DNA of 64,000 bases from NCBI GenBank assembly GCA_020249775.1, contig JADCFA010000002.1, forward strand, positions 124,001-188,000, read 5' to 3'. The notes beneath the pieces are model-generated. The model searched no databases. It had not been told where the DNA came from and saw only the letters and a program-made list of their open reading frames with translations. This DNA comes from Roseomonas sp. (GTDB taxonomy: Bacteria > Pseudomonadota > Alphaproteobacteria > Acetobacterales > Acetobacteraceae). Both the position numbers and the translations under genes were made by a program. This document shows, in pieces, positions 1-64,000 of this stretch (position 1 is its first letter; each line of letters begins with the position of its first letter).

Positions 1-1176
1 GCGCGTATCGTGGTTGTGGTTGGGCCCGATATGCCAGCGCTGGAAGACGCGGTCGCACCGCGCGAAGTGGTGGTGCAAAGCGAAAGGCTCGGCACCGGCC
101 ATGCGGCGCTGCAAGCTGCCCCCTTGCTTGGCGGGCATCAGGGCGATGTCGCGGTGCTTTATGGCGATAACCCGCTGATCTCAGCCGCCACTTTGCAGGC
201 GCTGGTGGCAGCGCGGCGGTCAGCCGGGCTTGTGCTGCTTGCGATGCGCCCCGCCGATCCCGCGCGTTATGGCCGTGTGGTGTTGGATGAAAAATCCGAA
301 GTTGCGCGCATTGTCGAATGGGCCGATGCGACGGTGGAAGAACGCGCCCTTGGGCTTTGCAATGCTGGTGTCATTTGCGCGCCGGCGCAGGATTTGTTCC
401 GCTGGCTTGGCGCCATCGGTAATAACAACGCCAAGGGCGAATATTACCTGACGGATGTGATCCAACAGGCACGGGCAGAGGCCAAGCGCGTTGTCGCGGT
501 TGAGGCGCCGGAAGCCGAGCTTCGCGGCATCAATAGCCGTGCCGAATTGGCGCAAGCCGAAGCCGAAGTGCAGCGCGGCTTGCGTGCCGCTGCCATGGCA
601 GGTGGTGCGACGATGTTGGCGCCAGAGACAGTGCATCTCTGCCACGACACGAAATTTGGCGCGGATGTGGTGTTGGAACCGAATATCTTTTTCGGCCCCG
701 GCGTGACGGTGGAAGATGGCGTAACCATCCGCGCCTTCAGCCATTTGGAAGGCTGCGTGGTGAAGCAAGGTGCCATCATCGGCCCCTATGCGCGGTTGCG
801 CCCCGGCAGCATCATTGAAGCCCATGCCCATGTCGGCAATTTTGTGGAGTTGAAAGCAACCACGCTTGGCCCGGGTGCGAAGGCCAATCATCTATCCTAT
901 CTTGGTGATGCGATGATCGGCGCGGGCGCCAATATCGGCGCCGGCACCATTACCTGCAATTATGATGGTGTGGCGAAGCATCGCACCGAAATTGGTGAGG
1001 GCGCTTTCATTGGCAGTGATACCGCTTTGGTCGCTCCAGTGAAGATTGGTGCGCGCGCGCTGGTCGCCGCCGGCAGCGTGATCACGGATGATGTGCCGGA
1101 TGATGCGCTGGCCATTGCGCGCGGGCGCCAGGCAGTGAAGCCGGGGCGCGGCTTCAAAGGTAAGGGGAAGCGCTGA
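1..1176 (+). CDS. glmU: Bifunctional UDP-GlcNAc pyrophosphorylase / GlcN-1-P acetyltransferase GlmU (5' end missing)
   Basis: GlmU makes UDP-N-acetylglucosamine from glucosamine-1-phosphate in the cytoplasm: the C-terminal domain acetylates and the N-terminal domain uridylates. The reading frame is open from base 1, and 391 residues are visible of a usual 450 or so, so about 60 N-terminal residues with the nucleotide-binding loop lie outside the window. Visible are the end of the uridylyltransferase domain (GTGHAA, YGDNPL, NAGVI, GEYYLTD) and a left-handed beta-helix of hexapeptide repeats with GNFVELK, NHLSYLGD and GTITCNYDG, typical of the acetyltransferase domain. The stop overlaps the glmS start by one base (TGATG), so the two genes for consecutive hexosamine steps are translationally coupled. 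Identification is very secure. Confidence 0.97.
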   Translation, partial: ARIVVVVGPDMPALEDAVAPREVVVQSERLGTGHAALQAAPLLGGHQGDVAVLYGDNPLISAATLQALVAARRSAGLVLLAMRPADPARYGRVVLDEKSEVARIVEWADATVEERALGLCNAGVICAPAQDLFRWLGAIGNNNAKGEYYLTDVIQQARAEAKRVVAVEAPEAELRGINSRAELAQAEAEVQRGLRAAAMAGGATMLAPETVHLCHDTKFGADVVLEPNIFFGPGVTVEDGVTIRAFSHLEGCVVKQGAIIGPYARLRPGSIIEAHAHVGNFVELKATTLGPGAKANHLSYLGDAMIGAGANIGAGTITCNYDGVAKHRTEIGEGAFIGSDTALVAPVKIGARALVAAGSVITDDVPDDALAIARGRQAVKPGRGFKGKGKR

Positions 1177-2999
1177 TGTGCGGCATTGTTGGCGTGGTGG
1201 GGCAGCAGGCGGCAGCACCCCGGCTTTTGGAAGCGCTACGGCGGTTGGAATATCGCGGCTATGACAGCGCGGGCATCGCGACCCTGATTGATGGCCAGAT
1301 TGATCGCCGGCGCGCTGAAGGCAAGCTTGCCAATCTGGCCGCCGCCTTGGAAGTGGCACCGCTGGCAGGCACCACCGGCATTGGCCATACGCGCTGGGCC
1401 ACCCATGGCGCGCCCACCACACGCAATGCGCATCCGCATGGCACGGCGCGCGTTGTTGTGGTGCATAATGGCATTATCGAAAACCACGCGGAATTGCGCG
1501 CCGAATTGGAAGCGCGCGGCCATAGCTTTCAGACTGAAACTGATACCGAAACTTTTGCCCTGCTCGTGGATGATTTTCTGCAAGCGGGCCACACGCCGGA
1601 AGCCGCGGCTGCCGCAGCATTGAAACGCGTGCATGGTGCCTTTGCGCTCGCGATGATTTTCGCCGGCCATCCTGATTTGCTGATCTGCGCCCGCCAAGGC
1701 GCGCCGCTTGCCGTTGGCTTTGGTGAGGGGGAGATGTTTGTGGGCTCCGACGCGCTGGCCTTGGCGCCACTCACGCGACGCATTGCCTATCTGGAAGAAG
1801 GCGATTGGGCGGTGTTGGATCGCACCAGCGCGCGCTTTCATGATGCAACCGGCGCGGCAGTGGCGCGTGAGATCAAGCTGACCACCGTTTCAGGTGCGGC
1901 GACCGGCAAGGGCAATTACCGCCATTTCATGGAAAAGGAATTGCACGAACATCCGGTGGTGCTGGGCGATACGCTGACACGCTATCTGGAACCGGCGCAG
2001 CGGCGCGTGGTTTTGCCTGAACTGCCCTTTGATCCCGTGACTGTGCCGCGGCTGATCATGACCGCTTGCGGCAGCGCCTATCTCGCCGGGCTTGTTGGCC
2101 GCTATTGGATCGAGGAAGTGGCGCGCCTGCCCGTAGATGCTGATTTCGCGAGTGAATTGCGCTATCGCGACCCGCCCCTGCCGGAGGGCGGTGGCGCGCT
2201 GCTGCTGAGCCAAAGTGGTGAGACTGCCGATACGCTCGCGGCCCTTCGGCTTTTGAAGCAGCGTGGGCAGCGTATTCTTTCCATTGTGAATGTGCCGGAA
2301 AGCACCATGGCGCGCGAAAGCGATGCTGCGGTGATTACCGTGGCGGGGCCGGAAGTTGCCGTTGCTTCCACCAAATCGGTGATTGCGCAGCTTTCGGTGC
2401 TCGCTTGCCTCGCGATTGGATTGGGGCGCGCGCGCGGCACCATTACTGCGGAACAGGAAGCGGAACTCACTGCGGCGCTGTTGGAGGTGCCCTCCAACGC
2501 CGCCATGGTGCTGGAACGTGATGGCGAAATCCGCGCCATGGCCGTGGAAGTGGCCAAGGCACGGGATGTGCTGTTCCTTGGGCGTGGCTCGCTCTTTCCC
2601 GTGGCGCTTGAAGGCGCGCTGAAATTGAAGGAGCTTTCCTACATCCATGCCGAGGGCTACGCCGCCGGCGAAATGAAGCACGGCCCGATTGCGCTCATTG
2701 ATCCTGCCGTGCCGGTGATCGCCCTTTGCCCCTCAGGCCCGCTATTCGAAAAAACCGCCTCCAACCTTCAGGAATCCGCCGCGCGTGGCGGGCGTGTCAT
2801 GGCCTTCACCGATGATCTGGGCGCGGAAAAGCTGCGCGGCTTTGCCGAGCGTATTGTGGTGCTGCCACGCGTGCCGGCCTTTGCCGCGCCCATTCTGCAC
2901 ACGATACCGGTGCAGTTCCTCGCCTATCATGTCGCGGTGCTGAAGGGCACAGATGTGGATCAGCCGCGCAACCTCGCGAAAAGCGTCACGGTGGAATAG
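1176..2999 (+). CDS. glmS: Glutamine-fructose-6-phosphate aminotransferase (isomerizing)
   Basis: GlmS converts fructose-6-phosphate and glutamine into glucosamine-6-phosphate and glutamate, the entry step of hexosamine synthesis. The 607-residue product has the normal length. It begins MCGIVGVVG, where Cys2 becomes the N-terminal nucleophile of the glutaminase domain after Met removal. Two SIS sugar-isomerase domains follow, with CGSAYLAG and SQSGETADTL in the first and the region ending at DQPRNLAKSVTVE in the second. The start is fixed by the conserved MCGIVG and overlaps the glmU stop by one base. It converges on gatB with only 7 bases between the stop codons, and no terminator hairpin fits there. 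No glmS ribozyme is expected inside this operon. Confidence 0.98.
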   Translation: MCGIVGVVGQQAAAPRLLEALRRLEYRGYDSAGIATLIDGQIDRRRAEGKLANLAAALEVAPLAGTTGIGHTRWATHGAPTTRNAHPHGTARVVVVHNGIIENHAELRAELEARGHSFQTETDTETFALLVDDFLQAGHTPEAAAAAALKRVHGAFALAMIFAGHPDLLICARQGAPLAVGFGEGEMFVGSDALALAPLTRRIAYLEEGDWAVLDRTSARFHDATGAAVAREIKLTTVSGAATGKGNYRHFMEKELHEHPVVLGDTLTRYLEPAQRRVVLPELPFDPVTVPRLIMTACGSAYLAGLVGRYWIEEVARLPVDADFASELRYRDPPLPEGGGALLLSQSGETADTLAALRLLKQRGQRILSIVNVPESTMARESDAAVITVAGPEVAVASTKSVIAQLSVLACLAIGLGRARGTITAEQEAELTAALLEVPSNAAMVLERDGEIRAMAVEVAKARDVLFLGRGSLFPVALEGALKLKELSYIHAEGYAAGEMKHGPIALIDPAVPVIALCPSGPLFEKTASNLQESAARGGRVMAFTDDLGAEKLRGFAERIVVLPRVPAFAAPILHTIPVQFLAYHVAVLKGTDVDQPRNLAKSVTVE

Positions 3000-3006
3000 G
3001 GCACCT

Positions 3007-4458
3007 TCACGAAAGCTTCTGCTTCAATACATCATTGACCAGCGCAGGATTGCCCTTGCCCTGCATGGCCTTCATGGTCTGGCCGACAAAGAAGCCAAAC
3101 AGCTTGTCCTTGCCGGAGCGATATTCCGCAACCTTATCGGCATTGGCGGCCAGCACCTGGTCAATCACGGCCTCGATCGCGCCGGTATCCGTTACTTGCT
3201 TCAGGCCGCGTTCTTCCACAATGGCGCCCGGCGCACGGCCCGTTTCCACCATGGCTTCAAACACTTCCTTGGCCAATTTGCCGGAAAGCGTGCCATCCGC
3301 CATCAGATCCAGCAGCGCGCCAAGATCAGCCGCACTCACCGGCGGTTCAGCGATGGAGGTCTTGGTGCGGTTGATGGCAGCGAAGAGATCACCCATCACC
3401 CAATTCGCTGCCTGCTTCGCATCCCGCCCCTTGGCGACTGTTTCGTAATAGGCAGCGGTTTCGCGTTCCAGCGTCAGCACATACGCGTCATAGGGCGTGA
3501 TGCCGTAGTCGCGCACATAGCGCGCGCGGCGCTGATCCGGCAGTTCCGGCAGGGCGGCCTTCAGGCTTTCCACAAACGCCGCATCAATCACCAAAGGCGG
3601 CAAATCCGGGTCCGGGAAATAGCGATAATCATGCGCATCTTCCTTGGAGCGCATGGAACGCGTGACGCCGCGCCCCGTATCAAACAGCCGCGTTTCCTGA
3701 TCAACCGTGCCGCCGGATTCCCAAACCTCAATCTGCCGGCGCGCTTCGGCTTCCACCGCCTGCATGACAAAGCGGATGGAATTCACATTCTTCACTTCGC
3801 AGCGCGTGCGAAACCCTTCGCCCGCCTTGCGCACTGAAACATTCACATCAGCACGGAGCGAGCCTTCATCCATATTGCCATCGCAGGTTCCCAGATAGCG
3901 CATAATCTGGCGAAGCTTAGTCAGATAGGCGCCGGCTTCCTCGGGGCTTCGCATATCGGGTTCCGAGACGATTTCCATCAAAGCCACACCGGACCGGTTC
4001 AGGTCAATGAAGGATTTTGTCGCATGCTGGTCATGCAGAGATTTGCCGGCATCCTGTTCCAAATGCAGCCGCGTAATGCCGATGGTTTTCGTGCTGCCAT
4101 CAGACAATTCAATATCAATCGTGCCTTCGCCGATGATGGGATGCGCGTATTGGCTGATCTGATAGCCCTGCGGCAGATCGGCATAGAAGTAGTTCTTGCG
4201 ATCAAAGCGCGACCAGAGATTGACCTTGGCATTCAAGCCAAGCCCGGTGCGCACGGCTTGCGCCACGCATTCGCGGTTGATCACCGGCAACATGCCAGGA
4301 AAGCCCGCATCAATAAAGGAAACCTGGGCATTGGGTTCGGCGCCGAAAGCCGTTGCCGCGCCGGAAAACAGCTTGGCGTTCGACATGACCTGGGCATGAA
4401 CCTCAAGCCCGATCACCACTTCCCATGGGCCGCTTTCGCCCTCGATCGTGTAGGTCAT
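3007..4458 (-). CDS. gatB: Aspartyl/glutamyl-tRNA amidotransferase subunit B
   Basis: GatB is the kinase/transamidase and tRNA-binding subunit of the GatCAB complex, which converts Glu-tRNA(Gln) or Asp-tRNA(Asn) to the amide form. The product has 483 residues, normal for the family. The N-terminal cradle domain shows [12 protein letters not shown] and NAKLFSGA, then [11 protein letters not shown] and the metal-site region [12 protein letters not shown]. The C-terminal YqeY-like tail ends [12 protein letters not shown], the tRNA-binding helical domain. The start overlaps the gatA stop by 4 bases (ATGA), and the operon order is gatC-gatA-gatB. The presence of GatCAB implies that the organism lacks at least one of GlnRS or AsnRS or uses this indirect route. 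Confidence 0.97.
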
Positions 4459-5942
4459 GCGCCTGCCCTCATTGCTGGCACTGCCTTGAAATCAGCGGCG
4501 CGTTCCAAGGCGGCACCCACCGCGAAAACCGTTTCCTCATCAAAGGCTCGGCCAATCACCTGCAAACCTAAAGGCAGGCCCTGATGATCCAAGCCAGTCG
4601 GCACCGCCAGGCCCGGCAGGCCGGCCAGATTGGCCGTCACGGTGAAGACATCATTCAAATACATCTTCACCGGGTCATCGGTATTCTCACCCTCGGCGAA
4701 GGCCGCCGATGGTGTGGCAGGTGTGACAATCGCATCCACCTTGGCCCAGGCCGCGTCAAAATCCCCTGCGATCAGGGCGCGGATTTTCTGCGCCTTCAGG
4801 TAATAGGCGTCGTAATAACCGGCACTCAACACATAGGTGCCAATCATAATGCGCCGGCGCACTTCCGCGCCAAAACCCTCGGCGCGCGTGCGTTCATAGA
4901 GATCGCGCAGGTCGCTATCCTTCTCCGCCACGCGTAGGCCAAAGCGCACGCCATCATAGCGCGCCAGGTTGGAAGAAGCCTCAGCCGGGGCCACGATGTA
5001 ATAGGTCGGCAGCGCATATTTCGTGTGCGGCAGAGAGATATCCACAATCTCCGCCCCTGCATCGCGCAGCCAATCCAGTCCCTGACGCCAGAGCTTTTCA
5101 ATCTCGGCCGGCATGCCATCCAGCCGATATTCGCGCGGCACGCCAATCCGCAGGCCCTTCACACTCCGCCCACACGCAGCAGCGAAATCCGACACGGGCT
5201 GATTGGCGCTGGTGGAATCCTTCGGGTCATGCCCCGCCATGGACCGCAACAAAATGGCGCAATCTTCCACCGTGCGCGCAAAGGGGCCCGCCTGATCCAG
5301 GGAAGACGCAAAGGCCACAATGCCAAAGCGCGAACAGCGCCCATAGGTCGGCTTGATGCCGGCAATGCCGCAAAACGCCGCCGGCTGACGGATGGAACCG
5401 CCCGTATCCGTGCCGGTCGCCCCCAGCGCGATACGCGCCGCCACCGCCGCCGCAGACCCACCGGAAGACCCGCCCGGCACCAGCCGCGCGCCTGGATCAT
5501 CCTTGCGCTGCCAGGGGTTCAAAACGCCTCCATAGGCCGAGGTCAAATTCGATGACCCCATGGCAAATTCATCCAGATTGGCCTTGCCCAGAAACACCGC
5601 GCCATCGCGCTTCAACTGCGCGGTCACGGTGCTTTCATAAGGCGGGATGAAATTGCCGAGGATTTTGGACCCTGCCGTGGTGCGCACGCCTTCCGTGCAG
5701 AACAGATCCTTGATGGCGAGCGGAATTCCCTCAAGCGGCCCCGCTTCACCGCGCTTACGCCGCGCATCAGATGCGCGCGCTGCCTCCAGCGCCTGTTCGC
5801 TCGTGGTGGTGATGAAGGCATTCAGCTTCGGGTTCAGCGCCTCAACCGCCGCCACATGGGCGCGGGTCAATTCCTCGGCGCTGATCGCGCCCTCATTCAG
5901 CGCCGCCAAGGCGCCCGCGAGGGTAAAATCGGTCGGATGCAT
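4455..5942 (-). CDS. gatA: Aspartyl/glutamyl-tRNA amidotransferase subunit A
   Basis: GatA is the glutaminase subunit that releases ammonia from glutamine for GatB. The 495-residue protein carries the amidase signature: the catalytic Lys in [10 protein letters not shown], the cis-Ser in [14 protein letters not shown] and the nucleophile in [14 protein letters not shown]. The amino-terminal segment ([12 protein letters not shown]) and the C-terminal [15 protein letters not shown] are typical of true GatA rather than of general amidases. Its context between gatC (1-base overlap) and gatB (4-base overlap) settles the assignment. It is distinct from the AtzE-like amidase at 26275, which has the same catalytic fold but a different partner. 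Confidence 0.97.
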
Positions 5943-6238
5943 TATTCTACCACCTTCGGCACGCCGAAATATTCGCCTTCACGGTCTGGCGCATTGGCCA
6001 GCACGGCCTCGGCCTTGCCGCCATCGGTCACCACATCATCGCGCATCGGCATGGCCGCCGCGCCGCCAGGCGTGCCGCCGGCCATCGGCTCCACACCTTC
6101 GGTGTTGACGGCCTGGAGCTGTTCAATCCAGCCCAGGATGCCGTTCAGCTCACCCTGCACGCGGGCGATATCCTGTTCTTCAAGGCGCAGCCGGGCCAAG
6201 GCCGCAACGCGCCGGACGGTGGCGGTGTCTAGGGACAT
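5942..6238 (-). CDS. gatC: Aspartyl/glutamyl-tRNA amidotransferase subunit C
   Basis: GatC is the small subunit that wraps around the GatA-GatB interface and stabilises the complex. The 98-residue product starts with a helix typical of the family ([17 protein letters not shown]), continues with [11 protein letters not shown] and ends in an extended segment with MRDDVV and [12 protein letters not shown]. It is the first gene of the gatCAB operon. Only 47 bases separate its start from the divergent ruvX start at 6286, so both promoters must lie in or overlap that gap. Confidence 0.95.
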
Positions 6239-6285
6239 GAAATCACTACTTCCCGGAAAAAGAGCGACGGACCATAAGGCCCCCG

Positions 6286-6750
6286 ATGCCTCTCATCAAC
6301 CTGACAGATTTGCGCGCCGCGCTTCCCCACCATTCCCGGCTGATCGGCCTTGATCCGGGGGAGAAGACCGTGGGCGTGGCGCTGAGCGATGTCTCGCTGA
6401 TGTTGGCCAGCCCCTATGGCAGCCTGAAGCGCGGGAAGCTCGCTGCCATGGCCGCCGAGATCAAGGCGATTGCTGCCAAGGAAGGCGCGGGCGGCCTGGT
6501 GGTGGGCTTGCCGCTTGGGCTTGATGGGTCCTTCGGCCCGGCGGCCCAGGCGGCGCGGGATTGGGCGCGGTCGCTTTCGGATGCCGTTGGTCTGCCTGCC
6601 GCGCTCTGGGATGAAAGGCTTTCATCGGCGGCGGTGAACCGCATGATGGTGGGGGAAGCCGATCTCAGCCGGGGCAAAAGGGCAGCTTCGGTGGATAAGG
6701 CGGCGGCAGCCTGGATGCTCCAGGCCGCTTTGGACGCAACCAAGGGATGA
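6286..6750 (+). CDS. ruvX: Holliday junction resolvase-like nuclease RuvX/YqgF
   Basis: RuvX/YqgF is an RNase H-fold nuclease implicated in 16S rRNA 5' end processing and also proposed as an alternative Holliday junction resolvase. The product has 154 residues. It shows the first catalytic Asp in LIGLDPGEKTVGVALSD, the GGLVVGLPLGLDGS strand and the family signature LWDERLSSAAVNRM with the catalytic Glu. The C-terminal DKAAAAWMLQAALD carries the last acidic residue. The start ATG is the first in frame. The stop overlaps the next gene by 4 bases, so the following membrane protein is co-translated. Confidence 0.94.
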   Translation: MPLINLTDLRAALPHHSRLIGLDPGEKTVGVALSDVSLMLASPYGSLKRGKLAAMAAEIKAIAAKEGAGGLVVGLPLGLDGSFGPAAQAARDWARSLSDAVGLPAALWDERLSSAAVNRMMVGEADLSRGKRAASVDKAAAAWMLQAALDATKG

Positions 6751-7271
6751 GGCGCTTGGATCAGATTCTGGTGGAAATCGCCCTTGACGGGCGCATCCGC
6801 TACGCCCTTGGCGCGCTGGCCGCTTTTGGCTTTGCCATGGCGGGCGTTGCCCTGGTGCCGCGTTTCCTGGCCGATTGGCCCGCCATCACGCCGCGGCTTT
6901 TGGGCCTTGGCTTTCCCGCCTTTGGCCTTGGGATGTTCCTGTGGCTGTCCTTCATCCCGGCACCCCATGCGCTGGCCATTCGCGCCGATGGCAGCGCGGT
7001 CTTCACCCGCAGCGTCACCACCTGGTGGCGGTTTTTCGATATCCATGAAACCCTACCACCCGGCGCCATCACTGGGGTGGAGGTTGAATTGGCCGAAGCC
7101 GTTCTTGGCACCACGAATAGCGGGGATACGGATACAGGCGCCTCATCCCGCGAATGGCGACTCGTGCTGCGGCTTGCCGATGGCAGCGTGCGGGAAGTGC
7201 AGCGGAGCCCGGGGCGTGCCACGCTGGATGGCAAGGCCGAGGCGTTGCGTGGCGCCCTGGCCAAGCTTTAG
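6747..7271 (+). CDS. Hypothetical membrane protein, two predicted transmembrane segments
   Basis: I do not recognise this 174-residue protein. Two hydrophobic stretches are visible at about residues 18-40 and 47-70, separated by a short charged loop (RFLADWPAITPR). They are followed by a soluble region of about 100 residues rich in beta-strand-like sequence (HALAIRADGSAVFTR, EWRLVLRLADGSVREVQR). This layout resembles small PH-like or YcdB-like membrane-anchored proteins, but no motif decides it. It starts inside the ruvX stop (4-base overlap) and lies 43 bases before pyrB, so it is likely part of a ruvX-pyrB transcript. Codon use is like its neighbours. Confidence 0.75.
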   Translation: MRRLDQILVEIALDGRIRYALGALAAFGFAMAGVALVPRFLADWPAITPRLLGLGFPAFGLGMFLWLSFIPAPHALAIRADGSAVFTRSVTTWWRFFDIHETLPPGAITGVEVELAEAVLGTTNSGDTDTGASSREWRLVLRLADGSVREVQRSPGRATLDGKAEALRGALAKL

Positions 7272-7314
7272 CCGGGTCTGGCCATCCCCGCCACTCGGCG
7301 GCTAGAAAGGCGCT

Positions 7315-8250
7315 GTGACCTATCCCCGCAAACACCTCCTCGCCATTGAGGGTCTTGAGCCGCCGCATATTGCGGATTTGCTGGACCTGGCGGAATCCTA
7401 TGCGCTGCTCAATCGCAGCGGCAAAACCCAGCGAGACCTGTTGAAGGGCCGCACGCTGATCAACCTGTTTTTTGAAGACAGCACCCGCACGCGCACCAGT
7501 TTTGAACTTGCGGGCAAGCGCTTGGGCGCTGATGTCATCAATATGTCGGTCAGCACCTCCAGCGTGAATAAGGGTGAGACGCTGCTCGATACCGCCAGCA
7601 CGCTGAATGCCATGCATTGCGATTTGCTGGTGGTGCGCCACGGGCAATCCGGCGCGCCTTCGCTGCTGAGCCAGAAGGTGGATGCGGCGGTAATCAATGC
7701 CGGCGATGGCACGCATGAACACCCGACCCAGGCGCTGTTGGATGCACTCACCATCCGCCGCCACAAGGGTCGGCTTGAAGGTTTGGTGGTCGCGATTTGC
7801 GGCGATATCGCCCATTCGCGCGTGGCGCGTTCCAATATGCACCTGCTGACCACCATGGGCAGCCGCGTACGTGTAGTCGGGCCGCCCACACTGATCCCCG
7901 CCGAAGCAGCCCGTTTGGGGGTGGAAGTATTCCACGACATGAAGGCCGGGCTTGCCGGCGCTGATGTTGTGATGATGCTGCGCTTGCAACGCGAACGCAT
8001 GTCGGGCGGCATGGTGCCTTCCGCGCGGGAATTCTTCCGCTTCTATGGGCTTGATGCGGAAAAGCTGGCGCATGCCAAGCCGGATTCCATCGTGATGCAC
8101 CCGGGCCCGATGAATCGCGGTGTGGAAATTGATAGCGCCATCGCTGACCATCCAACCCGCAGCGTGATCGGTGAACAGGTGGAAATGGGTGTCGCCTGTC
8201 GGATGGCGGTGCTGGATATGCTGGCGCGTGGGCTCAGGCGCAATGTGTGA
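7315..8250 (+). CDS. pyrB: Aspartate carbamoyltransferase catalytic subunit
   Basis: PyrB condenses carbamoyl phosphate with aspartate, the first committed step of pyrimidine synthesis. The 311-residue chain has the carbamoyl-phosphate loop [16 protein letters not shown], the [13 protein letters not shown] motif and the aspartate-domain motif [11 protein letters not shown]. The start is a GTG at 7315, where the N-terminus [13 protein letters not shown] aligns with the usual family start. No pyrI regulatory gene follows. Instead the stop overlaps a GNAT gene by 8 bases and then a pyrC-like gene, an arrangement recalling class A ATCases that assemble with an inactive dihydroorotase homologue. 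Confidence 0.97.
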
Positions 8251-8689
8251 GCTTCGCCCGGCGCGCGCCGAGGAAGCGCCCGCGCTTCGCCAGATGGTGC
8301 GTGCTGCCTATGCGCATTACGTGCCGCGGCTTGATCGTGAACCGGCGCCGATGTTGGATGATTATACCGCGCGCATCGCAGATCATCAGGCCTTCGTGCT
8401 GGAAGCCGATGGCGCGCTGCAAGGGGTGGCGGTGCTGGAAGACAGCGAAACTGGCCTGTTTTTGGACAATATCGCGGTGGCACCCGGCGCACAGGGCAAG
8501 GGGCTTGGCCGGCAAATGCTGGCCTGGATTGAAGCGGAAGGCCGCCGGCGCGGCCATCAGCGGCTGTGGCTTTATACGAATGAGGTGATGGCGGAAAACA
8601 TCGCCATGTATCAGCGCCTTGGCTTTGGCGAGACGCATCGCGCCGAAGAAGCAGGCTATCGCCGCGTATTTTTTGAGAAGTCCTTGTGA
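8243..8689 (+). CDS. GNAT family N-acetyltransferase
   Basis: A 148-residue acetyltransferase of the GNAT fold, which transfers an acetyl group from acetyl-CoA to an amine of unknown identity. The family motif A is clear: [20 protein letters not shown] with the Q-x-x-G-x-G/A pyrophosphate-binding loop. It is followed by the motif B region [20 protein letters not shown] and GFGETHR. I place the start at ATG 8243 (MCELRPAR), which overlaps the pyrB stop by 8 bases. A longer frame reaching back into pyrB adds only a Trp-rich segment unlike a GNAT. Its stop overlaps the pyrC-like start by one base. A GNAT gene inside a pyrimidine operon is unusual and its substrate cannot be told from sequence. 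Confidence 0.9.
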
Positions 8690-9966
8690 TGGCCGATACA
8701 ATCATCACCAATGCCCGCCTGCTCGACCCCGCCTCTGGCCTTGATGCGCCGGGTGCTTTGCTGATCCGTGATGGGCTGATCGCCGATTGCGGCGCAGGGC
8801 TCACCGCGCCCGAAGGCGCTGCTGTGGTGGACGCAGCCGGGGCCTGCCTTGCGCCTGGCTTGATTGATCTCCGCGCCAATCTTGGCGAACCGGGGGCAGA
8901 GCATCGGGAAACCATTGCCTCCGCCGCGCAAGCTGCGGCCGCAGGCGGCATCACCACCATTTGCGTGCTGCCGGATACTGATCCGGCGCTTGATGATCCC
9001 GCGCTGATTTCCTTCATCGCGCGGCGGGGTGAGGCGACGGGCTCCGTTGCGCTGCTGCCCTATGGCGCGGCGACGGCGGGCTGCGCCGGCAAGGAATTGG
9101 CCGAATACGGGTTGCTGCGCGAAGCCGGTGCCATTGCCTTTACCGATGGCGCGCGCGCCATCGCCTCGGCGCGCACCATGCGGCTTGCGCTTTCATATGC
9201 GCGCGCCTTTGGCGCCTTCATCATGCAGCATCCGGAAGAACCGAGCCTTGCTGCCGGCGGTGCCGCCACCGAAGGTGAATTGGCGACCCGGCTTGGCCTG
9301 CCTGGCATTACTCCAGCGGCAGAGGCCATGATGGTGGCGCGCGATATCGCACTCGCGCGCATCACGGGCGGGCATGTGCATTTCTCGCATATCTCAACGG
9401 CGGCGGCGCTCGACCTGATCCGCGCCGCGAAGGCTGAGGGGCTGGCCGTCACCTGCGATACCGCGCCGCCCTATTTTGATTTGAACGAAACGGCGATTGG
9501 CGATTACCGGACTTACGCCAAACTTTCACCGCCGCTGCGGACAGAAATGGACCGGCAGGCGGTGGTGGCAGCGCTGGTTGATGGCACGATTGACGCCATC
9601 GCCTCAGACCACCAGCCGCGCGATGCCGATGACAAGCGGCTGCCCTTTGCCCAGGCTGAGGCCGGCGGTGCGGGGCTGGCGACTTTGCTGGGTGTGACTT
9701 TGGCGCGCGTTCATGCCGGGGATGTTCCGATGCTAACGGCACTTGGACTGCTGACCGCGCGCCCCGCCACTTTGCTTGACCTGCCGCAGGGCCGCTTGGC
9801 GAAGGGTGCGCCGGCTGATCTGCTGATGTTCCATCCTGATCGCGGTTGGAAGGTCGAAGCCGGCAAGCTACCCGGCAAGGCGCAGAACTCCCCCTTTGAT
9901 GGCCGCGCCCTGGAAGGCCGGGTGCTTGGCACCTGGAAGGCCGGGCGGCGCGTCTTTGGGGGCTGA
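8689..9966 (+). CDS. Dihydroorotase-like protein with lost metal ligands (probable non-catalytic PyrC homologue)
   Basis: The 425-residue protein has the amidohydrolase (dihydroorotase) fold: an N-terminal IITNARLLDPASGLD strand region, APGLIDL, the HFSHIST strand, IDAIASDHQPR and a C-terminal GAPADLLMF. The metal-binding motifs are broken. The usual HxH after PGLID is replaced by LRANLGEPG, and the position where active enzymes carry a histidine pair reads CDTAPPYFDL. The family includes known inactive homologues (PyrC', PyrX) that act as structural partners of aspartate carbamoyltransferase in Pseudomonas and relatives, and the position next to pyrB fits that role. A working dihydroorotase must then be encoded elsewhere. 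ATG 8689 overlaps the GNAT stop by one base; a GTG three bases earlier is possible. Confidence 0.9.
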   Translation: MADTIITNARLLDPASGLDAPGALLIRDGLIADCGAGLTAPEGAAVVDAAGACLAPGLIDLRANLGEPGAEHRETIASAAQAAAAGGITTICVLPDTDPALDDPALISFIARRGEATGSVALLPYGAATAGCAGKELAEYGLLREAGAIAFTDGARAIASARTMRLALSYARAFGAFIMQHPEEPSLAAGGAATEGELATRLGLPGITPAAEAMMVARDIALARITGGHVHFSHISTAAALDLIRAAKAEGLAVTCDTAPPYFDLNETAIGDYRTYAKLSPPLRTEMDRQAVVAALVDGTIDAIASDHQPRDADDKRLPFAQAEAGGAGLATLLGVTLARVHAGDVPMLTALGLLTARPATLLDLPQGRLAKGAPADLLMFHPDRGWKVEAGKLPGKAQNSPFDGRALEGRVLGTWKAGRRVFGG

Positions 9967-9969
9967 GCC

Positions 9970-10575
9970 ATGGCCGAACATGCGGAAAGCATCGCCTTTT
10001 TGATCGCGCTGGTCGGGGGCTATCTGATCGGGTCCATCCCCTTCGGCCTGCTGCTGACCAAGGCCGCCGGGCTTGGCGATATCCGCAAGGTCGGGTCTGG
10101 CAATATCGGCGCGACCAATGTGCTGCGCACCGGCCGCAAGGGCCTGGCGGCGGCAACCCTGATTCTGGATGGGCTGAAGGGCGCGGTGGCGGTGCTGCTC
10201 GCGCGCTATTTTCTGGGGGATCAGGATTTGGTCGTGGGCACGGCGGCGGTGCTCGGGCACCTGTTCCCCGTCTGGCTTGGCTTTCGCGGTGGCAAGGGGG
10301 TGGCGACCGGGCTTGGTGTGCTGCTGGCCGCTTCCTGGCCTGTGGGGCTCGCCTGCTGCGCCGTGTGGCTGCTGGCGGCGAAATTCCTGAAAATGTCTTC
10401 CGCGGCGGCGCTCACGGCTTTTGCCGCAGCGCCGCTTTTCGCCCTGATCCTGTCCAGCGCGGATCATGCGCTGATGGCGCTGCTGATCGCCGTGCTGGTG
10501 TTTTGGCGGCATGAGGCGAATATCCGCCGCCTGCTGGCGGGCACCGAACCGCGCATCGGCAAAACCGCCAAATAG
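9970..10575 (+). CDS. plsY: Acyl-phosphate glycerol-3-phosphate acyltransferase PlsY
   Basis: PlsY is an inner-membrane enzyme that transfers an acyl group from acyl phosphate to glycerol-3-phosphate, the first step of phospholipid synthesis. The 201-residue product shows the family motifs [29 protein letters not shown] (phosphate loop), [33 protein letters not shown] and the C-terminal [18 protein letters not shown]. It has about five membrane spans. It starts 3 bases after the pyrC-like gene, so it may share that transcript, and dprA follows after 33 bases. Confidence 0.96.
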
Positions 10576-10608
10576 AACAGCGATTTAGTATTTCCCGCAT
10601 AGGTTGAA

Positions 10609-11754
10609 ATGTGGCATAGGGTTTCGCCTATGCCCGCCGCCACCCCCAGCCCCGCCGAAAGCCTTGCCCTCTGGCGTATCGCGGAGACCGAAGGCATTGG
10701 CCCCATGGGCTTTCGCCGCCTGCTCGCCCGCCATGGCAATGGCCGCGCGGCATTGGAGGCTTTGCCGCGTCTTCTCGCCAAGCGCGAAACCCCGGCGCGT
10801 ATCCCAAGCCTGGATGATGCGCGCCGCGAAGCCGATGCCATGGCCAAGCTCGGCGCGCGCTTCATCTATTGGGGCAGCGCTGACTACCCGCCCTTGCTCG
10901 CTTTGCTGCCCGATGCGCCCTCCATGCTCGCGGTCCAGGGCGATGTCGCTTTGCTGGCCCGGGTGCCAAGCTTCGCCATTGTGGGCGCGCGCAATGCCTC
11001 AGCCGCCGGGCGGCGCATCGCTGAAGACATCGCCGAGGCACTTACCGAAGCGGGCGTGCTGGTGATCTCGGGCCTTGCGCGCGGGGTGGATGCGGCGGCG
11101 CATCAGGGCGCCTTGCGGGCGGGGCCGACGCTGGCGGTGCTGCCGGGCGGGCTTGATGTCGCCTATCCGCCGGAAAATGCTGCCCTGCAAAGCCGGATTG
11201 GCCGCGAAGGCGCGCTGGTGGCGGAACATGCGCTCGGCACCGCGCCACTCGCGCGGCATTTCCCGAAGCGCAACCGGATTGTCGCCGGGCTTTCGCTTGG
11301 CGTCTTGGTGGTGGAGGCCGCCGAGCGATCCGGCACGCTGATCACCGCGCGCCTGGCTTTGGAAGCGGGGCGAGAGGTCTTCGCCATCCCTGGCAGCCCG
11401 CTTGATCCAAGAAGCCGCGGCGCCAATGACCTGATCCGCCAAGGTGCCCATTTGGTGGAATCAGCCGCTGATGTGCTGGCACATCTGCCCGAAGCGCCGC
11501 GCGATGCCCCGCTTTTTGCCCTGGCCCATACTCCGGAAAATCCGATCGCCGAGGATGTGGCCCCGGAAGCAACCCCCGGCGAATATGGTCAACTCATTGA
11601 TTTGATTGGAATGGCACCGATATCGGTTGACGATCTTCTCCGGCGCTGTCACCTCTCACCCCCCGCGCTCCAGGCGGCGCTTGCCGATCTGGAACTGGAA
11701 GGCCGGGTGGATATGCTGCCCGGCCATCGGGTAGCGCTATCCGGGCGAGGGTGA
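10609..11754 (+). CDS. dprA: DNA-processing protein DprA
   Basis: DprA binds incoming single-stranded DNA and loads RecA during transformation. The Rossmann-like DprA/Smf domain is plain from about residue 120: FAIVGARNASAAGRRIAEDIA, GLARGVDAAAHQGAL, TLAVLPGGLDVAYPPEN, FPKRNRIVAGLS and AERSGTLITARLALE. The N-terminal region (EGIGPMGFRRLL) is a SAM-like helical domain. The C-terminal part (DLIGMAPISVDDLLRRCHLS) is the DML1-like winged helix. Two starts are possible: ATG 10609 with an AGG nearby, or ATG 10630 (MPAATPSPAES), which fits the family better. The stop lies 11 bases before the topA ATG. Confidence 0.95.
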   Translation: MWHRVSPMPAATPSPAESLALWRIAETEGIGPMGFRRLLARHGNGRAALEALPRLLAKRETPARIPSLDDARREADAMAKLGARFIYWGSADYPPLLALLPDAPSMLAVQGDVALLARVPSFAIVGARNASAAGRRIAEDIAEALTEAGVLVISGLARGVDAAAHQGALRAGPTLAVLPGGLDVAYPPENAALQSRIGREGALVAEHALGTAPLARHFPKRNRIVAGLSLGVLVVEAAERSGTLITARLALEAGREVFAIPGSPLDPRSRGANDLIRQGAHLVESAADVLAHLPEAPRDAPLFALAHTPENPIAEDVAPEATPGEYGQLIDLIGMAPISVDDLLRRCHLSPPALQAALADLELEGRVDMLPGHRVALSGRG

Positions 11755-11765
11755 ATCGGGAAGGC

Positions 11766-14510
11766 ATGAGCGACGTAGTCGTGGTGGAATCGCCGGCCAA
11801 GGCGAAGACAATCGAAAAATATCTGGGCCGGGATTTCACGGTATTGGCCTCCTATGGCCATGTCCGCGATCTGGAAGAAAAGGATGGCGCGGTCCTGCCC
11901 GATCAGGATTTCGCCATGCTCTGGGGCAAGGACCCGCGCGGTGAGCAGCAGGTGGGCAAGATTGCCTCTGCCCTTAAGGGTGCCAAGCGCCTGTTCCTGG
12001 CCACCGACCCGGATCGCGAGGGGGAAGCAATTTCCTGGCATGTGAAGGATATGCTGGCCGAGCGCGGCGCGCTGAAGGGCAAGCATGTTCAGCGCATCAC
12101 CTTCAATGAAATCACCAAGCGCGCTGTGCAATATGCTGTGGCGCATCCGCGCGATTTGGATCAGCCGCTGATCGAAGCCTATCTGGCGCGGCGCGCCCTT
12201 GATTATCTGGTCGGCTATACGCTTTCGCCGGTGCTGTGGCGCAAGCTCCCCGGTTCGCGTTCCGCAGGGCGCGTGCAATCTGTCGCCCTTCGCCTGATTT
12301 GCGAACGCGAAGCGGAAATCGAAGCCTTCCGCGCGCGCGAATACTGGACCATTGAAGGCCGCTTCACCACGGCGGCCGGCGCGCCTTTCACCGCGCGGCT
12401 CACGCATCTTGAAGGCCGCAAGCTGGAGCAATTCGACCTGCCGGATGAAGCGGCGGCGATGCGCGCCAAGAAGCTTGCGGAAGGTGGCCTCTATAGCGTG
12501 GCGTCGGTGGAAAAGCGCCGCGTACGGCGGAACCCTCCCCCGCCCTTCATGACCTCAACCTTGCAGATGGAAGCATCACGCAAGCTCGGCATGGGCGCGC
12601 AGCAAACCATGCGCACGGCGCAGGCTTTGTATGAGGCCGGGCATATTACCTATATGCGGACGGATGGTGTGACCATGGCGCGCGAAGCGATTGCCGCCAT
12701 TCGTGATCACGTCAAAAGCGAATTCGGGCCGAATTACATGCCCGCCGCGCCGCGCGAATATGCCTCCAAGGCGAAGAACGCGCAGGAAGCGCATGAGGCG
12801 ATCCGCCCAACCGATGTCACCCGCAGCCCCGATACCATGGGCGGCGAATTGGAGGGCGCGCAGGCCAGGCTTTATGATCTGATTTGGAAGCGCGCGGTCG
12901 CCTCCCAAATGGCCTCGGCCGAGATGGACCAGACCACGGTGGATATCGCCGCCAAGGATGGCCGCGCGCAATTCCGCGCCACCGGTTCCGTGATTGCCTT
13001 TGACGGCTTCCTGAAGCTCTACCGCGAAGATGAGGATGATCGCGCGGCCGATGCGCGCGCCGGCATCCTGCCAGGCGCCCCCGCCGAGGATGAGGATAGC
13101 CGCATCCTGCCCCCGATGCGGGAAAAGGAAGCGCTGAAGCATGGCGACATCGCCGCGAGCCAGCATTTCACCCAGCCGCCGCCGCGCTATTCCGAAGCCT
13201 CGCTCGTCAAAAAGCTTGAGGAGCTGGGTATTGGGCGGCCTTCCACCTATGCCTCCATCCTGCAGCGCTTGCAGGATTTGAAATATGTCTCGCTCGAAAA
13301 ACGGCGCTTTATCGCGCAGGATTTGGGGCGGATGGTGACCACCTTCCTGGTGCGGTTTTTCGAGAAATATGTGGATACCGGCTTCACCTCCGCCATGGAG
13401 GAAAAGCTTGATGAAATCTCCGGCGGGCGGGCGGAATGGCGCGCGGTGATGCATGCCTTCTGGGATGAATTCTCCCGCGCCGTGGAAGCGACCAAGGATC
13501 TGAAAGTGCGCGATGTGATTGACGCGCTGGATGAGGATTTGGGGCCGCATATCTTCCCCGCGCGCGGCGATGGCACGGACCCGCGCGTTTGTCCAAGCTG
13601 TTCTGCCGGGCGGCTTGGCCTGCGGCTTGGGCGCGGCGGCGCCTTTATCGGTTGTTCGAATTATCCGGAATGCCGCTACACGCGCCCCTTCGGCGTGGGT
13701 CCCGCACAAGGTGAGGGCGCTGGCGCGGATCGTGACTTGGGCAAGGACCCTGCAACGGGTCAGGCGGTTACGCTACGCCGCGGGCCTTACGGGGTTTATG
13801 TGCAGCTTGGGGAGGCCGGCACCGATGCCAAGGGCAAGCCCACCAAGCCGCGCCGCGCCAGCCTCGCCGCCGGGCAGAACCCGGAAACCATGACGCTGGA
13901 AGCGGCGCTTGGCTTGCTGTCCCTGCCGCGCGTGATTGGCATTGATCCGGAAAGCAAGGAAGAAATCACCGCCGGGCTTGGCCGCTTCGGGCCTTATGTG
14001 CGTTGCGGCAGTATCTTCAAATCCTTGGACAAGGATGATGATGTGCTGACCATCGGGCTCAATCGCGCGATTGCGCTTCTGGCCGATGCACGTTCACGCA
14101 TTCGCGAATTGGGGCCACATCCCAAGGACGGAGAGATGGTCGTGGTGCGCAAGGGTCGCTTCGGGCCTTATGCGCAGCATGGGCGGGTGGTAGCCAATCT
14201 GCCGCGTGACTTGGCGATGGAAGATGCCAAGCTGGATGATATGGTCACGCTGCTTGCCGAAAAGGGCAAGGAAATGAAGGCGCGCGGGGCCGCCGCCCGG
14301 AAGGGTGCCAAGGGGGGCGCGCGCAAGGCCGCTGCCCCTGCCGCGCCGGCAAAGCCTGCCGCCAAGGCGAAACCAAAGGCTGCATCTGCCAAGGCCAAAC
14401 CAGCCGCCAAGGCGAAAACGGCGGCCAAGGCAAAAGCCGCCGCCCCCAAGCCCAAGGCCGCGACCACAAAGGCCAAAGCGAAGCCCGCCGCCCGCAAGAG
14501 CAGCCGCTGA
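11766..14510 (+). CDS. topA: DNA topoisomerase I
   Basis: TopA is the type IA topoisomerase that relaxes negative supercoils. In 914 residues it shows the Toprim domain (VVVESPAKAKTIEKYLG; the DPDREGEAISWH acidic site), the catalytic Tyr in HITYMRTDGVTMAR, the SYxEASLVKKLEELGIGRPS-type domain, and one four-cysteine zinc ribbon (CPSC, then FIGCSNYPECRY). Two C-terminal Topo_C repeats contain RFGPYVRCG and RFGPYAQHG. The last 60 or so residues are a Lys/Ala/Pro-rich disordered tail of AKAKP-type repeats. ATG 11766 is preceded by GGGAAGG; a GTG at 11751 overlapping the dprA stop would add five residues. RNase R begins one base after its stop. Confidence 0.97.
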   Translation: MSDVVVVESPAKAKTIEKYLGRDFTVLASYGHVRDLEEKDGAVLPDQDFAMLWGKDPRGEQQVGKIASALKGAKRLFLATDPDREGEAISWHVKDMLAERGALKGKHVQRITFNEITKRAVQYAVAHPRDLDQPLIEAYLARRALDYLVGYTLSPVLWRKLPGSRSAGRVQSVALRLICEREAEIEAFRAREYWTIEGRFTTAAGAPFTARLTHLEGRKLEQFDLPDEAAAMRAKKLAEGGLYSVASVEKRRVRRNPPPPFMTSTLQMEASRKLGMGAQQTMRTAQALYEAGHITYMRTDGVTMAREAIAAIRDHVKSEFGPNYMPAAPREYASKAKNAQEAHEAIRPTDVTRSPDTMGGELEGAQARLYDLIWKRAVASQMASAEMDQTTVDIAAKDGRAQFRATGSVIAFDGFLKLYREDEDDRAADARAGILPGAPAEDEDSRILPPMREKEALKHGDIAASQHFTQPPPRYSEASLVKKLEELGIGRPSTYASILQRLQDLKYVSLEKRRFIAQDLGRMVTTFLVRFFEKYVDTGFTSAMEEKLDEISGGRAEWRAVMHAFWDEFSRAVEATKDLKVRDVIDALDEDLGPHIFPARGDGTDPRVCPSCSAGRLGLRLGRGGAFIGCSNYPECRYTRPFGVGPAQGEGAGADRDLGKDPATGQAVTLRRGPYGVYVQLGEAGTDAKGKPTKPRRASLAAGQNPETMTLEAALGLLSLPRVIGIDPESKEEITAGLGRFGPYVRCGSIFKSLDKDDDVLTIGLNRAIALLADARSRIRELGPHPKDGEMVVVRKGRFGPYAQHGRVVANLPRDLAMEDAKLDDMVTLLAEKGKEMKARGAAARKGAKGGARKAAAPAAPAKPAAKAKPKAASAKAKPAAKAKTAAKAKAAAPKPKAATTKAKAKPAARKSSR

Positions 14511-14511
14511 A

Positions 14512-16776
14512 ATGCCGCGTCGCGGCCCGCCGGTGAAAGGCCATAAGGCCAGATCCCGCGCCGCCTCCGGCCCCGCAGCCAGCGCCAAGCGTCGCGGTGC
14601 GGCGCGTCTGGCAGGCGATGGCACGGGCGAATTGCCATCAAAGGCGGCGCTGCGGGGTTTTATCGCGGAAGCCAAGGGCCGCGTGACGAAATCCGAAATC
14701 GCTCGCGCCTTTGGCCTCAGCACGGATCAGCGCCCCGCCTTGCGCCAAATGATACGCGAATTGGCCGAAGAAGGTGGCTCCAGCCCCGCCGGCAAACGCG
14801 CCGTCATTGCGCCCGGCCGCCTGCCGGATATGGCGCCGGTCGAGGTCACCGGCACGGACCCGGATGGCGATCCCATCGCGCGGCCGCTGCAATGGGAGGG
14901 CGAAGGCCGCGCGCCCATCATCTATATGCGTCCGGAAGGCAAAGGCCGCCCGGCGCTCGCGGTTGGCGAACGTGTGCTCGCACGCCTCAAGCCCATCGGT
15001 GCCGGCAAATATGAAGGCCGCACCTTCAAGCGCATCGCGGGCGGCGCACCGGCGCGCATCCTGGGCGTTTATGAGGAAGGGCGCATCATCCCAACCGATC
15101 GGCGCCAGAAGGGCGAATGGATCGTCCCGCCCGGAGAAGCGGGTAGCGCCAAGCCTGGCGATATTGTTTTGGCCGAGCCCTTGCCCGCCACGCGGCATTT
15201 CGGCCCCAAACCCGCGCGGATTATCGAAAGCCTGGGTGTGATGGGTGAGCCGCGCTCGGTCTCACTCATCTGCATCCATGCCCATGGCATCCCCGATGTC
15301 TTCCCCGCCGAAGCCTTGCGCGAAGCGGAAGCGGCGAAGGGTGTCACGGCCCGCGGGCGGGTTGATTTGCGCGACCTGCCGCTGGTGACGATTGATGGCG
15401 ATGATGCACGCGATTTCGATGATGCCGTGCATGCGGAACCCGATGGCGCCGGCTGGAAAGTGACGGTCGCCATTGCCGATGTCGCGCATTATGTCGGCCC
15501 CGATAGCCATCTGGACCGCGAAGCCTGGGCGCGCGGCAATTCAGTCTATTTCCCTGATCGCGTCGTGCCGATGTTGCCCGAGGCTTTGTCCAATGGCTGG
15601 TGCAGCCTGCGCCCGCGCGAAGATCGCGGCTGCCTTTTCGTTGAAATGCGCTTTGATGGCGCGGGGCGAAAGACCGGGCATCGCTTCGGGCGCGGCATCA
15701 TGCGCTCTGCCGCGCGGCTGACGTACGAACAGGCGCAGGCGAGCTTTGAGGCCGGCAGCGAACCGGAAGGATTGGCCGCCGGCCATATGGCAAGCCTCTA
15801 CGGTGCCTTCCGCGCCTTGCTGGCAGCGCGTGAGGCGCGCGGCACGCTTGATCTTGATTTGCCGGAACGCCGCGTGCTGCTGGATGACAAGGGGCGTGTG
15901 ACGGCAGTGGTTCCCCGCGCGCGGCTCGATTCCCATCGGCTGATCGAGGAATTCATGGTCGCCGCCAATGTCTGCGCGGCAGAGGAATTGGAACGCCTGA
16001 TCCAGCCCTGCATGTATCGCGTGCATGACCGGCCTTCGGATTTGAAGCTGGAAGGGCTCAGGCAATTCCTGCGCAGCCTGGAATTGTCACTCCCGCCCGG
16101 TGATCGGCTGCATCCGCGCGACTTCGCGGCCTTGCTCGCGCAGGTTAAGGAAAAGCCGGAGGAGCGGTTGGTGCATGAAACCGTGCTGCGCAGCCAATCC
16201 CAGGCGGCCTATGCGCCAGACAATATCGGGCATTTCGGCCTCGCTTTGGCGCGTTATGCGCATTTCACCTCACCCATTCGGCGCTATGCGGATTTGCTCG
16301 TGCATCGCGCGCTGATCCGCGGCTTGAAGCTTGGCAGCGATGGGCTTGCGGAAGTGGAAGCGGCGCGGTTTCTGGAAACCGGCGAACACATCACCGCAAC
16401 CGAACGCCGCGCGGCGGCGGCGGAACGCGATGCGGTTGATCGCTACCTTGCGGCATTTATGTCAGAGCGCGTGGGAAATATCTTCGTCGCGCGGATTTCA
16501 GGGGTGACACGCTTCGGACTGTTTGTCACTTTGGAGGAGAATGGCGCGAGCGGAATTGTCCCGCTTGGCTCATTGCCGGATGATAGATGGGATCAGGACG
16601 AAGCCACGCAGCGCCTGGCTGGTCGCAGGACGGGTCTGACCTTTACGCTGGGTCAATCCGTGGAGGTGCGACTCAGGGAAGCGACCGCGCGCACAGGCGG
16701 GATGGTGTTTCACATCATGCAGGGCATGCCCAAACGCAGCGGTCGGCCAGCACCGCCGCGGCGTGGGCGGCGCTGA
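14512..16776 (+). CDS. rnr: Ribonuclease R
   Basis: RNase R is a processive 3'-5' exoribonuclease of the RNB family that degrades structured RNA. The 754-residue product has an N-terminal basic segment (KGHKARSRAASG, AKRRGAARL), a winged-helix region (KGRVTKSEIARAFGLS), cold-shock-like domains, the RNB catalytic core with the acidic cluster TIDGDDARDFDDAVHAE and the SPIRRYADLLVHRAL motif, and a C-terminal S1 domain (VARISGVTRFGLFVTLEENGA). ATG 14512 lies one base after the topA stop. A longer in-frame extension into topA is Arg/Pro-rich shadow sequence and was discarded. The next gene overlaps its end. Confidence 0.96.
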   Translation: MPRRGPPVKGHKARSRAASGPAASAKRRGAARLAGDGTGELPSKAALRGFIAEAKGRVTKSEIARAFGLSTDQRPALRQMIRELAEEGGSSPAGKRAVIAPGRLPDMAPVEVTGTDPDGDPIARPLQWEGEGRAPIIYMRPEGKGRPALAVGERVLARLKPIGAGKYEGRTFKRIAGGAPARILGVYEEGRIIPTDRRQKGEWIVPPGEAGSAKPGDIVLAEPLPATRHFGPKPARIIESLGVMGEPRSVSLICIHAHGIPDVFPAEALREAEAAKGVTARGRVDLRDLPLVTIDGDDARDFDDAVHAEPDGAGWKVTVAIADVAHYVGPDSHLDREAWARGNSVYFPDRVVPMLPEALSNGWCSLRPREDRGCLFVEMRFDGAGRKTGHRFGRGIMRSAARLTYEQAQASFEAGSEPEGLAAGHMASLYGAFRALLAAREARGTLDLDLPERRVLLDDKGRVTAVVPRARLDSHRLIEEFMVAANVCAAEELERLIQPCMYRVHDRPSDLKLEGLRQFLRSLELSLPPGDRLHPRDFAALLAQVKEKPEERLVHETVLRSQSQAAYAPDNIGHFGLALARYAHFTSPIRRYADLLVHRALIRGLKLGSDGLAEVEAARFLETGEHITATERRAAAAERDAVDRYLAAFMSERVGNIFVARISGVTRFGLFVTLEENGASGIVPLGSLPDDRWDQDEATQRLAGRRTGLTFTLGQSVEVRLREATARTGGMVFHIMQGMPKRSGRPAPPRRGRR

Positions 16777-18341
16777 GCGCGCGGGGTTTCATCGCACTTG
16801 CTCTGCTGATGCTGCTTTGCGCCTCGGCGCTGCCCCTCGGGGCGGCGCTGGCGCAGGAAGTCCAGCGTGCGCCTGTTCATGAAGTGATCCCCGCCTTCCC
16901 GCGGGAGGAAATGCAGGAGGTTTTCGCCGCCGGCTTCGCCGCCATTCTGGACCGGCATATGGAACGCGCGCTGCCCAGTGATCTGATCACCTGGGGCCTG
17001 GCCGGCTTCACGGCAAATGATCCAAGCCTTCGGGTTGAAAGGCAGGGCCGGGAATTGCGCCTGATACGCGCGCGCCGGGTGCTGCTCAGCCGCGTCCTAC
17101 CAAGCGATTCTTCGCGCGGCAGGCCAGAGGCCATCGGCATGGCGGCAGCCGAAGCTTTGACGCCGTTTCAGGAGGCCGCCTGGGCAGCCTCCCCGCCTAT
17201 TCGCGATTTTGGCCGCGATCGGCTGCTACGCGCCAGTTTCAACGCCGTTTTCGGCCATCTTGACCCCTTCAGCCGCTATGTAACGCCCGAGGAAGCGCAG
17301 CTTGCGCGCGAAAGGCGGCTTGGGCAGGGGAGTGTCGGGCTCAGGCTTGCGGTGCAGCGCGGGCAGGTATTGGTGGCCGCCGTTACGCGGGACAGCCCGG
17401 CGGCCGCGGCCGGGATTCGCGTAGGCGATAGGCTGGTGACTGTGGATGATGAAATGGTCTTGGCGAATGACTTGGCCGGCGCGGAGCTGCTGCTGGAAGG
17501 CGCCGCCGAGACCGAGGTGACGCTGGTGACGCAGCGCGCCGGGCGAAGGCGGAGCACGACCCTGCGCCGCGTGGCGCAGCGCGTGGAGACAGCCACGGCG
17601 GCAATGCGCGACGGGGTGCTGCATCTGCGCGTTTCGGGCTTTACAGCGCTGACTTCCGCCCAGGTGACGGGCCTTGTAGAGGCTGCCTTTGCGGGGCCCA
17701 ATCCGCCGCGCGGCCTGATTTTGGATTTGCGCGGCAATCGCGGCGGCATCCTGACGCAGGCGGTGGCCGTGGCGGATATCTTCCTGGATGGCGGGGAGAT
17801 TGTGGGCACCGCCGGCCGTCACCCGGAGGCCAATCGACGCTATAATGCATCCGATACAGACCTCACCCAAGGCCGACCGATTGTGGTGATGGTGGATGGG
17901 CGTACTGCCTCGGCGGCGGAAATCCTGGCGGCGGCCTTGGCGGAACGTGGCCGGGCGGCGGTGCTTGGCACCGGCACCCAGGGCAAGGGCCTGGTGCAAA
18001 TCCTGCTGCCACTGCCCAATGGCGGGGAATTGCAACTGAGCTGGTCGCGCATTGTCATGCCCTCTGGCTGGCCCTTGCAGGGGGCGGGGCTATTGCCAGC
18101 GCTTTGCACGGCGGGGGGGAGTGAGGCAGCGGCTGGGGCGCTGGTGGCGCTGCGCGCCGGGCAGCAACCCATGGGCGCGGTGCTGGCGCGGCTGCGCGCA
18201 CTCCGCCCGCCGGTTTCGGCGATTGAAGCGACAAGCTTGCGCGAGACCTGCCCGGGGCTGGATGGGGTAGAGCGTGAGGCGGATTTCGCCCAGGCGCTGG
18301 TGACGGATGCGACCGCCTATCGGGCGGCGCTGATGCGTTGA
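16773..18341 (+). CDS. S41 family (C-terminal processing type) peptidase, exported; possible CTG start
   Basis: An exported serine protease of the CtpA/S41 family. A hydrophobic signal peptide (FIALALLMLLCASALPLGAALA) precedes the mature QEVQRAPVHE. A PDZ domain follows at about 180-260 (SVGLRLAVQRGQVLVAAV, SPAAAAGIRVGDRLVTVDDE). The S41 core contains LILDLRGNRGGI, VDGRTASAAEILAAAL with the nucleophilic Ser, and GTGTQGKGLVQ with the catalytic Lys. The start is uncertain. The first ATG after rnr (16809) cuts off most of the signal peptide, and no GTG or TTG lies in frame between it and the rnr region, whereas a CTG at 16773 gives a complete MSARGF signal peptide and a 4-base overlap with the rnr stop. 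Confidence 0.88.
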   Translation: MSARGFIALALLMLLCASALPLGAALAQEVQRAPVHEVIPAFPREEMQEVFAAGFAAILDRHMERALPSDLITWGLAGFTANDPSLRVERQGRELRLIRARRVLLSRVLPSDSSRGRPEAIGMAAAEALTPFQEAAWAASPPIRDFGRDRLLRASFNAVFGHLDPFSRYVTPEEAQLARERRLGQGSVGLRLAVQRGQVLVAAVTRDSPAAAAGIRVGDRLVTVDDEMVLANDLAGAELLLEGAAETEVTLVTQRAGRRRSTTLRRVAQRVETATAAMRDGVLHLRVSGFTALTSAQVTGLVEAAFAGPNPPRGLILDLRGNRGGILTQAVAVADIFLDGGEIVGTAGRHPEANRRYNASDTDLTQGRPIVVMVDGRTASAAEILAAALAERGRAAVLGTGTQGKGLVQILLPLPNGGELQLSWSRIVMPSGWPLQGAGLLPALCTAGGSEAAAGALVALRAGQQPMGAVLARLRALRPPVSAIEATSLRETCPGLDGVEREADFAQALVTDATAYRAALMR

Positions 18342-18375
18342 GTCGGTAGAATATTTTCGGCGCAGCGCGCAGGAG

Positions 18376-18846
18376 TTATTGTTTGAGGGGATCGCTGCGC
18401 CCTGTGACCTTCGCAATATCATCCGCCGTCAATTCAACGCGAAAGCCGCTTCGGACAAGCTCGGCAAACTCCTCATTGGGCAACATGACGGTCAGGCAAT
18501 AGAGCTTGTCCCGCCCGACATTGATCACCTCATGCTCATGGCCCGGCCGCACGATGAAGCTCTCGCCCGCCTTTACATGCACTTCCATCCCGTCACAGAT
18601 GGATTTTGCCTCGCCGCTCAGCACAAAGAACATCTCATGCGCATGGCCGTGGCGATGCCATGGAGTCTTGCCGCCCGGTTCGAAGATTTCGAGAAAAATG
18701 GAGAAAGGCACCTGATCCCTGATCGGATCCGCGATCATGGCGAAGTAATTGGTGTCCTTGTCGGAGATCTTGAATGTCTCAAGGTCCGCGATGCGCCGCG
18801 TAATGATGGGGGAAGGCGTCGCGGGGCTCGCTTCATCGTCGCTCAT
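18376..18846 (-). CDS. Cupin domain protein
   Basis: A 156-residue single-domain cupin. The two metal motifs are visible: GGKTPWHRHGHAHEMFFVLSG (three His and a Glu) and FIVRPGHEHEVINVG (final His). Such proteins are small metal-binding beta barrels acting as dioxygenases, isomerases or ligand sensors. The substrate cannot be told here. The gene is the last of the minus-strand transporter run, 34 bases after the permease stop, so it is probably co-transcribed with the ABC transporter. It may act on the transported compound or a breakdown product, but that is inference from position only. Confidence 0.85.
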   Translation of the reverse strand: MSDDEASPATPSPIITRRIADLETFKISDKDTNYFAMIADPIRDQVPFSIFLEIFEPGGKTPWHRHGHAHEMFFVLSGEAKSICDGMEVHVKAGESFIVRPGHEHEVINVGRDKLYCLTVMLPNEEFAELVRSGFRVELTADDIAKVTGRSDPLKQ

Positions 18847-18880
18847 GGATTTAATCCTGTCTTTGGGGTTTCAGCCAGGC

Positions 18881-20599
18881 TCAGCGCGCATAAAGCCGAT
18901 CCAGCCGCACAAGGCGGTTCAGAACCATCAATAGCAGAACCGTCACCACGATCAGAATGGCCGATACGGCGTGCACGGTTGGTTCCAGGCTGAAGCTCGC
19001 TTCCGCATAGATTCGTACTGGCAGGGTTGTCATGCGTGCTGTTGTCAGAAAGCTGGTTACGGTGACTTCCCCGAAGGAAATGAGGAAGCTCATGATACCT
19101 GCCGCGACAAGCCCGGGGGCAAGGCCTGGCATGATTACCCATAAGAAGCGGGCTGGTGCGGAAGCACCAAGGCTGGCAGCGGCATCTTCCTGTGCCTTGT
19201 CCAGCTGTTCCACCGATGCCTGAAGCAGCGCAATTGAGAAGGGCAGAACCAGCACAACATGCACGGCAAGCATGCCAAGAAAGGGAGGTATGGCGGTGAA
19301 AGCCTGCAAAAGCTTCAGCATGCCAACACCAATTGCAACATGAGGCAGGGAAAGCGGCAGGGTCCAAAAGGCTGAAAGCGCCGTCAGGCCGCGAAAGCGG
19401 TGGCGCGATAGGGCGAAGGCGGCGGGAAGTGCCAGACCAATTGCAAGCACCGCGGTTGCCGCGGCAAGCTGCACGGAAATCCTGAAACTGGCGGCATAGG
19501 CACCGCCGAACAAAACGCGTTCATACCATTTCAAGGTAAAGGCACGAAAGCCGGCAACGGTTGCCTGCGGCACATCATTGAAACTTTGGATCATCACCAG
19601 AACCAACGGCAACAACAGCAAAAGAAGGCTGCTGGCCAATAGCAACTTGCCAAGGACCGGACCGAACAGGTCCAAGACTTTGAGCAGCCATCCCGGCAGG
19701 CTTCGGAAGCTGCCGGGCGCGCCGCTTTTCCATGGTGTGAGCTTGCGCGTGATCCCAATCACGAGCAGTGCGAAGATGGTGCTTGCCAGTGTCATGACCA
19801 AGGCCAGGGCGGCGGCCATTGGTGCATTCAGATTTTGCAGTGCTTCCTGCCAAACCAACATGCCCGTTGTCCAAACCTTCTTGCCACCAAGCAGCGTGGC
19901 CGAGACATAGGCGGTTGATGCCATCAGGAAAACAATGATGATGCCGGCCCGAAGCCCCGGCAGGGATAGCGGCAAATCCACCAGAAAAACCCGGACGATG
20001 CGGGAAGCGCCGAGGCTTTCTGCCGCTTCATGCACACGCGGGCTGGTGCCCTGCAGCACATCATAAAGTGCAAGCACCATGAAGGGCATGAAAACCTGCG
20101 CCAAAGCCAGCGCCACGGCGCCATGGGTATAGAGCATTTGCCGAAAGGGCGGGATACCGAAGATACTTAGCACCTGGTTGATCAGCCCATCCGGCGCCAG
20201 CAGCAACACGATCCCAAGCGAACGCACGACCACATTGGTGAGCAAGGGAATAAGGATCACCGCAAAGGCCAGTGGTCGCCACTTGAGCGGTAGCCGCACC
20301 AGCCAGAGCGCCAGCGGATAGCCCAGCAGCACTGTCAGCGCCGTCACACCAGCGCCAAGCAGAATTGTCTCGACAATGATGCGAACGAGAAACTCATCAC
20401 TGAAAATCGAGATGAATTGCGCCGCCGAGGGTGGCTGAATGATCGGTCCGAAGGGATCGGGATATTCATGCAAGGAAAGCAGCGTCAGCACCGCAAAGGG
20501 TGCCGCGAAAGTCAGCAATAGCCAGAAGGTGACCGGAAACGCCAGCAGCGGTCCCGCGAAGGACCGTTGTGCTTTCGCTCCGATCACGGGTGGCGTCAC
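18881..20599 (-). CDS. ABC transporter permease, two PotB/PotC-like domains fused in one chain
   Basis: Inner-membrane component of a spermidine/putrescine-type importer. The 572-residue chain holds two complete permease domains of about 270 residues each. Each domain has about six membrane spans and its own EAA loop for docking the ATPase: EAAESLGASRIVRVFLVDLP near residue 200 and DAAASLGASAPARFLWVIMP near residue 495. In most relatives of the Pot family PotB and PotC are separate genes, while iron(III) transporters (FbpB) show the same fusion. I choose GTG 20599, which overlaps the binding-protein stop by 4 bases; an ATG at 20662 would overlap it by 67 bases. The cupin follows. Confidence 0.9.
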   Translation of the reverse strand: MTPPVIGAKAQRSFAGPLLAFPVTFWLLLTFAAPFAVLTLLSLHEYPDPFGPIIQPPSAAQFISIFSDEFLVRIIVETILLGAGVTALTVLLGYPLALWLVRLPLKWRPLAFAVILIPLLTNVVVRSLGIVLLLAPDGLINQVLSIFGIPPFRQMLYTHGAVALALAQVFMPFMVLALYDVLQGTSPRVHEAAESLGASRIVRVFLVDLPLSLPGLRAGIIIVFLMASTAYVSATLLGGKKVWTTGMLVWQEALQNLNAPMAAALALVMTLASTIFALLVIGITRKLTPWKSGAPGSFRSLPGWLLKVLDLFGPVLGKLLLASSLLLLLLPLVLVMIQSFNDVPQATVAGFRAFTLKWYERVLFGGAYAASFRISVQLAAATAVLAIGLALPAAFALSRHRFRGLTALSAFWTLPLSLPHVAIGVGMLKLLQAFTAIPPFLGMLAVHVVLVLPFSIALLQASVEQLDKAQEDAAASLGASAPARFLWVIMPGLAPGLVAAGIMSFLISFGEVTVTSFLTTARMTTLPVRIYAEASFSLEPTVHAVSAILIVVTVLLLMVLNRLVRLDRLYAR

Positions 20600-21642
20600 C
20601 CCGCAATCTCGCGGTTGAAGCGGCTGGTCCAGGCGGGTTGGTTGCGAATGACCACATCCCAATCGAAATCCACCAGCTTTGCGACATCAGGCCCAAGCAC
20701 AAGCTTGGGCTGCAATTCGGCGGGAATGGTGAGATTCTTCACCGTGGGCGAGTAATAGATTTGCTGTGCGTAAGCCAGCATGCAGGGTGCGGAAAGGTGC
20801 AGATTGATCCATTCTTCCGCAAGCTTCTGGTTGCGCGTGCCGACGGTGATGCAGGCGACATTCATGGCAATCGCCTGGCCTTCAACCGGATTGGCGATTT
20901 CAATATTCGGGTTGCGTGTTTCGGCATAACTCCGCGTAAAGCTGCCGAATTCGACCGAGATATCAGCAACGCCCTGATCAAACATACCATAAAGCTGATC
21001 CTGGCTGCCCTGGATGGCGGCGAAGGGTTTTAGCTCCCTGATCTTGCGGAAGCCGATATCAATCGCATTCTCACTGCCGCCGAAAATCTTCGCCGCCATC
21101 AGCAAGCCGGCGGTGCCCTGTGCCCCCGGATAGGATGGCCAGGCGATGCGCCCGCGCCATTCCGGATTCCACAAATCCTGCCAGCTTGTGACCGGCTTGG
21201 CGGCCTTGCGCTTGTCATAAACAATCGTGACGGGGTTGAAGGCCACGCCATAACCGCCAAGCTTCGCCACATCATACAGATTGGCAAATTGCGGCACCGC
21301 ATCTGTTGGCGCTTGTGTCACACCATCCCGCACGGCCTGGCGGCTTTCGAAGATATTCAGATAGATCACATCGAAGCTGGGACGGCCACGTTCAGCATAG
21401 GCGCGGGCGCGACGCTCTGGCGTGCCGCCCAGCACATAGCTGACCTTCACGCCGGGGTATTTCGCCAATAGGGCCTTTTCCACATGCTCACGCACAATGC
21501 GTTCCTGCGCGCCGCCCCAAATACCGACCACAAGCTCATCACCGGCTTTCGGCTGAGCCATGGCGGAGCGGCTGAAGTGTAATGGGGCGGCAAGGCCCGC
21601 ACCAAGAAGCAAGCGACCAATCTGTCTGCGCATTGTCGTCAT
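20596..21642 (-). CDS. ABC transporter substrate-binding protein, family 1 (PotD-like)
   Basis: Periplasmic binding protein of the importer encoded around it. The 348-residue precursor begins with a basic MTTMRRQIGRLLLGAGL signal peptide, probably cleaved after SRSAMA. The mature part has the PotD/family 1 layout: ELVVGIWGGAQERIV, the hinge region with FDVIYLNIFES, VTSWQDLWNPEWRGRIAWP, and a C-terminal WINLHLSAPCMLAYAQQ. A GGAAGG lies 7 bases before ATG 21642. The gene sits 28 bases after the ATPase and overlaps the permease by 4 bases. The ligand is not known; the neighbours suggest a small nitrogen compound rather than a polyamine. Confidence 0.91.
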   Translation of the reverse strand: MTTMRRQIGRLLLGAGLAAPLHFSRSAMAQPKAGDELVVGIWGGAQERIVREHVEKALLAKYPGVKVSYVLGGTPERRARAYAERGRPSFDVIYLNIFESRQAVRDGVTQAPTDAVPQFANLYDVAKLGGYGVAFNPVTIVYDKRKAAKPVTSWQDLWNPEWRGRIAWPSYPGAQGTAGLLMAAKIFGGSENAIDIGFRKIRELKPFAAIQGSQDQLYGMFDQGVADISVEFGSFTRSYAETRNPNIEIANPVEGQAIAMNVACITVGTRNQKLAEEWINLHLSAPCMLAYAQQIYYSPTVKNLTIPAELQPKLVLGPDVAKLVDFDWDVVIRNQPAWTSRFNREIAG

Positions 21643-21670
21643 GGGTTGTCCTTCCAGGAATGGGTTTCAG

Positions 21671-22702
21671 TCACGATAGAAAACTATAACCACCGGCAAG
21701 CGCGGTGATTTGGCAGGCGCGGCCGATGGCGGGCGGCGGCATATCTGAAGGTGAAAGAACGCGCACCAAACCTGCTGGCGTTTCCACCTCAACTTCATAA
21801 TCATCACCAAGGTAGATGGCCGAGGTTACCACGCCGCCGAGTCGCAGGGGTCCATTCGGCGTTTCTGAAAGGCGCAAGCGTGCAGCGCGCAGGATGATGG
21901 CCTTTGCCCCGGCCGGAGCATCGGCACAGCCAAGGCCCGGCGCTTCAAAGATGCCATTACTGCTGCGCCCGGCAATAACGCTGCGCGCACCCAGGAAGGA
22001 CGCGGTAAAGGCTTCTTGCGGATGATCGCAAAGGGCCTGCGGCGTACCAACCTCAATCAACTTGCCTTGCTGCATCACCGCGATGCGATCTGACATTGCA
22101 AGCGCTTCTTCCTGATCATGCGTCACGAACAGCGTTGTAATGGCCAGGCGCTGCTGCAGGCGCCGAATTTCGCCGCGCATTTCAACGCGCAGATTCGCAT
22201 CCAGATTGGACAAGGGCTCATCTAGCAGCAGCACATCCGGTTCGATGACCAGGGCGCGCGCAAGTGCCACACGCTGCTGTTGCCCGCCGGAAAGCTGCGA
22301 TGGATAGCGATTGGCAAGGCGTGACAGTGCCACCATTTCGAGTGCCGCCCCGGCCTTGCGCTGGCATTCCGCCTGGCCAATGCCGCGCATACGGAGCCCA
22401 AAGGCGACATTGCGCAGAATATCCATATGCGGAAACAGCGCATAGGATTGAAAGACAACGCCCATATTGCGCCGATGCGCCGCAAGCGCGGTGATGTCCT
22501 TGCCATTCACCTGTACCCGGCCCGCGGAAGGCGCCACAAACCCGGCCACCATGCGCAGGGTGGTGGTCTTGCCGCAGCCAGAGGGGCCAAGCAACGCGAC
22601 AAGCTCTCCCTTGCCAACCTCAAGCGTCACCGCATCCACCGCCAGTGTCGTGCCGAATTGAGCGGACAGACCGTCGAGGATGAGATAGGGCGGTTGTTTC
22701 AT
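21671..22702 (-). CDS. ABC transporter ATP-binding protein (PotA-like)
   Basis: ATPase that drives the importer formed with the next two genes. The 343-residue protein has Walker A LLGPSGCGKTTTLRMVAGF, the Q-loop VVFQSYALFPHM, the signature LSGGQQQRVALARALV, Walker B DVLLLDEPLSNLD and the switch His in TLFVTHDQEEAL. A C-terminal TOBE-like domain (about residues 240-343) is typical of PotA/FbpC/MalK-type subunits. I start it at ATG 22702 (MKQPPYLILDG), with AAGG 9 bases upstream. Upstream in-frame sequence is not conserved in character. A sigma-54-like promoter lies about 43-58 bases upstream. Confidence 0.94.
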   Translation of the reverse strand: MKQPPYLILDGLSAQFGTTLAVDAVTLEVGKGELVALLGPSGCGKTTTLRMVAGFVAPSAGRVQVNGKDITALAAHRRNMGVVFQSYALFPHMDILRNVAFGLRMRGIGQAECQRKAGAALEMVALSRLANRYPSQLSGGQQQRVALARALVIEPDVLLLDEPLSNLDANLRVEMRGEIRRLQQRLAITTLFVTHDQEEALAMSDRIAVMQQGKLIEVGTPQALCDHPQEAFTASFLGARSVIAGRSSNGIFEAPGLGCADAPAGAKAIILRAARLRLSETPNGPLRLGGVVTSAIYLGDDYEVEVETPAGLVRVLSPSDMPPPAIGRACQITALAGGYSFLS

Positions 22703-22744
22703 GACACCTTCATGTTTGTTTCGATATGCAACGCCTTCTTGAGA

Positions 22745-22760
22745 TGCAAATGAAGGGCCA
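22745..22760 (-). promoter_or_regulatory. Candidate sigma-54 promoter (-24/-12) for the ABC transporter operon
   Basis: On the minus strand the 16 bases read TGGCCCTTCATTTGCA. Compared with the consensus TGGCACGNNNNTTGCW they keep the GG and GC dinucleotides at the right spacing and differ only at positions 5 and 7. Transcription would start near 22734, giving a leader of about 30 bases to the ATPase start at 22702 with a proper ribosome site. The element falls in the 64-base gap after the cyclic-amide hydrolase gene. Confidence 0.55.
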
Positions 22761-22766
22761 TGCCCT

Positions 22767-23852
22767 CTAGACCCGCGCAATGACTGCAACGGGCCCGCCG
22801 CCATCCGGCCCCTGATGCTCGGCGCCGCCTGAGACGAATAGGCGCGTATCGCCAATCACCCCGGCCAAAACGCCACCCACCAAGGCGCGGGCATGGCGTG
22901 TTGCGTTGATATCGCTGTCATCGCGCATGATATGGCGCGCCCCGCGAATGGTGCTGCCATGCGGCGGTTCCGCCTTGGCCAATACCGCCGCGATGCGCCC
23001 GCGCGCCGCATCATCAAGCTGCCCTTCACCCTTGAGGCCAAGCTCCTCAAGCGCAGCCCAAAGTGCCAGGGAATCAATTCCATCCTTCATCACGCGATGC
23101 GCAATGGCAAGATCGCCGGCCCAGGCGTTGGAATTGCCGAGCACCATGATTTCGTTGCGCATCAGCTCAATGCCGGCCGAGGTACTCGCCACGCCGGAAT
23201 GAAGCGACCAATCGGTGCATACAACGCTATCGGTGGCTTTGGCGGCATCCATTTCGCCAAGCGCCACCGCAACACCAAGCGCAGAAGCACCGCGCGAAAA
23301 ACCCATGGATTCATAGGTATCAATGCAGACAACATCCTGTCCTTCGGCGCGTTCGGCAGTCAGCAGTGGGCATTTGACCTGAACATAATGCACATCCTTT
23401 GGATCGGTAATGCCGGCCTGTGCCATGGCGGCGCGTACGGCCTTGGCGGTTTCCTGAATCTGGGCGCTGCGACCGATTTCGGATGCGGTGAAGTCACGCG
23501 TAAACCCCGTGCCAATGGCAAGTCGTTTGGCGGTTGGATCAGGTGTGCCATCATTGGCAACCGCGAAGACGATCATATGCGGACTTAGGCCACCTTCCGT
23601 TCCACCCGACATCACCAGCGCAATGCGCGCGCCTACTTCTGCGGGCGTCATGCCGGTCGCCTCTGCCAGGGCCAGCTTCATCGCAAGTGTGGCATAGCCG
23701 CGGGTGAAATCATTGACGCAGCCATTACCCTCCGTCTTGCCCAGGATCGCGACAATGCTTTTGGGATCAAGCCGCCCTGCGGCAAAGGCCCCTTTCAGCG
23801 CCGACATATCGGCCGGATCACGCATGGGCAGGCGTTCAACAATGGCGCGCAT
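22767..23852 (-). CDS. Cyanuric acid hydrolase / barbiturase family ring-opening amidohydrolase
   Basis: The 361-residue protein belongs to the small AtzD/TrzD/barbiturase family, which opens cyclic ureide or imide rings (cyanuric acid to carboxybiuret, or barbiturate to ureidomalonate). It has three repeated domains with Ser-Lys pairs. Visible are GKTEGNGCVNDFTRG (Lys39) with MSGGTEGGLSPH (Ser82), VQVKCPLL (Lys160) with SRGASALGVAVALGE and STSAGIELMRNE, and LAKAEPPHGS (Lys293) with VSGGAEHQGPDGGGP (Ser341). The length matches AtzD (about 363). Sequence alone does not tell cyanuric acid from barbituric acid specificity. The gene follows the creatininase by 47 bases. The divergent atzG-, atzE- and atzH-like genes argue for an AtzD-like role. 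Confidence 0.93.
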   Translation of the reverse strand: MRAIVERLPMRDPADMSALKGAFAAGRLDPKSIVAILGKTEGNGCVNDFTRGYATLAMKLALAEATGMTPAEVGARIALVMSGGTEGGLSPHMIVFAVANDGTPDPTAKRLAIGTGFTRDFTASEIGRSAQIQETAKAVRAAMAQAGITDPKDVHYVQVKCPLLTAERAEGQDVVCIDTYESMGFSRGASALGVAVALGEMDAAKATDSVVCTDWSLHSGVASTSAGIELMRNEIMVLGNSNAWAGDLAIAHRVMKDGIDSLALWAALEELGLKGEGQLDDAARGRIAAVLAKAEPPHGSTIRGARHIMRDDSDINATRHARALVGGVLAGVIGDTRLFVSGGAEHQGPDGGGPVAVIARV

Positions 23853-23899
23853 GTGGCGGGCTCCTCAGATTTTCTCTCTGATACGTCGAACGCCTTGGC

Positions 23900-24724
23900 T
23901 CAGGGCGCATTATACATTGTTTGGCGCGTGATCCGTTCCAGCGGATAGGCATGCACTTCACTGCAAAGCTGTACCAGCGCCTCTGCCGCGCGCTGCACAA
24001 CAATGCTGCCACGCGCCGCATCGGCCGAAGCGGCATCCCCACAGGCACCCGATGGTTCCAAATCCTGTGTCTGCCAGCCAAAGCCAACCGCGCCTTCGGG
24101 TGTCAGCATGCCGCCGGCTTTTTCGATCTCAATCGAAATGGGCGCGAAATTGGCGGCATGTTCCATGGCTATCAAATCACGATGCAAATGCAGCATGACG
24201 CTGGTTTCCACTTCGCCGCCATGGATGCCGTGCTTCAGTTCCATGGCGCTGAAAAGATCATCCTGCCTGGTGATATTCCACCAGGTTGCCGTCACCACGA
24301 ACATTTCATGACGCACGCGGAGTTCCCTCGCGACAATATCGGCGACTTGGGGTTGACCACCGTGGGAATTGAACAGGATCAGTTTGCGGCAGCCGGCGCG
24401 CAGCACACTTTCCCCGATATCGAACCAAAGACGGAACAGCGTTTCATGCGAAAGGCTGAGCGTGCCGGGGAAGGCGTGATGTTCATTGGATTTGCCAATC
24501 GGCATCATGGGCAGCACAAGCACCGGCAGATCATCCGGCATCAGCGCCATGGCCTGCGCAATGATGCCCTGGTTGATCGCCGCATCAACCTTGATGGGCA
24601 AATGTGGCCCATGCTGTTCGGTGGCGGCCACAGGCAGGATGGCGACCAGATTCGCCATATCCATTTCGGCGAATTCCTTGGTGGAATGGTCCCACCACCA
24701 ATGGGATTTTAAACGCGATGTCAT
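23900..24724 (-). CDS. Creatininase family protein (creatinine amidohydrolase-like)
   Basis: The 274-residue product belongs to the creatininase family of metal-dependent cyclic-amide hydrolases. The metal and active-site motifs are visible: LPVAATEQHGPHLPIKVDA (Glu, His and Asp ligands), IGKSNEHHAFPGTLSLS, LFNSHGGQPQVADIVAREL and HGIHGGEVETSVML (Glu ligand). Family members open creatinine or related five-membered rings, or act on formamide groups in cofactor synthesis, so the substrate is open. It lies directly upstream of the AtzD-family gene on the same strand, which suggests a joint role in breaking down a nitrogen-rich ring compound. There is no obvious Shine-Dalgarno before ATG 24724. 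Confidence 0.9.
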   Translation of the reverse strand: MTSRLKSHWWWDHSTKEFAEMDMANLVAILPVAATEQHGPHLPIKVDAAINQGIIAQAMALMPDDLPVLVLPMMPIGKSNEHHAFPGTLSLSHETLFRLWFDIGESVLRAGCRKLILFNSHGGQPQVADIVARELRVRHEMFVVTATWWNITRQDDLFSAMELKHGIHGGEVETSVMLHLHRDLIAMEHAANFAPISIEIEKAGGMLTPEGAVGFGWQTQDLEPSGACGDAASADAARGSIVVQRAAEALVQLCSEVHAYPLERITRQTMYNAP

Positions 24725-24750
24725 GCCGCACTAAAAGCGCGCGGGCGGAT

Positions 24751-24766
24751 AGCAAACAAGGCGCCC
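24751..24766 (-). promoter_or_regulatory. Weak sigma-54-like element before the creatininase gene
   Basis: On the minus strand the sequence GGGCGCCTTGTTTGCT keeps GG and GC at the -24/-12 spacing but departs from TGGCACGNNNNTTGCW at positions 1, 5 and 7. A start near 24740 would leave a leader of only about 16 bases. It is listed because three better matches exist in the same locus. By itself it would be unconvincing in GC-rich DNA. Confidence 0.25.
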
Positions 24767-24950
24767 GCAGGGCAAAGATTGGCGGCTAAGCCGCGCGTGA
24801 GGACTTCTGCCCATTTTGCGCCCATTTGATGCACAAAAATTGGGCGGTCTATTTCCGTCCAGGCGATAAACGGCGGCGACTGCACCGCGCCCAACCACTC
24901 GCCTTTTCGGCAGCGGGTTGCTCGCGCCTGACCCGCCCGCTGCCCGAATG

Positions 24951-25892
24951 TCAAGCGAAAAGGGCTTTCGGCAGCATGCCGTGAACACCCTTGGACGTGT
25001 TCACCGTCTGCGTCACATGAAAATCAACGCCGACAGAGCACAGCGTATAGGCATCCATCCGCGTCATATTCTTGGTCTCAACAAGGTAGTCAATCATTTC
25101 ACGCAGTGCGATTTCCATGGAACGATCAAGGCTGGTGTCGAAACCCATGGTGATGACATGTGTGGGCGTTTCAGCGCGCGGCTGCTTCAGCGCCATATCC
25201 TTGCGCACGGTCAGGCGGAACTTGCCCTGTAGGGCGGTTTCAATGGCGGTCAGGCAGACCTCTCCGTCACCCTGGGCGCCATGACCATCACCGCAGGAGA
25301 AATTGGCGCCGGCGACATGCACAGGCAAATAAAGTGTCGTGCCGGCGACAAGCTGCTTATTGTCTATATTGCCGCCAAAGCTGCGCGGAATGACCGATGT
25401 GCAGCGACCCCAATTCTTCGGCGGCGCAACCCCCATAATGCCAAAAAAGGGTTTCAGCGGAATATCCACGCCAAAGGGCAAGCGCCCAATCATCTTTTCG
25501 GCATCAAGAGGAATGTTCAGAATGCGGCCTTCGGGAAATTCATCCGGCAGCGTCCCACCCAAGGGGCGGATCAGGTTGAAGCCCCAATCCTGGCGCAGCT
25601 TGATGTCCAGGATATCCACTTGCAGCACATTGCCTGGCTCCGCGCCCTCAACCGCCACCGGACCCGTCAGGATATGCGGGGCGCCGGCAAAGCGATCATT
25701 TTTCTGATGCACCGCGAATAATTCCGGCGGCGTGTGGAAGGGCTTTGGCGGCACCATTTCCGGCGGGCCGGTCAGCGTATCAATCGTGACCTCGTCACCA
25801 CTCGCGATGGTGATTTGCGCCGGGCGCGCGGCATCAAAATAGCCCCAATGGCAGGCATCGGCGCTGGCGGCGAGGTAATGGCTTTTGGGCAT
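24951..25892 (-). CDS. Acetamidase/formamidase family protein
   Basis: The 313-residue protein matches the FmdA/AmdA family, which hydrolyses formamide, acetamide or similar short amides to ammonia and the acid. Visible features are the all-beta N-terminal region (ITIASGDEVTIDTLTG), the GPVAVEGAEPGNVLQVDILD barrel strand, FFGIMGVAP, the family motif GGNIDNKQLVAGTTLYLPV, and NFSCGDGHGAQGDGEV with the conserved acidic and His residues. It is the first gene of the minus-strand run and is divergent from the atzG-like gene. It would release the last ammonia from a formamide-like fragment, but that is inference. The 226 bases between it and the creatininase contain no convincing gene. Confidence 0.93.
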   Translation of the reverse strand: MPKSHYLAASADACHWGYFDAARPAQITIASGDEVTIDTLTGPPEMVPPKPFHTPPELFAVHQKNDRFAGAPHILTGPVAVEGAEPGNVLQVDILDIKLRQDWGFNLIRPLGGTLPDEFPEGRILNIPLDAEKMIGRLPFGVDIPLKPFFGIMGVAPPKNWGRCTSVIPRSFGGNIDNKQLVAGTTLYLPVHVAGANFSCGDGHGAQGDGEVCLTAIETALQGKFRLTVRKDMALKQPRAETPTHVITMGFDTSLDRSMEIALREMIDYLVETKNMTRMDAYTLCSVGVDFHVTQTVNTSKGVHGMLPKALFA

Positions 25893-25972
25893 GGTGCGCT
25901 CTTTCTCTGGTTGGGCAAGGAAAGATCAGGTCGCGTAACGCGTAGCTTTTGGCGTGATCAATGGCAATAGCG

Positions 25973-25988
25973 TGGCATGGTGCTTGCT
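25973..25988 (+). promoter_or_regulatory. Sigma-54 promoter (-24/-12) for the atzG-atzE-atzH-like operon
   Basis: The plus strand reads TGGCATGGTGCTTGCT, which matches the consensus TGGCACGNNNNTTGCW at every fixed position except position 6 (T for C). Transcription would start near 26000, about 72 bases before the atzG-like ATG at 26072. Sigma-54 promoters need an enhancer-binding activator such as NtrC, and a TGGTGC half-site overlaps the element. It lies in the 179-base divergent region shared with the formamidase gene. Confidence 0.7.
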
Positions 25989-26035
25989 GATCCCTCATAG
26001 CGCCGGACAATCCGTGTTGCGAGATCATCCGGGTA

Positions 26036-26053
26036 AGCGTCGGTATTGACGCT
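26036..26053. repeat. Inverted repeat in the leader of the atzG-like gene
   Basis: AGCGTC, six bases, then GACGCT form a perfect 6-base inverted repeat ending 18 bases before the atzG-like start. It lies downstream of the expected start site of the sigma-54 promoter. It could be an operator or a leader hairpin. A second short palindrome, CGCGT-A-ACGCG, occurs near 25932-25942. Confidence 0.4.
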
Positions 26054-26071
26054 CTTTAAGGGCTGAATTGC

Positions 26072-26278
26072 ATGAATGATGCCACCGAAATGGATGTGAA
26101 GGCCTATGCTGATACCATGGCAAAAGCCTTGGACTTGCCATTGACGGCGGAATACGCGCCGCAGGTTGAAGCCAATCTTGCCCTGGCCTTTCGGCTTGTG
26201 CAGCTGGTGCTTGATTTTCCCCTGCCCGATGAAGCGGAACCCGCGCCGGTTTTTGTAGCCCAAGGCAATCAGGCATGA
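26072..26278 (+). CDS. AtzG-like small subunit (DUF4089 family)
   Basis: A 68-residue, mostly helical acidic protein (MDVKAYADTMAKALDLPL, YAPQVEANLALAFRLVQLVL, DFPLPDEAEPAPVF). Its size and FPLPDEAEPAP tail fit the DUF4089 family, whose founding member AtzG is the small partner that stabilises the AtzE amidase, much as GatC serves GatA. Its stop overlaps the amidase start by 4 bases (ATGA), the expected coupling for a complex. ATG 26072 is chosen; a second Met at codon 7 is possible. Recognition rests on the combination of size, tail motif and the amidase next door. Confidence 0.85.
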   Translation: MNDATEMDVKAYADTMAKALDLPLTAEYAPQVEANLALAFRLVQLVLDFPLPDEAEPAPVFVAQGNQA

Positions 26279-27666
26279 AGGATTGGACGCAGGAACCCGC
26301 GCATCGCATTGCGGATGCGGTAAGCGGCGGTGCGGTCTCGGCGCGCCGTGTGGCGGAACAGCATTTGGCCGCCATTGCGCGCCTTAATGACCGGCTGAAA
26401 GCTTATACGGATATCACCGCCAGCCGAGCACTTGCCCGTGCCGATGCCATTGATGCGGCGCGCGCAAAGGGCCAGCCCTTGCCACCGCTTGCCGGTGTTC
26501 CCTTCGCGGTCAAGAATTTGTTTGATGTGGAGGGCTTGGTTACGCGTGCGGGTTCCAAGATCAACCGCGATCATGCGCCAGCACAGCAGGATGCAACGCT
26601 TATCACGCGGATGGAGGCCGCCGGCGCGGTGCTGCTCGGTGCGCTCAATATGGGTGAATACGCCTATGATTTTACCGGCCGCAATGCGCATGATGGCAAT
26701 TCGCTGAACCCCCATGATACGGCGCGCATGACTGGCGGGTCATCAGGTGGTTCGGGCGGTGCCGCCGCTGCGGGGCTTGCGGCCATTACACTCGGGTCCG
26801 ATACCAATGGGTCCATCCGCGTTCCGGCATCGCTTTGTGGTCTGTTTGGATTGAAGCCGAGCTATGGCGGGCTGTCGCGCGCCGGCACCTTTCCTTTTAT
26901 TGCAAGCCTTGATCATGTCGGGCCACTTGCGCGTTCGGTGCAGGATCTGGCGCTTGCTTATGACGCGATGCGCGGCGCTGACCCGCTTGACCCGGTCTGC
27001 ACCGGTGGCAGCGCGGCGCCGGTTTCGCCGGCGCTTACAGCCGGCATCAAGGGGCTGCGTATCGCGCGCGCCGGCGGCTACTTCACGCGCATGGGTGAAG
27101 CGCAGGCCTTCGCCGCCGTGGAGCTGGTGGCGCATGCGCTGGGCGCTGAACGGAGCGTGGAATTCCCCGAAGCGCATCGCGCCCGCGCTGCCGCTTTCAT
27201 CATCACCATGATCGAAGGATCAGCCCTGCATCGGGACCGTATTCGCGCAAGGCCCGCGGATTTCGACCCTGAAGTGCGCGATAGGCTCATTGCCGGCGCC
27301 ATGCTGCCCGGCGATTGGTATGTAAAGGCGCAAAAATTCCGCCGCTGGTTTCAGACAAAAGCCTTGAAGCTGTTTGCTGAGACCGATCTGATCCTGGCCC
27401 CCGCAACCCCCACATCGGCACCGCTGGTGGATCAAAAAACTTTCGTGCTGGATGGCCAAACCCTGCCCGTGCGGCCCAATCTTGGCATCTTCACCCAGCC
27501 CATTTCCTTCATCGGCCTGCCGGTAGTCACTGTGCCGGTTTGGCCGGAACAGGGCATGCCGATCGGCGTGCAGATCATCGCCGCGCCTGGCCAGGAAGCG
27601 CTTGCCCTCCGCGCGGCGCATTGGTTGGAAAGCCAGCATATTGTTCACGCCAAACCAGCACGCTGA
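26275..27666 (+). CDS. AtzE-like amidase (1-carboxybiuret hydrolase family)
   Basis: A 463-residue amidase-signature enzyme. The catalytic triad can be placed at Lys80 ([11 protein letters not shown]), cis-Ser156 ([13 protein letters not shown]) and nucleophile Ser180 ([16 protein letters not shown]), with the same spacing as GatA. It is not a GatA: it lacks the gatC/gatB context, has a GatC-like small partner in DUF4089, and a true gatA exists at 4455. In Pseudomonas sp. ADP the AtzE-AtzG complex hydrolyses 1-carboxybiuret, the product of AtzD. Here the AtzD-family gene lies divergently 2.4 kb away. The AtzH-like gene follows after 10 bases. The exact substrate in this organism is inferred. 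Confidence 0.9.
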
Positions 27667-27676
27667 GGAGACAGTC

Positions 27677-28057
27677 ATGGAGATCAATATTGCCGAGGTG
27701 AAGGCCGAGGTTGAAGTGGCCTTTGCCGAATACGAAAAGGCGCTGATCAGCAATGATGTCGAAACACTGGACCGGCTTTTCCTGGATAGCCCGAACACCA
27801 TCCGCTATGGCGCAGCCGAAAATCTCTATGGCTATGCGGAAATCGCTGCCTTCCGCGCGGGCCGACCATCAGCAGGGCTGGAACGTAGCCTGGAACGGAC
27901 TGTCATCACCACCTATGGGCGTGATATGGCAACCGCCTGGACCATGTTTCGCCGCCCTTCCCTGCCCGGAAAAATTGGCCGGCAAAGCCAGGTATGGATG
28001 CGCACGCCTGAAGGTTGGCGCGTGGTAGCCGCGCATGTCTCTGTTATCGCGGAATAG
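27677..28057 (+). CDS. AtzH-like protein (DUF3225, SnoaL-like fold)
   Basis: A 126-residue alpha+beta protein of the SnoaL/NTF2-like superfamily with the DUF3225 pattern. AtzH of strain ADP has been proposed to convert 1,3-dicarboxyurea, the AtzE product, to allophanate, with Tyr22 and Arg46 needed for activity. Here Tyr19 (AFAEYEKAL) and Arg43 ([14 protein letters not shown]) are present with the identical 24-residue spacing, so catalysis looks conserved. A GAGGAG ribosome site stands 7 bases before ATG 27677, 10 bases after the amidase stop. It is the third gene of the operon. It converges on the family 5 binding protein with 11 bases between stops and no terminator. Confidence 0.9.
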
Positions 28058-28068
28058 GAAGGGCGCGC

Positions 28069-29676
28069 TCAACTGACCGCGATTTGCGTGTAATCCTGGA
28101 ACCAATTCCGCGCCTGCACAAAACCGCGGCAGCGTGCACTCAAGGCGCGCGGATTGAGGTCATGCACCACGGCAAGCAAGGACGCCTCATCGATCAGGAT
28201 TTCATGCAGCCGCGCCATGGCGCGTGTTTGTTCCGCCGGGTCGAAAGCGTTGCGCACCACAGCAAGCTGCGCATTCACCGCCGGGGAATTATGCAGCCCC
28301 CAATTAATCCCGCGCGGCGGCGCCAACTCTCCATCATAAATGAACCAGCCGGTATTCGGTTCCATGGACGGGATGGCGATATTCAAGGCATGCCCGCCGC
28401 GTGAGGAAGCATCGCGTGCACCGGCCCGCAGCATATTGATGGAGGTTGCAAAATCCACCGGCTGGAAGGTGACATCAAAGAAGCATTCCTTGAGGCCGGC
28501 TTGCATCGCCTCATTCATCGGTTGCGGCACCATCTGGCCGCCGCCGGATACCGGCATGATCACGCTCAGCGCACAGCGCCGCGTGGCGGAATAGCCAGCT
28601 TCGGTCATAAGTCGCCGCGCCTCGGCCGGGTCATGGCGGAGCCGGAAGGAAGGGTTGCCGAACCACGGATCATCCGGCGTGACCTTGCCGCGTGCCGCCA
28701 GTGCCGCGCCGGAAAGCAGCGCCACGATCCCGTCGCGATCTATCGCCAAATTGGCCGCTTGCCGCACCCGGAGATCAGCAAAGGGGCTGCCTTCGGAAAC
28801 ATTCAAGCGCCAGGCCCAGATATGCGGATAGGCATTCTGCACCACTTGAAAGCGCGCGGCGCGCAAGGATGGGATGGTATCCGGCGGCAGGCTTTCCACC
28901 AGATCAATCTGCCCGCTCCGCAGCGCCGCAACCCGCGCCGAGCCATCCGGGATTGGCAGCAATACGGTGCGCGGCGCCTTGGGGATGCGGTTTGGGTCCC
29001 AATAGTCGCGATTGGCTTCCAAATCCGCGCGTTGCCGCGGCGTAACATTGGTTACCTTATAGGGGCCGGTGCCGGAAGGGTTGAGCGCAAAGCGTTGCCA
29101 ATCCCCGCCAAGCGCCTGCCAATGCGTGGGCGACGCAAACCAAATAAAGGCAAGCTGGAAGGGCAGGGACGCATCTATGGCGCGCGTGGTGATCGCGATG
29201 CGGTATGTATCAAGCTTCTCGTAGCCGCCGATGGAGGTAATGCGACCGCGCACCAGGGCTGAACGTGTCGGTTCAAATTGCGGCGCCTGATTGTTCAGGA
29301 TGGAATCGAAATTCCAGATCGCAGCATCGGCATCAAAGGGCGTGCCATCATGGAATTTTACCCCCTGACGAAGCTCTATGATCCAACGCCGCCGATCGGC
29401 TTCATCCACCCGCCAGGAAGTGGCGAGGCCAGGCATCAGCCCGGATGGCGCATCAGCCTTGGACAAATCCCAAAGCGCCAGCGCGTCATAGACAAAATAG
29501 GCGCCGAACCGCACGCCTTCAAAGCCGGCTTCCGGGCCGCCCCACAGGCGCGGCACATCGCCGATGGACATCGCAATGCGTAGCGGCTGGGCAGCCTGCG
29601 CTTCGGCCAGGGAAGGACCAAGGGCGGTGAGTAAGGCTGGAGCGGCCAAAAGGGCGCGACGCGAGACAGAGGTCAT
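28069..29676 (-). CDS. ABC transporter substrate-binding protein, family 5 (DppA/OppA-like), Tat-type signal
   Basis: A 535-residue periplasmic binding protein of the peptide/nickel/opine family. The N-terminus MTSVSRRALLAAPALLTALG has a twin-arginine-like SRR followed by a hydrophobic stretch, with cleavage expected near AEAQA. The family signature is visible in WIIELRQGVKFHDGTPFDADA and later LRVRQAANLAIDRDGIVALL, DPAEARRLMTEAGY. No permease or ATPase of this class lies beside it, so it is an orphan binding protein that may use a transporter elsewhere. A perfect sigma-54 promoter lies 35-50 bases upstream, tying it to the nitrogen locus. I chose ATG 29676 over an ATG 39 bases upstream, which would overlap the promoter leader. 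Confidence 0.91.
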   Translation of the reverse strand: MTSVSRRALLAAPALLTALGPSLAEAQAAQPLRIAMSIGDVPRLWGGPEAGFEGVRFGAYFVYDALALWDLSKADAPSGLMPGLATSWRVDEADRRRWIIELRQGVKFHDGTPFDADAAIWNFDSILNNQAPQFEPTRSALVRGRITSIGGYEKLDTYRIAITTRAIDASLPFQLAFIWFASPTHWQALGGDWQRFALNPSGTGPYKVTNVTPRQRADLEANRDYWDPNRIPKAPRTVLLPIPDGSARVAALRSGQIDLVESLPPDTIPSLRAARFQVVQNAYPHIWAWRLNVSEGSPFADLRVRQAANLAIDRDGIVALLSGAALAARGKVTPDDPWFGNPSFRLRHDPAEARRLMTEAGYSATRRCALSVIMPVSGGGQMVPQPMNEAMQAGLKECFFDVTFQPVDFATSINMLRAGARDASSRGGHALNIAIPSMEPNTGWFIYDGELAPPRGINWGLHNSPAVNAQLAVVRNAFDPAEQTRAMARLHEILIDEASLLAVVHDLNPRALSARCRGFVQARNWFQDYTQIAVS

Positions 29677-29710
29677 GCGGATAAATCCTGAAGCAGCATA
29701 ATTTGTCCCA

Positions 29711-29726
29711 AGCAATGCGCGTGCCA
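29711..29726 (-). promoter_or_regulatory. Perfect-consensus sigma-54 promoter for the family 5 binding protein
   Basis: On the minus strand the 16 bases read TGGCACGCGCATTGCT, which matches TGGCACGNNNNTTGCW at every fixed position. With C at -12 on 29712, transcription would start near 29700, giving a leader of about 24 bases with CAGGAT before ATG 29676. Chance occurrence of a full match in 64 kb is unlikely. Confidence 0.8.
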
Positions 29727-30050
29727 GCTGACTATGCCGCTGAAGCGTTTCGGTTCCGAAGGTGGAACTGCCTCAAATGATGCGGTCAGCGCGTGCTTAC
29801 TTGTTTCCGAACGGCGTTTGGCCGGGTTAATCAATCAAATCGTCGCCTTCTCATCGCGAGAAGAGTGAAGATGAGCCCGGCCTCGTCCGCCCCGTTGGCA
29901 AGGATACTCGCCGAAAAGCGACGCACGGCATTCGCCGTGCGACGCGCAAGCTCCACAGCGCCAAGGACAAGCCCCGCACCTTCAAGGAGGGACGCACGAT
30001 AAGAAGGGCATTACCGCTCTTTGCCGTCGGGAAGTCTTGGCCGATGATGG
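29727..30050. other. Intergenic stretch without a supported gene
   Basis: This stretch lies upstream of the sigma-54 promoter at 29711 and downstream of the L,D-transpeptidase stop. Short open frames exist but have no family features or ribosome sites. Enhancer sites for an NtrC-type activator would be expected here, but I found no clear palindrome of the GCAC-N-GTGC kind. Confidence 0.5.
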
Positions 30051-31556
30051 TTAGCTACGCCTCTGTACGGCTGACCTTGAGGAAGATGAGAGGGTTGATC
30101 TTCGGGACGATGGTTGTCCGGCTTGTGATCTTGAAGTGGCAGCGGCCATTTGGCCAAGCCCAACCAGGTCCTGCTCTGACGGTCGGTTTTGCAGACGCTG
30201 CCAAAGCGCTTCATCGCGCCCATAGAAATCCGGGCGAATTTCCAAATCGCGCCCTGCCGAGGCGAAGGCCGTATGATACAGCACAAAGACCGGCACCGGC
30301 TCTGACAGGGTTCTGCGCACCGTATCACCGGCTGCCACCTTTCTCTGGATGGCTTCCATTGGTTCATCCATCAGCAAGGCTGCGAATTCCAGCGGATTTT
30401 GGACGCGGATGCAGCCATTGCTGATACGACGATTATCGCGGCCGAAGGCTTCCTTGTCCGGCGTGTCGTGTAAGTAAACATCGAAGCGATTGGGCATTTC
30501 AAACATCACGGCCCCAAGCCCAGCCTGCGGACCCGGCGCCTGTTTGGCTTCACCATTCGGTAGCAATGTGATTTTGTTCTTCACCAGATAAAGCGGGTCT
30601 TGCTTCAACATTGGGCGGATATCCGCCTCCACAATATCATGCGGAATGATCCAAGGCGGGTTGAACAAAGCGGATACAATTACCGTGCTGAATTCAGGGC
30701 TCTGCTTTCGGTCCGTCGCCTCCCCCACCACCACGCGGGTGACGAAGACCGGACGATGATCACGATAAAGCACCAGTTGCTGATCCGGCACATTCACCCA
30801 TACGCGATCCGCCGGTAATTCTCGCGGCAGCCAACGTTGGCGCTCAAGATTGGCCTCGATCAGCCGGAGCCGGCTTGCCGGGGTCCGGTCGAAGATGCCT
30901 GCCGAGCGTTGCCGCTGCAGTGCCTGGCGCAGTGCTGCATAGGTTGGGGTTTTTGGTGCCAATGCCTCAATCGCCGCTACCGGGTCTGGGCCGTCCAGCG
31001 CGTTATGGAGCACCTCCGTCACATCCACCGATTCGGGCCAAAGCGCCTCACCATCCTTGCGCCGTTCGGGAGGCACGGCACCGAAGACCAGCGCCTCGGC
31101 ATAGGTGAGCACGGCGTGGGAAAGCAGCAAGTCGCGCCGCACTGGCGGAAACATATCCATGCGCCTGAGCAGATTGGCGTGGAACATCTCTGGGTCCAAC
31201 CCGTGATCACGCGCGCGCAGCACCGCCGCCTTCAACGCATTGGCCTGGGCTTGGCGCGTATCCCAGACCGGTTCGAAGCCGCGGCGGACATAAAACCGGC
31301 GCAGCAATTCGGCATCCAAGGTCTCGCCAGCGACCATTGGCGCCTGGCCTTCAAGCAGGCTTCCAATGTCACCGCTGGGCTCAAGCGCGGCGGATTGTGG
31401 GGATTCGCCCTCACCCGCTGCGCAGCCGGCCAGGGCCAGGGCGGCGGCCAGGCCAATCGTACCCTGCAAAAGGCTCTCACGGCGCGAAATCAGGGCCGGC
31501 GGAGTATCCAACCGTCCATCGGGACCTGTTTTGCGCTTGCTCCATGGCAACAGCAC
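30051..31556 (-). CDS. L,D-transpeptidase (YcbB-type), lipoprotein
   Basis: A 501-residue murein cross-linking enzyme that forms L,D (3-3) links in the periplasm. The N-terminus has basic residues, then GTIGLAAALALAGCAAGEG, a lipobox with Cys about residue 45, so it is anchored as a lipoprotein. The middle resembles the scaffold and PG-binding region of YcbB (AEALVFGAVPPERR). The YkuD domain is at about 245-430 with VNVPDQQLVLYRDHRPV, FNPPWIIPHDIV, HDTPDKEAFG and the catalytic SNGCIRV. The last 25 residues are Ser/Arg-rich and unlike the rest, which may reflect a shifted frame or a replaced 3' end. It is divergent from the small lipoprotein at 31668. Confidence 0.92.
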   Translation of the reverse strand: MLLPWSKRKTGPDGRLDTPPALISRRESLLQGTIGLAAALALAGCAAGEGESPQSAALEPSGDIGSLLEGQAPMVAGETLDAELLRRFYVRRGFEPVWDTRQAQANALKAAVLRARDHGLDPEMFHANLLRRMDMFPPVRRDLLLSHAVLTYAEALVFGAVPPERRKDGEALWPESVDVTEVLHNALDGPDPVAAIEALAPKTPTYAALRQALQRQRSAGIFDRTPASRLRLIEANLERQRWLPRELPADRVWVNVPDQQLVLYRDHRPVFVTRVVVGEATDRKQSPEFSTVIVSALFNPPWIIPHDIVEADIRPMLKQDPLYLVKNKITLLPNGEAKQAPGPQAGLGAVMFEMPNRFDVYLHDTPDKEAFGRDNRRISNGCIRVQNPLEFAALLMDEPMEAIQRKVAAGDTVRRTLSEPVPVFVLYHTAFASAGRDLEIRPDFYGRDEALWQRLQNRPSEQDLVGLGQMAAATSRSQAGQPSSRRSTLSSSSRSAVQRRS

Positions 31557-31667
31557 GCCAGTAACTCCTGAATCTTCGCGTTTTACGCAACAAAGGGTTT
31601 GACAACCTACCGATAAATGATCATGATTCGCAGTGTCTCCAAGACTCTAGCAATTCGGACAGGCAAA

Positions 31668-31832
31668 ATGAACACTGATTCCAAAGAAATGACCCGCAAG
31701 GCGCTTCTCCGCAAGGTTGCGGCGGTTGCGATTCTCGCCCCTGCCGCCCTGGTCGCGGCCTGCGCTTCTGAGCCAGCCCCGGCACCCGCCCCGGCTCCGG
31801 CGCCGGCGCCGACCCCTCGGGCGCGCGGCTGA
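31668..31832 (+). CDS. Small Ala-Pro-rich lipoprotein
   Basis: A 54-residue peptide starting MNTDSKEMTRKALLRKVAAV, with a hydrophobic stretch and a lipobox-like LVAACAS near residue 31, followed by an AP dipeptide run and PTPRARG. This is the shape of a tiny entericidin-like or linker lipoprotein, but I recognise no family. An in-frame ATG at 31617 would add 17 residues. A strong terminator-like palindrome follows at 31920, which supports a short independent transcription unit. Confidence 0.6.
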   Translation: MNTDSKEMTRKALLRKVAAVAILAPAALVAACASEPAPAPAPAPAPAPTPRARG

Positions 31833-31919
31833 TTTGACAGGCCTGCGGGTGGCATCTTCGGGTGCCGCCTTGATGGTTTTGTTCAAGGCCGCTGCCTTAG
31901 ACGGCAGGAAATTAACCAG

Positions 31920-31953
31920 ACCCGTTGCGCCATGGCGCAGCGGGTTTTGTTTT
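31920..31953 (+). terminator. Rho-independent terminator after the small lipoprotein gene
   Basis: Bases 31920-31945 form a 26-base near-perfect palindrome (ACCCGTTGCGC centred on CATG, one G-T mismatch), followed by TTTTGTTTT. It stands 88 bases after the stop at 31832. Confidence 0.75.
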
Positions 31954-32324
31954 GGCGCCTGGGCAACCGCCCAAAGCCTGCTCCTTGGGATGCAGCGCAC
32001 AGCCTTGGGGCTGCATGGCCTAACGCGCCGCGCCGCCTTCCTTTAGCCTTGCTGGATAATGACCCAATGTGGCGCGATAGACCAGCCTTCGTTCTGTTGG
32101 AACCGCGCAGCGGGTCCGCAAACGAAGATAAGCTGCTTTAGCTTCCATGGTTTCTTGACCAATATCCGATCCGATGACGCTGTCAGATCGCGTATCGCTC
32201 AAGACCTGCGCCCATTCACCCCCCTTCGCGGGACACGCTCTGAACCTTTGTTTGATCGCATTTTCCAGGTCGCCGAATGATTCTTTTTGGCTTGAAAATC
32301 TAACGCCATGACGGGCAGGGCAGC
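31954..32324. other. Intergenic stretch without a supported gene
   Basis: Between the terminator and marC. Small open frames on both strands (for example 32020-32202 minus and 32059-32280 plus) have no recognisable family, no good ribosome site and mixed composition. The local base composition is slightly more AT-rich around 32130-32180. I see no RNA gene here. Confidence 0.45.
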
Positions 32325-33011
32325 ATGACCGCTTCCGCGATTTTCGGGGATTTATTCGCCGCCTGGCTCTTTGGCTATTCGGCGCTGATCAGCATCATTA
32401 ACCCTCCCGCCGGCGCGCTGATCTTCCATGGCATGACGCGCTGGCTGACCGAACAGGAACGCGCCCGTCTGGCGCGATCTATCGCCATCAATAGCTTCAT
32501 CGTGCTGCTGGCTGCCCTTTTTCTCGGGACCCTTATCCTCGGCTTTTTCGGCATCTCCCTGGAGGCCCTGCGGATCGCCGGCGGCCTGACCGTCGCGGTC
32601 GCAGGCTGGCAAATGCTGAATGAGGAAGATGACAATCAGCGCCGCGAAGCCAAGGCCCCCGCCGCCCTGGATACCGCCCCGGTCGAGCGCATGAGCTTCT
32701 TTCCGCTGACCCTACCGCTCACCACCGGCCCGGGGACGATCGCCGCCTCCATCGCGCTTTCTGCGGAACGGCGTTCCTCTGAAATCGGCGACATTGTACT
32801 GAATACGCTGGCCTTCACGCTCATCGCGGCGACGGTCGCGCTAACCGTTTGGTTTGCCTATGCCAATGCCGCCGGGGTTGCGCGCCGTCTTGGCCCGACG
32901 GGTATGCTGATCGCCGCCAAGCTTGCCGCCTTTGTGCTGCTTTGCATCGGCGCGCAGATCATGCTGACGGGCGTGATTGACGCAATGAAGCCCCTTCTCG
33001 CGATGCGGTAA
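32325..33011 (+). CDS. MarC family integral membrane protein
   Basis: A 228-residue inner-membrane protein of the MarC/UPF0056 family, with six membrane spans in two groups of three. Typical features are the first span with SALISIINPPAGALIFHGMT, the GGLTVAVAGWQMLN end of span three, the charged central loop (EEDDNQRREAK), and MSFFPLTLPLTTGPGTIAASIAL at the start of the second half. Its molecular role is unknown and the old link to multiple antibiotic resistance is not supported. ATG 32325 follows a GGGCAGGGCAGC region. The M20 peptidase starts 36 bases downstream on the same strand. Confidence 0.9.
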   Translation: MTASAIFGDLFAAWLFGYSALISIINPPAGALIFHGMTRWLTEQERARLARSIAINSFIVLLAALFLGTLILGFFGISLEALRIAGGLTVAVAGWQMLNEEDDNQRREAKAPAALDTAPVERMSFFPLTLPLTTGPGTIAASIALSAERRSSEIGDIVLNTLAFTLIAATVALTVWFAYANAAGVARRLGPTGMLIAAKLAAFVLLCIGAQIMLTGVIDAMKPLLAMR

Positions 33012-33047
33012 CGCACCGCGCCCCACCAGCACCAAAAGGAACCACCC

Positions 33048-34247
33048 ATGAACGGCAACGCCAATATAGTTGATGTTGAATACGCGACAAACATGCTGAT
33101 CCGCTTGCTCGCAATTGACAGCGTGACAGGGTTTGAAGCCGCCATCGGCGCCGCCATTGTGGATGAATTGAAGAAGGTTGGCGTGCCCGCAAGCGCGATC
33201 CGCTACGATACGGCCCATCAGCGCATCAAGCTGCCGACCGAAGTGGGCAATCTGATTGTTGACCTGCCAGGCACGCGGCCTGGCCCGCGGCTGCTGTTTT
33301 CCACGCATATGGATACCGTGCCACTCTGCAAAGGAGCCAAGCCGCGGCGAGAGGGAGATCGGATTGTGTCCGATGGCACCACGGCTTTGGGCGGGGATAA
33401 TGGCACGGGCTGCGCCGTGCTGATCGCGCTCGCGAAAACCCTGATCGAGCACAAGCTTCCGCATCCACCGATCACCATGCTGTTCACCGTGCGCGAAGAA
33501 AGCGGCCTGCATGGCGCGCGGGAGCTTGACCCGAAGGATCTGGGCGGTGCCGTGATGGGCTTCAATGTGGACAGCACCCATGCCGCGAAGCTCACCATTG
33601 GCGCGGTGGGTCAGCAGAATTGGGAAGTCACCATCAAGGGCAAGGCAGCCCATGCCGGTGTTGCGCCAGAACGCGGCATATCCTCAACGTTGGTGGCCTC
33701 CATCGGGCTGACTGAAGCGCAACGCGGCGGCTGGTTCGGCAAGGTGGTGAAGCCGGAAGGCAAGGGTTCTTCCAATGTCGGTATCTTCGGTGGCAAGGAT
33801 GGCAAGCCCGCTGGCGATGCCACCAATGTTGTCACGGATTATGTCCATCTTGTCGGTGAAGCGCGCAGCACGGATGCGGCCTTTGCGGTCAAAATCACCG
33901 AAGCCTTTGAAGCTGCCTTCAACAAGGCCAAGGGCGAAGTCAAGGATGCCGATGGCGATATGGCGGAGGTGAGCTTTCAAACCCGCACCGCCTATCCGCC
34001 CTTCCTGATGTCAGCAGATGATCCCGCGGTGCAGCGCGCGAAAAAGGCCGCGCAATCCATGGGGCTTGAGCCCGTCACCATGGTGTCCGCCGGCGGGCTG
34101 GATGCGAATTGGCTGGTGAAGCATGGCGTGCCGACCGTGACTTTCGGCGCCGGTCAGGCGGAAATCCACACCGTCCATGAATATGTGGATGTGCCGGAAT
34201 TCGCCCAAGGCTGCCGCCTGGCAGTTGCCATCGCGACCTTGGAGTAA
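33048..34247 (+). CDS. M20 family peptidase (PepT-like tripeptidase/aminoacylase)
   Basis: A 399-residue cytoplasmic metallopeptidase. The two-zinc site is visible: STHMDTVP (His and Asp), LGGDNGTGCAVL (bridging Asp), FTVREESGLHGA (catalytic Glu pair), GFNVDSTHAAK (Asp ligand) and the final EIHTVHEYVDV (His ligand). The dimerisation domain lies at about 190-300 (VTIKGKAAHAGVAPERG). The pattern is closest to PepT-like peptidases. It follows marC by 36 bases and precedes the response regulator by 12 bases, so marC, this gene and the two-component genes may be read together, although a promoter before the regulator is possible. Confidence 0.92.
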   Translation: MNGNANIVDVEYATNMLIRLLAIDSVTGFEAAIGAAIVDELKKVGVPASAIRYDTAHQRIKLPTEVGNLIVDLPGTRPGPRLLFSTHMDTVPLCKGAKPRREGDRIVSDGTTALGGDNGTGCAVLIALAKTLIEHKLPHPPITMLFTVREESGLHGARELDPKDLGGAVMGFNVDSTHAAKLTIGAVGQQNWEVTIKGKAAHAGVAPERGISSTLVASIGLTEAQRGGWFGKVVKPEGKGSSNVGIFGGKDGKPAGDATNVVTDYVHLVGEARSTDAAFAVKITEAFEAAFNKAKGEVKDADGDMAEVSFQTRTAYPPFLMSADDPAVQRAKKAAQSMGLEPVTMVSAGGLDANWLVKHGVPTVTFGAGQAEIHTVHEYVDVPEFAQGCRLAVAIATLE

Positions 34248-34259
34248 TATCCGCGCCCC

Positions 34260-34937
34260 ATGCGCATCCTGCTGATCGAAGACGATAGGGCGACCGCCGA
34301 TTACATCGCCAAGGGTCTGCAGGAGATTGGCCATGTCGTGCAGGTGGCGCGCACGGGCCGCGATGGCATGCTGCTCGCCGCTGGTGAGGCCTGGGATGTG
34401 ATTGTGACGGATCGCATGCTGCCGGGGCCGGATGGCCTCACTATTCTGCGTGCGCTGCGGGCTTCCGGCATTACCACGCCTGTTTTGGTGCTGACGGCGC
34501 TGGGAGAGGTGGAGCGGCGCGTCGAAGGGCTGGATGCGGGGGCGGATGATTACCTCGCCAAGCCTTTCGCCTTCAGTGAATTGCGCGCGCGCATCGCCGC
34601 CCTCGCGCGCCGCCCGGCGCCTGCCACCGATCCCGTGCTGCTGCAAGTGGGCGATATTGAATTGGATTTGCTGAAGCGTGTGGTGCGGCGCAATGGCCAG
34701 CCAGTGGAATTGCTGCCGACGGAAATGCGCCTGCTGGAATTCATGCTGCGCCGCCCAGGCCAGGTGCTGACCAAGACCATGCTGCTGGAAGGTGTATGGG
34801 ATTTGAACTTCGATCCTTCGACCAATCTGGTTGAAGTGCATGTCAGCCGCTTGCGCCGCAAACTGTCGCAGGAAGGCGCGCCCGCGCCGATCCAGACCAT
34901 GCGCGGTGTTGGCTATATGCTTAGTCCACCGAAATGA
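34260..34937 (+). CDS. OmpR-family response regulator
   Basis: A 225-residue two-domain regulator. The receiver domain (1-120) shows the acidic pair IEDD, the phospho-acceptor Asp51 in VIVTDRMLPG, TALGE and the Lys of DDYLAKPFAF. The C-terminal winged-helix DNA-binding domain shows LLPTEMRLLEFMLRRPGQV, NLVEVHVSRLRRKL and RGVGYML. Its stop overlaps the sensor kinase start by 4 bases. Probable targets include the adjacent protease gene, by analogy with envelope-stress systems such as CpxR-DegP, but no binding site was identified. Confidence 0.95.
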   Translation: MRILLIEDDRATADYIAKGLQEIGHVVQVARTGRDGMLLAAGEAWDVIVTDRMLPGPDGLTILRALRASGITTPVLVLTALGEVERRVEGLDAGADDYLAKPFAFSELRARIAALARRPAPATDPVLLQVGDIELDLLKRVVRRNGQPVELLPTEMRLLEFMLRRPGQVLTKTMLLEGVWDLNFDPSTNLVEVHVSRLRRKLSQEGAPAPIQTMRGVGYMLSPPK

Positions 34938-36286
34938 ATACTCTTGGCCGGCTGTTTCGAAGCTTCGCGCTGCGCACGGCGCTGCTGACGGCCTTTGGCG
35001 TCTTGGGCATTTCCGCCCTTGGCCTTGGGCTCGGCTGGCTGCGCAGTTCCTCGGCTTTGGAAGAAGCTTTGGACAGCACCATCCGCGCGGAAGCCGAAAT
35101 ATTGCTCGGCGAATTTCAGCGCTTCGGCATGATTGGCCTGACGCGCGCCGTGGAAGCGCGCACGCGCGACCGCACGCCAAGCGCCATTTTGGTGCAGCTA
35201 CGCTTGCCGGATGGGCGGCCGCTTGCCGGGTCTGCGCGGCTTTCCGGCGCACCGGCGGGCTTGCGCGGTTTTGTGACGCTCAGGGCACCAGAAGGACCAG
35301 TGCGCATATTGGGGATTGGGGTTGCCAACGGTTTCACCTTGCTGGTCGCGGCGGAATTCGGCGCGGTGCTGGATACGGCGGCAACCCTTGCCACCACGCT
35401 ACTCGCGGCCGGTGCCATCGCCGTGCTGATCGCGCTTGGCTTTGGGCTGTTCATGGCGCGCGGGCTGCAACTGCGCCTTCGCCGTGTCTCAGAAGCCGCC
35501 GAACAGGTCATGCGCGGCGATCTTGCGCGGCGGTTGCCCTTGGCGGGCAGCGCAGATGAATTCGATCGCCTGGCGAGCACGGTGAATACGCTGCTCGAAC
35601 GCCAGGAAGCGCTGATCGAGGGCATGCGGCAAGTCACGGTGGATGTCGCGCATGATTTGCGCGGCCCACTTTCCCGCCTGCGCCAAAGGCTGGAAGCAGC
35701 CCTTGCACGCGCGCGTGATCCAAATGCCGATGGCGCAGCCTTTGAAGCGGCCTTGGCCGAATTGGATACAGTGCTTGGCACCTTCACCGCGCTGCTCCGC
35801 ATTGCGCAGCTTGAAGCCGGCCCACCTCTGCCGCCGCAGGAAGCGCCGGTGGTGGAGCTTTCTGCACTGGTGACAACACTTGCCGAGGCTTATGCAATTG
35901 TCGCGGAAGAAGCCGGCAAGCGGCTTGAAGTGCAGGTTGCACCCGACCAGCGCCTGCATGGTGATGCGGCGTTGCTGCGGCAAATGCTCACCAATTTGAT
36001 GGATAATGCCCTGACGCATGGCGGGCAGACCCTGCGCGTGGCACTGCGCCCAGGGCCAGTGCTGGAAGTGGCCGATGATGGGCCGGGCGTGCCGCCAGAA
36101 GAACGCGCGCGCGTGCTGCGCCGCTTTTATCGGCTGGACCGCAGCCGCGGCACGCCGGGCAGCGGGCTTGGCCTGGCGCTGGTAGCAGCGGTGGCGAAGC
36201 TGCATGGCGCAGCCCCGGTATTGTCAGATGCCGCGCCAGGGCTTTGCGTAACGCTGGATCTTTCCAGCGCAAAGGCAGAAAGCTGA
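34934..36286 (+). CDS. Sensor histidine kinase
   Basis: A 450-residue membrane sensor kinase. One membrane span lies at about 12-35 (TALLTAFGVLGISALGLGLG) and the second at about 150-175 (LLAAGAIAVLIALGFGLFMA), with a small periplasmic domain of about 115 residues between. Then come HAMP (about 175-230), the H-box VDVAHDLRGPLSRLRQRL with His240, the N-box LTNLMDNALTHGG, and VADDGPGVPPE and GSGLGLALV for ATP binding. It forms a pair with the preceding regulator. A perfect 8-base hairpin overlaps its stop. Confidence 0.95.
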   Translation: MNTLGRLFRSFALRTALLTAFGVLGISALGLGLGWLRSSSALEEALDSTIRAEAEILLGEFQRFGMIGLTRAVEARTRDRTPSAILVQLRLPDGRPLAGSARLSGAPAGLRGFVTLRAPEGPVRILGIGVANGFTLLVAAEFGAVLDTAATLATTLLAAGAIAVLIALGFGLFMARGLQLRLRRVSEAAEQVMRGDLARRLPLAGSADEFDRLASTVNTLLERQEALIEGMRQVTVDVAHDLRGPLSRLRQRLEAALARARDPNADGAAFEAALAELDTVLGTFTALLRIAQLEAGPPLPPQEAPVVELSALVTTLAEAYAIVAEEAGKRLEVQVAPDQRLHGDAALLRQMLTNLMDNALTHGGQTLRVALRPGPVLEVADDGPGVPPEERARVLRRFYRLDRSRGTPGSGLGLALVAAVAKLHGAAPVLSDAAPGLCVTLDLSSAKAES

Positions 36287-36300
36287 AAATCATTTCAGCT
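36281..36300 (+). terminator. Hairpin overlapping the kinase stop
   Basis: AGCTGAAA, the loop ATCA and TTTCAGCT form a perfect 8-base stem that includes the stop codon of the kinase. No T run follows, so it may be a weak terminator or an mRNA-stabilising hairpin before the protease gene. Confidence 0.4.
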
Positions 36301-36392
36301 TCGTGTTCGAGACTTTACAGCAGGCTTTCTCCATTTTCGCAGTCAAGGCGAAAGCGAATCAGCGCCGTGCCTGCTTATGGAGAAAACAACAC

Positions 36393-37826
36393 ATGGCTAA
36401 ATCCAGCCCAACCCGCCGGATTGCGCGCTATGCGCTGCTCGGCCTTTTGCTTGGTTCAACCGCGCTCACTGGCCTTGCCGTGCATGCGCAGAATGCCCCA
36501 GCCCCCGTGGCCCCGGCCATCACGCTTGACCGCGCCGCACCGGCCGCCGGCTTTGCCGAGCTGGTGAAGGCCGTGCGCCCCGCCGTTGTCACCATCAATG
36601 TCGCCGGCAAGGCGCCGCGCGCTGAGACGGGGATGCCCAACCCCGGCCAGGGCCGCGTGCAAGGCACGGGTTCGGGCTTCATCATTGATGCCGCCGGCTT
36701 CATCGTCACCAATAACCATGTGGTGGATGGCGCCAACCGCATCACCGTGAAGCTTGAAGACGGCCGCGAATTGCAGGCCCGCGTTGTTGGCCGTGATTCC
36801 CGCACCGATGTCGCGCTGCTGAAGATTGAAGCCAGCGCGCCTTTGCCCTTCGTGGCCTTCGGCGATTCTGATCGTGCCCAGCCTGGTGATTGGGTGGTGG
36901 CCATGGGCAATCCCTATGGCCTGTCCGGCACTGTGACCACGGGCGTCGTCTCAGCAACTGGCCGCGATATTGGCGCTGGCCCCTATGATGATTTCATCCA
37001 GGTGGATGCGCCGATCAATCAGGGCAATTCTGGCGGCCCGCTTTTCGCCCGCGATGGCGGCGTGATTGGCGTGAATACCGCGATCTTCAGCCCGACCGGC
37101 GGTTCGGTTGGCATCGGCTTTGCCGTGCCGTCCAATATGGTGAAGCGCGTGGTTGCCGAATTGCGTGAGAAAGGTCAGGTCGAGCGCGGCTTCATTGGTG
37201 TTTCCACCCAGCCGGTGAACCCTGCCATGGCGGCCGCGCTGAAACTGCCCGCGAATGGCAGCGAAGCTCCGCGCGGTGCGCTGGTGGCGGGCGTAGAGAA
37301 TGGCAGCCCCGCCGCCAAGGCCGGCCTGCAGCCCGGTGATGTGGTGACGGCGCTGGACAATAAGCCGGTGCAGAGCCCGCGCGATCTCGCGCGTAGCGTG
37401 GCCGATCTTCGCCCCGGTGCGAAGGCGGATCTGAAGCTATGGCGCGATGGTGCGGAGCGCAGCCTCCGTGTCGAGATCGCCGCGCAGCCCGGCACGGAAC
37501 GCACCCGTGCGGGAGCCGAGGAATCCAACGCGCCGCGCATTGGTGTTTCGCTGGTGCCGATCACGCCGGAAGCGCGTGCGTCGCTCCGCCTGCCCAATGA
37601 TGCCAAGGGCGCGCTGGTGCAGGCGGTGGAACCGAACTCACGCGCCCAGGAAGCCGGTTTGCGCCGGGGCGATGTGATCGTGGGTGTCGGCGCTGCCGCA
37701 ACCGATGATGCGGATGCCGTGGTGCGTGCGCTGCGTGAGGCGAATGCCGCGGGTGGTGCGGTTGCGGTGCGCATCCTGCGCGATGGCAAGCCGGCCTTCA
37801 TCGCCGTGCCGGCCGCGCAGGCCTGA
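36393..37826 (+). CDS. DegP/HtrA-like periplasmic serine protease
   Basis: A 477-residue exported chaperone-protease. The signal peptide (RRIARYALLGLLLGSTALTGLAVHAQ) ends near residue 33. The trypsin-like domain has the triad His109 (VTNNHVVDG), Asp139 (SRTDVALLKI) and Ser213 (QGNSGGPLF). Two PDZ domains follow, with RGFIGVSTQPVN and AGLQPGDVVTALD in the first and RIGVSLVPITPEA and AGLRRGDVIVGVG in the second, the usual DegQ/DegP layout. I place the start at ATG 36393, because the in-frame upstream sequence is not signal-like. It degrades misfolded envelope proteins. It lies 106 bases after a sensor kinase gene, which suggests control by that system. A terminator follows. Confidence 0.95.
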   Translation: MAKSSPTRRIARYALLGLLLGSTALTGLAVHAQNAPAPVAPAITLDRAAPAAGFAELVKAVRPAVVTINVAGKAPRAETGMPNPGQGRVQGTGSGFIIDAAGFIVTNNHVVDGANRITVKLEDGRELQARVVGRDSRTDVALLKIEASAPLPFVAFGDSDRAQPGDWVVAMGNPYGLSGTVTTGVVSATGRDIGAGPYDDFIQVDAPINQGNSGGPLFARDGGVIGVNTAIFSPTGGSVGIGFAVPSNMVKRVVAELREKGQVERGFIGVSTQPVNPAMAAALKLPANGSEAPRGALVAGVENGSPAAKAGLQPGDVVTALDNKPVQSPRDLARSVADLRPGAKADLKLWRDGAERSLRVEIAAQPGTERTRAGAEESNAPRIGVSLVPITPEARASLRLPNDAKGALVQAVEPNSRAQEAGLRRGDVIVGVGAAATDDADAVVRALREANAAGGAVAVRILRDGKPAFIAVPAAQA

Positions 37827-37834
37827 AGACTGAG

Positions 37835-37861
37835 CGGGTCAGGTGATGACCTGACCCGTTT
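37835..37861 (+). terminator. Terminator after the DegP-like gene
   Basis: CGGGTCAGGT, the loop GATG and ACCTGACCCG form a perfect 10-base stem followed by TTT, nine bases after the protease stop. The short T run makes it a moderate terminator. Confidence 0.65.
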
Positions 37862-37962
37862 CACTGCAAAGCTGGAGAAACATCACCGCGCGCCATGCGG
37901 AGACGTCACGCAAGGGCAGCGGTTTCCAGCCTGGCCGGCCATGGTGGCAGAACTGACCCCTT

Positions 37963-37985
37963 AAACCGCCATGGCCGGTTTTCTC
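37963..37985. terminator. Terminator-like hairpin at the end of the porin reading frame
   Basis: AAACCG pairs with CGGTTT around CCATGGC, with TTTTCTC on the plus side. It lies 13 bases beyond the end of the extended porin frame (37996) on the minus strand, where a terminator for the uninterrupted porin gene would be expected. Confidence 0.45.
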
Positions 37986-37995
37986 ATGAGTGCCT

Positions 37996-39582
37996 TCAGA
38001 ACCGCACAATGCCAACGGCAAGCAGGCGATTGGCAATGCCGTGGCCGACACCATTTGAACCAACCGCCGCCGCGCCATCTTCAAGATCACGCCGGCTGAA
38101 AACATATTCCAGGCCAAGATCGAGCCAGCCAAAGGGCATGCGGCTGGTCGGGCGATCGGCAAAGGGGCTCCAGATCAGATTGGCGATGACCTGCTGCATT
38201 TCCCGATTGCGCGGCAAGGCACCGGGCGTGCCGGAAGCGAAGCGGATGGAGGAAGGGAAATCCTGCCGCGCTCAGGCATAGGAAACCGTGCTCCGCACGA
38301 AATCCGTCCAGAAGCGGCGATAGCCGATGGTGGCGCCGTAACTCGGCACGGAATCCAGGCTGTAATCCATGCCGGTCGCGGTGATGATGTCGGAAATGCC
38401 GCCTTGGCCGAAGGTATTGCCGGCGAAATAGCGGCCGATCCCCTCACCATAATAGCCCATCAGCATCAGTTCATCCCGGCCAAGGGCGGATATCCATTTG
38501 CCAAGCGGCAAGCGCGTATGCGCGGCCAATCCCCAGCCAGGGGTACTTTCGCTTGGCTTCGGGCCAAGCGTGGTGCCATCCGGTTCAAGCGATAGCTGCC
38601 GGAACAGCCCGCGCAGCACATATTCCTCTGCGCCATCGCGCCAGGTCAGCCGCGCAAGCAGATCGGGCATTTGATCGAAGGCAGGGGTGGCGCCGCCATC
38701 AAAACGCACGGGCGACAATGCAGGTCCGTTCTGCGTTAGGATATCGCCGAAGGAGGATTCAACTGATCCTTGCAGGGTCCAATTACCCCCAAAGCGGTGC
38801 GAAACACGGAATTGCGCCTGACGGATGAAGGATTGATTGAGGTTGGTGGCATCGTGCAGCGCCTCGGTCAGCCCCTCATTCCAGAGGCTATTGGTATGGC
38901 CGAGCAGGTAGCTCCAATCATCGCGCGTCAATTCGGCAAAGGCCTGCCTGATCCGGTAGGCAAGATCGCCGCCTTGCACGATTTCGCCACGGAAATCGCC
39001 TTCGATGGTTGTATCAAGGCGGCCCCAGGCCGTATCGCTCCGCGTATCAAAGCCGAAGCGCGAACTGCGCGCGGTGATATCACCATCGCCGGGCTGCGTG
39101 TTTCTGGCCGTCAGCGGAATACCCTGTACTGAGGCCGCATCAGTTGGGTTGCGCGCGTTGAAATCACGATAGGCGGTCAAGCGCAGAAAGCCGTAGAGCG
39201 GCACCGTGGTATCCGTATTCGGAATGCGCATGGCAAGCCCATCCAGGTTGCCGCGCAGCGCCTCATCCACCTCGGCGCGCACAGCCTCGGGCGAGCGTGG
39301 CGCAGGCGCGGCGGCGGGGGCGGCAGCGGTGGCAACGGGCGCGGTGCGCGGTGCTGCGGCGCGTGCCGGCGCGGCTGCTGCCGGTGCGGGCGCAGGTGCT
39401 GGCGCTGCCACGGCGGCAGGGCGTTGGGGGCGGCGTTCACGTTCAAGTTCATTCACGCGCTGCTGCAGCGCATCAATGCGCCGCATCAGTTCTTCCATGG
39501 TTGGCTGCTGTGCGAAGGCTGGTGCGGCACCAACCATCAAGCCCAGCATAGCCGCCCCGGCCCATTTTGATCTCATCTGCAT
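37996..39582 (-). pseudogene. DcaP-like trimeric porin interrupted by an in-frame TGA
   Basis: An outer-membrane porin with a signal peptide (AGAAMLGLMVGAAPAFA), a short coiled-coil (MEELMRRIDALQQRVNELE), an Ala/Pro-rich linker and a beta-barrel starting at about 125 (VPLYGFLRLTAYRDFNA, SRFGFDTRSDTAWGRLDTTI). The frame stops at TGA 38274-38272 after VRSTVSYA, yet the same frame continues without further stops for 91 codons (ARQDFPSS, NREMQQVIANLIWSPFA, WLDLGLEYVFSRRDL) and ends LAVGIVRF, the terminal Phe expected of a barrel. The original gene therefore ended at 37996, and the TGA is probably a TGG-to-TGA change. The product to 38272 would lack the last strands and the assembly signal. ATG 39582 is chosen as start. 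It is the last gene of the M20-AbgT-SLC13-lpxR-like run. Confidence 0.85.
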
Positions 39583-39716
39583 GCCCCCTGTGCCTGATGG
39601 CGCTGCCGCCAAGACATTCTTCGTTTCAGTCTGAAGCCTTGCGAGGGCAGCGCCTATTGGCCAAGTGTCGCGCCGCTGTGCCGGGTATCTCCGGTGCAGG
39701 TGTTGAGGCCCAGCGA

Positions 39717-40724
39717 CTAGAACCGAAACGCAATGCTGAGCGAGCCGAATTGCGAGGCTTCGCGTTGCGTTTCAAATTCCTTGCTGCGGATCGTATAAGT
39801 CGCGGTCAGACGCATGCTGGAAAAAATCAGCGCAACACCCGCGCTGGCATCGCCGACCAGCACTTCCCGATCAACGCTGCGGCTATCGCGCCAGGTATTG
39901 CCATCCAGCGAGATATCGCGCGCCACCGCGCGGCCTTCAACGCCGCCAAACACATACCAGCCAAACCGCCCGGTCGGCTGGAAGAAGATTGAACCGGCAG
40001 AAACCGGGCGCACGCGGGGTGGGCCGAAATCTGCTTCGAGTTCTGTACCGTAACGCAGCATCATGCCCGCTGCCGCATAGGTATGCACATTGCCAAGACT
40101 GGCCGCGAGGCTTGGTACCCAACCAAATCGCCGGCCTTCCGAATCGGGTTCGCCATTCAGCCGCCATTGGCGGTTGGACACCAGATTGATGCCGGGTTCA
40201 TCGCGGATCTGATAATCCCAGCCATAGGCGCGATCAATGCGCATCAGATCATGCGTTGTATTCTGTACCCATTCGCCAAGCGCGGATGGCCCCACAACAC
40301 CAAGCTGCAATTCCAGCGTGCCCAATTCCCGCGGCGTATAGGAATGCAGCGTTACCGCGCCATAAAGCCAGGCGGCATAGGGCCTATCCTTCGGGTCCGG
40401 ATTGGTTGCCAACGTATCTTCCGGCGTGAATTTCTTCTGCCCGAAACTAAGGCCCCAACGCGTCACACCACCGCCTGGGAAGAACAGGTTCGGCCCTTCG
40501 GTAATACCGGCAAGCCAGGCCGGCGGATCATAGGAAGGGGCGCGCCACGCAAAGAGAAACCCATTTGTATAATAGCGGTCATTGCCGGAGAATGTGTCAT
40601 TCTCCAGCAGGAAGGCGAAGGTGCCAGCGGGATCCGCTTGCTGTGGCGATGGCGTCTGCGCCAGCGCCGGCAGCGCCGCAAATAGCGCTGCACCGGTGAG
40701 CAGAAACCGAGAGGCGCCAGCCAT
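39717..40724 (-). CDS. LpxR-like outer-membrane lipid A deacylase (DUF2219)
   Basis: A 335-residue outer-membrane protein of the LpxR/DUF2219 family, which in Salmonella removes the 3'-acyloxyacyl group from lipid A. The signal peptide ends near ALPALAQ (residue 22). The family motif LLENDTFSGNDRYYTNGF holds the Asn/Asp metal ligands, KDRPYAAWLYG follows, and VQNTTHDLMR carries the probable catalytic His. The C-terminus ends FGSLSIAFRF, a proper barrel end. It starts 3 bases after the SLC13-type gene, so the two are co-transcribed. The enzymatic activity is inferred from the family. Confidence 0.88.
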   Translation of the reverse strand: MAGASRFLLTGAALFAALPALAQTPSPQQADPAGTFAFLLENDTFSGNDRYYTNGFLFAWRAPSYDPPAWLAGITEGPNLFFPGGGVTRWGLSFGQKKFTPEDTLATNPDPKDRPYAAWLYGAVTLHSYTPRELGTLELQLGVVGPSALGEWVQNTTHDLMRIDRAYGWDYQIRDEPGINLVSNRQWRLNGEPDSEGRRFGWVPSLAASLGNVHTYAAAGMMLRYGTELEADFGPPRVRPVSAGSIFFQPTGRFGWYVFGGVEGRAVARDISLDGNTWRDSRSVDREVLVGDASAGVALIFSSMRLTATYTIRSKEFETQREASQFGSLSIAFRF

Positions 40725-40727
40725 GCT

Positions 40728-42542
40728 TCAGAACCGCCAGATCAAGGGCACAATGAAGACGCAGACAATGAAGAACCAGATCATCATCGGCAGGCCGAAT
40801 TTCCAGTAATCGCCGAAGGCATAGCCGCCCGGGCGCATGACCATAAGGTTGGTCGGCGTCGCGATTGGCGTCAGGAAGGCGGCAGCGGCGGCGATACCGA
40901 TGCTCATCAGCACCGGCACCGGCGAAATCCCCATGGAAGTCGCGGCGGCGACCCCAACGGGAATGATAATGAGCGCCGTTGCGGTATTGCTGATCAATTG
41001 GCCAAGCACCGCGGTCAGCACGAATAGCCCCGCGAGCAGGATCATCGGGCTGCCATCTGCCGCCATGGCAACCAAGCCATCCGCCATCAATTGCGCCGCA
41101 CCGGTTTGCACCATGGCAGTGGAAAGCGGCATCATCGCCGCCACCAGAATCACCGTTGTCCAGTCAATCGCGCGATAGCTTTGATCAACCGTCAGTACAC
41201 GCGACAGCACCAGGATAAAGCAGGCCGCAATACCAACCACTGCCCCGGGCAATAATCCAGTCGCCAGGAAGAACACCATGCCGATCAGGACACCGATCGT
41301 GGTCCAGGCGCCGGCACCAAGCGGCACGGCCTGACGGCGCACCGTATCGGGCGAATTCACCACCAGCACCTGCGGATCGGCAAGGCGCGTATCGAGCGCC
41401 TTCCAGGTGCCTTGCAGCAGCATGGTATCGCCTGCCTGCAACTGTACAGGCTCAGCGCCCACATCCGCGCCACCGCGCTGAATGGCAATGACCACCAGAT
41501 CGCCGCTTTCGGTAATCATGCCCTGATAGGCCGTCTGCCCGATCATTTCAGACCGTGGTGGAATCATCACCTCGGCAAGGCCGGAACTGCGATTGAATAG
41601 GCTATCGCGCAAATCCTCATCGCTGTTTTCCAATCGGAAGGCCAAATGCTGTTCCGTTGCAAGCCGCGCCGCATCCTCGGCCTGACCAGAGACGAGCAGG
41701 AAATCACCCTCAGCCATACCGGGGCGCCGCAGCCTATCGCCTGTTTCGCCATCATTCACTGCGACAAGCCGCAGCCCGCCCCAGGTATTTTCCTGCAAGG
41801 CTGAAGGGGGCTGACCAATCAGCGGCGAAGAAGCGCGCAGCCGCAGCCGAAACAAGCCCTCCTTCAACCGGTATTGTTCAACCAGCGTGGTGGCATGGCG
41901 GCTGAAATCCGCGCTCATGGTCTCACCAGCGCGATGCGGCAGCAGTTTCCGCCCAAACAGCAGCGTGATGGTGATAACACCAAGCAGAAGTGGAATGCCG
42001 ACAATGGTGAATTCGAAAAAGCCGATGGCGCGCGCGCCGGCATCCAGCGCGGCCTCACTCACCAGCACATTCACTGGCGATCCGGTCAAGGCCAGTTTTG
42101 AACCTGCATGCGCGGCGAAGACCATCGGCATGAGCAATTGCGATGGCGGCAGGCGCAGCCTGAGCGCCAAGACAACCGCTACCGGCAAAAGCGCGGCAAT
42201 CGCGCCGTTGAGGCTGATGAGCGCGGTCAACATCGCCGCCAACAGGGAAATCAGCACCAGCAATCGCGCGCGGCTATTCTCACCAGCGCCGCGTATCAGC
42301 ATTTGCCCAGCCCAGGCCGTGACGCCGGTGCGGTCCAGCGCGGCACTCACGACAAAAAGGGTCGCGATAAACATCACCGCCGGATCGCCAAAGCCGGACA
42401 GCGCCTGGTTCAGCGTCACAAGGCCGGTGGCGTAAAGCGCCATGCCGACACCCATGGCGACCAGAATGACCGGAATGCGATTCCAGACAAAAAGCACGAC
42501 GGCCGCGACGATGATCGCGGCCATGATGGTGATGTCATTCAT
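40728..42542 (-). CDS. SLC13-family (DASS) anion transporter with two TrkA-C domains
   Basis: A 604-residue inner-membrane carrier. The first half has spans with GDPAVMFIATLFVVSAALDRTG and KLALTGSPVNVLVSEA. Residues about 215-390 are soluble and contain two RCK/TrkA-C domains (RLRLRASSPLIGQPPSALQ, GDFLLVSGQAEDAARL; AEVMIPPRSEMIGQ, AGDTMLLQGTWKAL). The second half has LISNTATALIIIPVGVAAA, the conserved SNTAT motif that binds cation and substrate. Such proteins move sulfate or dicarboxylates. The gene lies 3 bases after abgT-like and 3 bases before lpxR-like, all on the minus strand. Confidence 0.92.
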   Translation of the reverse strand: MNDITIMAAIIVAAVVLFVWNRIPVILVAMGVGMALYATGLVTLNQALSGFGDPAVMFIATLFVVSAALDRTGVTAWAGQMLIRGAGENSRARLLVLISLLAAMLTALISLNGAIAALLPVAVVLALRLRLPPSQLLMPMVFAAHAGSKLALTGSPVNVLVSEAALDAGARAIGFFEFTIVGIPLLLGVITITLLFGRKLLPHRAGETMSADFSRHATTLVEQYRLKEGLFRLRLRASSPLIGQPPSALQENTWGGLRLVAVNDGETGDRLRRPGMAEGDFLLVSGQAEDAARLATEQHLAFRLENSDEDLRDSLFNRSSGLAEVMIPPRSEMIGQTAYQGMITESGDLVVIAIQRGGADVGAEPVQLQAGDTMLLQGTWKALDTRLADPQVLVVNSPDTVRRQAVPLGAGAWTTIGVLIGMVFFLATGLLPGAVVGIAACFILVLSRVLTVDQSYRAIDWTTVILVAAMMPLSTAMVQTGAAQLMADGLVAMAADGSPMILLAGLFVLTAVLGQLISNTATALIIIPVGVAAATSMGISPVPVLMSIGIAAAAAFLTPIATPTNLMVMRPGGYAFGDYWKFGLPMMIWFFIVCVFIVPLIWRF

Positions 42543-42545
42543 GCT

Positions 42546-44096
42546 TCAGAGACCCCAAGGCAGGCCGAGCATATACCAAGCCGCCAAAAGCGCGGTCCAC
42601 ACCACGGAAATGGCGATGACATAGGGCAGCATCAACGCAATTACCGTGCCCACCCCCGCATCCTTCTGATACTTGATCGCGAAGGTCACGATCATCGCGA
42701 AATAGGCATTGAGCGGCGTGATGGAATTCATCGGGCTATCGCCAACGCGATAGGCCGCCAGCACCACTTCCGGCGCCACGCCAAGCTGCATCAGCAGCGG
42801 CACGAAAACCGGCGCGAAGATCGCCCATTTGGCAATCGCCGCCGTGATGATCAGGTCAATGCCAAAGACCGCAATGACAAAGCCGATCAACAGCGCAACC
42901 GTAGGCAGGTTCAGCTTTTCCAGGAAATCCGCCATGGATACGGCTGCCAGCGTCGCCATGTTGGAATAATTGAAGATTGCGATGAATTGGCTGATGATCA
43001 GCAGCAGCAGGATCAGGCCCGCCAGCGCCCCGATGGCTTTCTGGATGGCGCCAATCGCCTCGGCCGCTGTGCGCATGGTGCCGGCAGCACGGCCATAGGC
43101 GATGCCGCAGACCAGGAAGATCAGCGCAATGGAAACAATCAGACTGCCCATGAAGGGCGAGGAACCAATGATGGCACCGGTTTCCGGGTTGCGCAGTGGC
43201 GCACCCGGCGGCAGCGTCAACAGGCCGATAAAGGCCAGCACGCCGAACAACGCATTCCGCGCGGCGCGTAGCCCCTTATATTCCTCATCGGAGAGGACAT
43301 TCTCGCCAGGCACCTGGTAATCACCGGTATAGGCGCCAAGGCGCGGTTCGATCACCCTTTCGGTTATCACCCCAATCAGCACAGTCAGCATGGCGACCGA
43401 GGCGATGGAGAACCAGACATTCGCCGCAAGATCAATCGAGACATTCGGATTAACCAGCCGCGCGGCGTCATTGGTGATTTCGGTCAAAATGCCATCCACC
43501 GGCACGATCAGCACATTGACCATAAAGGCGGAAGCAACCGCGGCAAAAGCCATGGCGAGGCCCGCCAAGGGATGCCGCCCGACCGACATGAAAGCGGCCG
43601 CCGCCAGCGGAATCAGCACCAGATAGCCCGCATCCGCCGCAATGGATGAAACAATGCCGACGAAAACAAGAATATAGGTGAGCAGCTTGGGCGGTGCGAC
43701 GATCACCAACTTGCGGATCAACGCCTTCACCAGGCCAGCTTCTTCCGCCACGCCAACGCCAACCATGGCAACAATAATGACGCCAACGGCATTGAAGCCC
43801 ATGAAATTGGGCACGACCCCGGTGAACATGAAGCGAATGCCATCAATGGTCAGCAGGCTACGCGCCGCTGTTGTCGCTTCCTCAATCTTGCCGGTGGCGG
43901 GGTTATAGGCCTGATAGGTGACCTTGGCACCAAGCAGCGACAGCAGGGCCGAGAGCAGCACCACAAACACGATCAGATAGACGAAGATCATCACCGGATG
44001 CGGCACGCGGTTGCCGACGCGTTCCACCGTATCCAGGATACGCTGCATGGCGGTTTTCGGCGCTTCAGGTGCGCCGGAGTTCTGCGTCGCGCTCAT
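42546..44096 (-). CDS. AbgT family transporter
   Basis: A 516-residue inner-membrane protein of the AbgT family, known from the p-aminobenzoyl-glutamate importer of E. coli and from sulfonamide exporters such as MtrF. Typical sequences are NRVPHPVMIFVYLIVFVVLL at the first span, FMGFNAVGVIIVAMVGVGVAEEAG, the ADAGYLVLIPLAAAAF span, and the C-terminal YRVGDSPMNSITPLNAYFAM signature. The start overlaps the M20 dipeptidase stop by 4 bases. In E. coli abgT is likewise linked with M20-type hydrolases (abgA, abgB), so uptake followed by peptide-bond cleavage of acyl-glutamates or dipeptides is a reasonable reading. Confidence 0.93.
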   Translation of the reverse strand: MSATQNSGAPEAPKTAMQRILDTVERVGNRVPHPVMIFVYLIVFVVLLSALLSLLGAKVTYQAYNPATGKIEEATTAARSLLTIDGIRFMFTGVVPNFMGFNAVGVIIVAMVGVGVAEEAGLVKALIRKLVIVAPPKLLTYILVFVGIVSSIAADAGYLVLIPLAAAAFMSVGRHPLAGLAMAFAAVASAFMVNVLIVPVDGILTEITNDAARLVNPNVSIDLAANVWFSIASVAMLTVLIGVITERVIEPRLGAYTGDYQVPGENVLSDEEYKGLRAARNALFGVLAFIGLLTLPPGAPLRNPETGAIIGSSPFMGSLIVSIALIFLVCGIAYGRAAGTMRTAAEAIGAIQKAIGALAGLILLLLIISQFIAIFNYSNMATLAAVSMADFLEKLNLPTVALLIGFVIAVFGIDLIITAAIAKWAIFAPVFVPLLMQLGVAPEVVLAAYRVGDSPMNSITPLNAYFAMIVTFAIKYQKDAGVGTVIALMLPYVIAISVVWTALLAAWYMLGLPWGL

Positions 44097-45475
44097 TTGG
44101 ACAAAGCCTCCAGAATACGTGCCCAGGATCGGATACCCTTCTGGAAGCTTTCCAGATTGTATTTCTCATTCGGGCTATGAATGCGGTCATCTTCCAGGCC
44201 AAAGCCCGCCAGCACCACATCCATGCCAAGCGAGGTCTTCAGCATATGCGTGACGGGGATGGAACCGCCAGAGCCGATAAACACTGCCGGCTTGCCCCAT
44301 TCATCGGACAGCGCCGCGCGCGCCTTGGCGAAAGCGGGGTCGGTATCGGGGAAGCGAATGGCGCGGCCTGAGCCATGTTCAATGAATTCGGCGCGACAAT
44401 CGGATGGCAAGCGCGCCATCACATGCGCGCGGAAGGCCTTGCGGATCGCATGCGGGTCCTGGTCAAACACCAGCCGGAAGGACACCTTGGCCGAGGCTTG
44501 CGCAGGGATCACGGTCTTGAAACCATCGCCCTGATAGCCGCCGCCCATGCCGTTGATTTCGCAAGTCGGGCGCGACCAGACCATTTCCAGCGCATCGCGC
44601 CCCTTCTCGCCGGCTGGCTGCGACAGGCCAATGACACCAAGGAATTTCTCAGCGGTGAAACCAAGCGTTCCCCATTGCTGCTTCAGGCTTTCCGGCAATT
44701 CCGGCACGCCATCATAAAAGCCGGGCAGCGTGACGCGGCCCTGATCATCGTAAAGATCAGCCAGGATCTTCGCCAGAATCCGGTTCGGATTGGCTGCCGC
44801 CATGCCATAGAAACCCGAATGCAAATCACGATCCGCGGCATGGATGATCACTTCCTCACCGCAAAGCCCGCGCAGCATGGTGACGATTGCCGGCGTTTTC
44901 GGGTCCCACATATTGGTATCGCAAATCAGGCCGATATCCGCCTTCAATTCTTGGCTGTTGGCATCAAGGAAGCCGGGCAGATTTGCGCCGCCTGATTCTT
45001 CCTCACCTTCCAGCAGGATGGAAACCGGAATGGGCAGCTTGCCCGTCACGGCCTTCCAGGCGCGGCAGGCTTCGACAAAGGCCATAAGCTGGCCCTTGTC
45101 ATCCGCGCTGCCACGGCCGCGGATCACCTTGGTGCCATCGGGCAGGGCTTCGATCACCGGATCGAAAGGGTCACGATCCCATAATTCCAACGGGTCAACC
45201 GGCTGCACATCGTAATGGCCGTAGAACAGCGCCGAAGGGCCTTTGGCCGCGCGATCATGCGCCACCACAATCGGATGGCCAGGCGTTGGCCGTGCCGAGG
45301 CTTCAAAGCCAATACTGCGCAAATCCGCCGCATGCCATTCGGCATTGGCCGCGCAATCCTTCGCGAAGGCTGGATCGGTCGAAATGGATTTGATGCGAAG
45401 AACGGTAAAAAGGCGCTCCAGCGCGCCCCCCATGTCGGCGTCAATATGCGCCAAAACCCTGTCGAGATCGCTCAT
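44093..45475 (-). CDS. M20 family dipeptidase
   Basis: A 460-residue cytoplasmic zinc peptidase. Metal and catalytic residues are visible in FYGHYDVQPVDP (His, Asp), IRGRGSADDKGQL (bridging Asp), LEGEEESGGANL (Glu pair) and the C-terminal GSGGSIPVTHML with the last His. DRDLHSGFYGMAAANP marks the lid/dimerisation domain. It is the first gene of the run with AbgT, SLC13, LpxR and porin genes. ATG 45475 (MSDLDRVLAHID) is chosen over an upstream ATG at 45511 that adds a Trp-rich stretch. It is distinct from the PepT-like M20 peptidase at 33048. Confidence 0.93.
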   Translation of the reverse strand: MSDLDRVLAHIDADMGGALERLFTVLRIKSISTDPAFAKDCAANAEWHAADLRSIGFEASARPTPGHPIVVAHDRAAKGPSALFYGHYDVQPVDPLELWDRDPFDPVIEALPDGTKVIRGRGSADDKGQLMAFVEACRAWKAVTGKLPIPVSILLEGEEESGGANLPGFLDANSQELKADIGLICDTNMWDPKTPAIVTMLRGLCGEEVIIHAADRDLHSGFYGMAAANPNRILAKILADLYDDQGRVTLPGFYDGVPELPESLKQQWGTLGFTAEKFLGVIGLSQPAGEKGRDALEMVWSRPTCEINGMGGGYQGDGFKTVIPAQASAKVSFRLVFDQDPHAIRKAFRAHVMARLPSDCRAEFIEHGSGRAIRFPDTDPAFAKARAALSDEWGKPAVFIGSGGSIPVTHMLKTSLGMDVVLAGFGLEDDRIHSPNEKYNLESFQKGIRSWARILEALSK

Positions 45476-45661
45476 GTTTTCTGCCTGCCATCCTGGCCAG
45501 CGGGCGCGCATAGGGCAACACGCTCCTTGGCCTTCTTATTCGGTCTAGCCTTCTAGCACATCCTGGCCTTGCGCGGCACGTCCCGGGGCTGTGCCGCCCG
45601 TCCGGCGGGTGGCGCTGGGGGCGTGCGGGCGGCGCGCGGCTCCGGCAGGGTGCAACCAATC

Positions 45662-46444
45662 ATGCCGGACCCCTCCCCCCTCCCCGTCCATGCGCTGCTG
45701 CTTGCCGAGCGGCTTGATACGCGCGCGCTGGAACGGCGCGGCCCCGTGCTGCCTGGGGCGCTCAGCCTTGGCGAATTGCCCGGCGGCGGGCGCGGCTTTG
45801 CCTTCCGCTGGGGCGCGCTGGTCACCATCGGCACCACGCTGGAACAGACTGAGGCGCTGGCCGCGCAGCTCCGCGCGCATCTCCATGAAGCGCTTGATGC
45901 CCCGGTGCATGAAACGGCCGAAATCATCATCGGCGCGGCCGAGGATGGCGCGGATGAGGCCGGCGTCATCCTGTTGCGTGACGCGACGCCAGCGCGCCTG
46001 GCGCTGGTGGCCAAGGCACTCGCCAAAAGCGCGGTATTGACCCATCAGGAAGCGATGCTGGCACGCACGCTGGACCGGCTTGAAGCGCCGCTTGAGCGGC
46101 TACGGCGCGGGCGTCTTGGGCTGCCGACGCGGCTGATCGTGCCGCTGATCGGCGAAGCGATTTCCGCCCGGGCGCGTGCCTCCGCCCGGGTTGATACCGC
46201 GGCCAAGCCCGATCTGCTCTGGGATCATCCCGAATTGGCGCCGCTGCATGCGACCCTTGCCGCCGAATGGGAGCTTGCGGAACGCACCGAAGCCTTGGCG
46301 AGCAAGCTTGAAATGGTGCGCGAAATCTCAGAAACCCTGCTTGATTTGACCGAAACGCGGCGTTCTCGTTTACTGGAATTGGCGGTGGTGCTGCTGATCG
46401 CGACCGAGGTTGCAACAACGCTTTACGGCCTTATCGTGCCGTAA
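45662..46444 (+). CDS. RMD1/YagE family protein (DUF155)
   Basis: A 260-residue protein of the RMD1/DUF155 family, whose eukaryotic members are mitochondrial membrane proteins needed for mitochondrial translation. Bacterial functions are unknown. The N-terminal half is mixed alpha/beta (LLLAERLDTRALERRG, FAFRWGALVTIG). The C-terminal half is helical (LLWDHPELAPLHATLAAEWEL, TRRSRLLELAVVLLIATEVATTLYGLI) and ends in a membrane span, as in family members. I choose ATG 45662; the longer frame upstream is Gly/Arg-rich and unlike the family. It stands alone between two minus-strand genes. Confidence 0.88.
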   Translation: MPDPSPLPVHALLLAERLDTRALERRGPVLPGALSLGELPGGGRGFAFRWGALVTIGTTLEQTEALAAQLRAHLHEALDAPVHETAEIIIGAAEDGADEAGVILLRDATPARLALVAKALAKSAVLTHQEAMLARTLDRLEAPLERLRRGRLGLPTRLIVPLIGEAISARARASARVDTAAKPDLLWDHPELAPLHATLAAEWELAERTEALASKLEMVREISETLLDLTETRRSRLLELAVVLLIATEVATTLYGLIVP

Positions 46445-46471
46445 GGGCTGATCGAATTTCCAAGCAATGCT

Positions 46472-47695
46472 TCAAGGCCCCGGCGGCGGCGGAGAAACCA
46501 GGCCAACCGGCGGCGGGGTTGTTCGCCAACTGCTCAGGTCCCGCCCGCGCGCTTCGCCATGGGCGAATAGGGCGCGCATGAAGCCATTGTCGAAGGGGCC
46601 TGGCCGCGGCGTATCGAATTCCTGGCCGATGCTTTGCAGACGAAAGCCGATACGGTCGCGATAAGTGGTCAGGTAAATGCGATCAAGATCATTGATGGAT
46701 GAAAAATGCAGCAGCGTCAGCGCGGACCGCCGCGTGATGCTGAACAAGCCCCCTGGTGGTTCGGAAATCGCCACATCCACGCGGCCATTGCGGATCACCC
46801 AGGCGGTGATTTCACGCTGCACACCGGCGCGGCTCAGCAATGGGCCTGGGCGCAGTCGGGGCGGGTAGAGGAAAACCTGCATCGCCGCACCGCCATCCAC
46901 ATGCATTTCCTGGAAGCGACGCCCGCCCACTTCGACATCAATCAGCACGGGCGGAAAGGCACCGGGGATCGAGGAAGACGCCAGCAGGATCCTGCGAATC
47001 AGCGTAAGCGCATCGGGATGGCCACTGGCCGCGATGGCACCGATATTCCAGACAACCGGCCGCCCGACATCCAGATTGACAGTGCCAATCAGCAGCAACC
47101 GCCCGCGTTCATGTTCGGCGGCGATGGCCCGCAGCATTGCCTCATCCGCATGGCGGTCAATCAAGCGCGCAAGGGGGGCAGTATCGGCAATCGCTTCGCG
47201 GAACAGCAGCGAAAAGGCTACGCGGCCAAGCTGCACAACGTCATTTGGCGCGATTTCGGTGAATAAGGCGCGCAGCCGGTCATCAAAGGCGGGGCCGAGG
47301 AAGGCGAAGGGCGCGATCAAGGCGCCAGCGGAAACACCCGTGACCATATCGAATGCCGGGCGCTGTCCGGTTTCGGTCCAACCATTCAACACGCCGGCAC
47401 CGAAGGCACCATTATCGGCACCGCCCGATAGCGCCAGGAAATGCCCGGGCGGCATCCGCCCGCCCCGGCCAGGTGGCAGCGCCGCAATTCGGCGGCGCAA
47501 TACGTTTTCGTAATAGGCAACAATCGGCGCGGGATCGCCATCGGCCCAGAAGCGCGAATCCCGCACGCCAAGGACATCAATGCTGGTCAATTGTTCCGAT
47601 GGCGGTGATGGCAGGCGCCGCACGCTGGCGCAGCCCGCCAAAAGCGCGCAAAGCATGAGCGCCATTGCGGCGCGAGAGGCCCAAACGCCAATCAT
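46472..47695 (-). CDS. Patatin-like phospholipase, lipoprotein
   Basis: A patatin-fold lipid acyl hydrolase of about 407 residues. The N-terminus MIGVWASRAAMALMLCALLAGCASVRR has a lipobox (LAGC), so it is likely anchored in the envelope. The patatin motifs are present: FLALSGGADNGAFGAGVLNG (oxyanion region), the nucleophile elbow VTGVSAGALIAPF and the catalytic Asp in HVDGGAA. The C-terminal tail is Pro-rich (TTPPPVGLVSPPPPG). I start at ATG 47695; a further ATG at 47662 still keeps the lipobox. It is the first of two patatin-like genes here and differs in being exported. Confidence 0.9.
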   Translation of the reverse strand: MIGVWASRAAMALMLCALLAGCASVRRLPSPPSEQLTSIDVLGVRDSRFWADGDPAPIVAYYENVLRRRIAALPPGRGGRMPPGHFLALSGGADNGAFGAGVLNGWTETGQRPAFDMVTGVSAGALIAPFAFLGPAFDDRLRALFTEIAPNDVVQLGRVAFSLLFREAIADTAPLARLIDRHADEAMLRAIAAEHERGRLLLIGTVNLDVGRPVVWNIGAIAASGHPDALTLIRRILLASSSIPGAFPPVLIDVEVGGRRFQEMHVDGGAAMQVFLYPPRLRPGPLLSRAGVQREITAWVIRNGRVDVAISEPPGGLFSITRRSALTLLHFSSINDLDRIYLTTYRDRIGFRLQSIGQEFDTPRPGPFDNGFMRALFAHGEARGRDLSSWRTTPPPVGLVSPPPPGP

Positions 47696-47793
47696 GATCA
47701 AGGGGCGTATCACTGCAGCAGGACATGGTAAAGCGGCACCAAATGACCCTTCGATCACATTTTCGACGCGCCGAACGCACCCGTTCCGCCTGG

Positions 47794-47839
47794 AAAAGCG
47801 CCCCGGCATGATCCGCCGCCATGGATCATGCCGGGCTTT
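47794..47839 (-). terminator. Strong terminator after the DUF1269 gene
   Basis: A perfect 13-base stem (CCCGGCATGATCC, 47802-47814, with GGATCATGCCGGG, 47823-47835) encloses an 8-base loop and is extended by AAAG/CTTT. On the minus strand CGCTTTTCC follows. It lies 48 bases after the DUF1269 stop at 47887. Confidence 0.75.
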
Positions 47840-47886
47840 GGTTTCACATCAGCCGGAAAGCGCCGTTGCCACGCCACCCCTATGGA

Positions 47887-48387
47887 TTATCCACCAGCGG
47901 CGCTGGCGCCGGCGAGCGCTTCACGCAGCAATGCTTCCTTGGTTTCGTCGAAGGAGGTGCGCATGATCCGCCCACCCATGCCCTGCAGCCCTTCCATCAC
48001 GCGCTCTGCGGTCATTTTCCGGACCAGCAGAAACAGCGCGGCTTCACCGCCCTGAAGGCTTTGCGCGACTTCCTTCATGAAGTCGTCATTGATGCCGACA
48101 TCAGTCAGTCGCCCTGAAACCGCGCCAGCCGCGGCACCCACTGCCGCGCCCGCAAGCGGGTTGAGGAACAATAGCCCAATCAGGGACCCCCAGAGCGCAC
48201 CGCCAGCGGCACCGGCAGCCGTTGGGTGAAAGGTCTGGTTCAGCTTGATACTGCCATCGGGCTTGCGCAGCGCCACCACCGCATCACCAAGCTCAATCAG
48301 GTATTCGCGCTGCATGGAAGCAACGCGCGTGCGCGCTTCTTCAGCCTGCGCTTCGGTGGGGAATGAAATGACAAGGAGATCAGCCAT
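47887..48387 (-). CDS. DUF1269 domain protein
   Basis: A 166-residue protein with the DUF1269 layout: an N-terminal ferredoxin-like part (LLVISFPTEAQAEEARTRV, IELGDAVVALRKPDG), a Gly/Ala-rich hydrophobic hairpin at about 55-92 (AGAAGGALWGSLIGLLFL, GAAVGAAAGAVSGRL) and a C-terminal part (INDDFMKEVAQSLQGGEAAL, GGRIMRTSFDETKE). The function is unknown. Members are often stress-induced and membrane-associated. A GG-rich stretch upstream of ATG 48387 could be the ribosome site. It is a single-gene unit closed by the terminator at 47794. Confidence 0.88.
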   Translation of the reverse strand: MADLLVISFPTEAQAEEARTRVASMQREYLIELGDAVVALRKPDGSIKLNQTFHPTAAGAAGGALWGSLIGLLFLNPLAGAAVGAAAGAVSGRLTDVGINDDFMKEVAQSLQGGEAALFLLVRKMTAERVMEGLQGMGGRIMRTSFDETKEALLREALAGASAAGG

Positions 48388-48799
48388 GATTTTGGTTCCT
48401 TACGTCTGGCCCGAGAGATTTCCGACGCGCCGCGGGCCAGGGCGCGCGATGCCGGCACTGAGGCCGGGCGGCATGATGGTCTGACGCTGACATCATGCAC
48501 CCCGCCTCAACAAAAGATGTGACGCAACGCCAAACGCAGCGCGCATCGCGTGGAATTCCCAATGCTGCGGCATGCTCCATTCTTCACTGAAGAAACCTGC
48601 CGAAGATCAGGAGAATTCCGATTATTTTCAGCCCTTCTTGATAGCCGGCCCATCCCTGCCGCGCGATGCGCATCCCGTCCCCATGCTAGGCGCCTTATCC
48701 CTGAGATGGCGCTGACCGCTGGTCCCTGGCGCTGCCCAAGGTTACAAAAAGCTGCGCGTTCGGGAGGGGGGCGGGACAATACTGCCCCACACAGAGCCA
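48388..48799. other. Divergent intergenic region between the DUF1269 gene and the first AraC gene
   Basis: Open frames here lack family features. AAGGTTAC occurs at 48738-48745, about 55 bases before the AraC-type gene, and its complement GTAACCTT recurs in front of the paralogous AraC gene at 57968. Other promoters for both flanking genes must lie here but were not pinned down. Confidence 0.4.
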
Positions 48800-49804
48800 A
48801 TGTTGTCAGTGAGTTCGGTGCCGGGCCCAGGCCCAAGCGCTGACCCGGCGAATAGTTTTTCGGTTGACACGCGGAACCTGCCGCCCGCGATCCGCTTTGA
48901 TGTCTGGCGCGCCTTTTGGGAACCGGTGGTACATGTCGCGGCGCCACATTCTGGCGCGGATGGTTTTTGCGGCCATGCTGAGTTGCGTCGGCTTGGCCAG
49001 CATGTCTTGCTGAAATGCCAAGCCGATGCCGCCGATTATCGCCGCGCCCGCAGTGAAGGCCTGCGCGATGGGCTGGATCATTGGCTGCTGGCGCTTCGCC
49101 TTGGCGAAGCGGATGATCAGCCGGAGGAGTTATTGCTCGGCTCCCTCTCACTCGGCTTCGGGGTGCGCAAGCTTGGCGGCAATTGGTGCGGCGTGCTCAT
49201 TCAGCCGGAACACCTGCCACAACTTGCCCCGGTTTTCGCGACCATGCGCAGCATGCCGCTGCAGAGCCCGGCAGCACGCATGCTGGGCGGCATGCTGCCG
49301 CGCATGGCGGCCTCGGCCAATGAAATCAACGCGGAAGACGCGCCGCGGTTGGAAGCGGCGCTGTCTTCCATGCTGACAGCCTGCCTGATGGGCCTTGAAA
49401 TGCGCCCCGCAACAACGCGCCAGCAACTTGAAGCCGCGCGCCGCGCCCGGGTGATTGCATTGGTGGACGCGGCGCTCGGCGATGTGGAGCTTTCACCGGC
49501 GCTGCTGGTCAAGCGCTCCGGCATTTCGCGTTCCGAACTCTATCGCTGCTTTGCGCCGATTGGCGGCATTGCGCGCGTTATTCAACAGCGCCGGCTGCGC
49601 CAGGCCTATCGGGAATTGGTGCGCGCGGATGCGCCGCCTTCGGTCAGCCGCATCGGTGAAGCGGTCGGCTTTTACGACCCATCAAGCTTCACCCGTGCCT
49701 TCCGCCGCGAATTCGGCTGCACCCCAAGCGAAGTTTTGGCGCGCCGCGCGCCGCAAGCAGGCCGGGCCGCGCCCGGGCTTGCCGCCGCGCTCAGCTTCCG
49801 CTGA
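48800..49804 (+). CDS. AraC family transcriptional regulator (first of two paralogues)
   Basis: A 334-residue regulator. The N-terminal 200 residues are an AraC-binding-2-like sensor domain (FDVWRAFWEP, GLRDGLDHWLLALRLG). The C-terminal HTH_18 domain is at about 225-320 with two helix-turn-helix units: ALLVKRSGISRSELYRCF and VSRIGEAVGFYDPSSFTRAF. RREFGCTPSEVLAR ends the domain. It shares layout and motifs with the gene at 57968. Its 3' end overlaps the convergent RND gene by 14 bases, so it may control the efflux operon, but this is inference. Confidence 0.92.
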   Translation: MLSVSSVPGPGPSADPANSFSVDTRNLPPAIRFDVWRAFWEPVVHVAAPHSGADGFCGHAELRRLGQHVLLKCQADAADYRRARSEGLRDGLDHWLLALRLGEADDQPEELLLGSLSLGFGVRKLGGNWCGVLIQPEHLPQLAPVFATMRSMPLQSPAARMLGGMLPRMAASANEINAEDAPRLEAALSSMLTACLMGLEMRPATTRQQLEAARRARVIALVDAALGDVELSPALLVKRSGISRSELYRCFAPIGGIARVIQQRRLRQAYRELVRADAPPSVSRIGEAVGFYDPSSFTRAFRREFGCTPSEVLARRAPQAGRAAPGLAAALSFR

Positions 49805-52800
49805 TCACCTTTCGGTCACGCTGGCGCTCCAGGCTGGCGACATAAAGTGCCGGCAGCACCACCAGCGTCAGCAAGGTTGCCACCAAAAGCCCGCCCATAA
49901 TGGCGAAGGCCATCGGCCCCCAAAAAACCGTCGGCGCAATCGGAATAAGCCCGAGCACGGTGGAAAGCGCCGTCAGCATCATGGGGCGCAGGCGAGAGGT
50001 TGCCGCCGCCACCACCGCATCGCGTAGCGGCAATCCCCCCGCGCGGTCTTCTTCAATCTGCACAATCAGGATCACCGCGTTTTTCGCGATCATGCCTAGC
50101 AAGGCAAGGATGCCAAGAATGGCCACAAAGCCGAGCGGCCGGCCAAAGGCAAGCAGTGCCGCCACCACGCCAATCAGCCCAAGCGGCAGGATCGCCACCA
50201 CCAGGCCAAGCCGCGCGAAGCTTTGCAATTGAAACATCAGCGCGGTCAGCATCACAATAATCATGAAGGGCACCACCGCTATGACGGAAGCGCGGCTTTT
50301 CGCACTTTCTTCCGCAATGCCGCCAACTTCGATGGCATAGCCCGCAGGCAGGCGTGTTTGCATCTCCGCGATGCGCGGGGCCAGTTCCGCCACCACGGAT
50401 TCAGGCAGCACGCCAGGCCGCACATCAGCCTGCACCGTCAGCGCCAAAACGCGATCCCGCCGCCAGACCAGCGGGTATTCCTGCCCGTAGGAAATCGTGG
50501 CGAATTGGCCAAGTGCCACAGTGCGGCCACCCGGGATCGGCACCTGCATGGTTTGCAGCGAATCAAGCGAGATGCGTTCGCTCGCTGTCGCGCGGGCCAG
50601 CACATTCACCAGATAGATGTCATCGCGGATTTGCGTAATCAAGCTGCCGGTGATCACGGCATTCAAGGTGGCCGCAATGGCCGCGGAAGAAAGCCCAAGC
50701 TGGCGCGCCTGATCCTGGTCCACCTCAATGCGCAATTGCCGCGCGGGTTCAATCCAGTCAAAGCTTGGGCTGCGCACCCCGCCGCTGGTCGCGACCACTT
50801 GCGCGAGTTCCTTCGCTATGCCGCGAATGCCCTCAATCTCCGGCCCCAGCACACGGTATTGGATGGGCCAGCCAACGGGCGGGCCCAATTCCAGCGGCGC
50901 CACGCGCGAAATGGCGGCGGGGAATTGTTCCGCGAGCAAGGCCTCAATGCGCGGTTGCAGGCGTTTGCGCGCCTCAAAATCCTTCGCCACCACCACGGCC
51001 TGGGCAAAGAACGGGTTCGGCAATTGCACATTGAGCGGCAGATAGAAGCGGATCGCGCCGCGCCCGACATAGCTGCTCCAATGCGCGATATCGGGGTCCT
51101 TGGCGAAGGCCGCATCCAGCCTTTCCATCGCTGCCTCGGCCGCGTGGATGGAAGCATTTTGCGGCAGCGTCAGATCCACCACCAATTCGGGCCGGTCGGA
51201 TGCGGGGAAGAATTGCTGCGGCACAAAGCGCAGCACGAAAAGCGAAATGATAAAGGCGGCAATGGCGGCGGCAATCGTGATCCAACGAAAGCGGATCGCC
51301 AGATGCAGGAAGGCGGCATAGCCACGCAGTAGCCGCCCGGGCGCTGGCGCTTCGCCCGCCATTGCCACCTTCGGCGCCTTCAGGATGGCCATGCCAAGCA
51401 GCGGCGCGAACATCACGGCGACAAACCAGGAGACCACCAGCGCAATGCCCACCACCGCGAAGATGGAAAAGGTATATTCGCCCGCCGAACTGGCCGCGAA
51501 GCCAATCGGCAGAAAGCCCGCGATCGTCACCAAGGTGCCGGTCAGCATCGGCGCGGCCAATGTGCGATACGCGAAAGTCGCTGCCTGATCCTTGTGATCA
51601 CCGAATGAGAGGCGCCGGATCATCGCGTCAATCGTCGTCATCGCGTCATCCACCAGCAGCGTCAGCGCGATGATCAAGGCACCAAGCGAAATGCGTTGCA
51701 GGTCAATCCCCGCCAGCAGCATCAGCGGAAACACAATGGCGAGTGTCAAAGGGATGGAAAGCGCCACCACCGCCCCGGCGCGCACACCAAGGGCCACGAA
51801 ACTCACCGCCATGATAATCAGGATGGCCTGCCAAAGGCTTTCAGTGAAATCGCCAATGGCGCTATCCACTGTTTGCGCCTGATCGGCCACCAGGAAGGGT
51901 TCGATCCCGATCGGCAAACTGCCTTCAATCTTGCGCATTTCGCGGCGTAGATTCTTGCCCAGCGCCAGAATATCGCCGCCGTCGCGCATCGCCACCGCAA
52001 GACCAATGGCGGGCTTGCCATTAACGCGAAACATGGGCTGAGGCGGGTCGGTGAAACCGCGGCGGATTTCTGCGATATCGGTCAGCCGCACCAACCGATC
52101 ACCGGCCAGGAAGGACACTGCCGCAAGATCAGCCTCGTTCTGGAAGGCGCCGGAGACGCGCAGTGCCAGGCGTTCCGCACCAGTCTGCACCAGCCCCGCC
52201 GGGCGCACCGCATTCTGCGCCTGAAGGGCCGCGATCAGCGCGGGGTAATTCAGCCCAAGCCCGGCCAGACGTTCAAGCGAGAATTCAATGAAAACCACCT
52301 CATCCTGCGCGCCCAGGATTTCGATTTTCGTGACATCGGGCACGCGCAGCAGACGCGAACGCACTGCCTCTACCTGGTCGCGCAATTCACGATGGCCGAA
52401 GCCATCGGCGGTGAAGCCGAAGATAATGCCGAAAGTATCGCCGAAATCATCATTGAAGCCGGGGCCAATTACCCCTTGCGGCAAAGTGTGGCGCATATCG
52501 CCCACGCGCTTCCTCACCTCATACCACATATCCGGCACCACGGCGGGCGGGGTTGCGCCTTTCAGTTCAACGAAGATCGTGGTCTGCCCGGCGATGGTGT
52601 AGCTCCGCAGCCGATCCAGATTTGGCGTTTCCTGCAGCGTGCGTTCAAGCCGCTCGGTTACTTGCAGCAGGGTTTCTTCAATGGTGGCGCCGGGCCAGGC
52701 GGCCTGCACAACCATGGTGCGGAAGGTGAAGGCCGGGTCCTCATTACGGCCAAGGCGCAGAAACACCAGCGTGCCGGCAATCACCGCCACCAGCATGAAA

Positions 52801-52856
52801 AACATGACCAGCTGCGGCCGCTTGATGGACCATTCTGAAAGATTGGGGCCGATCAC
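49791..52856 (-). CDS. RND family efflux transporter permease (HAE1-type)
   Basis: A 1021-residue inner-membrane proton-driven pump with 12 membrane spans and two large periplasmic loops. Visible are MIGPNLSEWSIKRPQLVMFFMLV at the first span, GRNEDPAFTFRTMVVQAAWPG, the proton-relay acidic pair in ALTLLVDDAMTTIDAMI in the middle of span 4, and GMIAKNAVILIVQIEEDRAGG near span 10. The length is normal. Its start overlaps the adaptor gene by 4 bases. No outer-membrane factor gene is nearby, so it must use a TolC-like channel encoded elsewhere. Substrates cannot be predicted. Confidence 0.95.
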   Translation of the reverse strand: MIGPNLSEWSIKRPQLVMFFMLVAVIAGTLVFLRLGRNEDPAFTFRTMVVQAAWPGATIEETLLQVTERLERTLQETPNLDRLRSYTIAGQTTIFVELKGATPPAVVPDMWYEVRKRVGDMRHTLPQGVIGPGFNDDFGDTFGIIFGFTADGFGHRELRDQVEAVRSRLLRVPDVTKIEILGAQDEVVFIEFSLERLAGLGLNYPALIAALQAQNAVRPAGLVQTGAERLALRVSGAFQNEADLAAVSFLAGDRLVRLTDIAEIRRGFTDPPQPMFRVNGKPAIGLAVAMRDGGDILALGKNLRREMRKIEGSLPIGIEPFLVADQAQTVDSAIGDFTESLWQAILIIMAVSFVALGVRAGAVVALSIPLTLAIVFPLMLLAGIDLQRISLGALIIALTLLVDDAMTTIDAMIRRLSFGDHKDQAATFAYRTLAAPMLTGTLVTIAGFLPIGFAASSAGEYTFSIFAVVGIALVVSWFVAVMFAPLLGMAILKAPKVAMAGEAPAPGRLLRGYAAFLHLAIRFRWITIAAAIAAFIISLFVLRFVPQQFFPASDRPELVVDLTLPQNASIHAAEAAMERLDAAFAKDPDIAHWSSYVGRGAIRFYLPLNVQLPNPFFAQAVVVAKDFEARKRLQPRIEALLAEQFPAAISRVAPLELGPPVGWPIQYRVLGPEIEGIRGIAKELAQVVATSGGVRSPSFDWIEPARQLRIEVDQDQARQLGLSSAAIAATLNAVITGSLITQIRDDIYLVNVLARATASERISLDSLQTMQVPIPGGRTVALGQFATISYGQEYPLVWRRDRVLALTVQADVRPGVLPESVVAELAPRIAEMQTRLPAGYAIEVGGIAEESAKSRASVIAVVPFMIIVMLTALMFQLQSFARLGLVVAILPLGLIGVVAALLAFGRPLGFVAILGILALLGMIAKNAVILIVQIEEDRAGGLPLRDAVVAAATSRLRPMMLTALSTVLGLIPIAPTVFWGPMAFAIMGGLLVATLLTLVVLPALYVASLERQRDRKVISGS

Positions 52857-53938
52857 TGTGGCGCGTCCAGCAAGCGCACCTTTTGCCCGGGGCGCAGCGC
52901 CTGTACGCCGGCGGTCACCACCACATCCCCGCGCGCGAGGCCAGAGCCAATCACAACCCGCGTCGGGTCATGGCGCAGCACCTCAACCGCGCGCAGCGCA
53001 ACAGTGCGTGCCGCCGGGTCCACGACCCAAACAGCAGGGCTTGCGCCCTGGCGCGTCAGCGCGCTGGCCGGGATGGCGTAGCCGCCACCGCCCGCGATCT
53101 CCATTCGCCCCGTCACCGTGGAGCCAAGCCTGAGCCCGGCAGGCGGATTATCCAGGCCAATTCGGACGCGGAACGTGCCTGTCACCGCATCGGCGCTGGG
53201 CGAGACCTCTCGCACACGGCCCGTCGCACGCACTTCTGGGTCAAGCGTCAGCGCCACCGTCACCACCACATCCGGCGGCGCGCGGTCTTTCACTGAAGGC
53301 GGTACGTCAAATACGCCATCCAAGCCTTCCTGGCGCGCAAGGCGCACAATCATGCGCCCGGGGGCCACGACTTCACCGGGTTCCGCACCACGGGCGGTAA
53401 CGGTGCCGGGCGCATCCGCGCGCAGCACCGTATAGCCCAGGCGGTTTTCGGCGATATTCACCTGGGCTTCAGCGGAATCCACGGCGCTGGTCGCGGTTTG
53501 CAATTGCTGCGCCGCCTGATCATAGCGCTGGCGCGTGCCGAAGCCGGTGCGCAGCAATTCCCGCGCACGGTGGTAATTTGCGTGCGTTTCCACCAATTGC
53601 GCCTCGGCCGCCACCAGGGCGGCGCGCGCGGCGCGCAGGCTGTTTTCTTCATTGGTCGGGTCAAGCCGCGCAATCACCTGGCCGGCCGCCACGCGGTCCC
53701 CCACATTGACCAGGCGTTCCACCATGCGGCCATCAATGCGGAAACCCAGATTCACCTCGGTCTCAGCCTGGATGGTGCCGGTCAGGGTGACGACGGTGCT
53801 CTCGGCGCGTTCACCCACGCTGATCACGCGCACCGGCCGCGGATCGGCTGCGGGTGGCGGGGCCGGCTGGTCACAAGCGGCAAGGGCGCCAGCCAGAATC
53901 AAGCATAACAGCCCCTGGCGGCCCGCATTTCTGGGCAT
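52853..53938 (-). CDS. RND efflux periplasmic adaptor (membrane fusion protein)
   Basis: A 361-residue lipoprotein that links the RND pump to an outer-membrane channel. The N-terminus MPRNAGRQGLLCLILAGALAACDQ contains a lipobox (LAAC). A biotinyl-lipoyl-like half-motif (GFRIDGRMVERLVNVGDRVAAGQ), a coiled-coil hairpin (RAARAALVAAEAQLVE, YDQAAQQLQTATSAVDSAEAQ) and a second half-motif (LRADAPGTVTARGAEPGEVV) follow. The C-terminal beta-barrel ends VTAGVQALRPGQKVRLLD. ATG 53938 has AAGGGG 8-9 bases upstream and is preferred to ATG 53971. It lies 35 bases after the alpha/beta hydrolase gene. Confidence 0.93.
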   Translation of the reverse strand: MPRNAGRQGLLCLILAGALAACDQPAPPPAADPRPVRVISVGERAESTVVTLTGTIQAETEVNLGFRIDGRMVERLVNVGDRVAAGQVIARLDPTNEENSLRAARAALVAAEAQLVETHANYHRARELLRTGFGTRQRYDQAAQQLQTATSAVDSAEAQVNIAENRLGYTVLRADAPGTVTARGAEPGEVVAPGRMIVRLARQEGLDGVFDVPPSVKDRAPPDVVVTVALTLDPEVRATGRVREVSPSADAVTGTFRVRIGLDNPPAGLRLGSTVTGRMEIAGGGGYAIPASALTRQGASPAVWVVDPAARTVALRAVEVLRHDPTRVVIGSGLARGDVVVTAGVQALRPGQKVRLLDAPQ

Positions 53939-53973
53939 ACTCGACCCCTTCGGTTTCAAAACTTCTGTCACAG

Positions 53974-55485
53974 TTAACGCGCTGACCGCGCCGCAGGATC
54001 GGCGGCACGTCCCGATGCTGCGCGCGGCGTCCCGGCGGGCACGGGAAGAATGCCTTCTACCCGTTCCCGAAGGTAAGGGAAGAAGGGGTTGGATGAAACG
54101 CGCAACAAGGCATCAAGGCTCATTACCAAGACACCACTCTCCCCGCGCGGCGCAATGGCGCCAAGCCTGATGCCAAAATCATCCTGGGCAGCCGGGGCAA
54201 GCCCATAGAGCCCATCTTCCACCGGAAAGGTCAAAGCGACATGGGACAGGGAAAAGAGACCCCGTGGCCAAGCAAGGCCAAGCGCCTTTCGGGTTTCTTC
54301 CGTGCTGCCCGCCGGCGTGCTGCGCGCTTCCACCGCCGCGCCATCCGCTGCCAGATTGGTCACCAGCGTCAGGCCGAAGCCGCGCGGCGCGGCAGGGATG
54401 GCCGCCAGCGCCGCATCAGCAACGGGGGAAAGCAAGGGGCCGAAGCGTTCCTCACGATTGAGATCAAACAGCACAAGCTCACTTTTGCCGGGCGGCAGCC
54501 GGGCATGCAGCGCGGTGATGACGGCGCTGGTACTGACAGTGGAATCTACCACCGATTGGAAAGTCAGCACGGGCGGCAGCCGATCCAACCGGCCAGAATC
54601 AGCCAGTCGGCGCAGGCGGTTCTGCACCTCGACCGTCAATTGATGCGATTGGCGCGCGGCATTCACTGGAAAGGAATTGAATTTGAATGGATTGAATTCC
54701 GGCAGCACGGAAAGCCAGGCTGCGCCAGCAAAGGCCGGCAGCAGTGCCGGCAGGCCAGCCAGCCCCGCGAAACGCGCAAAAGGCGTCACACCCACCATGG
54801 GGGAGATCAGCACAAGCTGATCCGGCAAAGTCGTGCCGGCCGATTCGGCCCCTTCCAACGCATGGCGCAGCACCAGCGCCCCGCCATTGGAATAGCCCAC
54901 CAGATGCAGCGGCAGGCTCGGCGCGCGGCGGCGCGCTTCCCGCACAGCAAGCCGCGTGGCTGCCGCCCATTCCGGCCAAGCGGCATCAGCAAGCCCGGCC
55001 GGCACTGTGCCATGCCCCGGCATGCGCGGCACAAGCGCCAGAAACCCCGCCTCGGCATAAAGCTGCGCCAAATGGCGCATGCTGAAGGGGGCATCCGTCA
55101 GCCCATGCACCAGCACGGCGGCACCGAGCATGGGTCCTTTGGGTTCCAGAATGATGGAACGGTTCCAATCCTCGGCAAAGCGCCCCGGGTGGAGCGGGCT
55201 TGCCGGATCATAGCGATTGGCGGGGCTGCGATCTTCGGGCGGCAGGCGTTCCGTGATCTTGGTGCGGACGAAATCGAAAGCTTTCGTTTCGGCCGCCATG
55301 AGGCCTTGCCAATCCGTGGCATCCAAAGCCTGCGCGCTCAATTCCGGTGGCACCTTGGTATGCCAGGCGCTCAATTCCGGACCGTGATAGACATCCCAGG
55401 CCCGCGCCGCGATCAGGACCCCAAGCAGCGACACCAGCGCGATCAAGACCCGCTTGACGAAACGCCCGGTCCAAGAAATCAGCAT
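53974..55485 (-). CDS. Alpha/beta hydrolase with N-terminal membrane anchor
   Basis: A 503-residue serine hydrolase with an N-terminal hydrophobic segment (VKRVLIALVSLLGVLIAARA), probably a signal anchor. The alpha/beta core shows the oxyanion region GAAVLVHGLTDAPFSMR, PRMPGHGTVP and the nucleophile elbow LVGYSNGGALVLRHAL. Possible acid and base residues lie in FQSVVDSTVST and SLSHVALTF. It resembles esterase/lipase-like carboxylesterases, but the substrate is unknown. It is the first gene of a run with the RND adaptor and pump. It is divergent from the AI-2E family gene, with only 23 bases between starts. Confidence 0.88.
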   Translation of the reverse strand: MLISWTGRFVKRVLIALVSLLGVLIAARAWDVYHGPELSAWHTKVPPELSAQALDATDWQGLMAAETKAFDFVRTKITERLPPEDRSPANRYDPASPLHPGRFAEDWNRSIILEPKGPMLGAAVLVHGLTDAPFSMRHLAQLYAEAGFLALVPRMPGHGTVPAGLADAAWPEWAAATRLAVREARRRAPSLPLHLVGYSNGGALVLRHALEGAESAGTTLPDQLVLISPMVGVTPFARFAGLAGLPALLPAFAGAAWLSVLPEFNPFKFNSFPVNAARQSHQLTVEVQNRLRRLADSGRLDRLPPVLTFQSVVDSTVSTSAVITALHARLPPGKSELVLFDLNREERFGPLLSPVADAALAAIPAAPRGFGLTLVTNLAADGAAVEARSTPAGSTEETRKALGLAWPRGLFSLSHVALTFPVEDGLYGLAPAAQDDFGIRLGAIAPRGESGVLVMSLDALLRVSSNPFFPYLRERVEGILPVPAGTPRAASGRAADPAARSAR

Positions 55486-55508
55486 CCGATACCTCCGAAA
55501 GAGAGATC

Positions 55509-56537
55509 ATGAGCACCCTGCCCCGTCCCCTGATCGTTTTGCTCTCGCTCACCTGCGTAGTCATTTTGGCCTCGGCGCTATCGGCGGCACAAGCCGTGGT
55601 GGCGCCGATTGTCTTTGCCATGTTCGCAATTGCCTTGGTCTGGCCGCTGCAAGGCGCGCTGCAAAAGCGCATCCCTGCAGTGGCGGCCCTGCTGATCACC
55701 ATGCTGGTGACGCTAGTGACGCTGCTGGGTCTTGCCTGGCTGGTCGCTTGGGCTTTCGGGCGGGTTGGCGCGCATGTGGTCGCAAATGCGGCGCAACTCC
55801 AGGCCTTTTATGCGTCGCAGCTTGCCTGGGCAGAGGCGCGTGGCATTGATGTGGCGGGCACCTTCGCCGCGCAATTCGATGCGCGCTGGCTGGTGCGCCT
55901 TGCGCAAAGCGTCTTGGCGCAGCTTCGCGGCACGCTCAGCTTCATTCTGCTGACGCTGGTGTTTGTCTTGCTCGGCCTTTTGGAGGTCGGCGCGGTCAGA
56001 TCGCAAATGCTGGTGCTGCGCCACAATACGCCGACCGCGCTGCTGCGCGCGGCGGAGCGGATCGGCGCAAAGCTGCGCGCCTATATGCTGGTGCGTACGT
56101 TGGTTTCGGTTGTGACCGGCCTGGTGGTTTGGGCCTTTGCCAGCATTATGGGGCTTGAGCTTGCCGCCGAATGGGGCGCGATTGCGCTGGTGCTGAATTA
56201 CATCCCCTTCCTGGGGCCGCTGGTGGCCACGCTGTTCCCCACCTTGTTCGCGGCGCTGCAATTCGGTTCCTGGGGGTCGGCGCTGATGGTCTTTGCCGGG
56301 TTGCAGGTGCTGCAATTCCTGGGCGGCAGCTATATCGAACCGCGGCTGGCGGGGCGGAACTTGGCCGTTTCGCCCTTCTTGGTACTCGCTTCGGTCTTTG
56401 TGGGTGGCTTTCTTTGGGGCGTGCCGGGCGCCTTTATCGGCCCGCCGGCGCTGATTGCCGCCCTGACGCTGTGTGAGGAATTCCTCGCCGCGCGACCCTT
56501 CGCCGCACTTCTCTCCGGGCGCGAGGCGCGGGAGTAG
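55509..56537 (+). CDS. AI-2E transporter family protein
   Basis: A 342-residue membrane protein of the AI-2E transporter (TqsA/PerM/YdiK) family, with about seven to eight spans. Visible are the N-terminal spans (LIVLLSLTCVVILASALSAA, VVAPIVFAMFAIALVWPLQG) and a periplasmic or cytoplasmic helical part (VANAAQLQAFYASQLAWAE). The conserved C-terminal bundle contains LNYIPFLGPLVATLFPTLFA, FLGGSYIEPRLAGRNLAVSP and WGVPGAFIGPPALIAA. Members export small molecules or ions, and no AI-2 link is implied. It converges on the second patatin gene with 4 bases between stops. Confidence 0.92.
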   Translation: MSTLPRPLIVLLSLTCVVILASALSAAQAVVAPIVFAMFAIALVWPLQGALQKRIPAVAALLITMLVTLVTLLGLAWLVAWAFGRVGAHVVANAAQLQAFYASQLAWAEARGIDVAGTFAAQFDARWLVRLAQSVLAQLRGTLSFILLTLVFVLLGLLEVGAVRSQMLVLRHNTPTALLRAAERIGAKLRAYMLVRTLVSVVTGLVVWAFASIMGLELAAEWGAIALVLNYIPFLGPLVATLFPTLFAALQFGSWGSALMVFAGLQVLQFLGGSYIEPRLAGRNLAVSPFLVLASVFVGGFLWGVPGAFIGPPALIAALTLCEEFLAARPFAALLSGREARE

Positions 56538-56541
56538 AGTA

Positions 56542-57564
56542 TCAAATACCCTCAAGCAGCGCATCCAAATCAAGCGAGGAATGCCTGCCAATCGCCGCGC
56601 CGTGATCACGCAGGAAGGCATCGCCCGCCTGCCGCCCGGCATCCCGCAGCCATTCCAGAAAAGCCCATTCGGCATTGAGCTTTGACGAATAGCCAAGCTC
56701 CACCATCACATCATTGCGCACCATATGCAGCCGCATGCGCGCCCAGGCCGCGCCTTCGCTATCGCCGGGATCGGCCACTTTGCGCAGCAGCGCCATCATC
56801 TTGAGTTCCTTCAGCGCCACCGCATTGAAGGAGATTTCATTCACGCGATCCAGAATATCGCGCGCGCTGCGCGGCATGCCGGGGCGGTCAATCGGGTTGA
56901 TCGGGATCAGGATCGTGTCATCTGATTCCAATTCCGTGACCAGCGGCACCAGGGTTGGATTGCCGGCGAAGCCGCCATCCCAATAGGCTTCGCCATCAAT
57001 TTCCACCGCCTGAAAAAGCTGTGGCAGGCAGGCGGAAGCAAGCAGCGCTTCCACGCCCAAATCGGCATTGCGGAAAATGCGCGCGCGGCCCGTGCGCACA
57101 TTGGTGGCAGTCACAAAAACCTTGATCGGGCCATTGCGGAGCGCGGTGAAATCCAGGCTTTCAGCCAGCACATCCGCAAGCGGATTGCCGCCCAGCGATG
57201 GCACATCATAGGGCGAGACCATGCGCGCCATGAGGTCCATCATCAGAAAGGCGGGCGAGTTATCGAGCGTCCAGCGCCCGAGCATGATATCCACCGGGCC
57301 GCGCTGAAACGGGCTGAAGCGCGCGGCTTTCGAGACCTTGCGCCAGAAGCCCTCAAGCGCCTGGCGCGCGCCTTCCCGCCCTTCCCGCGCATAACCGCAG
57401 GCCATCACGGCGGCATTCATGGCGCCGGCAGAGGTGCCGGAAATGCCATCAATCTCCAGCCAAGGTTCTTCCAGCAGCCGATCAAGCACGCCCCAGGTAA
57501 AGGCGCCATGCGCGCCGCCGCCTTGCAGGGCAAGGTCAACATTGACGGGTTTGCGTTTGGTCAT
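56542..57564 (-). CDS. Patatin-like phospholipase (cytoplasmic type)
   Basis: A 340-residue patatin-fold hydrolase without a signal peptide. The motifs are VDLALQGGGAHGAFTWGVLD (oxyanion loop), the elbow GISGTSAGAMNAAVM with the catalytic Ser, and the catalytic Asp in YWDGGFAGNP. The middle contains PYDVPSLGGNPLADVL and VTATNVRTGRARIF, typical of the RssA-like bacterial group. ATG 57564 has AAGGAAG upstream; an in-frame ATG at 57618 would add 18 residues. It converges on the AI-2E family gene. Its natural lipid substrate is unknown. Confidence 0.92.
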   Translation of the reverse strand: MTKRKPVNVDLALQGGGAHGAFTWGVLDRLLEEPWLEIDGISGTSAGAMNAAVMACGYAREGREGARQALEGFWRKVSKAARFSPFQRGPVDIMLGRWTLDNSPAFLMMDLMARMVSPYDVPSLGGNPLADVLAESLDFTALRNGPIKVFVTATNVRTGRARIFRNADLGVEALLASACLPQLFQAVEIDGEAYWDGGFAGNPTLVPLVTELESDDTILIPINPIDRPGMPRSARDILDRVNEISFNAVALKELKMMALLRKVADPGDSEGAAWARMRLHMVRNDVMVELGYSSKLNAEWAFLEWLRDAGRQAGDAFLRDHGAAIGRHSSLDLDALLEGI

Positions 57565-57967
57565 GGAGGCTTCCTTAAGGCGGGGGTGGGCGGCCAGGAT
57601 GACGCCCAACGGCAGCATGCAGGGCCAAAAAACTGTTCGAAAACAACAAGATTAGGATCAGGATGCAGCGCCTGACGCGGCACGACAGGGCGCTTCAATG
57701 CACTAGGCGAAGCCGCTTCTTCAAGCCATGCGCTGCCTGTCCCTTGGCTTGGCGAGGCGTTCCTGGGGCTTTTTCCGGCAAAGGGGCGCCATACACCATA
57801 GGTTAGGCGCGGTGATCATTGGGCATGGGCCTCCTGTCCCCGCGCTAAGCCGCCTGTGCCAAGGTCGTGCTGCCTGTTCTGCCAAAGATTAAGAAAAGCT
57901 TGGCCTGGCGGGTAACCTAAAGTAACCTTCCCCTCAACGCTGGGGTGACGAAGCGAGAACAAGGACC
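57565..57967. other. Divergent intergenic region with a GTAACCT direct repeat
   Basis: No gene is supported in these 403 bases. GTAACCT is repeated at 57912-57918 and 57922-57928, one helical turn apart and 40-56 bases before the AraC gene at 57968, the form expected for an AraC-type binding site or autoregulation. The shared word GTAACCTT also lies upstream of the paralogue at 48800. Confidence 0.4.
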
Positions 57968-59065
57968 ATGATTGAGGTTGGGGGCTTTCAAGCTGCTGAT
58001 CCATCGCCGATGGCTGCCGACATATTGGCGGCTGATCCCGCGCAACCCTTGGCGCTGCGCTGTTTGCATGAAACCAATCGCCATTTGCCGCCGCATCAGC
58101 AATTCGACGCTTGGCGCGAAGCGAACGCAAGTTTCCTGCTGCACCATTCCCCGCCCTCGCGCCCTGACAGCTATGAGGCGGAGGCAACTACCTGGAGTTT
58201 CGGGCGCCTTGCCCTGACCAAGGCGGAGACGCCTGGCGGTGCCTATAGCCGCACGGCTGAATGCCTTCGCCGGGACGGCTTGGACCATTGGTGCTTTTCC
58301 ATGGCCATCCAGGGCAGCCGCGTGCATCGCACACGCGATCAGACCAGCCTGATGCGGCCCGGAGAGATCATGCTGGATTCGCTAGCGCAGCCCTTCGAGG
58401 TGGCGCGCACACGTTCGGCTTGGCTGTTCCTTTACATGCCCCGCGATTTGCTGCCGGAAACAAGCGGCTTGGCTGGCGGCCGCCGGATGTTGAACACGCC
58501 CGAAGGCCGGCTACTAGGCGAGCATTTGCGGCTATTATCTGCGGAATTGCCGCGCATGAGCGCCGCCGAGGCCGAACGCATGGCAGAAGCAACGCAGGCG
58601 ATGATCGCGCTGGCCGTGGCACCGGGTACGCGGGCCGATGAAGTCGCCTCGGGCCCAGTTGCCGCGGCGCAAATTATGCGGCTGCGCGCGCTGATCCGCG
58701 CCAATCTAGGTTCGGCCACCTTCGGCCCCGCGCGGCTTTGCCGGCTTGCCGGGATTTCGCGTTCACAATTGTATCGTCTCTTTGAAATTTATGGCGGTGT
58801 CGCGCTTTGCATCCAACGCGAAAGACTGGCAGCTGCCCATCGCGCGCTATCGAACCCGACGGATTTACGCAGCATTTCAGAAATTGCGGAAGCGGTCGGG
58901 CTGTTTGATCCTTCCAGCTTTAGCAGGATGTTTAGGCGGAGCTATGGCATCTCCCCGCGCGAATTGCGGCTCGCGACTAGTGCGGGGAGGGTATCCGCGG
59001 GCACCCAGGCGCCGACGCCAGCCTGGCCAGCAGCTTCCTTCCCGGCGTTGCTACGGATGCTGTAG
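57968..59065 (+). CDS. AraC family transcriptional regulator (second paralogue)
   Basis: A 365-residue regulator closely similar in layout to that at 48800. The sensor domain has the same marks (FDAWREA, LRRDGLDHWCFSMAIQG) and a cupin-like MRPGEIMLDSLAQPFEVART. The C-terminal HTH_18 domain has ARLCRLAGISRSQLYRLFE and ISEIAEAVGLFDPSSFSRMF, then RRSYGISPREL. The C-terminal tail (SAGTQAPTPAWPAASFPALL) is extra. A transposase remnant begins 9 bases after its stop. Targets are unknown. Confidence 0.92.
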   Translation: MIEVGGFQAADPSPMAADILAADPAQPLALRCLHETNRHLPPHQQFDAWREANASFLLHHSPPSRPDSYEAEATTWSFGRLALTKAETPGGAYSRTAECLRRDGLDHWCFSMAIQGSRVHRTRDQTSLMRPGEIMLDSLAQPFEVARTRSAWLFLYMPRDLLPETSGLAGGRRMLNTPEGRLLGEHLRLLSAELPRMSAAEAERMAEATQAMIALAVAPGTRADEVASGPVAAAQIMRLRALIRANLGSATFGPARLCRLAGISRSQLYRLFEIYGGVALCIQRERLAAAHRALSNPTDLRSISEIAEAVGLFDPSSFSRMFRRSYGISPRELRLATSAGRVSAGTQAPTPAWPAASFPALLRML

Positions 59066-59073
59066 CGGCCGGC

Positions 59074-59822
59074 AACGATCATCCTCCCGGCGATCTGGTG
59101 CATTTGGTGCGTGATACGATACGCAAGGCGCTGGACCTTTCGGTGATCACGGGCGTCTACAAGTCTGAACAGGGGCAGACGCCCTATAATCGCGGGATGC
59201 TGGTCGCAGTGCTGCCTTACGGCTGCAGCCGTACGATCTACTCATCACGGTAATTGGCGCGTGCCGGCGAAGAGCGGGTGGACATGATTGCGGTGACTGG
59301 GTTGAACAAACCCAATTGCCGCAGCGTCAGCACATTTCGGCGCCGACATTTGCTGGCTTTGCGGGGCCTATTTGTGCAAGTGCTAGCGCCGGTTGGAACG
59401 CATCCGCGCAGCGAAGGTGCAGCTGGAAGCCGAGGGCCGCGTCAATCTTGGTCGTCAGTTACGCGAGGTTTCTGGCGATAGGGGCTTTACCACTGAAGCA
59501 AACTTGGCCGCCATGGGCGAGCGGCGCGTCAGAGCCTATATAGTGTCGGTCCGCATGAGGCATGGAGAGACCGCTCCCGCAGCCGGGCGCGCGCCCAGAC
59601 GAAAGCATTTAATGCAAGCGATGGGCAACAAAATCAGGCGCGCCGGACGGCACCGCCGATACCGGCTGCGCAAACAGACCGTGTCGAGCCGGTATTTGGC
59701 CAGATCAAGCAGCCCAGAGGGTTCCGACAATTCCTTCTCCGTGCCCTGAACCATGTCAGACGCGAATGGGCCATGATCCGTACCAGCCACAACCTTCCGA
59801 CGCTGCACAAGGCAACAGCGTA
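59074..59822 (+). pseudogene. Decayed IS1182-type transposase
   Basis: Pieces of an IS1182-type transposase can be read in order on the plus strand across several frames. They begin with GDLVHLVRDTIRKALDLSVI and YNRGMLVAVLPYG, which ends at a stop near 59250, then ARAGEERVDMIAVTGLNKPN and STFRRRHLLALRGLFVQVLA. After a deletion come ERIRAAKVQLEAEG, GFTTEANLAAMGERRVRAYI, RAGRHRRYRLRKQTV and, in another frame, EPVFGQIKQPRGFRQFLLRA and HVRREWAMIRTSHNL, ending with a stop near 59822. At least one stop codon, two frameshifts and an internal deletion of the catalytic middle make it non-functional. Flanking inverted repeats were not found. Confidence 0.8.
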
Positions 59823-59996
59823 AACAAAGGGAGACACGCGTGCGCAACGCCAAAACCAGCAGAACAGCAGGGGGTAAAAACCATTCTCAGATAGGCTGGT
59901 AGCGCCTGATCGGCGCTGTCCCGATGGCGGCAGCTTTGGCGTGACCCGCCTCTGCAGGCCACGCCTTTTCGGAAAAGCGAAAAGCGCTCACAGCCT

Positions 59997-60971
59997 CTAT
60001 TCCGGCTTCACACCCGCGGCACGCAGTACATCCGTATAGGTCTTCACGCCTTCGCGCACCAGATTCATCACCTGATCGGGCGTTTCATAGCCGGCGCGCG
60101 GCACAACGCCGGCCAATTCATTCAGGCGCGGGGCGCTTTGCTGAATGGCAGCGCGGAAAGCCGCCCCCAACGCGGCCACAACCGGCGCGGGCGTGCCCGC
60201 CGGGGCGAGCATTGGGAAGAATTCTTCAAAAATGAAGCCGGGAATGCCGGCCTCAGTCGCGCTTGGCACATCCGGCAAGGCCGGGCTGCGCTGGCTGGAT
60301 GCCACCGCCAATGCGCGCAAGCCGCCACCGCGCACCTGGCCAAGGCAGGATGCCATGGTGGGCGTGCCGAATTGCGCTTCACCGCTTACCAGCGCCGCCA
60401 CACCTGGCCCGCCGCCGCGATAATGCACCAATTCGAATTGCGCGGCGCTGATGCCGCGGAAAATCTCGCCCGCCAAATGAACGCCACTACCGATACCGGC
60501 CGAGGCAAAATTGAAACGCCCCGGATTGGCGCGCAGCAGCGCAATCAACTCGGCCGCATTGGTTGCCGGTGTGCGTGGATTGGCCACCAGCACATGCGGC
60601 GAGAAACCGGCCACCGCAATGCCGACGAAATCATTGATGGTGTCATAGGGAACGCGCGCCACCAGGGCCGGCACCGAAGCGTGGGCACTATTGATCAGCA
60701 CGGTGTAACCATCAGCCGGGGAGCGCGCGACATTTTCCGCGCCAATCACGCTGCCCGCACCAGCGCGATTTTCCACCACCACGGGTTGTCCCAAAATCCC
60801 GCCCGCCGCTTCCGCGATGATGCGCCCGACAATGTCGTTGGACCCACCCGGGGCGAAGGGCACCACAAGGCGTACAGGGCGCGTTGGGCGCCAGCCCGCC
60901 TGGGCGCGCGCCACATGGGGGGCAAGCCCTGCCGCCAAAGCCAAAGCAAAGACCATGCGCCGTTGCATCAT
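59997..60971 (-). CDS. Tripartite tricarboxylate transporter substrate-binding protein (Bug/TctC family)
   Basis: A 324-residue periplasmic binding protein. The signal peptide (MVFALALAAGLAPHVARAQ) is followed by the family start WRPTRPVRLVVPFAPGGSND and IGQPVVVENRAGAGSVIGAE-type sequence (here GQPVVVENRAGAGSVIG). YDTINDFVGIAV, GVHLAGEIFRG, FELVHYRGGGPGVAALVSG and PDVPSATEAGIPGF are all Bug-family marks. No TctA/TctB membrane genes lie nearby, as is common for the many orphan Bug genes of Roseomonas-like and Burkholderiales genomes. The ligand is unknown. It is divergent from the M3 peptidase. Confidence 0.92.
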   Translation of the reverse strand: MMQRRMVFALALAAGLAPHVARAQAGWRPTRPVRLVVPFAPGGSNDIVGRIIAEAAGGILGQPVVVENRAGAGSVIGAENVARSPADGYTVLINSAHASVPALVARVPYDTINDFVGIAVAGFSPHVLVANPRTPATNAAELIALLRANPGRFNFASAGIGSGVHLAGEIFRGISAAQFELVHYRGGGPGVAALVSGEAQFGTPTMASCLGQVRGGGLRALAVASSQRSPALPDVPSATEAGIPGFIFEEFFPMLAPAGTPAPVVAALGAAFRAAIQQSAPRLNELAGVVPRAGYETPDQVMNLVREGVKTYTDVLRAAGVKPE

Positions 60972-61137
60972 TTTTGTTTTTCTCCCTGTCTACGCCGTGG
61001 CGCGCACTACGCCCCAGCCTGGTGAGCGACTTTCCCCGGCAGTGCCGCCTAGCCCGCAGGTGTCTAGCGCAAGCCAAAGCCCGGGAGAATAGCCAAATGC
61101 GCTGGACGCAGCGCCGCCACCGCCCCATTCTTGCGCC

Positions 61138-63165
61138 ATGACCGAAAATCCGCTGCTCACCCCCTGGACCACCCCCTTCGGCCTACCGCCTTTCAAAGCG
61201 ATTGAGCCCGCCCATTTTCCGCCCGCCTTCGAAGCCGCCATGGCAGCGCATCGCGCGGAAATCGCCGAGATTGGCGCCAATCCCGCAGCGCCTGATTTCC
61301 AAAATACCATTGAAGCCCTGGAAAGTGCCGGCAGGCTGCTCAGCCGCATCGGCGCCACTTTTTTCAACCTGGCGGCGAGCCACGCCACGGAAGCGCTGCA
61401 GCAGGTGGAACGCGACATCGCGCCCAAGCTTGCCGCGCACCGTGTGGCGGTGGCGCTTGATCCGGCGATTTTCAGGCGCGTCTCCGCGCTGCATGAAAAC
61501 CGAGATTCGCTTAAGCTCGCCCCTGATCAGCGCCGTCTGCTGGAACGGCTTTACCTGCGACTCACTCGGGCGGGCGCGGGGCTTGCCCCGAAGGCGCGCG
61601 CGCGGCTTGCGGAAATCTCCACGCGGCTTGCCACACTACAGACCGCCTTCGGTCAGAATGTGCTGGCTGACGAGAATGAATGGCGCATGGTGCTGACCGA
61701 AGCCGATCTGGATGGTCTGCCCGATTTTGCGCGCCAGGCCGCGCGGGAAGCCGCGGCTGGGCTTGGGTTTGAAGGCTATGTCTTCACCTTGTCGCGTTCC
61801 TCCGCTGAGCCATTCCTGACTTTTTCCGCGCGACGCGATTTGCGCGAACGGATTTGGCGGGCCTTCGCGGCGCGCGGCGCCCTGACGCCAGGGCGGGAAA
61901 ATGCACCGCTGGTTCGCGAAATCCTGATGCTGCGGCGTGAACGCGCGCAATTACTGGGTGAGGCAGATTTCGCCGCCTTTCGCCTGCGCGACACCATGGC
62001 GGGATCGCCTGAAGCGGCCGAGGCTTTGCTGAAGGCGTGCTGGGAACCCGCCAAGCGCCGCATCGCCGCGGAAAGGACAGAGTTGGAAGAATTCGCCCGA
62101 GCCAACGGTCATCATGGCCCGATTGAACCCTGGGATTGGCGCTACTGGGCGGAACGCGCGCGGCGAGCCAAGCACGCTTTCGATGGCGCCGCGCTGAAGC
62201 CGCATTTTGAATTGAATGCCATGCTGCGCGCGCTTTTCGAGACAGCGCAACGGCTATTCGGCCTGAATTTTGAGGAACGCGCCGATATTCCGCGCTACCA
62301 TGCCGATCTGCGCGGCTTTGAAGCCTTGGATGCGGCGGGCAATCATGTCGGTCTGCTGCTGCTGGATAATTATGCGCGCCCCGGCAAGCGATCCGGCGCA
62401 TGGATGAGCAGCTTTCGCGTGGCCGATGGCTTGGGCGAAGGCACCGCGCCCATCATCATCAACAACAACAATGTCGCACGCGCCACGCCAACCCTGCTGT
62501 CCTTCGATGAGGCACGCACGCTGTTCCATGAATTTGGCCATGCGCTGCACGGCTTGATGAGCCGCGCGCGCTACCCTTCCCAATCCGGTACGGCGGTGCT
62601 TGGCGATTTTGTCGAATTCCCGTCCCAGATCATGGAACATTGGCTGAGCCTACCCGAGACCTTGCATACCCATGCGCGACATCATGAAACCGGCGAAGCC
62701 TTGGATGAGGCGCTGCTGGCCCGAGTGCTGGCCGCACGCAATGATGGGCAGGGTTTCGCCATGGTGGAATATCTTTCCTGCGCGCTGATTGATCTCGCAT
62801 TGCATCGGCATGAAGCGCCGGAGGCGCTGGCGCTCGAGGAATTCGAAGCGGCCTTTCTGGCGGAAATCGGCATGCCGGAAGGCATGGCGCTGCGCCATCG
62901 CCCAATCCACTTCGGTCATTTATTTTCTGGCGATGGCTATGCAGCAGGGTATTACTTCTATCTTTGGGCCGAAGTGCTGGACGCCGATGGTTTCGAAGCA
63001 TTTGAGGAGGCAGGAAATCCCTTCGACCCAGAGCTTGCCGCGCGCCTCAAGAGTATTTTTGAGGCCGGCGATACCGCCGACCCGATGGCGCTTTATACGC
63101 GCTTTCGCGGCCGACCACCGCAGGTGGATGCGCTGCTGCGCAAGCGCGGGCTGATCGGGGCGTGA
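61138..63165 (+). CDS. M3 family oligopeptidase (PrlC/Dcp-like)
   Basis: A 675-residue cytoplasmic zinc oligopeptidase that degrades short peptides. The zinc site is HEFGH at His464-His468 in LFHEFGHALHGLMSRARYPS, with the third ligand Glu493 in GDFVEFPSQIMEHW. The helical N-terminal part (LLTPWTTPFGLPPFKAIEP, FQNTIEALESAGRLLSRIG) and WDWRYWAERARR are typical of the family. The C-terminal HLFSGDGYAAGYYFYLWAEVLDAD is the substrate-binding region with conserved Tyr. The length matches oligopeptidase A. No signal peptide is seen. Confidence 0.96.
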   Translation: MTENPLLTPWTTPFGLPPFKAIEPAHFPPAFEAAMAAHRAEIAEIGANPAAPDFQNTIEALESAGRLLSRIGATFFNLAASHATEALQQVERDIAPKLAAHRVAVALDPAIFRRVSALHENRDSLKLAPDQRRLLERLYLRLTRAGAGLAPKARARLAEISTRLATLQTAFGQNVLADENEWRMVLTEADLDGLPDFARQAAREAAAGLGFEGYVFTLSRSSAEPFLTFSARRDLRERIWRAFAARGALTPGRENAPLVREILMLRRERAQLLGEADFAAFRLRDTMAGSPEAAEALLKACWEPAKRRIAAERTELEEFARANGHHGPIEPWDWRYWAERARRAKHAFDGAALKPHFELNAMLRALFETAQRLFGLNFEERADIPRYHADLRGFEALDAAGNHVGLLLLDNYARPGKRSGAWMSSFRVADGLGEGTAPIIINNNNVARATPTLLSFDEARTLFHEFGHALHGLMSRARYPSQSGTAVLGDFVEFPSQIMEHWLSLPETLHTHARHHETGEALDEALLARVLAARNDGQGFAMVEYLSCALIDLALHRHEAPEALALEEFEAAFLAEIGMPEGMALRHRPIHFGHLFSGDGYAAGYYFYLWAEVLDADGFEAFEEAGNPFDPELAARLKSIFEAGDTADPMALYTRFRGRPPQVDALLRKRGLIGA

Positions 63166-63196
63166 TGGCGGTCACGTTTCGCGGCTGCCCGTCAGT

Positions 63197-64000
63197 TCAC
63201 GCCTCAATCGCCTGATAGGTCAGCATATTGATCAGCCGGCGATAGCGCTGGCGCAATTCGCCCGGCGCATGGGCCATAAAGACAACGCTCAGCCGTTCCG
63301 CGGGATCGGCCCAGAAATAGGTGCCCCAAACGCCGGACCAGCCAAAGGCGCCGGGTGCGCCCATCAGCCCCGAACCGCCGCGCGCCAGCCGCACCGTAAC
63401 GGTCAGGCCAAAGCCATACCCTTCCAAGGCAGGGTCCATGGAGGCCACGCGGTTTTCAATGCCCTGCAAATGATCGGATGCCATCCAGGCCACGGTTTGC
63501 GGCGCCAGCACGCGCACGCCGTTCAACACGCCGCCAGCACGCAGCATTTCGGCAAAGCGGAGATAATCGCCAGCGGTGGAAACCAGCCCAGCGCCGCCGG
63601 TTTCCATCTTCGGCGTGCGCAGCGGCGCTTCCACGGATTGCGGCGCACCCGTGAGCGGATCCGTGGCGAAGGGCCGGGCAAAACGCGCGCGCTTTTCGGC
63701 CGGCAAAACATAACCGGTTTCTGCCATGCCAAGCGGGGCGAATACTCGTTCGCGCATCAGCGCACCAAGGGAAGCGCCGCCGGCGCGTTCCGCAACCCCG
63801 CCCAGCACATCGGTGGAAAGCCCATATTCCCAAACCGTGCCAGGGTGATGGCGCAGCGGCAGGCCGGAAAGAGTTTGAGCAAAGCCTTCCGTGTCCATAT
63901 TCTCGGCGACCCAGAAGGAACCGGGCGGGGCGATGGCATGCACTGCCGAACCACCACGCCCGCCATAAACCAGACCCGTGGTGTGGCGCATGGCATCCTG
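63197..64000 (-). CDS. Serine hydrolase, beta-lactamase/esterase class C-like (5' end missing)
   Basis: The last 267 or so residues of a class C beta-lactamase-fold hydrolase (esterase EstB/penicillin-binding type). The frame is open to the window end (QDAMRHTTGLVYG), and RHTTGL is the conserved stretch that normally stands about 50 residues after the catalytic SxxK, which is therefore outside the window. Visible are LPLRHHPGTVWEYGLSTDVLG with the Tyr of the Y-x-N/S motif, GGAGLVSTAGDYLRFAEML, VASMDPALEGYGFGLTV and FGWSGVWGTYFWADP (the HxG/GxW region). It converges on the M3 peptidase with 31 bases between stops. The true substrate (ester, peptide or lactam) is unknown. Confidence 0.88.
   Translation of the reverse strand, partial: QDAMRHTTGLVYGGRGGSAVHAIAPPGSFWVAENMDTEGFAQTLSGLPLRHHPGTVWEYGLSTDVLGGVAERAGGASLGALMRERVFAPLGMAETGYVLPAEKRARFARPFATDPLTGAPQSVEAPLRTPKMETGGAGLVSTAGDYLRFAEMLRAGGVLNGVRVLAPQTVAWMASDHLQGIENRVASMDPALEGYGFGLTVTVRLARGGSGLMGAPGAFGWSGVWGTYFWADPAERLSVVFMAHAPGELRQRYRRLINMLTYQAIEA

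Follow-up and report, generated by a model that had tools for sequence, protein, structure and literature searches.

An eleven-gene block of 11.3 kb (18376–29726) was identified in the window, by which we mean the whole 64 kb stretch of Roseomonas DNA that was analysed. All genes named in the original prediction were found together there with high-scoring family matches, namely those for a cupin, a PotABC-like importer, AtzD, creatininase-family and FmdA-family hydrolases, AtzG-AtzE-AtzH and a family 5 solute-binding protein.

The minus strand carries an operon that begins with an FmdA/AmdA-family amide hydrolase gene (fmd; 24951–25892; PF03069, 125.7 bits), continues with genes for a creatininase-family metal hydrolase (23900–24724; PF02633, 236.7 bits), an AtzD of the cyanuric acid hydrolase type (22767–23852), a PotA-like ABC ATPase (21671–22705; PF00005, 127.5 bits, TOBE_2), a PotD/PhnS-like solute-binding protein (20596–21642; PF13343, 66.9 bits) and a fused PotB-PotC-like ABC permease (18881–20662), and ends with a cupin gene (18376–18846; Cupin_2, PF07883, 68.6 bits). 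Inside this operon, atzD is separated by 47 bases from the creatininase gene and by about 61 bases from the ATPase gene. The permease matches the NCBIfam models of PotB (157 bits) and PotC (131 bits) in two stretches each, under their cut-offs, and its true start is probably further downstream because the ORF frame overlaps the binding-protein gene. The longest ORF of the ATPase starts at 22855, and its likely ATG is at 22705. The ATPase, binding protein and fused permease are kept in relatives, and the proposal that the locus has its own importer is supported; matches to the binding protein with 69–82% identity occur in 5 of 72,556 plasmid records (E 1e-60).

The plus strand encodes an AtzG-like small subunit of 68 aa (ORF, 26072–26278), an AtzE-family amidase of the 1-carboxybiuret hydrolase type (26275–27666; PRK09201, 701 bits, cut-off 461) and AtzH/HpxZ (27677–28057; NF033625, 194 bits, cut-off 135), the frames of atzG and atzE overlapping by 4 bases. 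atzD and atzGEH lie on opposite strands and hence do not form one operon, and the ADP-type arrangement of atzD, G, E, H and F in a single operon does not occur at this locus. The family 5 solute-binding protein (SBP_bac_5; 28069–29676, minus strand; PF00496, 224.8 bits) is an orphan in the window; its gene adjoins atzH in three sister loci (L058, L191 and L194) and is missing there in L193. A search of positions 18000–30500 against Rfam gave nothing above the gathering score.

Putative sigma-54 promoters

Two exact matches to the sigma-54 consensus TGGCAYRNNNNTTGCW are present in the 64 kb, both within the block, compared with a mean of 0.16 in shuffled sequences, of which 1 in 100 contained at least two. 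They are located before atzG (25973–25988, plus strand) and before the family 5 binding-protein gene (29711–29726, minus strand). A TTG start of the latter gene at 29715 overlaps the putative promoter, so translation probably begins at the ATG near 29676. With one mismatch allowed, the motif showed no excess (3 matches vs 4.6 expected). All five loci that cover the site retain the element before atzG, and an exact element precedes the family 5 binding-protein gene in all three readable upstream regions (window, L058 and L191). The recurrence of both elements in sister loci and the presence of rpoN in the genome support the sigma-54 link that had been proposed.

According to an excerpt of PMC6834077, the cyanuric acid operon of Pseudomonas sp. 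ADP is itself under sigma-54 control; at the window locus, promoters of this type are predicted by consensus before atzG and the binding-protein gene only. No exact sigma-54 element was found upstream of the minus-strand operon (fmd to cupin), and the NtrC-type dyad TGCACNNNNNNGTGCA, with at most one mismatch, has 0 matches in the window (3.8 expected). Sigma-70-like sites numbered 2 (4.2 in shuffles) and terminator-like sites 26 (13.0 in shuffles).

Enzymes of the cyanuric acid route and added hydrolases

AtzD scores well above the cut-offs of the NCBIfam cyanuric acid amidohydrolase model NF052395 (529.7 vs 360 bits) and of TIGR02714 (459.8 vs 153 bits), and matches PF09663 with 484 bits. 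The residues that separate cyanuric acid hydrolase (CAH) from barbiturase are given in the consulted part of PMC3758960, whose numbering is used here with positions mapped by motif. AtzD has Arg195, Thr321, Arg325, Gly345 and Gly346 (RTRGG) and three Ser-Lys dyads (KSKSKS), whereas a barbiturase requires Asn195, His321, Lys325, Val345 and Ser/Ala346. Its active-site signature is therefore of the cyanuric acid hydrolase type and not of the barbiturase type.

Compared with the proteins of pADP-1, AtzG is 24.6% identical (81–93% in the four sister loci reaching atzG), AtzE 53.8% and AtzH 62.7%. AtzE keeps the Lys and Ser motifs of the amidase signature, and its best solved-structure match is biuret hydrolase 6c62, the printed sequence of which is that of pADP-1 AtzE. 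It is placed within an alphaproteobacterial clade (support 100/99), in which 8 of 15 rows from outside the genus have atzF in the fetched stretch, and outside the GGT-linked clade of L185 and L187, which belong to another class. AtzH best matches the AtzH structure 6bjt, with 2rcd close behind, and keeps nine of nine pocket residues described in PMC6219798. Among 30 further loci tried, one (L180) gave no match, and the other 29 all keep seven of these positions and in 27 cases all nine, GGT-linked HpxZ included; the pocket is therefore no proof of substrate and does not discriminate across the loci compared.

The original prediction had reported atzF as absent from the window and suggested a search elsewhere. 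None of the block genes is atzF, but the genome carries an allophanate hydrolase as two overlapping genes on another contig (G000:C16). The amidase part (TIGR02713, 530 vs 511 bits) is 45% identical to pADP-1 AtzF, and the C domain forms a separate ORF (56% identical; frame L078:9173–9571). The alternative frame L078:9148–9561 was ruled out by dN > dS. Given the CAH signature, the fitting AtzE and AtzH and this hydrolase, the textbook cyanuric acid route is, by sequence, complete in trans. The available text of PMC6219798 describes atzG-atzE-atzH clusters as rarely accompanied by atzD or atzF.

The two hydrolases of other folds that had been noted as additions are real genes under purifying selection, although in two of the four sister loci covering fmd its reading frame is interrupted (L191 and L194, both drafts); this interruption, not divergence of the gene, accounts for the 46% identity of fmd in L194. 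The FmdA-family protein reaches 83 bits against the formamidase equivalog NF045496, for which 500 are required, and thus matches only at the superfamily level (PF03069).

Glu122 is a residue with a functional role in creatininase. The creatininase-family protein has a Gly aligned to this residue, which is mutated in the E122Q structures (PDB entry titles), and falls below the cut-off of all three NCBIfam equivalogs matched, including creatininase TIGR04448 (93.5 vs 235 bits), which makes creatinine, one of the compounds originally suggested, an unlikely substrate. Its AlphaFold2 model (pLDDT 89.4) has creatininase 1q3k as best PDB match (TM 0.74), and the modelled fold is creatininase-like. 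Among CC-licensed PMC articles, we found no paper coupling creatininase with questin oxidase, with lumichrome, or with isochorismatase, cupin and catabolism, and PMC12625717 was the sole match for cyanuric acid and creatininase jointly; the part consulted describes one archaeal MAG in which a creatininase-like gene lies close to one for a biuret hydrolase.

Conservation, history and related loci

The original prediction depended on this gene set being kept together in relatives, and the block is present in 6 of 35 genomes of the genus, in at least three chromosomal settings. Of the 17 subclade genomes, these six and no others have both a creatininase orthologue and AtzD, and atzD lies between the creatininase and ATPase genes in all five sister loci, across several settings. 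Cupin identity is 85–91% in the four sister loci reaching that gene. Values of dN/dS for locus genes against L193, L191 and L058 are 0.02–0.19 (the non-orthologous binding-protein match in L193 being left out), which indicates purifying selection; these sequence patterns identify the block as one maintained as a unit. The dS values of the cassette do not favour its recent spread between the six genomes, as they are no lower than background (0.59–1.0 vs G165, background 0.37–1.13). No CtpA match was found in the stretches around LDT of 14 relatives, some of which end at contig ends, and the integration site is uninformative.

The AtzF gene cluster of the genus comprises GntR, AtzF, the AtzF C domain, an NMT1 binding protein, an ATPase, AtzD and PF01522. 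In six congeners AtzD sits between the ATPase and PF01522 genes, and in a seventh (L069) the contig end precedes the PF01522 gene. AtzD is missing at this junction in the window genome and in all 13 readable sister clusters, and also from the AtzF cluster of one larger-genome congener (G036, L210); absences in the genus are soft because several genomes are incomplete drafts. Within the subclade of the window genome, AtzD has disappeared from the cluster, so the cassette AtzD would supply the missing step in the six genomes that have the cassette. The cassette AtzD did not move there from the AtzF cluster, since a joint clade with the AtzF-cluster AtzDs was rejected (AU p 1.1e-63). It groups instead with AtzD of G425, which belongs to another family (76% identical, support 100/99), and is a xenologue. 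Although the genus AtzF cluster likewise combines cyanuric acid hydrolase and allophanate hydrolase within one genus, its AtzD is of another lineage and GEH was not seen in the cluster.

Compared with atzDGEHF of pADP-1 (NC_004956, Pseudomonas sp. ADP), the window genome has homologues of AtzD, G, E, H and F with the compared catalytic residues kept, and shares sigma-54 control by prediction. It differs in that D is opposite to GEH, F is on another contig and split into two genes, a PotABC-like importer replaces the BMP-type (AtzT) one, and creatininase, FmdA and cupin are added. A Roseomonas mucosa HV2 plasmid (NZ_CP025062) shares the cupin, creatininase, ATPase, binding protein (70%), fused permease, an amidase and an AtzH-like gene, but its amidase belongs to a different subfamily (PRK08310), AtzD and FmdA are lacking, and isochorismatase, CocE/NonD hydrolase and LysR genes are present. 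Plasmid operons of Rhizobium sullae and Neorhizobium galegae (L110, L111) and an Alsobacter MAG (L213) have a creatininase (63–70%) and a PotABC-like importer (ATPase 63–72%, permease 66–74%); AtzGEH was not found at those loci, and a CocE/NonD (S15) hydrolase occupies the AtzD slot in L110 and L213. Outside the genus, the nearest relatives of the creatininase-importer part lack AtzD, which occurs in 2 of 80 loci, both from the genus; the creatininase-importer and AtzD parts may accordingly serve different substrates.

Skermanella rosea pSR-2 (NZ_CP086113) and G642 have an AtzD with the CAH signature directly followed by an FmdA-family gene, accompanied by allantoinase-like and deaminase-like amidohydrolases, DUF3830 and NitT-type importers and not by creatininase, GEH or PotABC. 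AtzD relatives with this signature adjoin allantoinase-like enzymes in Skermanella and G593. On an Acidithiobacillus caldus plasmid, an AtzD-family gene whose signature differs from that of CAH occurs with xanthine dehydrogenase, AtzG-E-HpxZ and a GGT gene. No partner common to the AtzD family was found, the largest partner family being found in 7 of 29 loci; this survey compared 29 of 40 fetched loci (AtzF-cluster loci, L058, L072, L076 and L078 omitted) with a simple gene caller that recovered AtzD itself in only 24 of the 29.

Proposed function and significance

We favour, with moderate confidence, a sigma-54-controlled nitrogen-scavenging cassette on the 1-carboxybiuret route of cyanuric acid, with the added proteins feeding the same route. 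The PotABC-like importer would take up the compound, and the family 5 binding protein perhaps serves another permease. AtzD would open the cyanuric acid ring to 1-carboxybiuret, AtzG-AtzE would deaminate this to 1,3-dicarboxyurea, AtzH would remove one carboxyl to give allophanate, and the two-gene allophanate hydrolase encoded on another contig would release the last ammonia. The creatininase-family, FmdA-family and cupin proteins, whose substrates might include another ureide or triazine, may convert an imported precursor of either kind or a side product. What stands of the original prediction is a conserved, sigma-54-linked nitrogen locus with an importer; the departure from the textbook branch is not supported, in view of the CAH-specific residues of AtzD, AtzF in trans and sigma-54 control as described for the ADP operon in the excerpt of PMC6834077, and neither is the creatinine suggestion.

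The same signature, complete route and ADP-like control would suit an ordinary cyanuric acid locus in which only AtzD, AtzGEH and the trans-encoded AtzF matter and creatininase, FmdA, cupin and importer are unrelated neighbours, and importer-creatininase operons without AtzD do exist. We give this reading a limited chance, given the embedding of AtzD between creatininase and ATPase in every sister locus and the independent AtzD-FmdA neighbours in S. rosea and G642. That AtzD opens a ring other than cyanuric acid, a cyclic ureide or imide as first proposed, would agree with the extra hydrolases of two other folds and with the allantoinase-like neighbours in Skermanella and G593; it is unlikely, however, because AtzD shares all five specificity residues and the three dyads with cyanuric acid hydrolases that have been characterised, because AtzGEH and AtzF make up the matching downstream set, and because urate oxidation is named as a cyanuric acid source in the cited portion of PMC7948467.

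Purine breakdown offers another reading of AtzG-AtzE-AtzH, as the oxalurate (HpxXYZ) branch beside a separate AtzD activity. The NCBIfam name of AtzH is HpxZ, its pocket is the same in GGT-linked clusters, and the A. caldus plasmid joins the relevant genes. Nevertheless, this is highly improbable: a GGT-type (HpxW-like) gene is absent among the 11 locus genes, which do not make up an HpxWXYZ set, AtzE lies apart from the GGT-linked sequences in a clade with AtzF as the commonest partner seen, and the A. caldus AtzD signature differs. Quite unlikely, in our estimate, is a natural non-herbicide route for s-triazine/ureide products of urate or purine oxidation, in which the cupin, creatininase-family and FmdA-family proteins would decarboxylate, open and deacylate relatives of cyanuric acid, AtzD and AtzGEH would take cyanuric acid itself, and AtzD would have been recruited repeatedly into ureide clusters, its native niche. 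An example of such chemistry would be the conversion of oxonate or 5-azauracil to N-formylbiuret and then to biuret.

What is new in the nitrogen-scavenging cassette is its architecture, in which known cyanuric acid enzymes are joined to an importer and to extra ring- or amide-cutting hydrolases. A single genus shows a two-gene allophanate hydrolase and an AtzD step that was lost and then regained xenologously. Here, as in the Skermanella, G593 and Acidithiobacillus clusters, AtzD-family ring openers are neighbours of hydrolases and importers of the ureide or purine type, so that a natural role in ureide metabolism or urate oxidation becomes testable. The added enzymes offer a few testable candidates in the search for native substrates, and the locus hints at natural roles of such enzymes beyond weedkiller breakdown.

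Composition of the block and its cyanuric-acid-type core

In the draft genome of this Roseomonas sp. (G000, 4.07 Mb), the window (contig C12, G000:C12:124001-188000) contains a block of 11 genes at window positions 18376-29726, flanked by what we take to be a carboxy-terminal protease gene on one side and an L,D-transpeptidase-like gene on the other. Genes for an FmdA-family protein (fmd), a creatininase-family protein, AtzD, an ATPase, a binding protein, a fused permease and a cupin follow one another on the minus strand; atzG, atzE and atzH lie in this order on the plus strand, and a family 5 binding-protein gene is convergent with atzH. No match to an RNA family at the block attained the gathering score.

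The AtzD protein is 53% identical to AtzD of pADP-1, which carries the atzDGEHF cyanuric acid operon of Pseudomonas sp. ADP, and exceeds the cut-off of the cyanuric acid hydrolase family model. Section 12 of PMC3758960 lists the residues by which cyanuric acid hydrolases differ from barbiturase; at all five of these positions, and in the three Ser-Lys dyads, the window protein matches the cyanuric acid type, a signature shared by 38 of 48 proteins in the alignment. Such a signature is compatible with cyanuric acid as the substrate but does not prove it, and none of the features tested in the window protein supported barbiturate.

AtzE and AtzH are 53.8% and 62.7% identical to their pADP-1 counterparts, and AtzG merely 24.6%. 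In a tree of 36 AtzE sequences, the window protein and its orthologues in the genus fall inside an alphaproteobacterial clade (support 100/99), outside which lie pADP-1 AtzE and two AtzEs linked to GGT genes (L185 and L187, from another class). From 33 AtzE matches beyond the own genome, 20 neighborhoods were fetched, which contained an AtzF homologue in eight cases, AtzD in two (L175, L181), a GGT gene in two (L185 and L187) and an FmdA-family gene divergent from AtzE in one (L189). All nine residues that PMC6219798 assigns to the AtzH pocket are conserved in the window protein; of 29 other loci, 27 have the full set, and L184 and L190 each deviate at one position. This indicates the same chemistry without fixing the pathway. 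Section 14 of that paper describes atzG-atzE-atzH clusters in many Proteobacteria, seldom beside atzD or atzF, and proposes roles with diverse nitrogenous compounds.

The exact sigma-54 consensus TGGCAYRNNNNTTGCW occurs twice in the 64 kb, both times within the block (shuffle mean 0.16); with one mismatch permitted there was no enrichment (3 seen versus 4.6 expected). The putative site upstream of atzG is kept in all five loci that cover it, within a poorly conserved spacer, and the exact site upstream of the family 5 binding-protein gene is found in the window, L058 and L191. The genome also encodes rpoN. Since atzDGEHF of Pseudomonas sp. ADP and the transporter operon divergent from it also depend on sigma-54 (PMC6834077), this feature argues for the known route and not against it.

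Allophanate hydrolase in trans and the history of AtzD in the genus

The statement that atzF is absent is true of the window alone: TIGR02713 has a match on contig C16 of the same genome, where AtzF is encoded by two genes. The amidase gene (L078:9568-10920) corresponds to residues 38-473 of pADP-1 AtzF with 45% identity, and a separate gene for the C domain (L078:9173-9571), overlapping it in ATGA, corresponds to residues 480-604 with 56% identity. Both parts are also present in the related clusters checked, and a similar split is annotated on plasmid p1-AD2 of Roseomonas mucosa AD2 (L317). The genus's AtzF/AtzD cluster also encodes a PF01522 protein (L078:5691-6575) with a weak likeness to the allantoinase PuuE (82 bits versus a cut-off of 425). 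In other bacteria, its position is occupied by biuret hydrolase or AtzE, and it may substitute for that step.

The AtzF clusters of six congeners (L042, L046, L050, L057, L062 and L068) carry AtzD between the ATPase and PF01522 genes, and in L069 the contig ends behind AtzD. In the own genome these two genes abut and AtzD is missing. The same junction without AtzD is found in all 13 sister AtzF clusters of the small-genome subclade in which it is readable (L204 and L206, cut short, are not among them), and AtzD is likewise missing from the AtzF cluster of the larger-genome congener L210. Across the genus, AtzD was found in 14 of 35 genomes, comprising eight with larger genomes and six others (G000, G165, G1039, G1041, G1043 and G1047) that are exactly those holding a creatininase orthologue at least 83% identical. 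A subclade of 17 genomes (one through a partial match) shares 89% or more AtzF identity with the own genome; 11 of them, several being incomplete drafts, have neither AtzD nor the creatininase orthologue. The cassette AtzD is a different gene from the copy of the congeners and is sister to that of G425, from another family (76% identity, support 100/99). Its grouping with the congeners' AtzF-cluster copy, when constrained, was rejected (AU p 1.1e-63).

The gene order from atzH through atzE, atzG, fmd, creatininase, atzD and ATPase to cupin is kept within contig reach in the sister loci L058, L191, L193 and L194; the contig of L192 starts at the creatininase gene. Next to atzH, L058, L191 and L194 have the family 5 binding-protein gene; in L193, approximately 1.8 kb (L193:1-1842) with other frames, one of them presumably transposase-like, takes its place. 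The block reads as a unit that changes place: its flanks vary between the window, L191, L058 and L193. By our reading, the binding-protein end of L191 borders a leuB-like gene, and the cupin end of both L058 and L193 borders an ABC importer of the dipeptide type. Values of dN/dS for the locus genes ranged from 0.02 to 0.19 against L193, L191 and L058 (excluding the non-orthologous L193 binding protein, 0.55) and from 0.04 to 0.11 against L194, with 0.20 for its interrupted fmd. The fmd frame is broken in L191 and L194, both draft genomes, which may reflect assembly error or decay.

Relatives of the creatininase-importer part and other settings of AtzD and FmdA

The creatininase-family protein is modeled with a creatininase fold (pLDDT 89.4; TM 0.74 to 1q3k at 25% identity). 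In place of the Glu of the creatininase motif NGHYEN, the residue exchanged in PDB structures with E122Q in their titles, the window motif NSHGGQ has Gly, and by the tests made the protein does not qualify as a creatinine amidohydrolase. A second creatininase-family gene (45%) lies at G000:C8:160338-161099.

Relatives of the creatininase-importer part without AtzD occur on a Rhizobium sullae plasmid (L110), in an Alsobacter MAG (L213) and in Neorhizobium galegae (L111). The slot between creatininase and ATPase, held by AtzD in the window, is filled by a CocE/NonD hydrolase in the former two and by an unassigned frame in the last. R. mucosa HV2 has a cupin, creatininase, importer, amidase and AtzH-like gene, whereas AtzD is absent. 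The closest plasmid relative of the binding protein (Terrarubrum, 82%) is encoded between an ATPase and a permease gene, and no such hydrolase gene adjoins this set. Among the best 80 creatininase loci of the matches listed (genome_contigs), AtzD was within reach in two, L211 and L212, which appear to be L191 and L192 again; a NitT-type ATPase was present in 42 and a FAD_binding_4 protein in 34. Across Proteobacteria (L214-L290), creatininase-family genes are repeatedly accompanied by an ABC importer of the NitT type and a FAD_binding_4 protein, a widespread combination on which no paper was found in the openly licensed literature.

An FmdA-family gene lies directly behind AtzD on Skermanella rosea pSR-2 and in G642 (L314), in a cluster that also has allantoinase-like and deaminase-like genes and a DUF3830 gene. 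In Azospirillum ramasamyi this cluster is present but lacks AtzD, and AtzD was seen in none of the four other FmdA plasmid contexts inspected (0/4), that of Azospirillum included. A second FmdA-family gene (55%) is located at G000:C8:34481-35428. In G593 (L115), genes for AtzD, for an SDR and for an allantoinase-like enzyme that shares 54.5% identity with that of Skermanella accompany isochorismatase, M20 and Rieske genes next to a creatininase-cupin set, whose creatininase frame contains one stop. The large cluster there (L115:1-18364, on G593:C3) encodes two VanA_C-type Rieske oxygenases and a third resembling the first, an S15 hydrolase, a FAD enzyme, cytosine-deaminase-like and allantoinase-like proteins, two isochorismatases, creatininase, cupin and AtzD, and looks like an oxidative N-heterocycle pathway. 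An Acidithiobacillus caldus plasmid (NZ_CP026329, L316:1306-13006) carries an AtzD-family gene amid genes for xanthine dehydrogenase, ureidoglycolate lyase, an AtzG-like protein, AtzE, HpxZ and GGT; its signature (Arg, Met, Arg, Thr, Arg) is that of group IV of PMC3758960, whose activity is not stated in section 12 of that paper, and a function in purine breakdown is possible. A P. putida plasmid combines LysR-AtzD-AtzF-AtzG-AtzE-AtzH with a nucleobase-type (SLC23) permease.

With AtzF in trans, the textbook core is fuller than the original prediction supposed, and it is the surroundings of this core in the block that are less usual. On sequence evidence, the most fitting description of the locus is a variant nitrogen cassette of the cyanuric acid type, with putative additional ureide or triazine steps.
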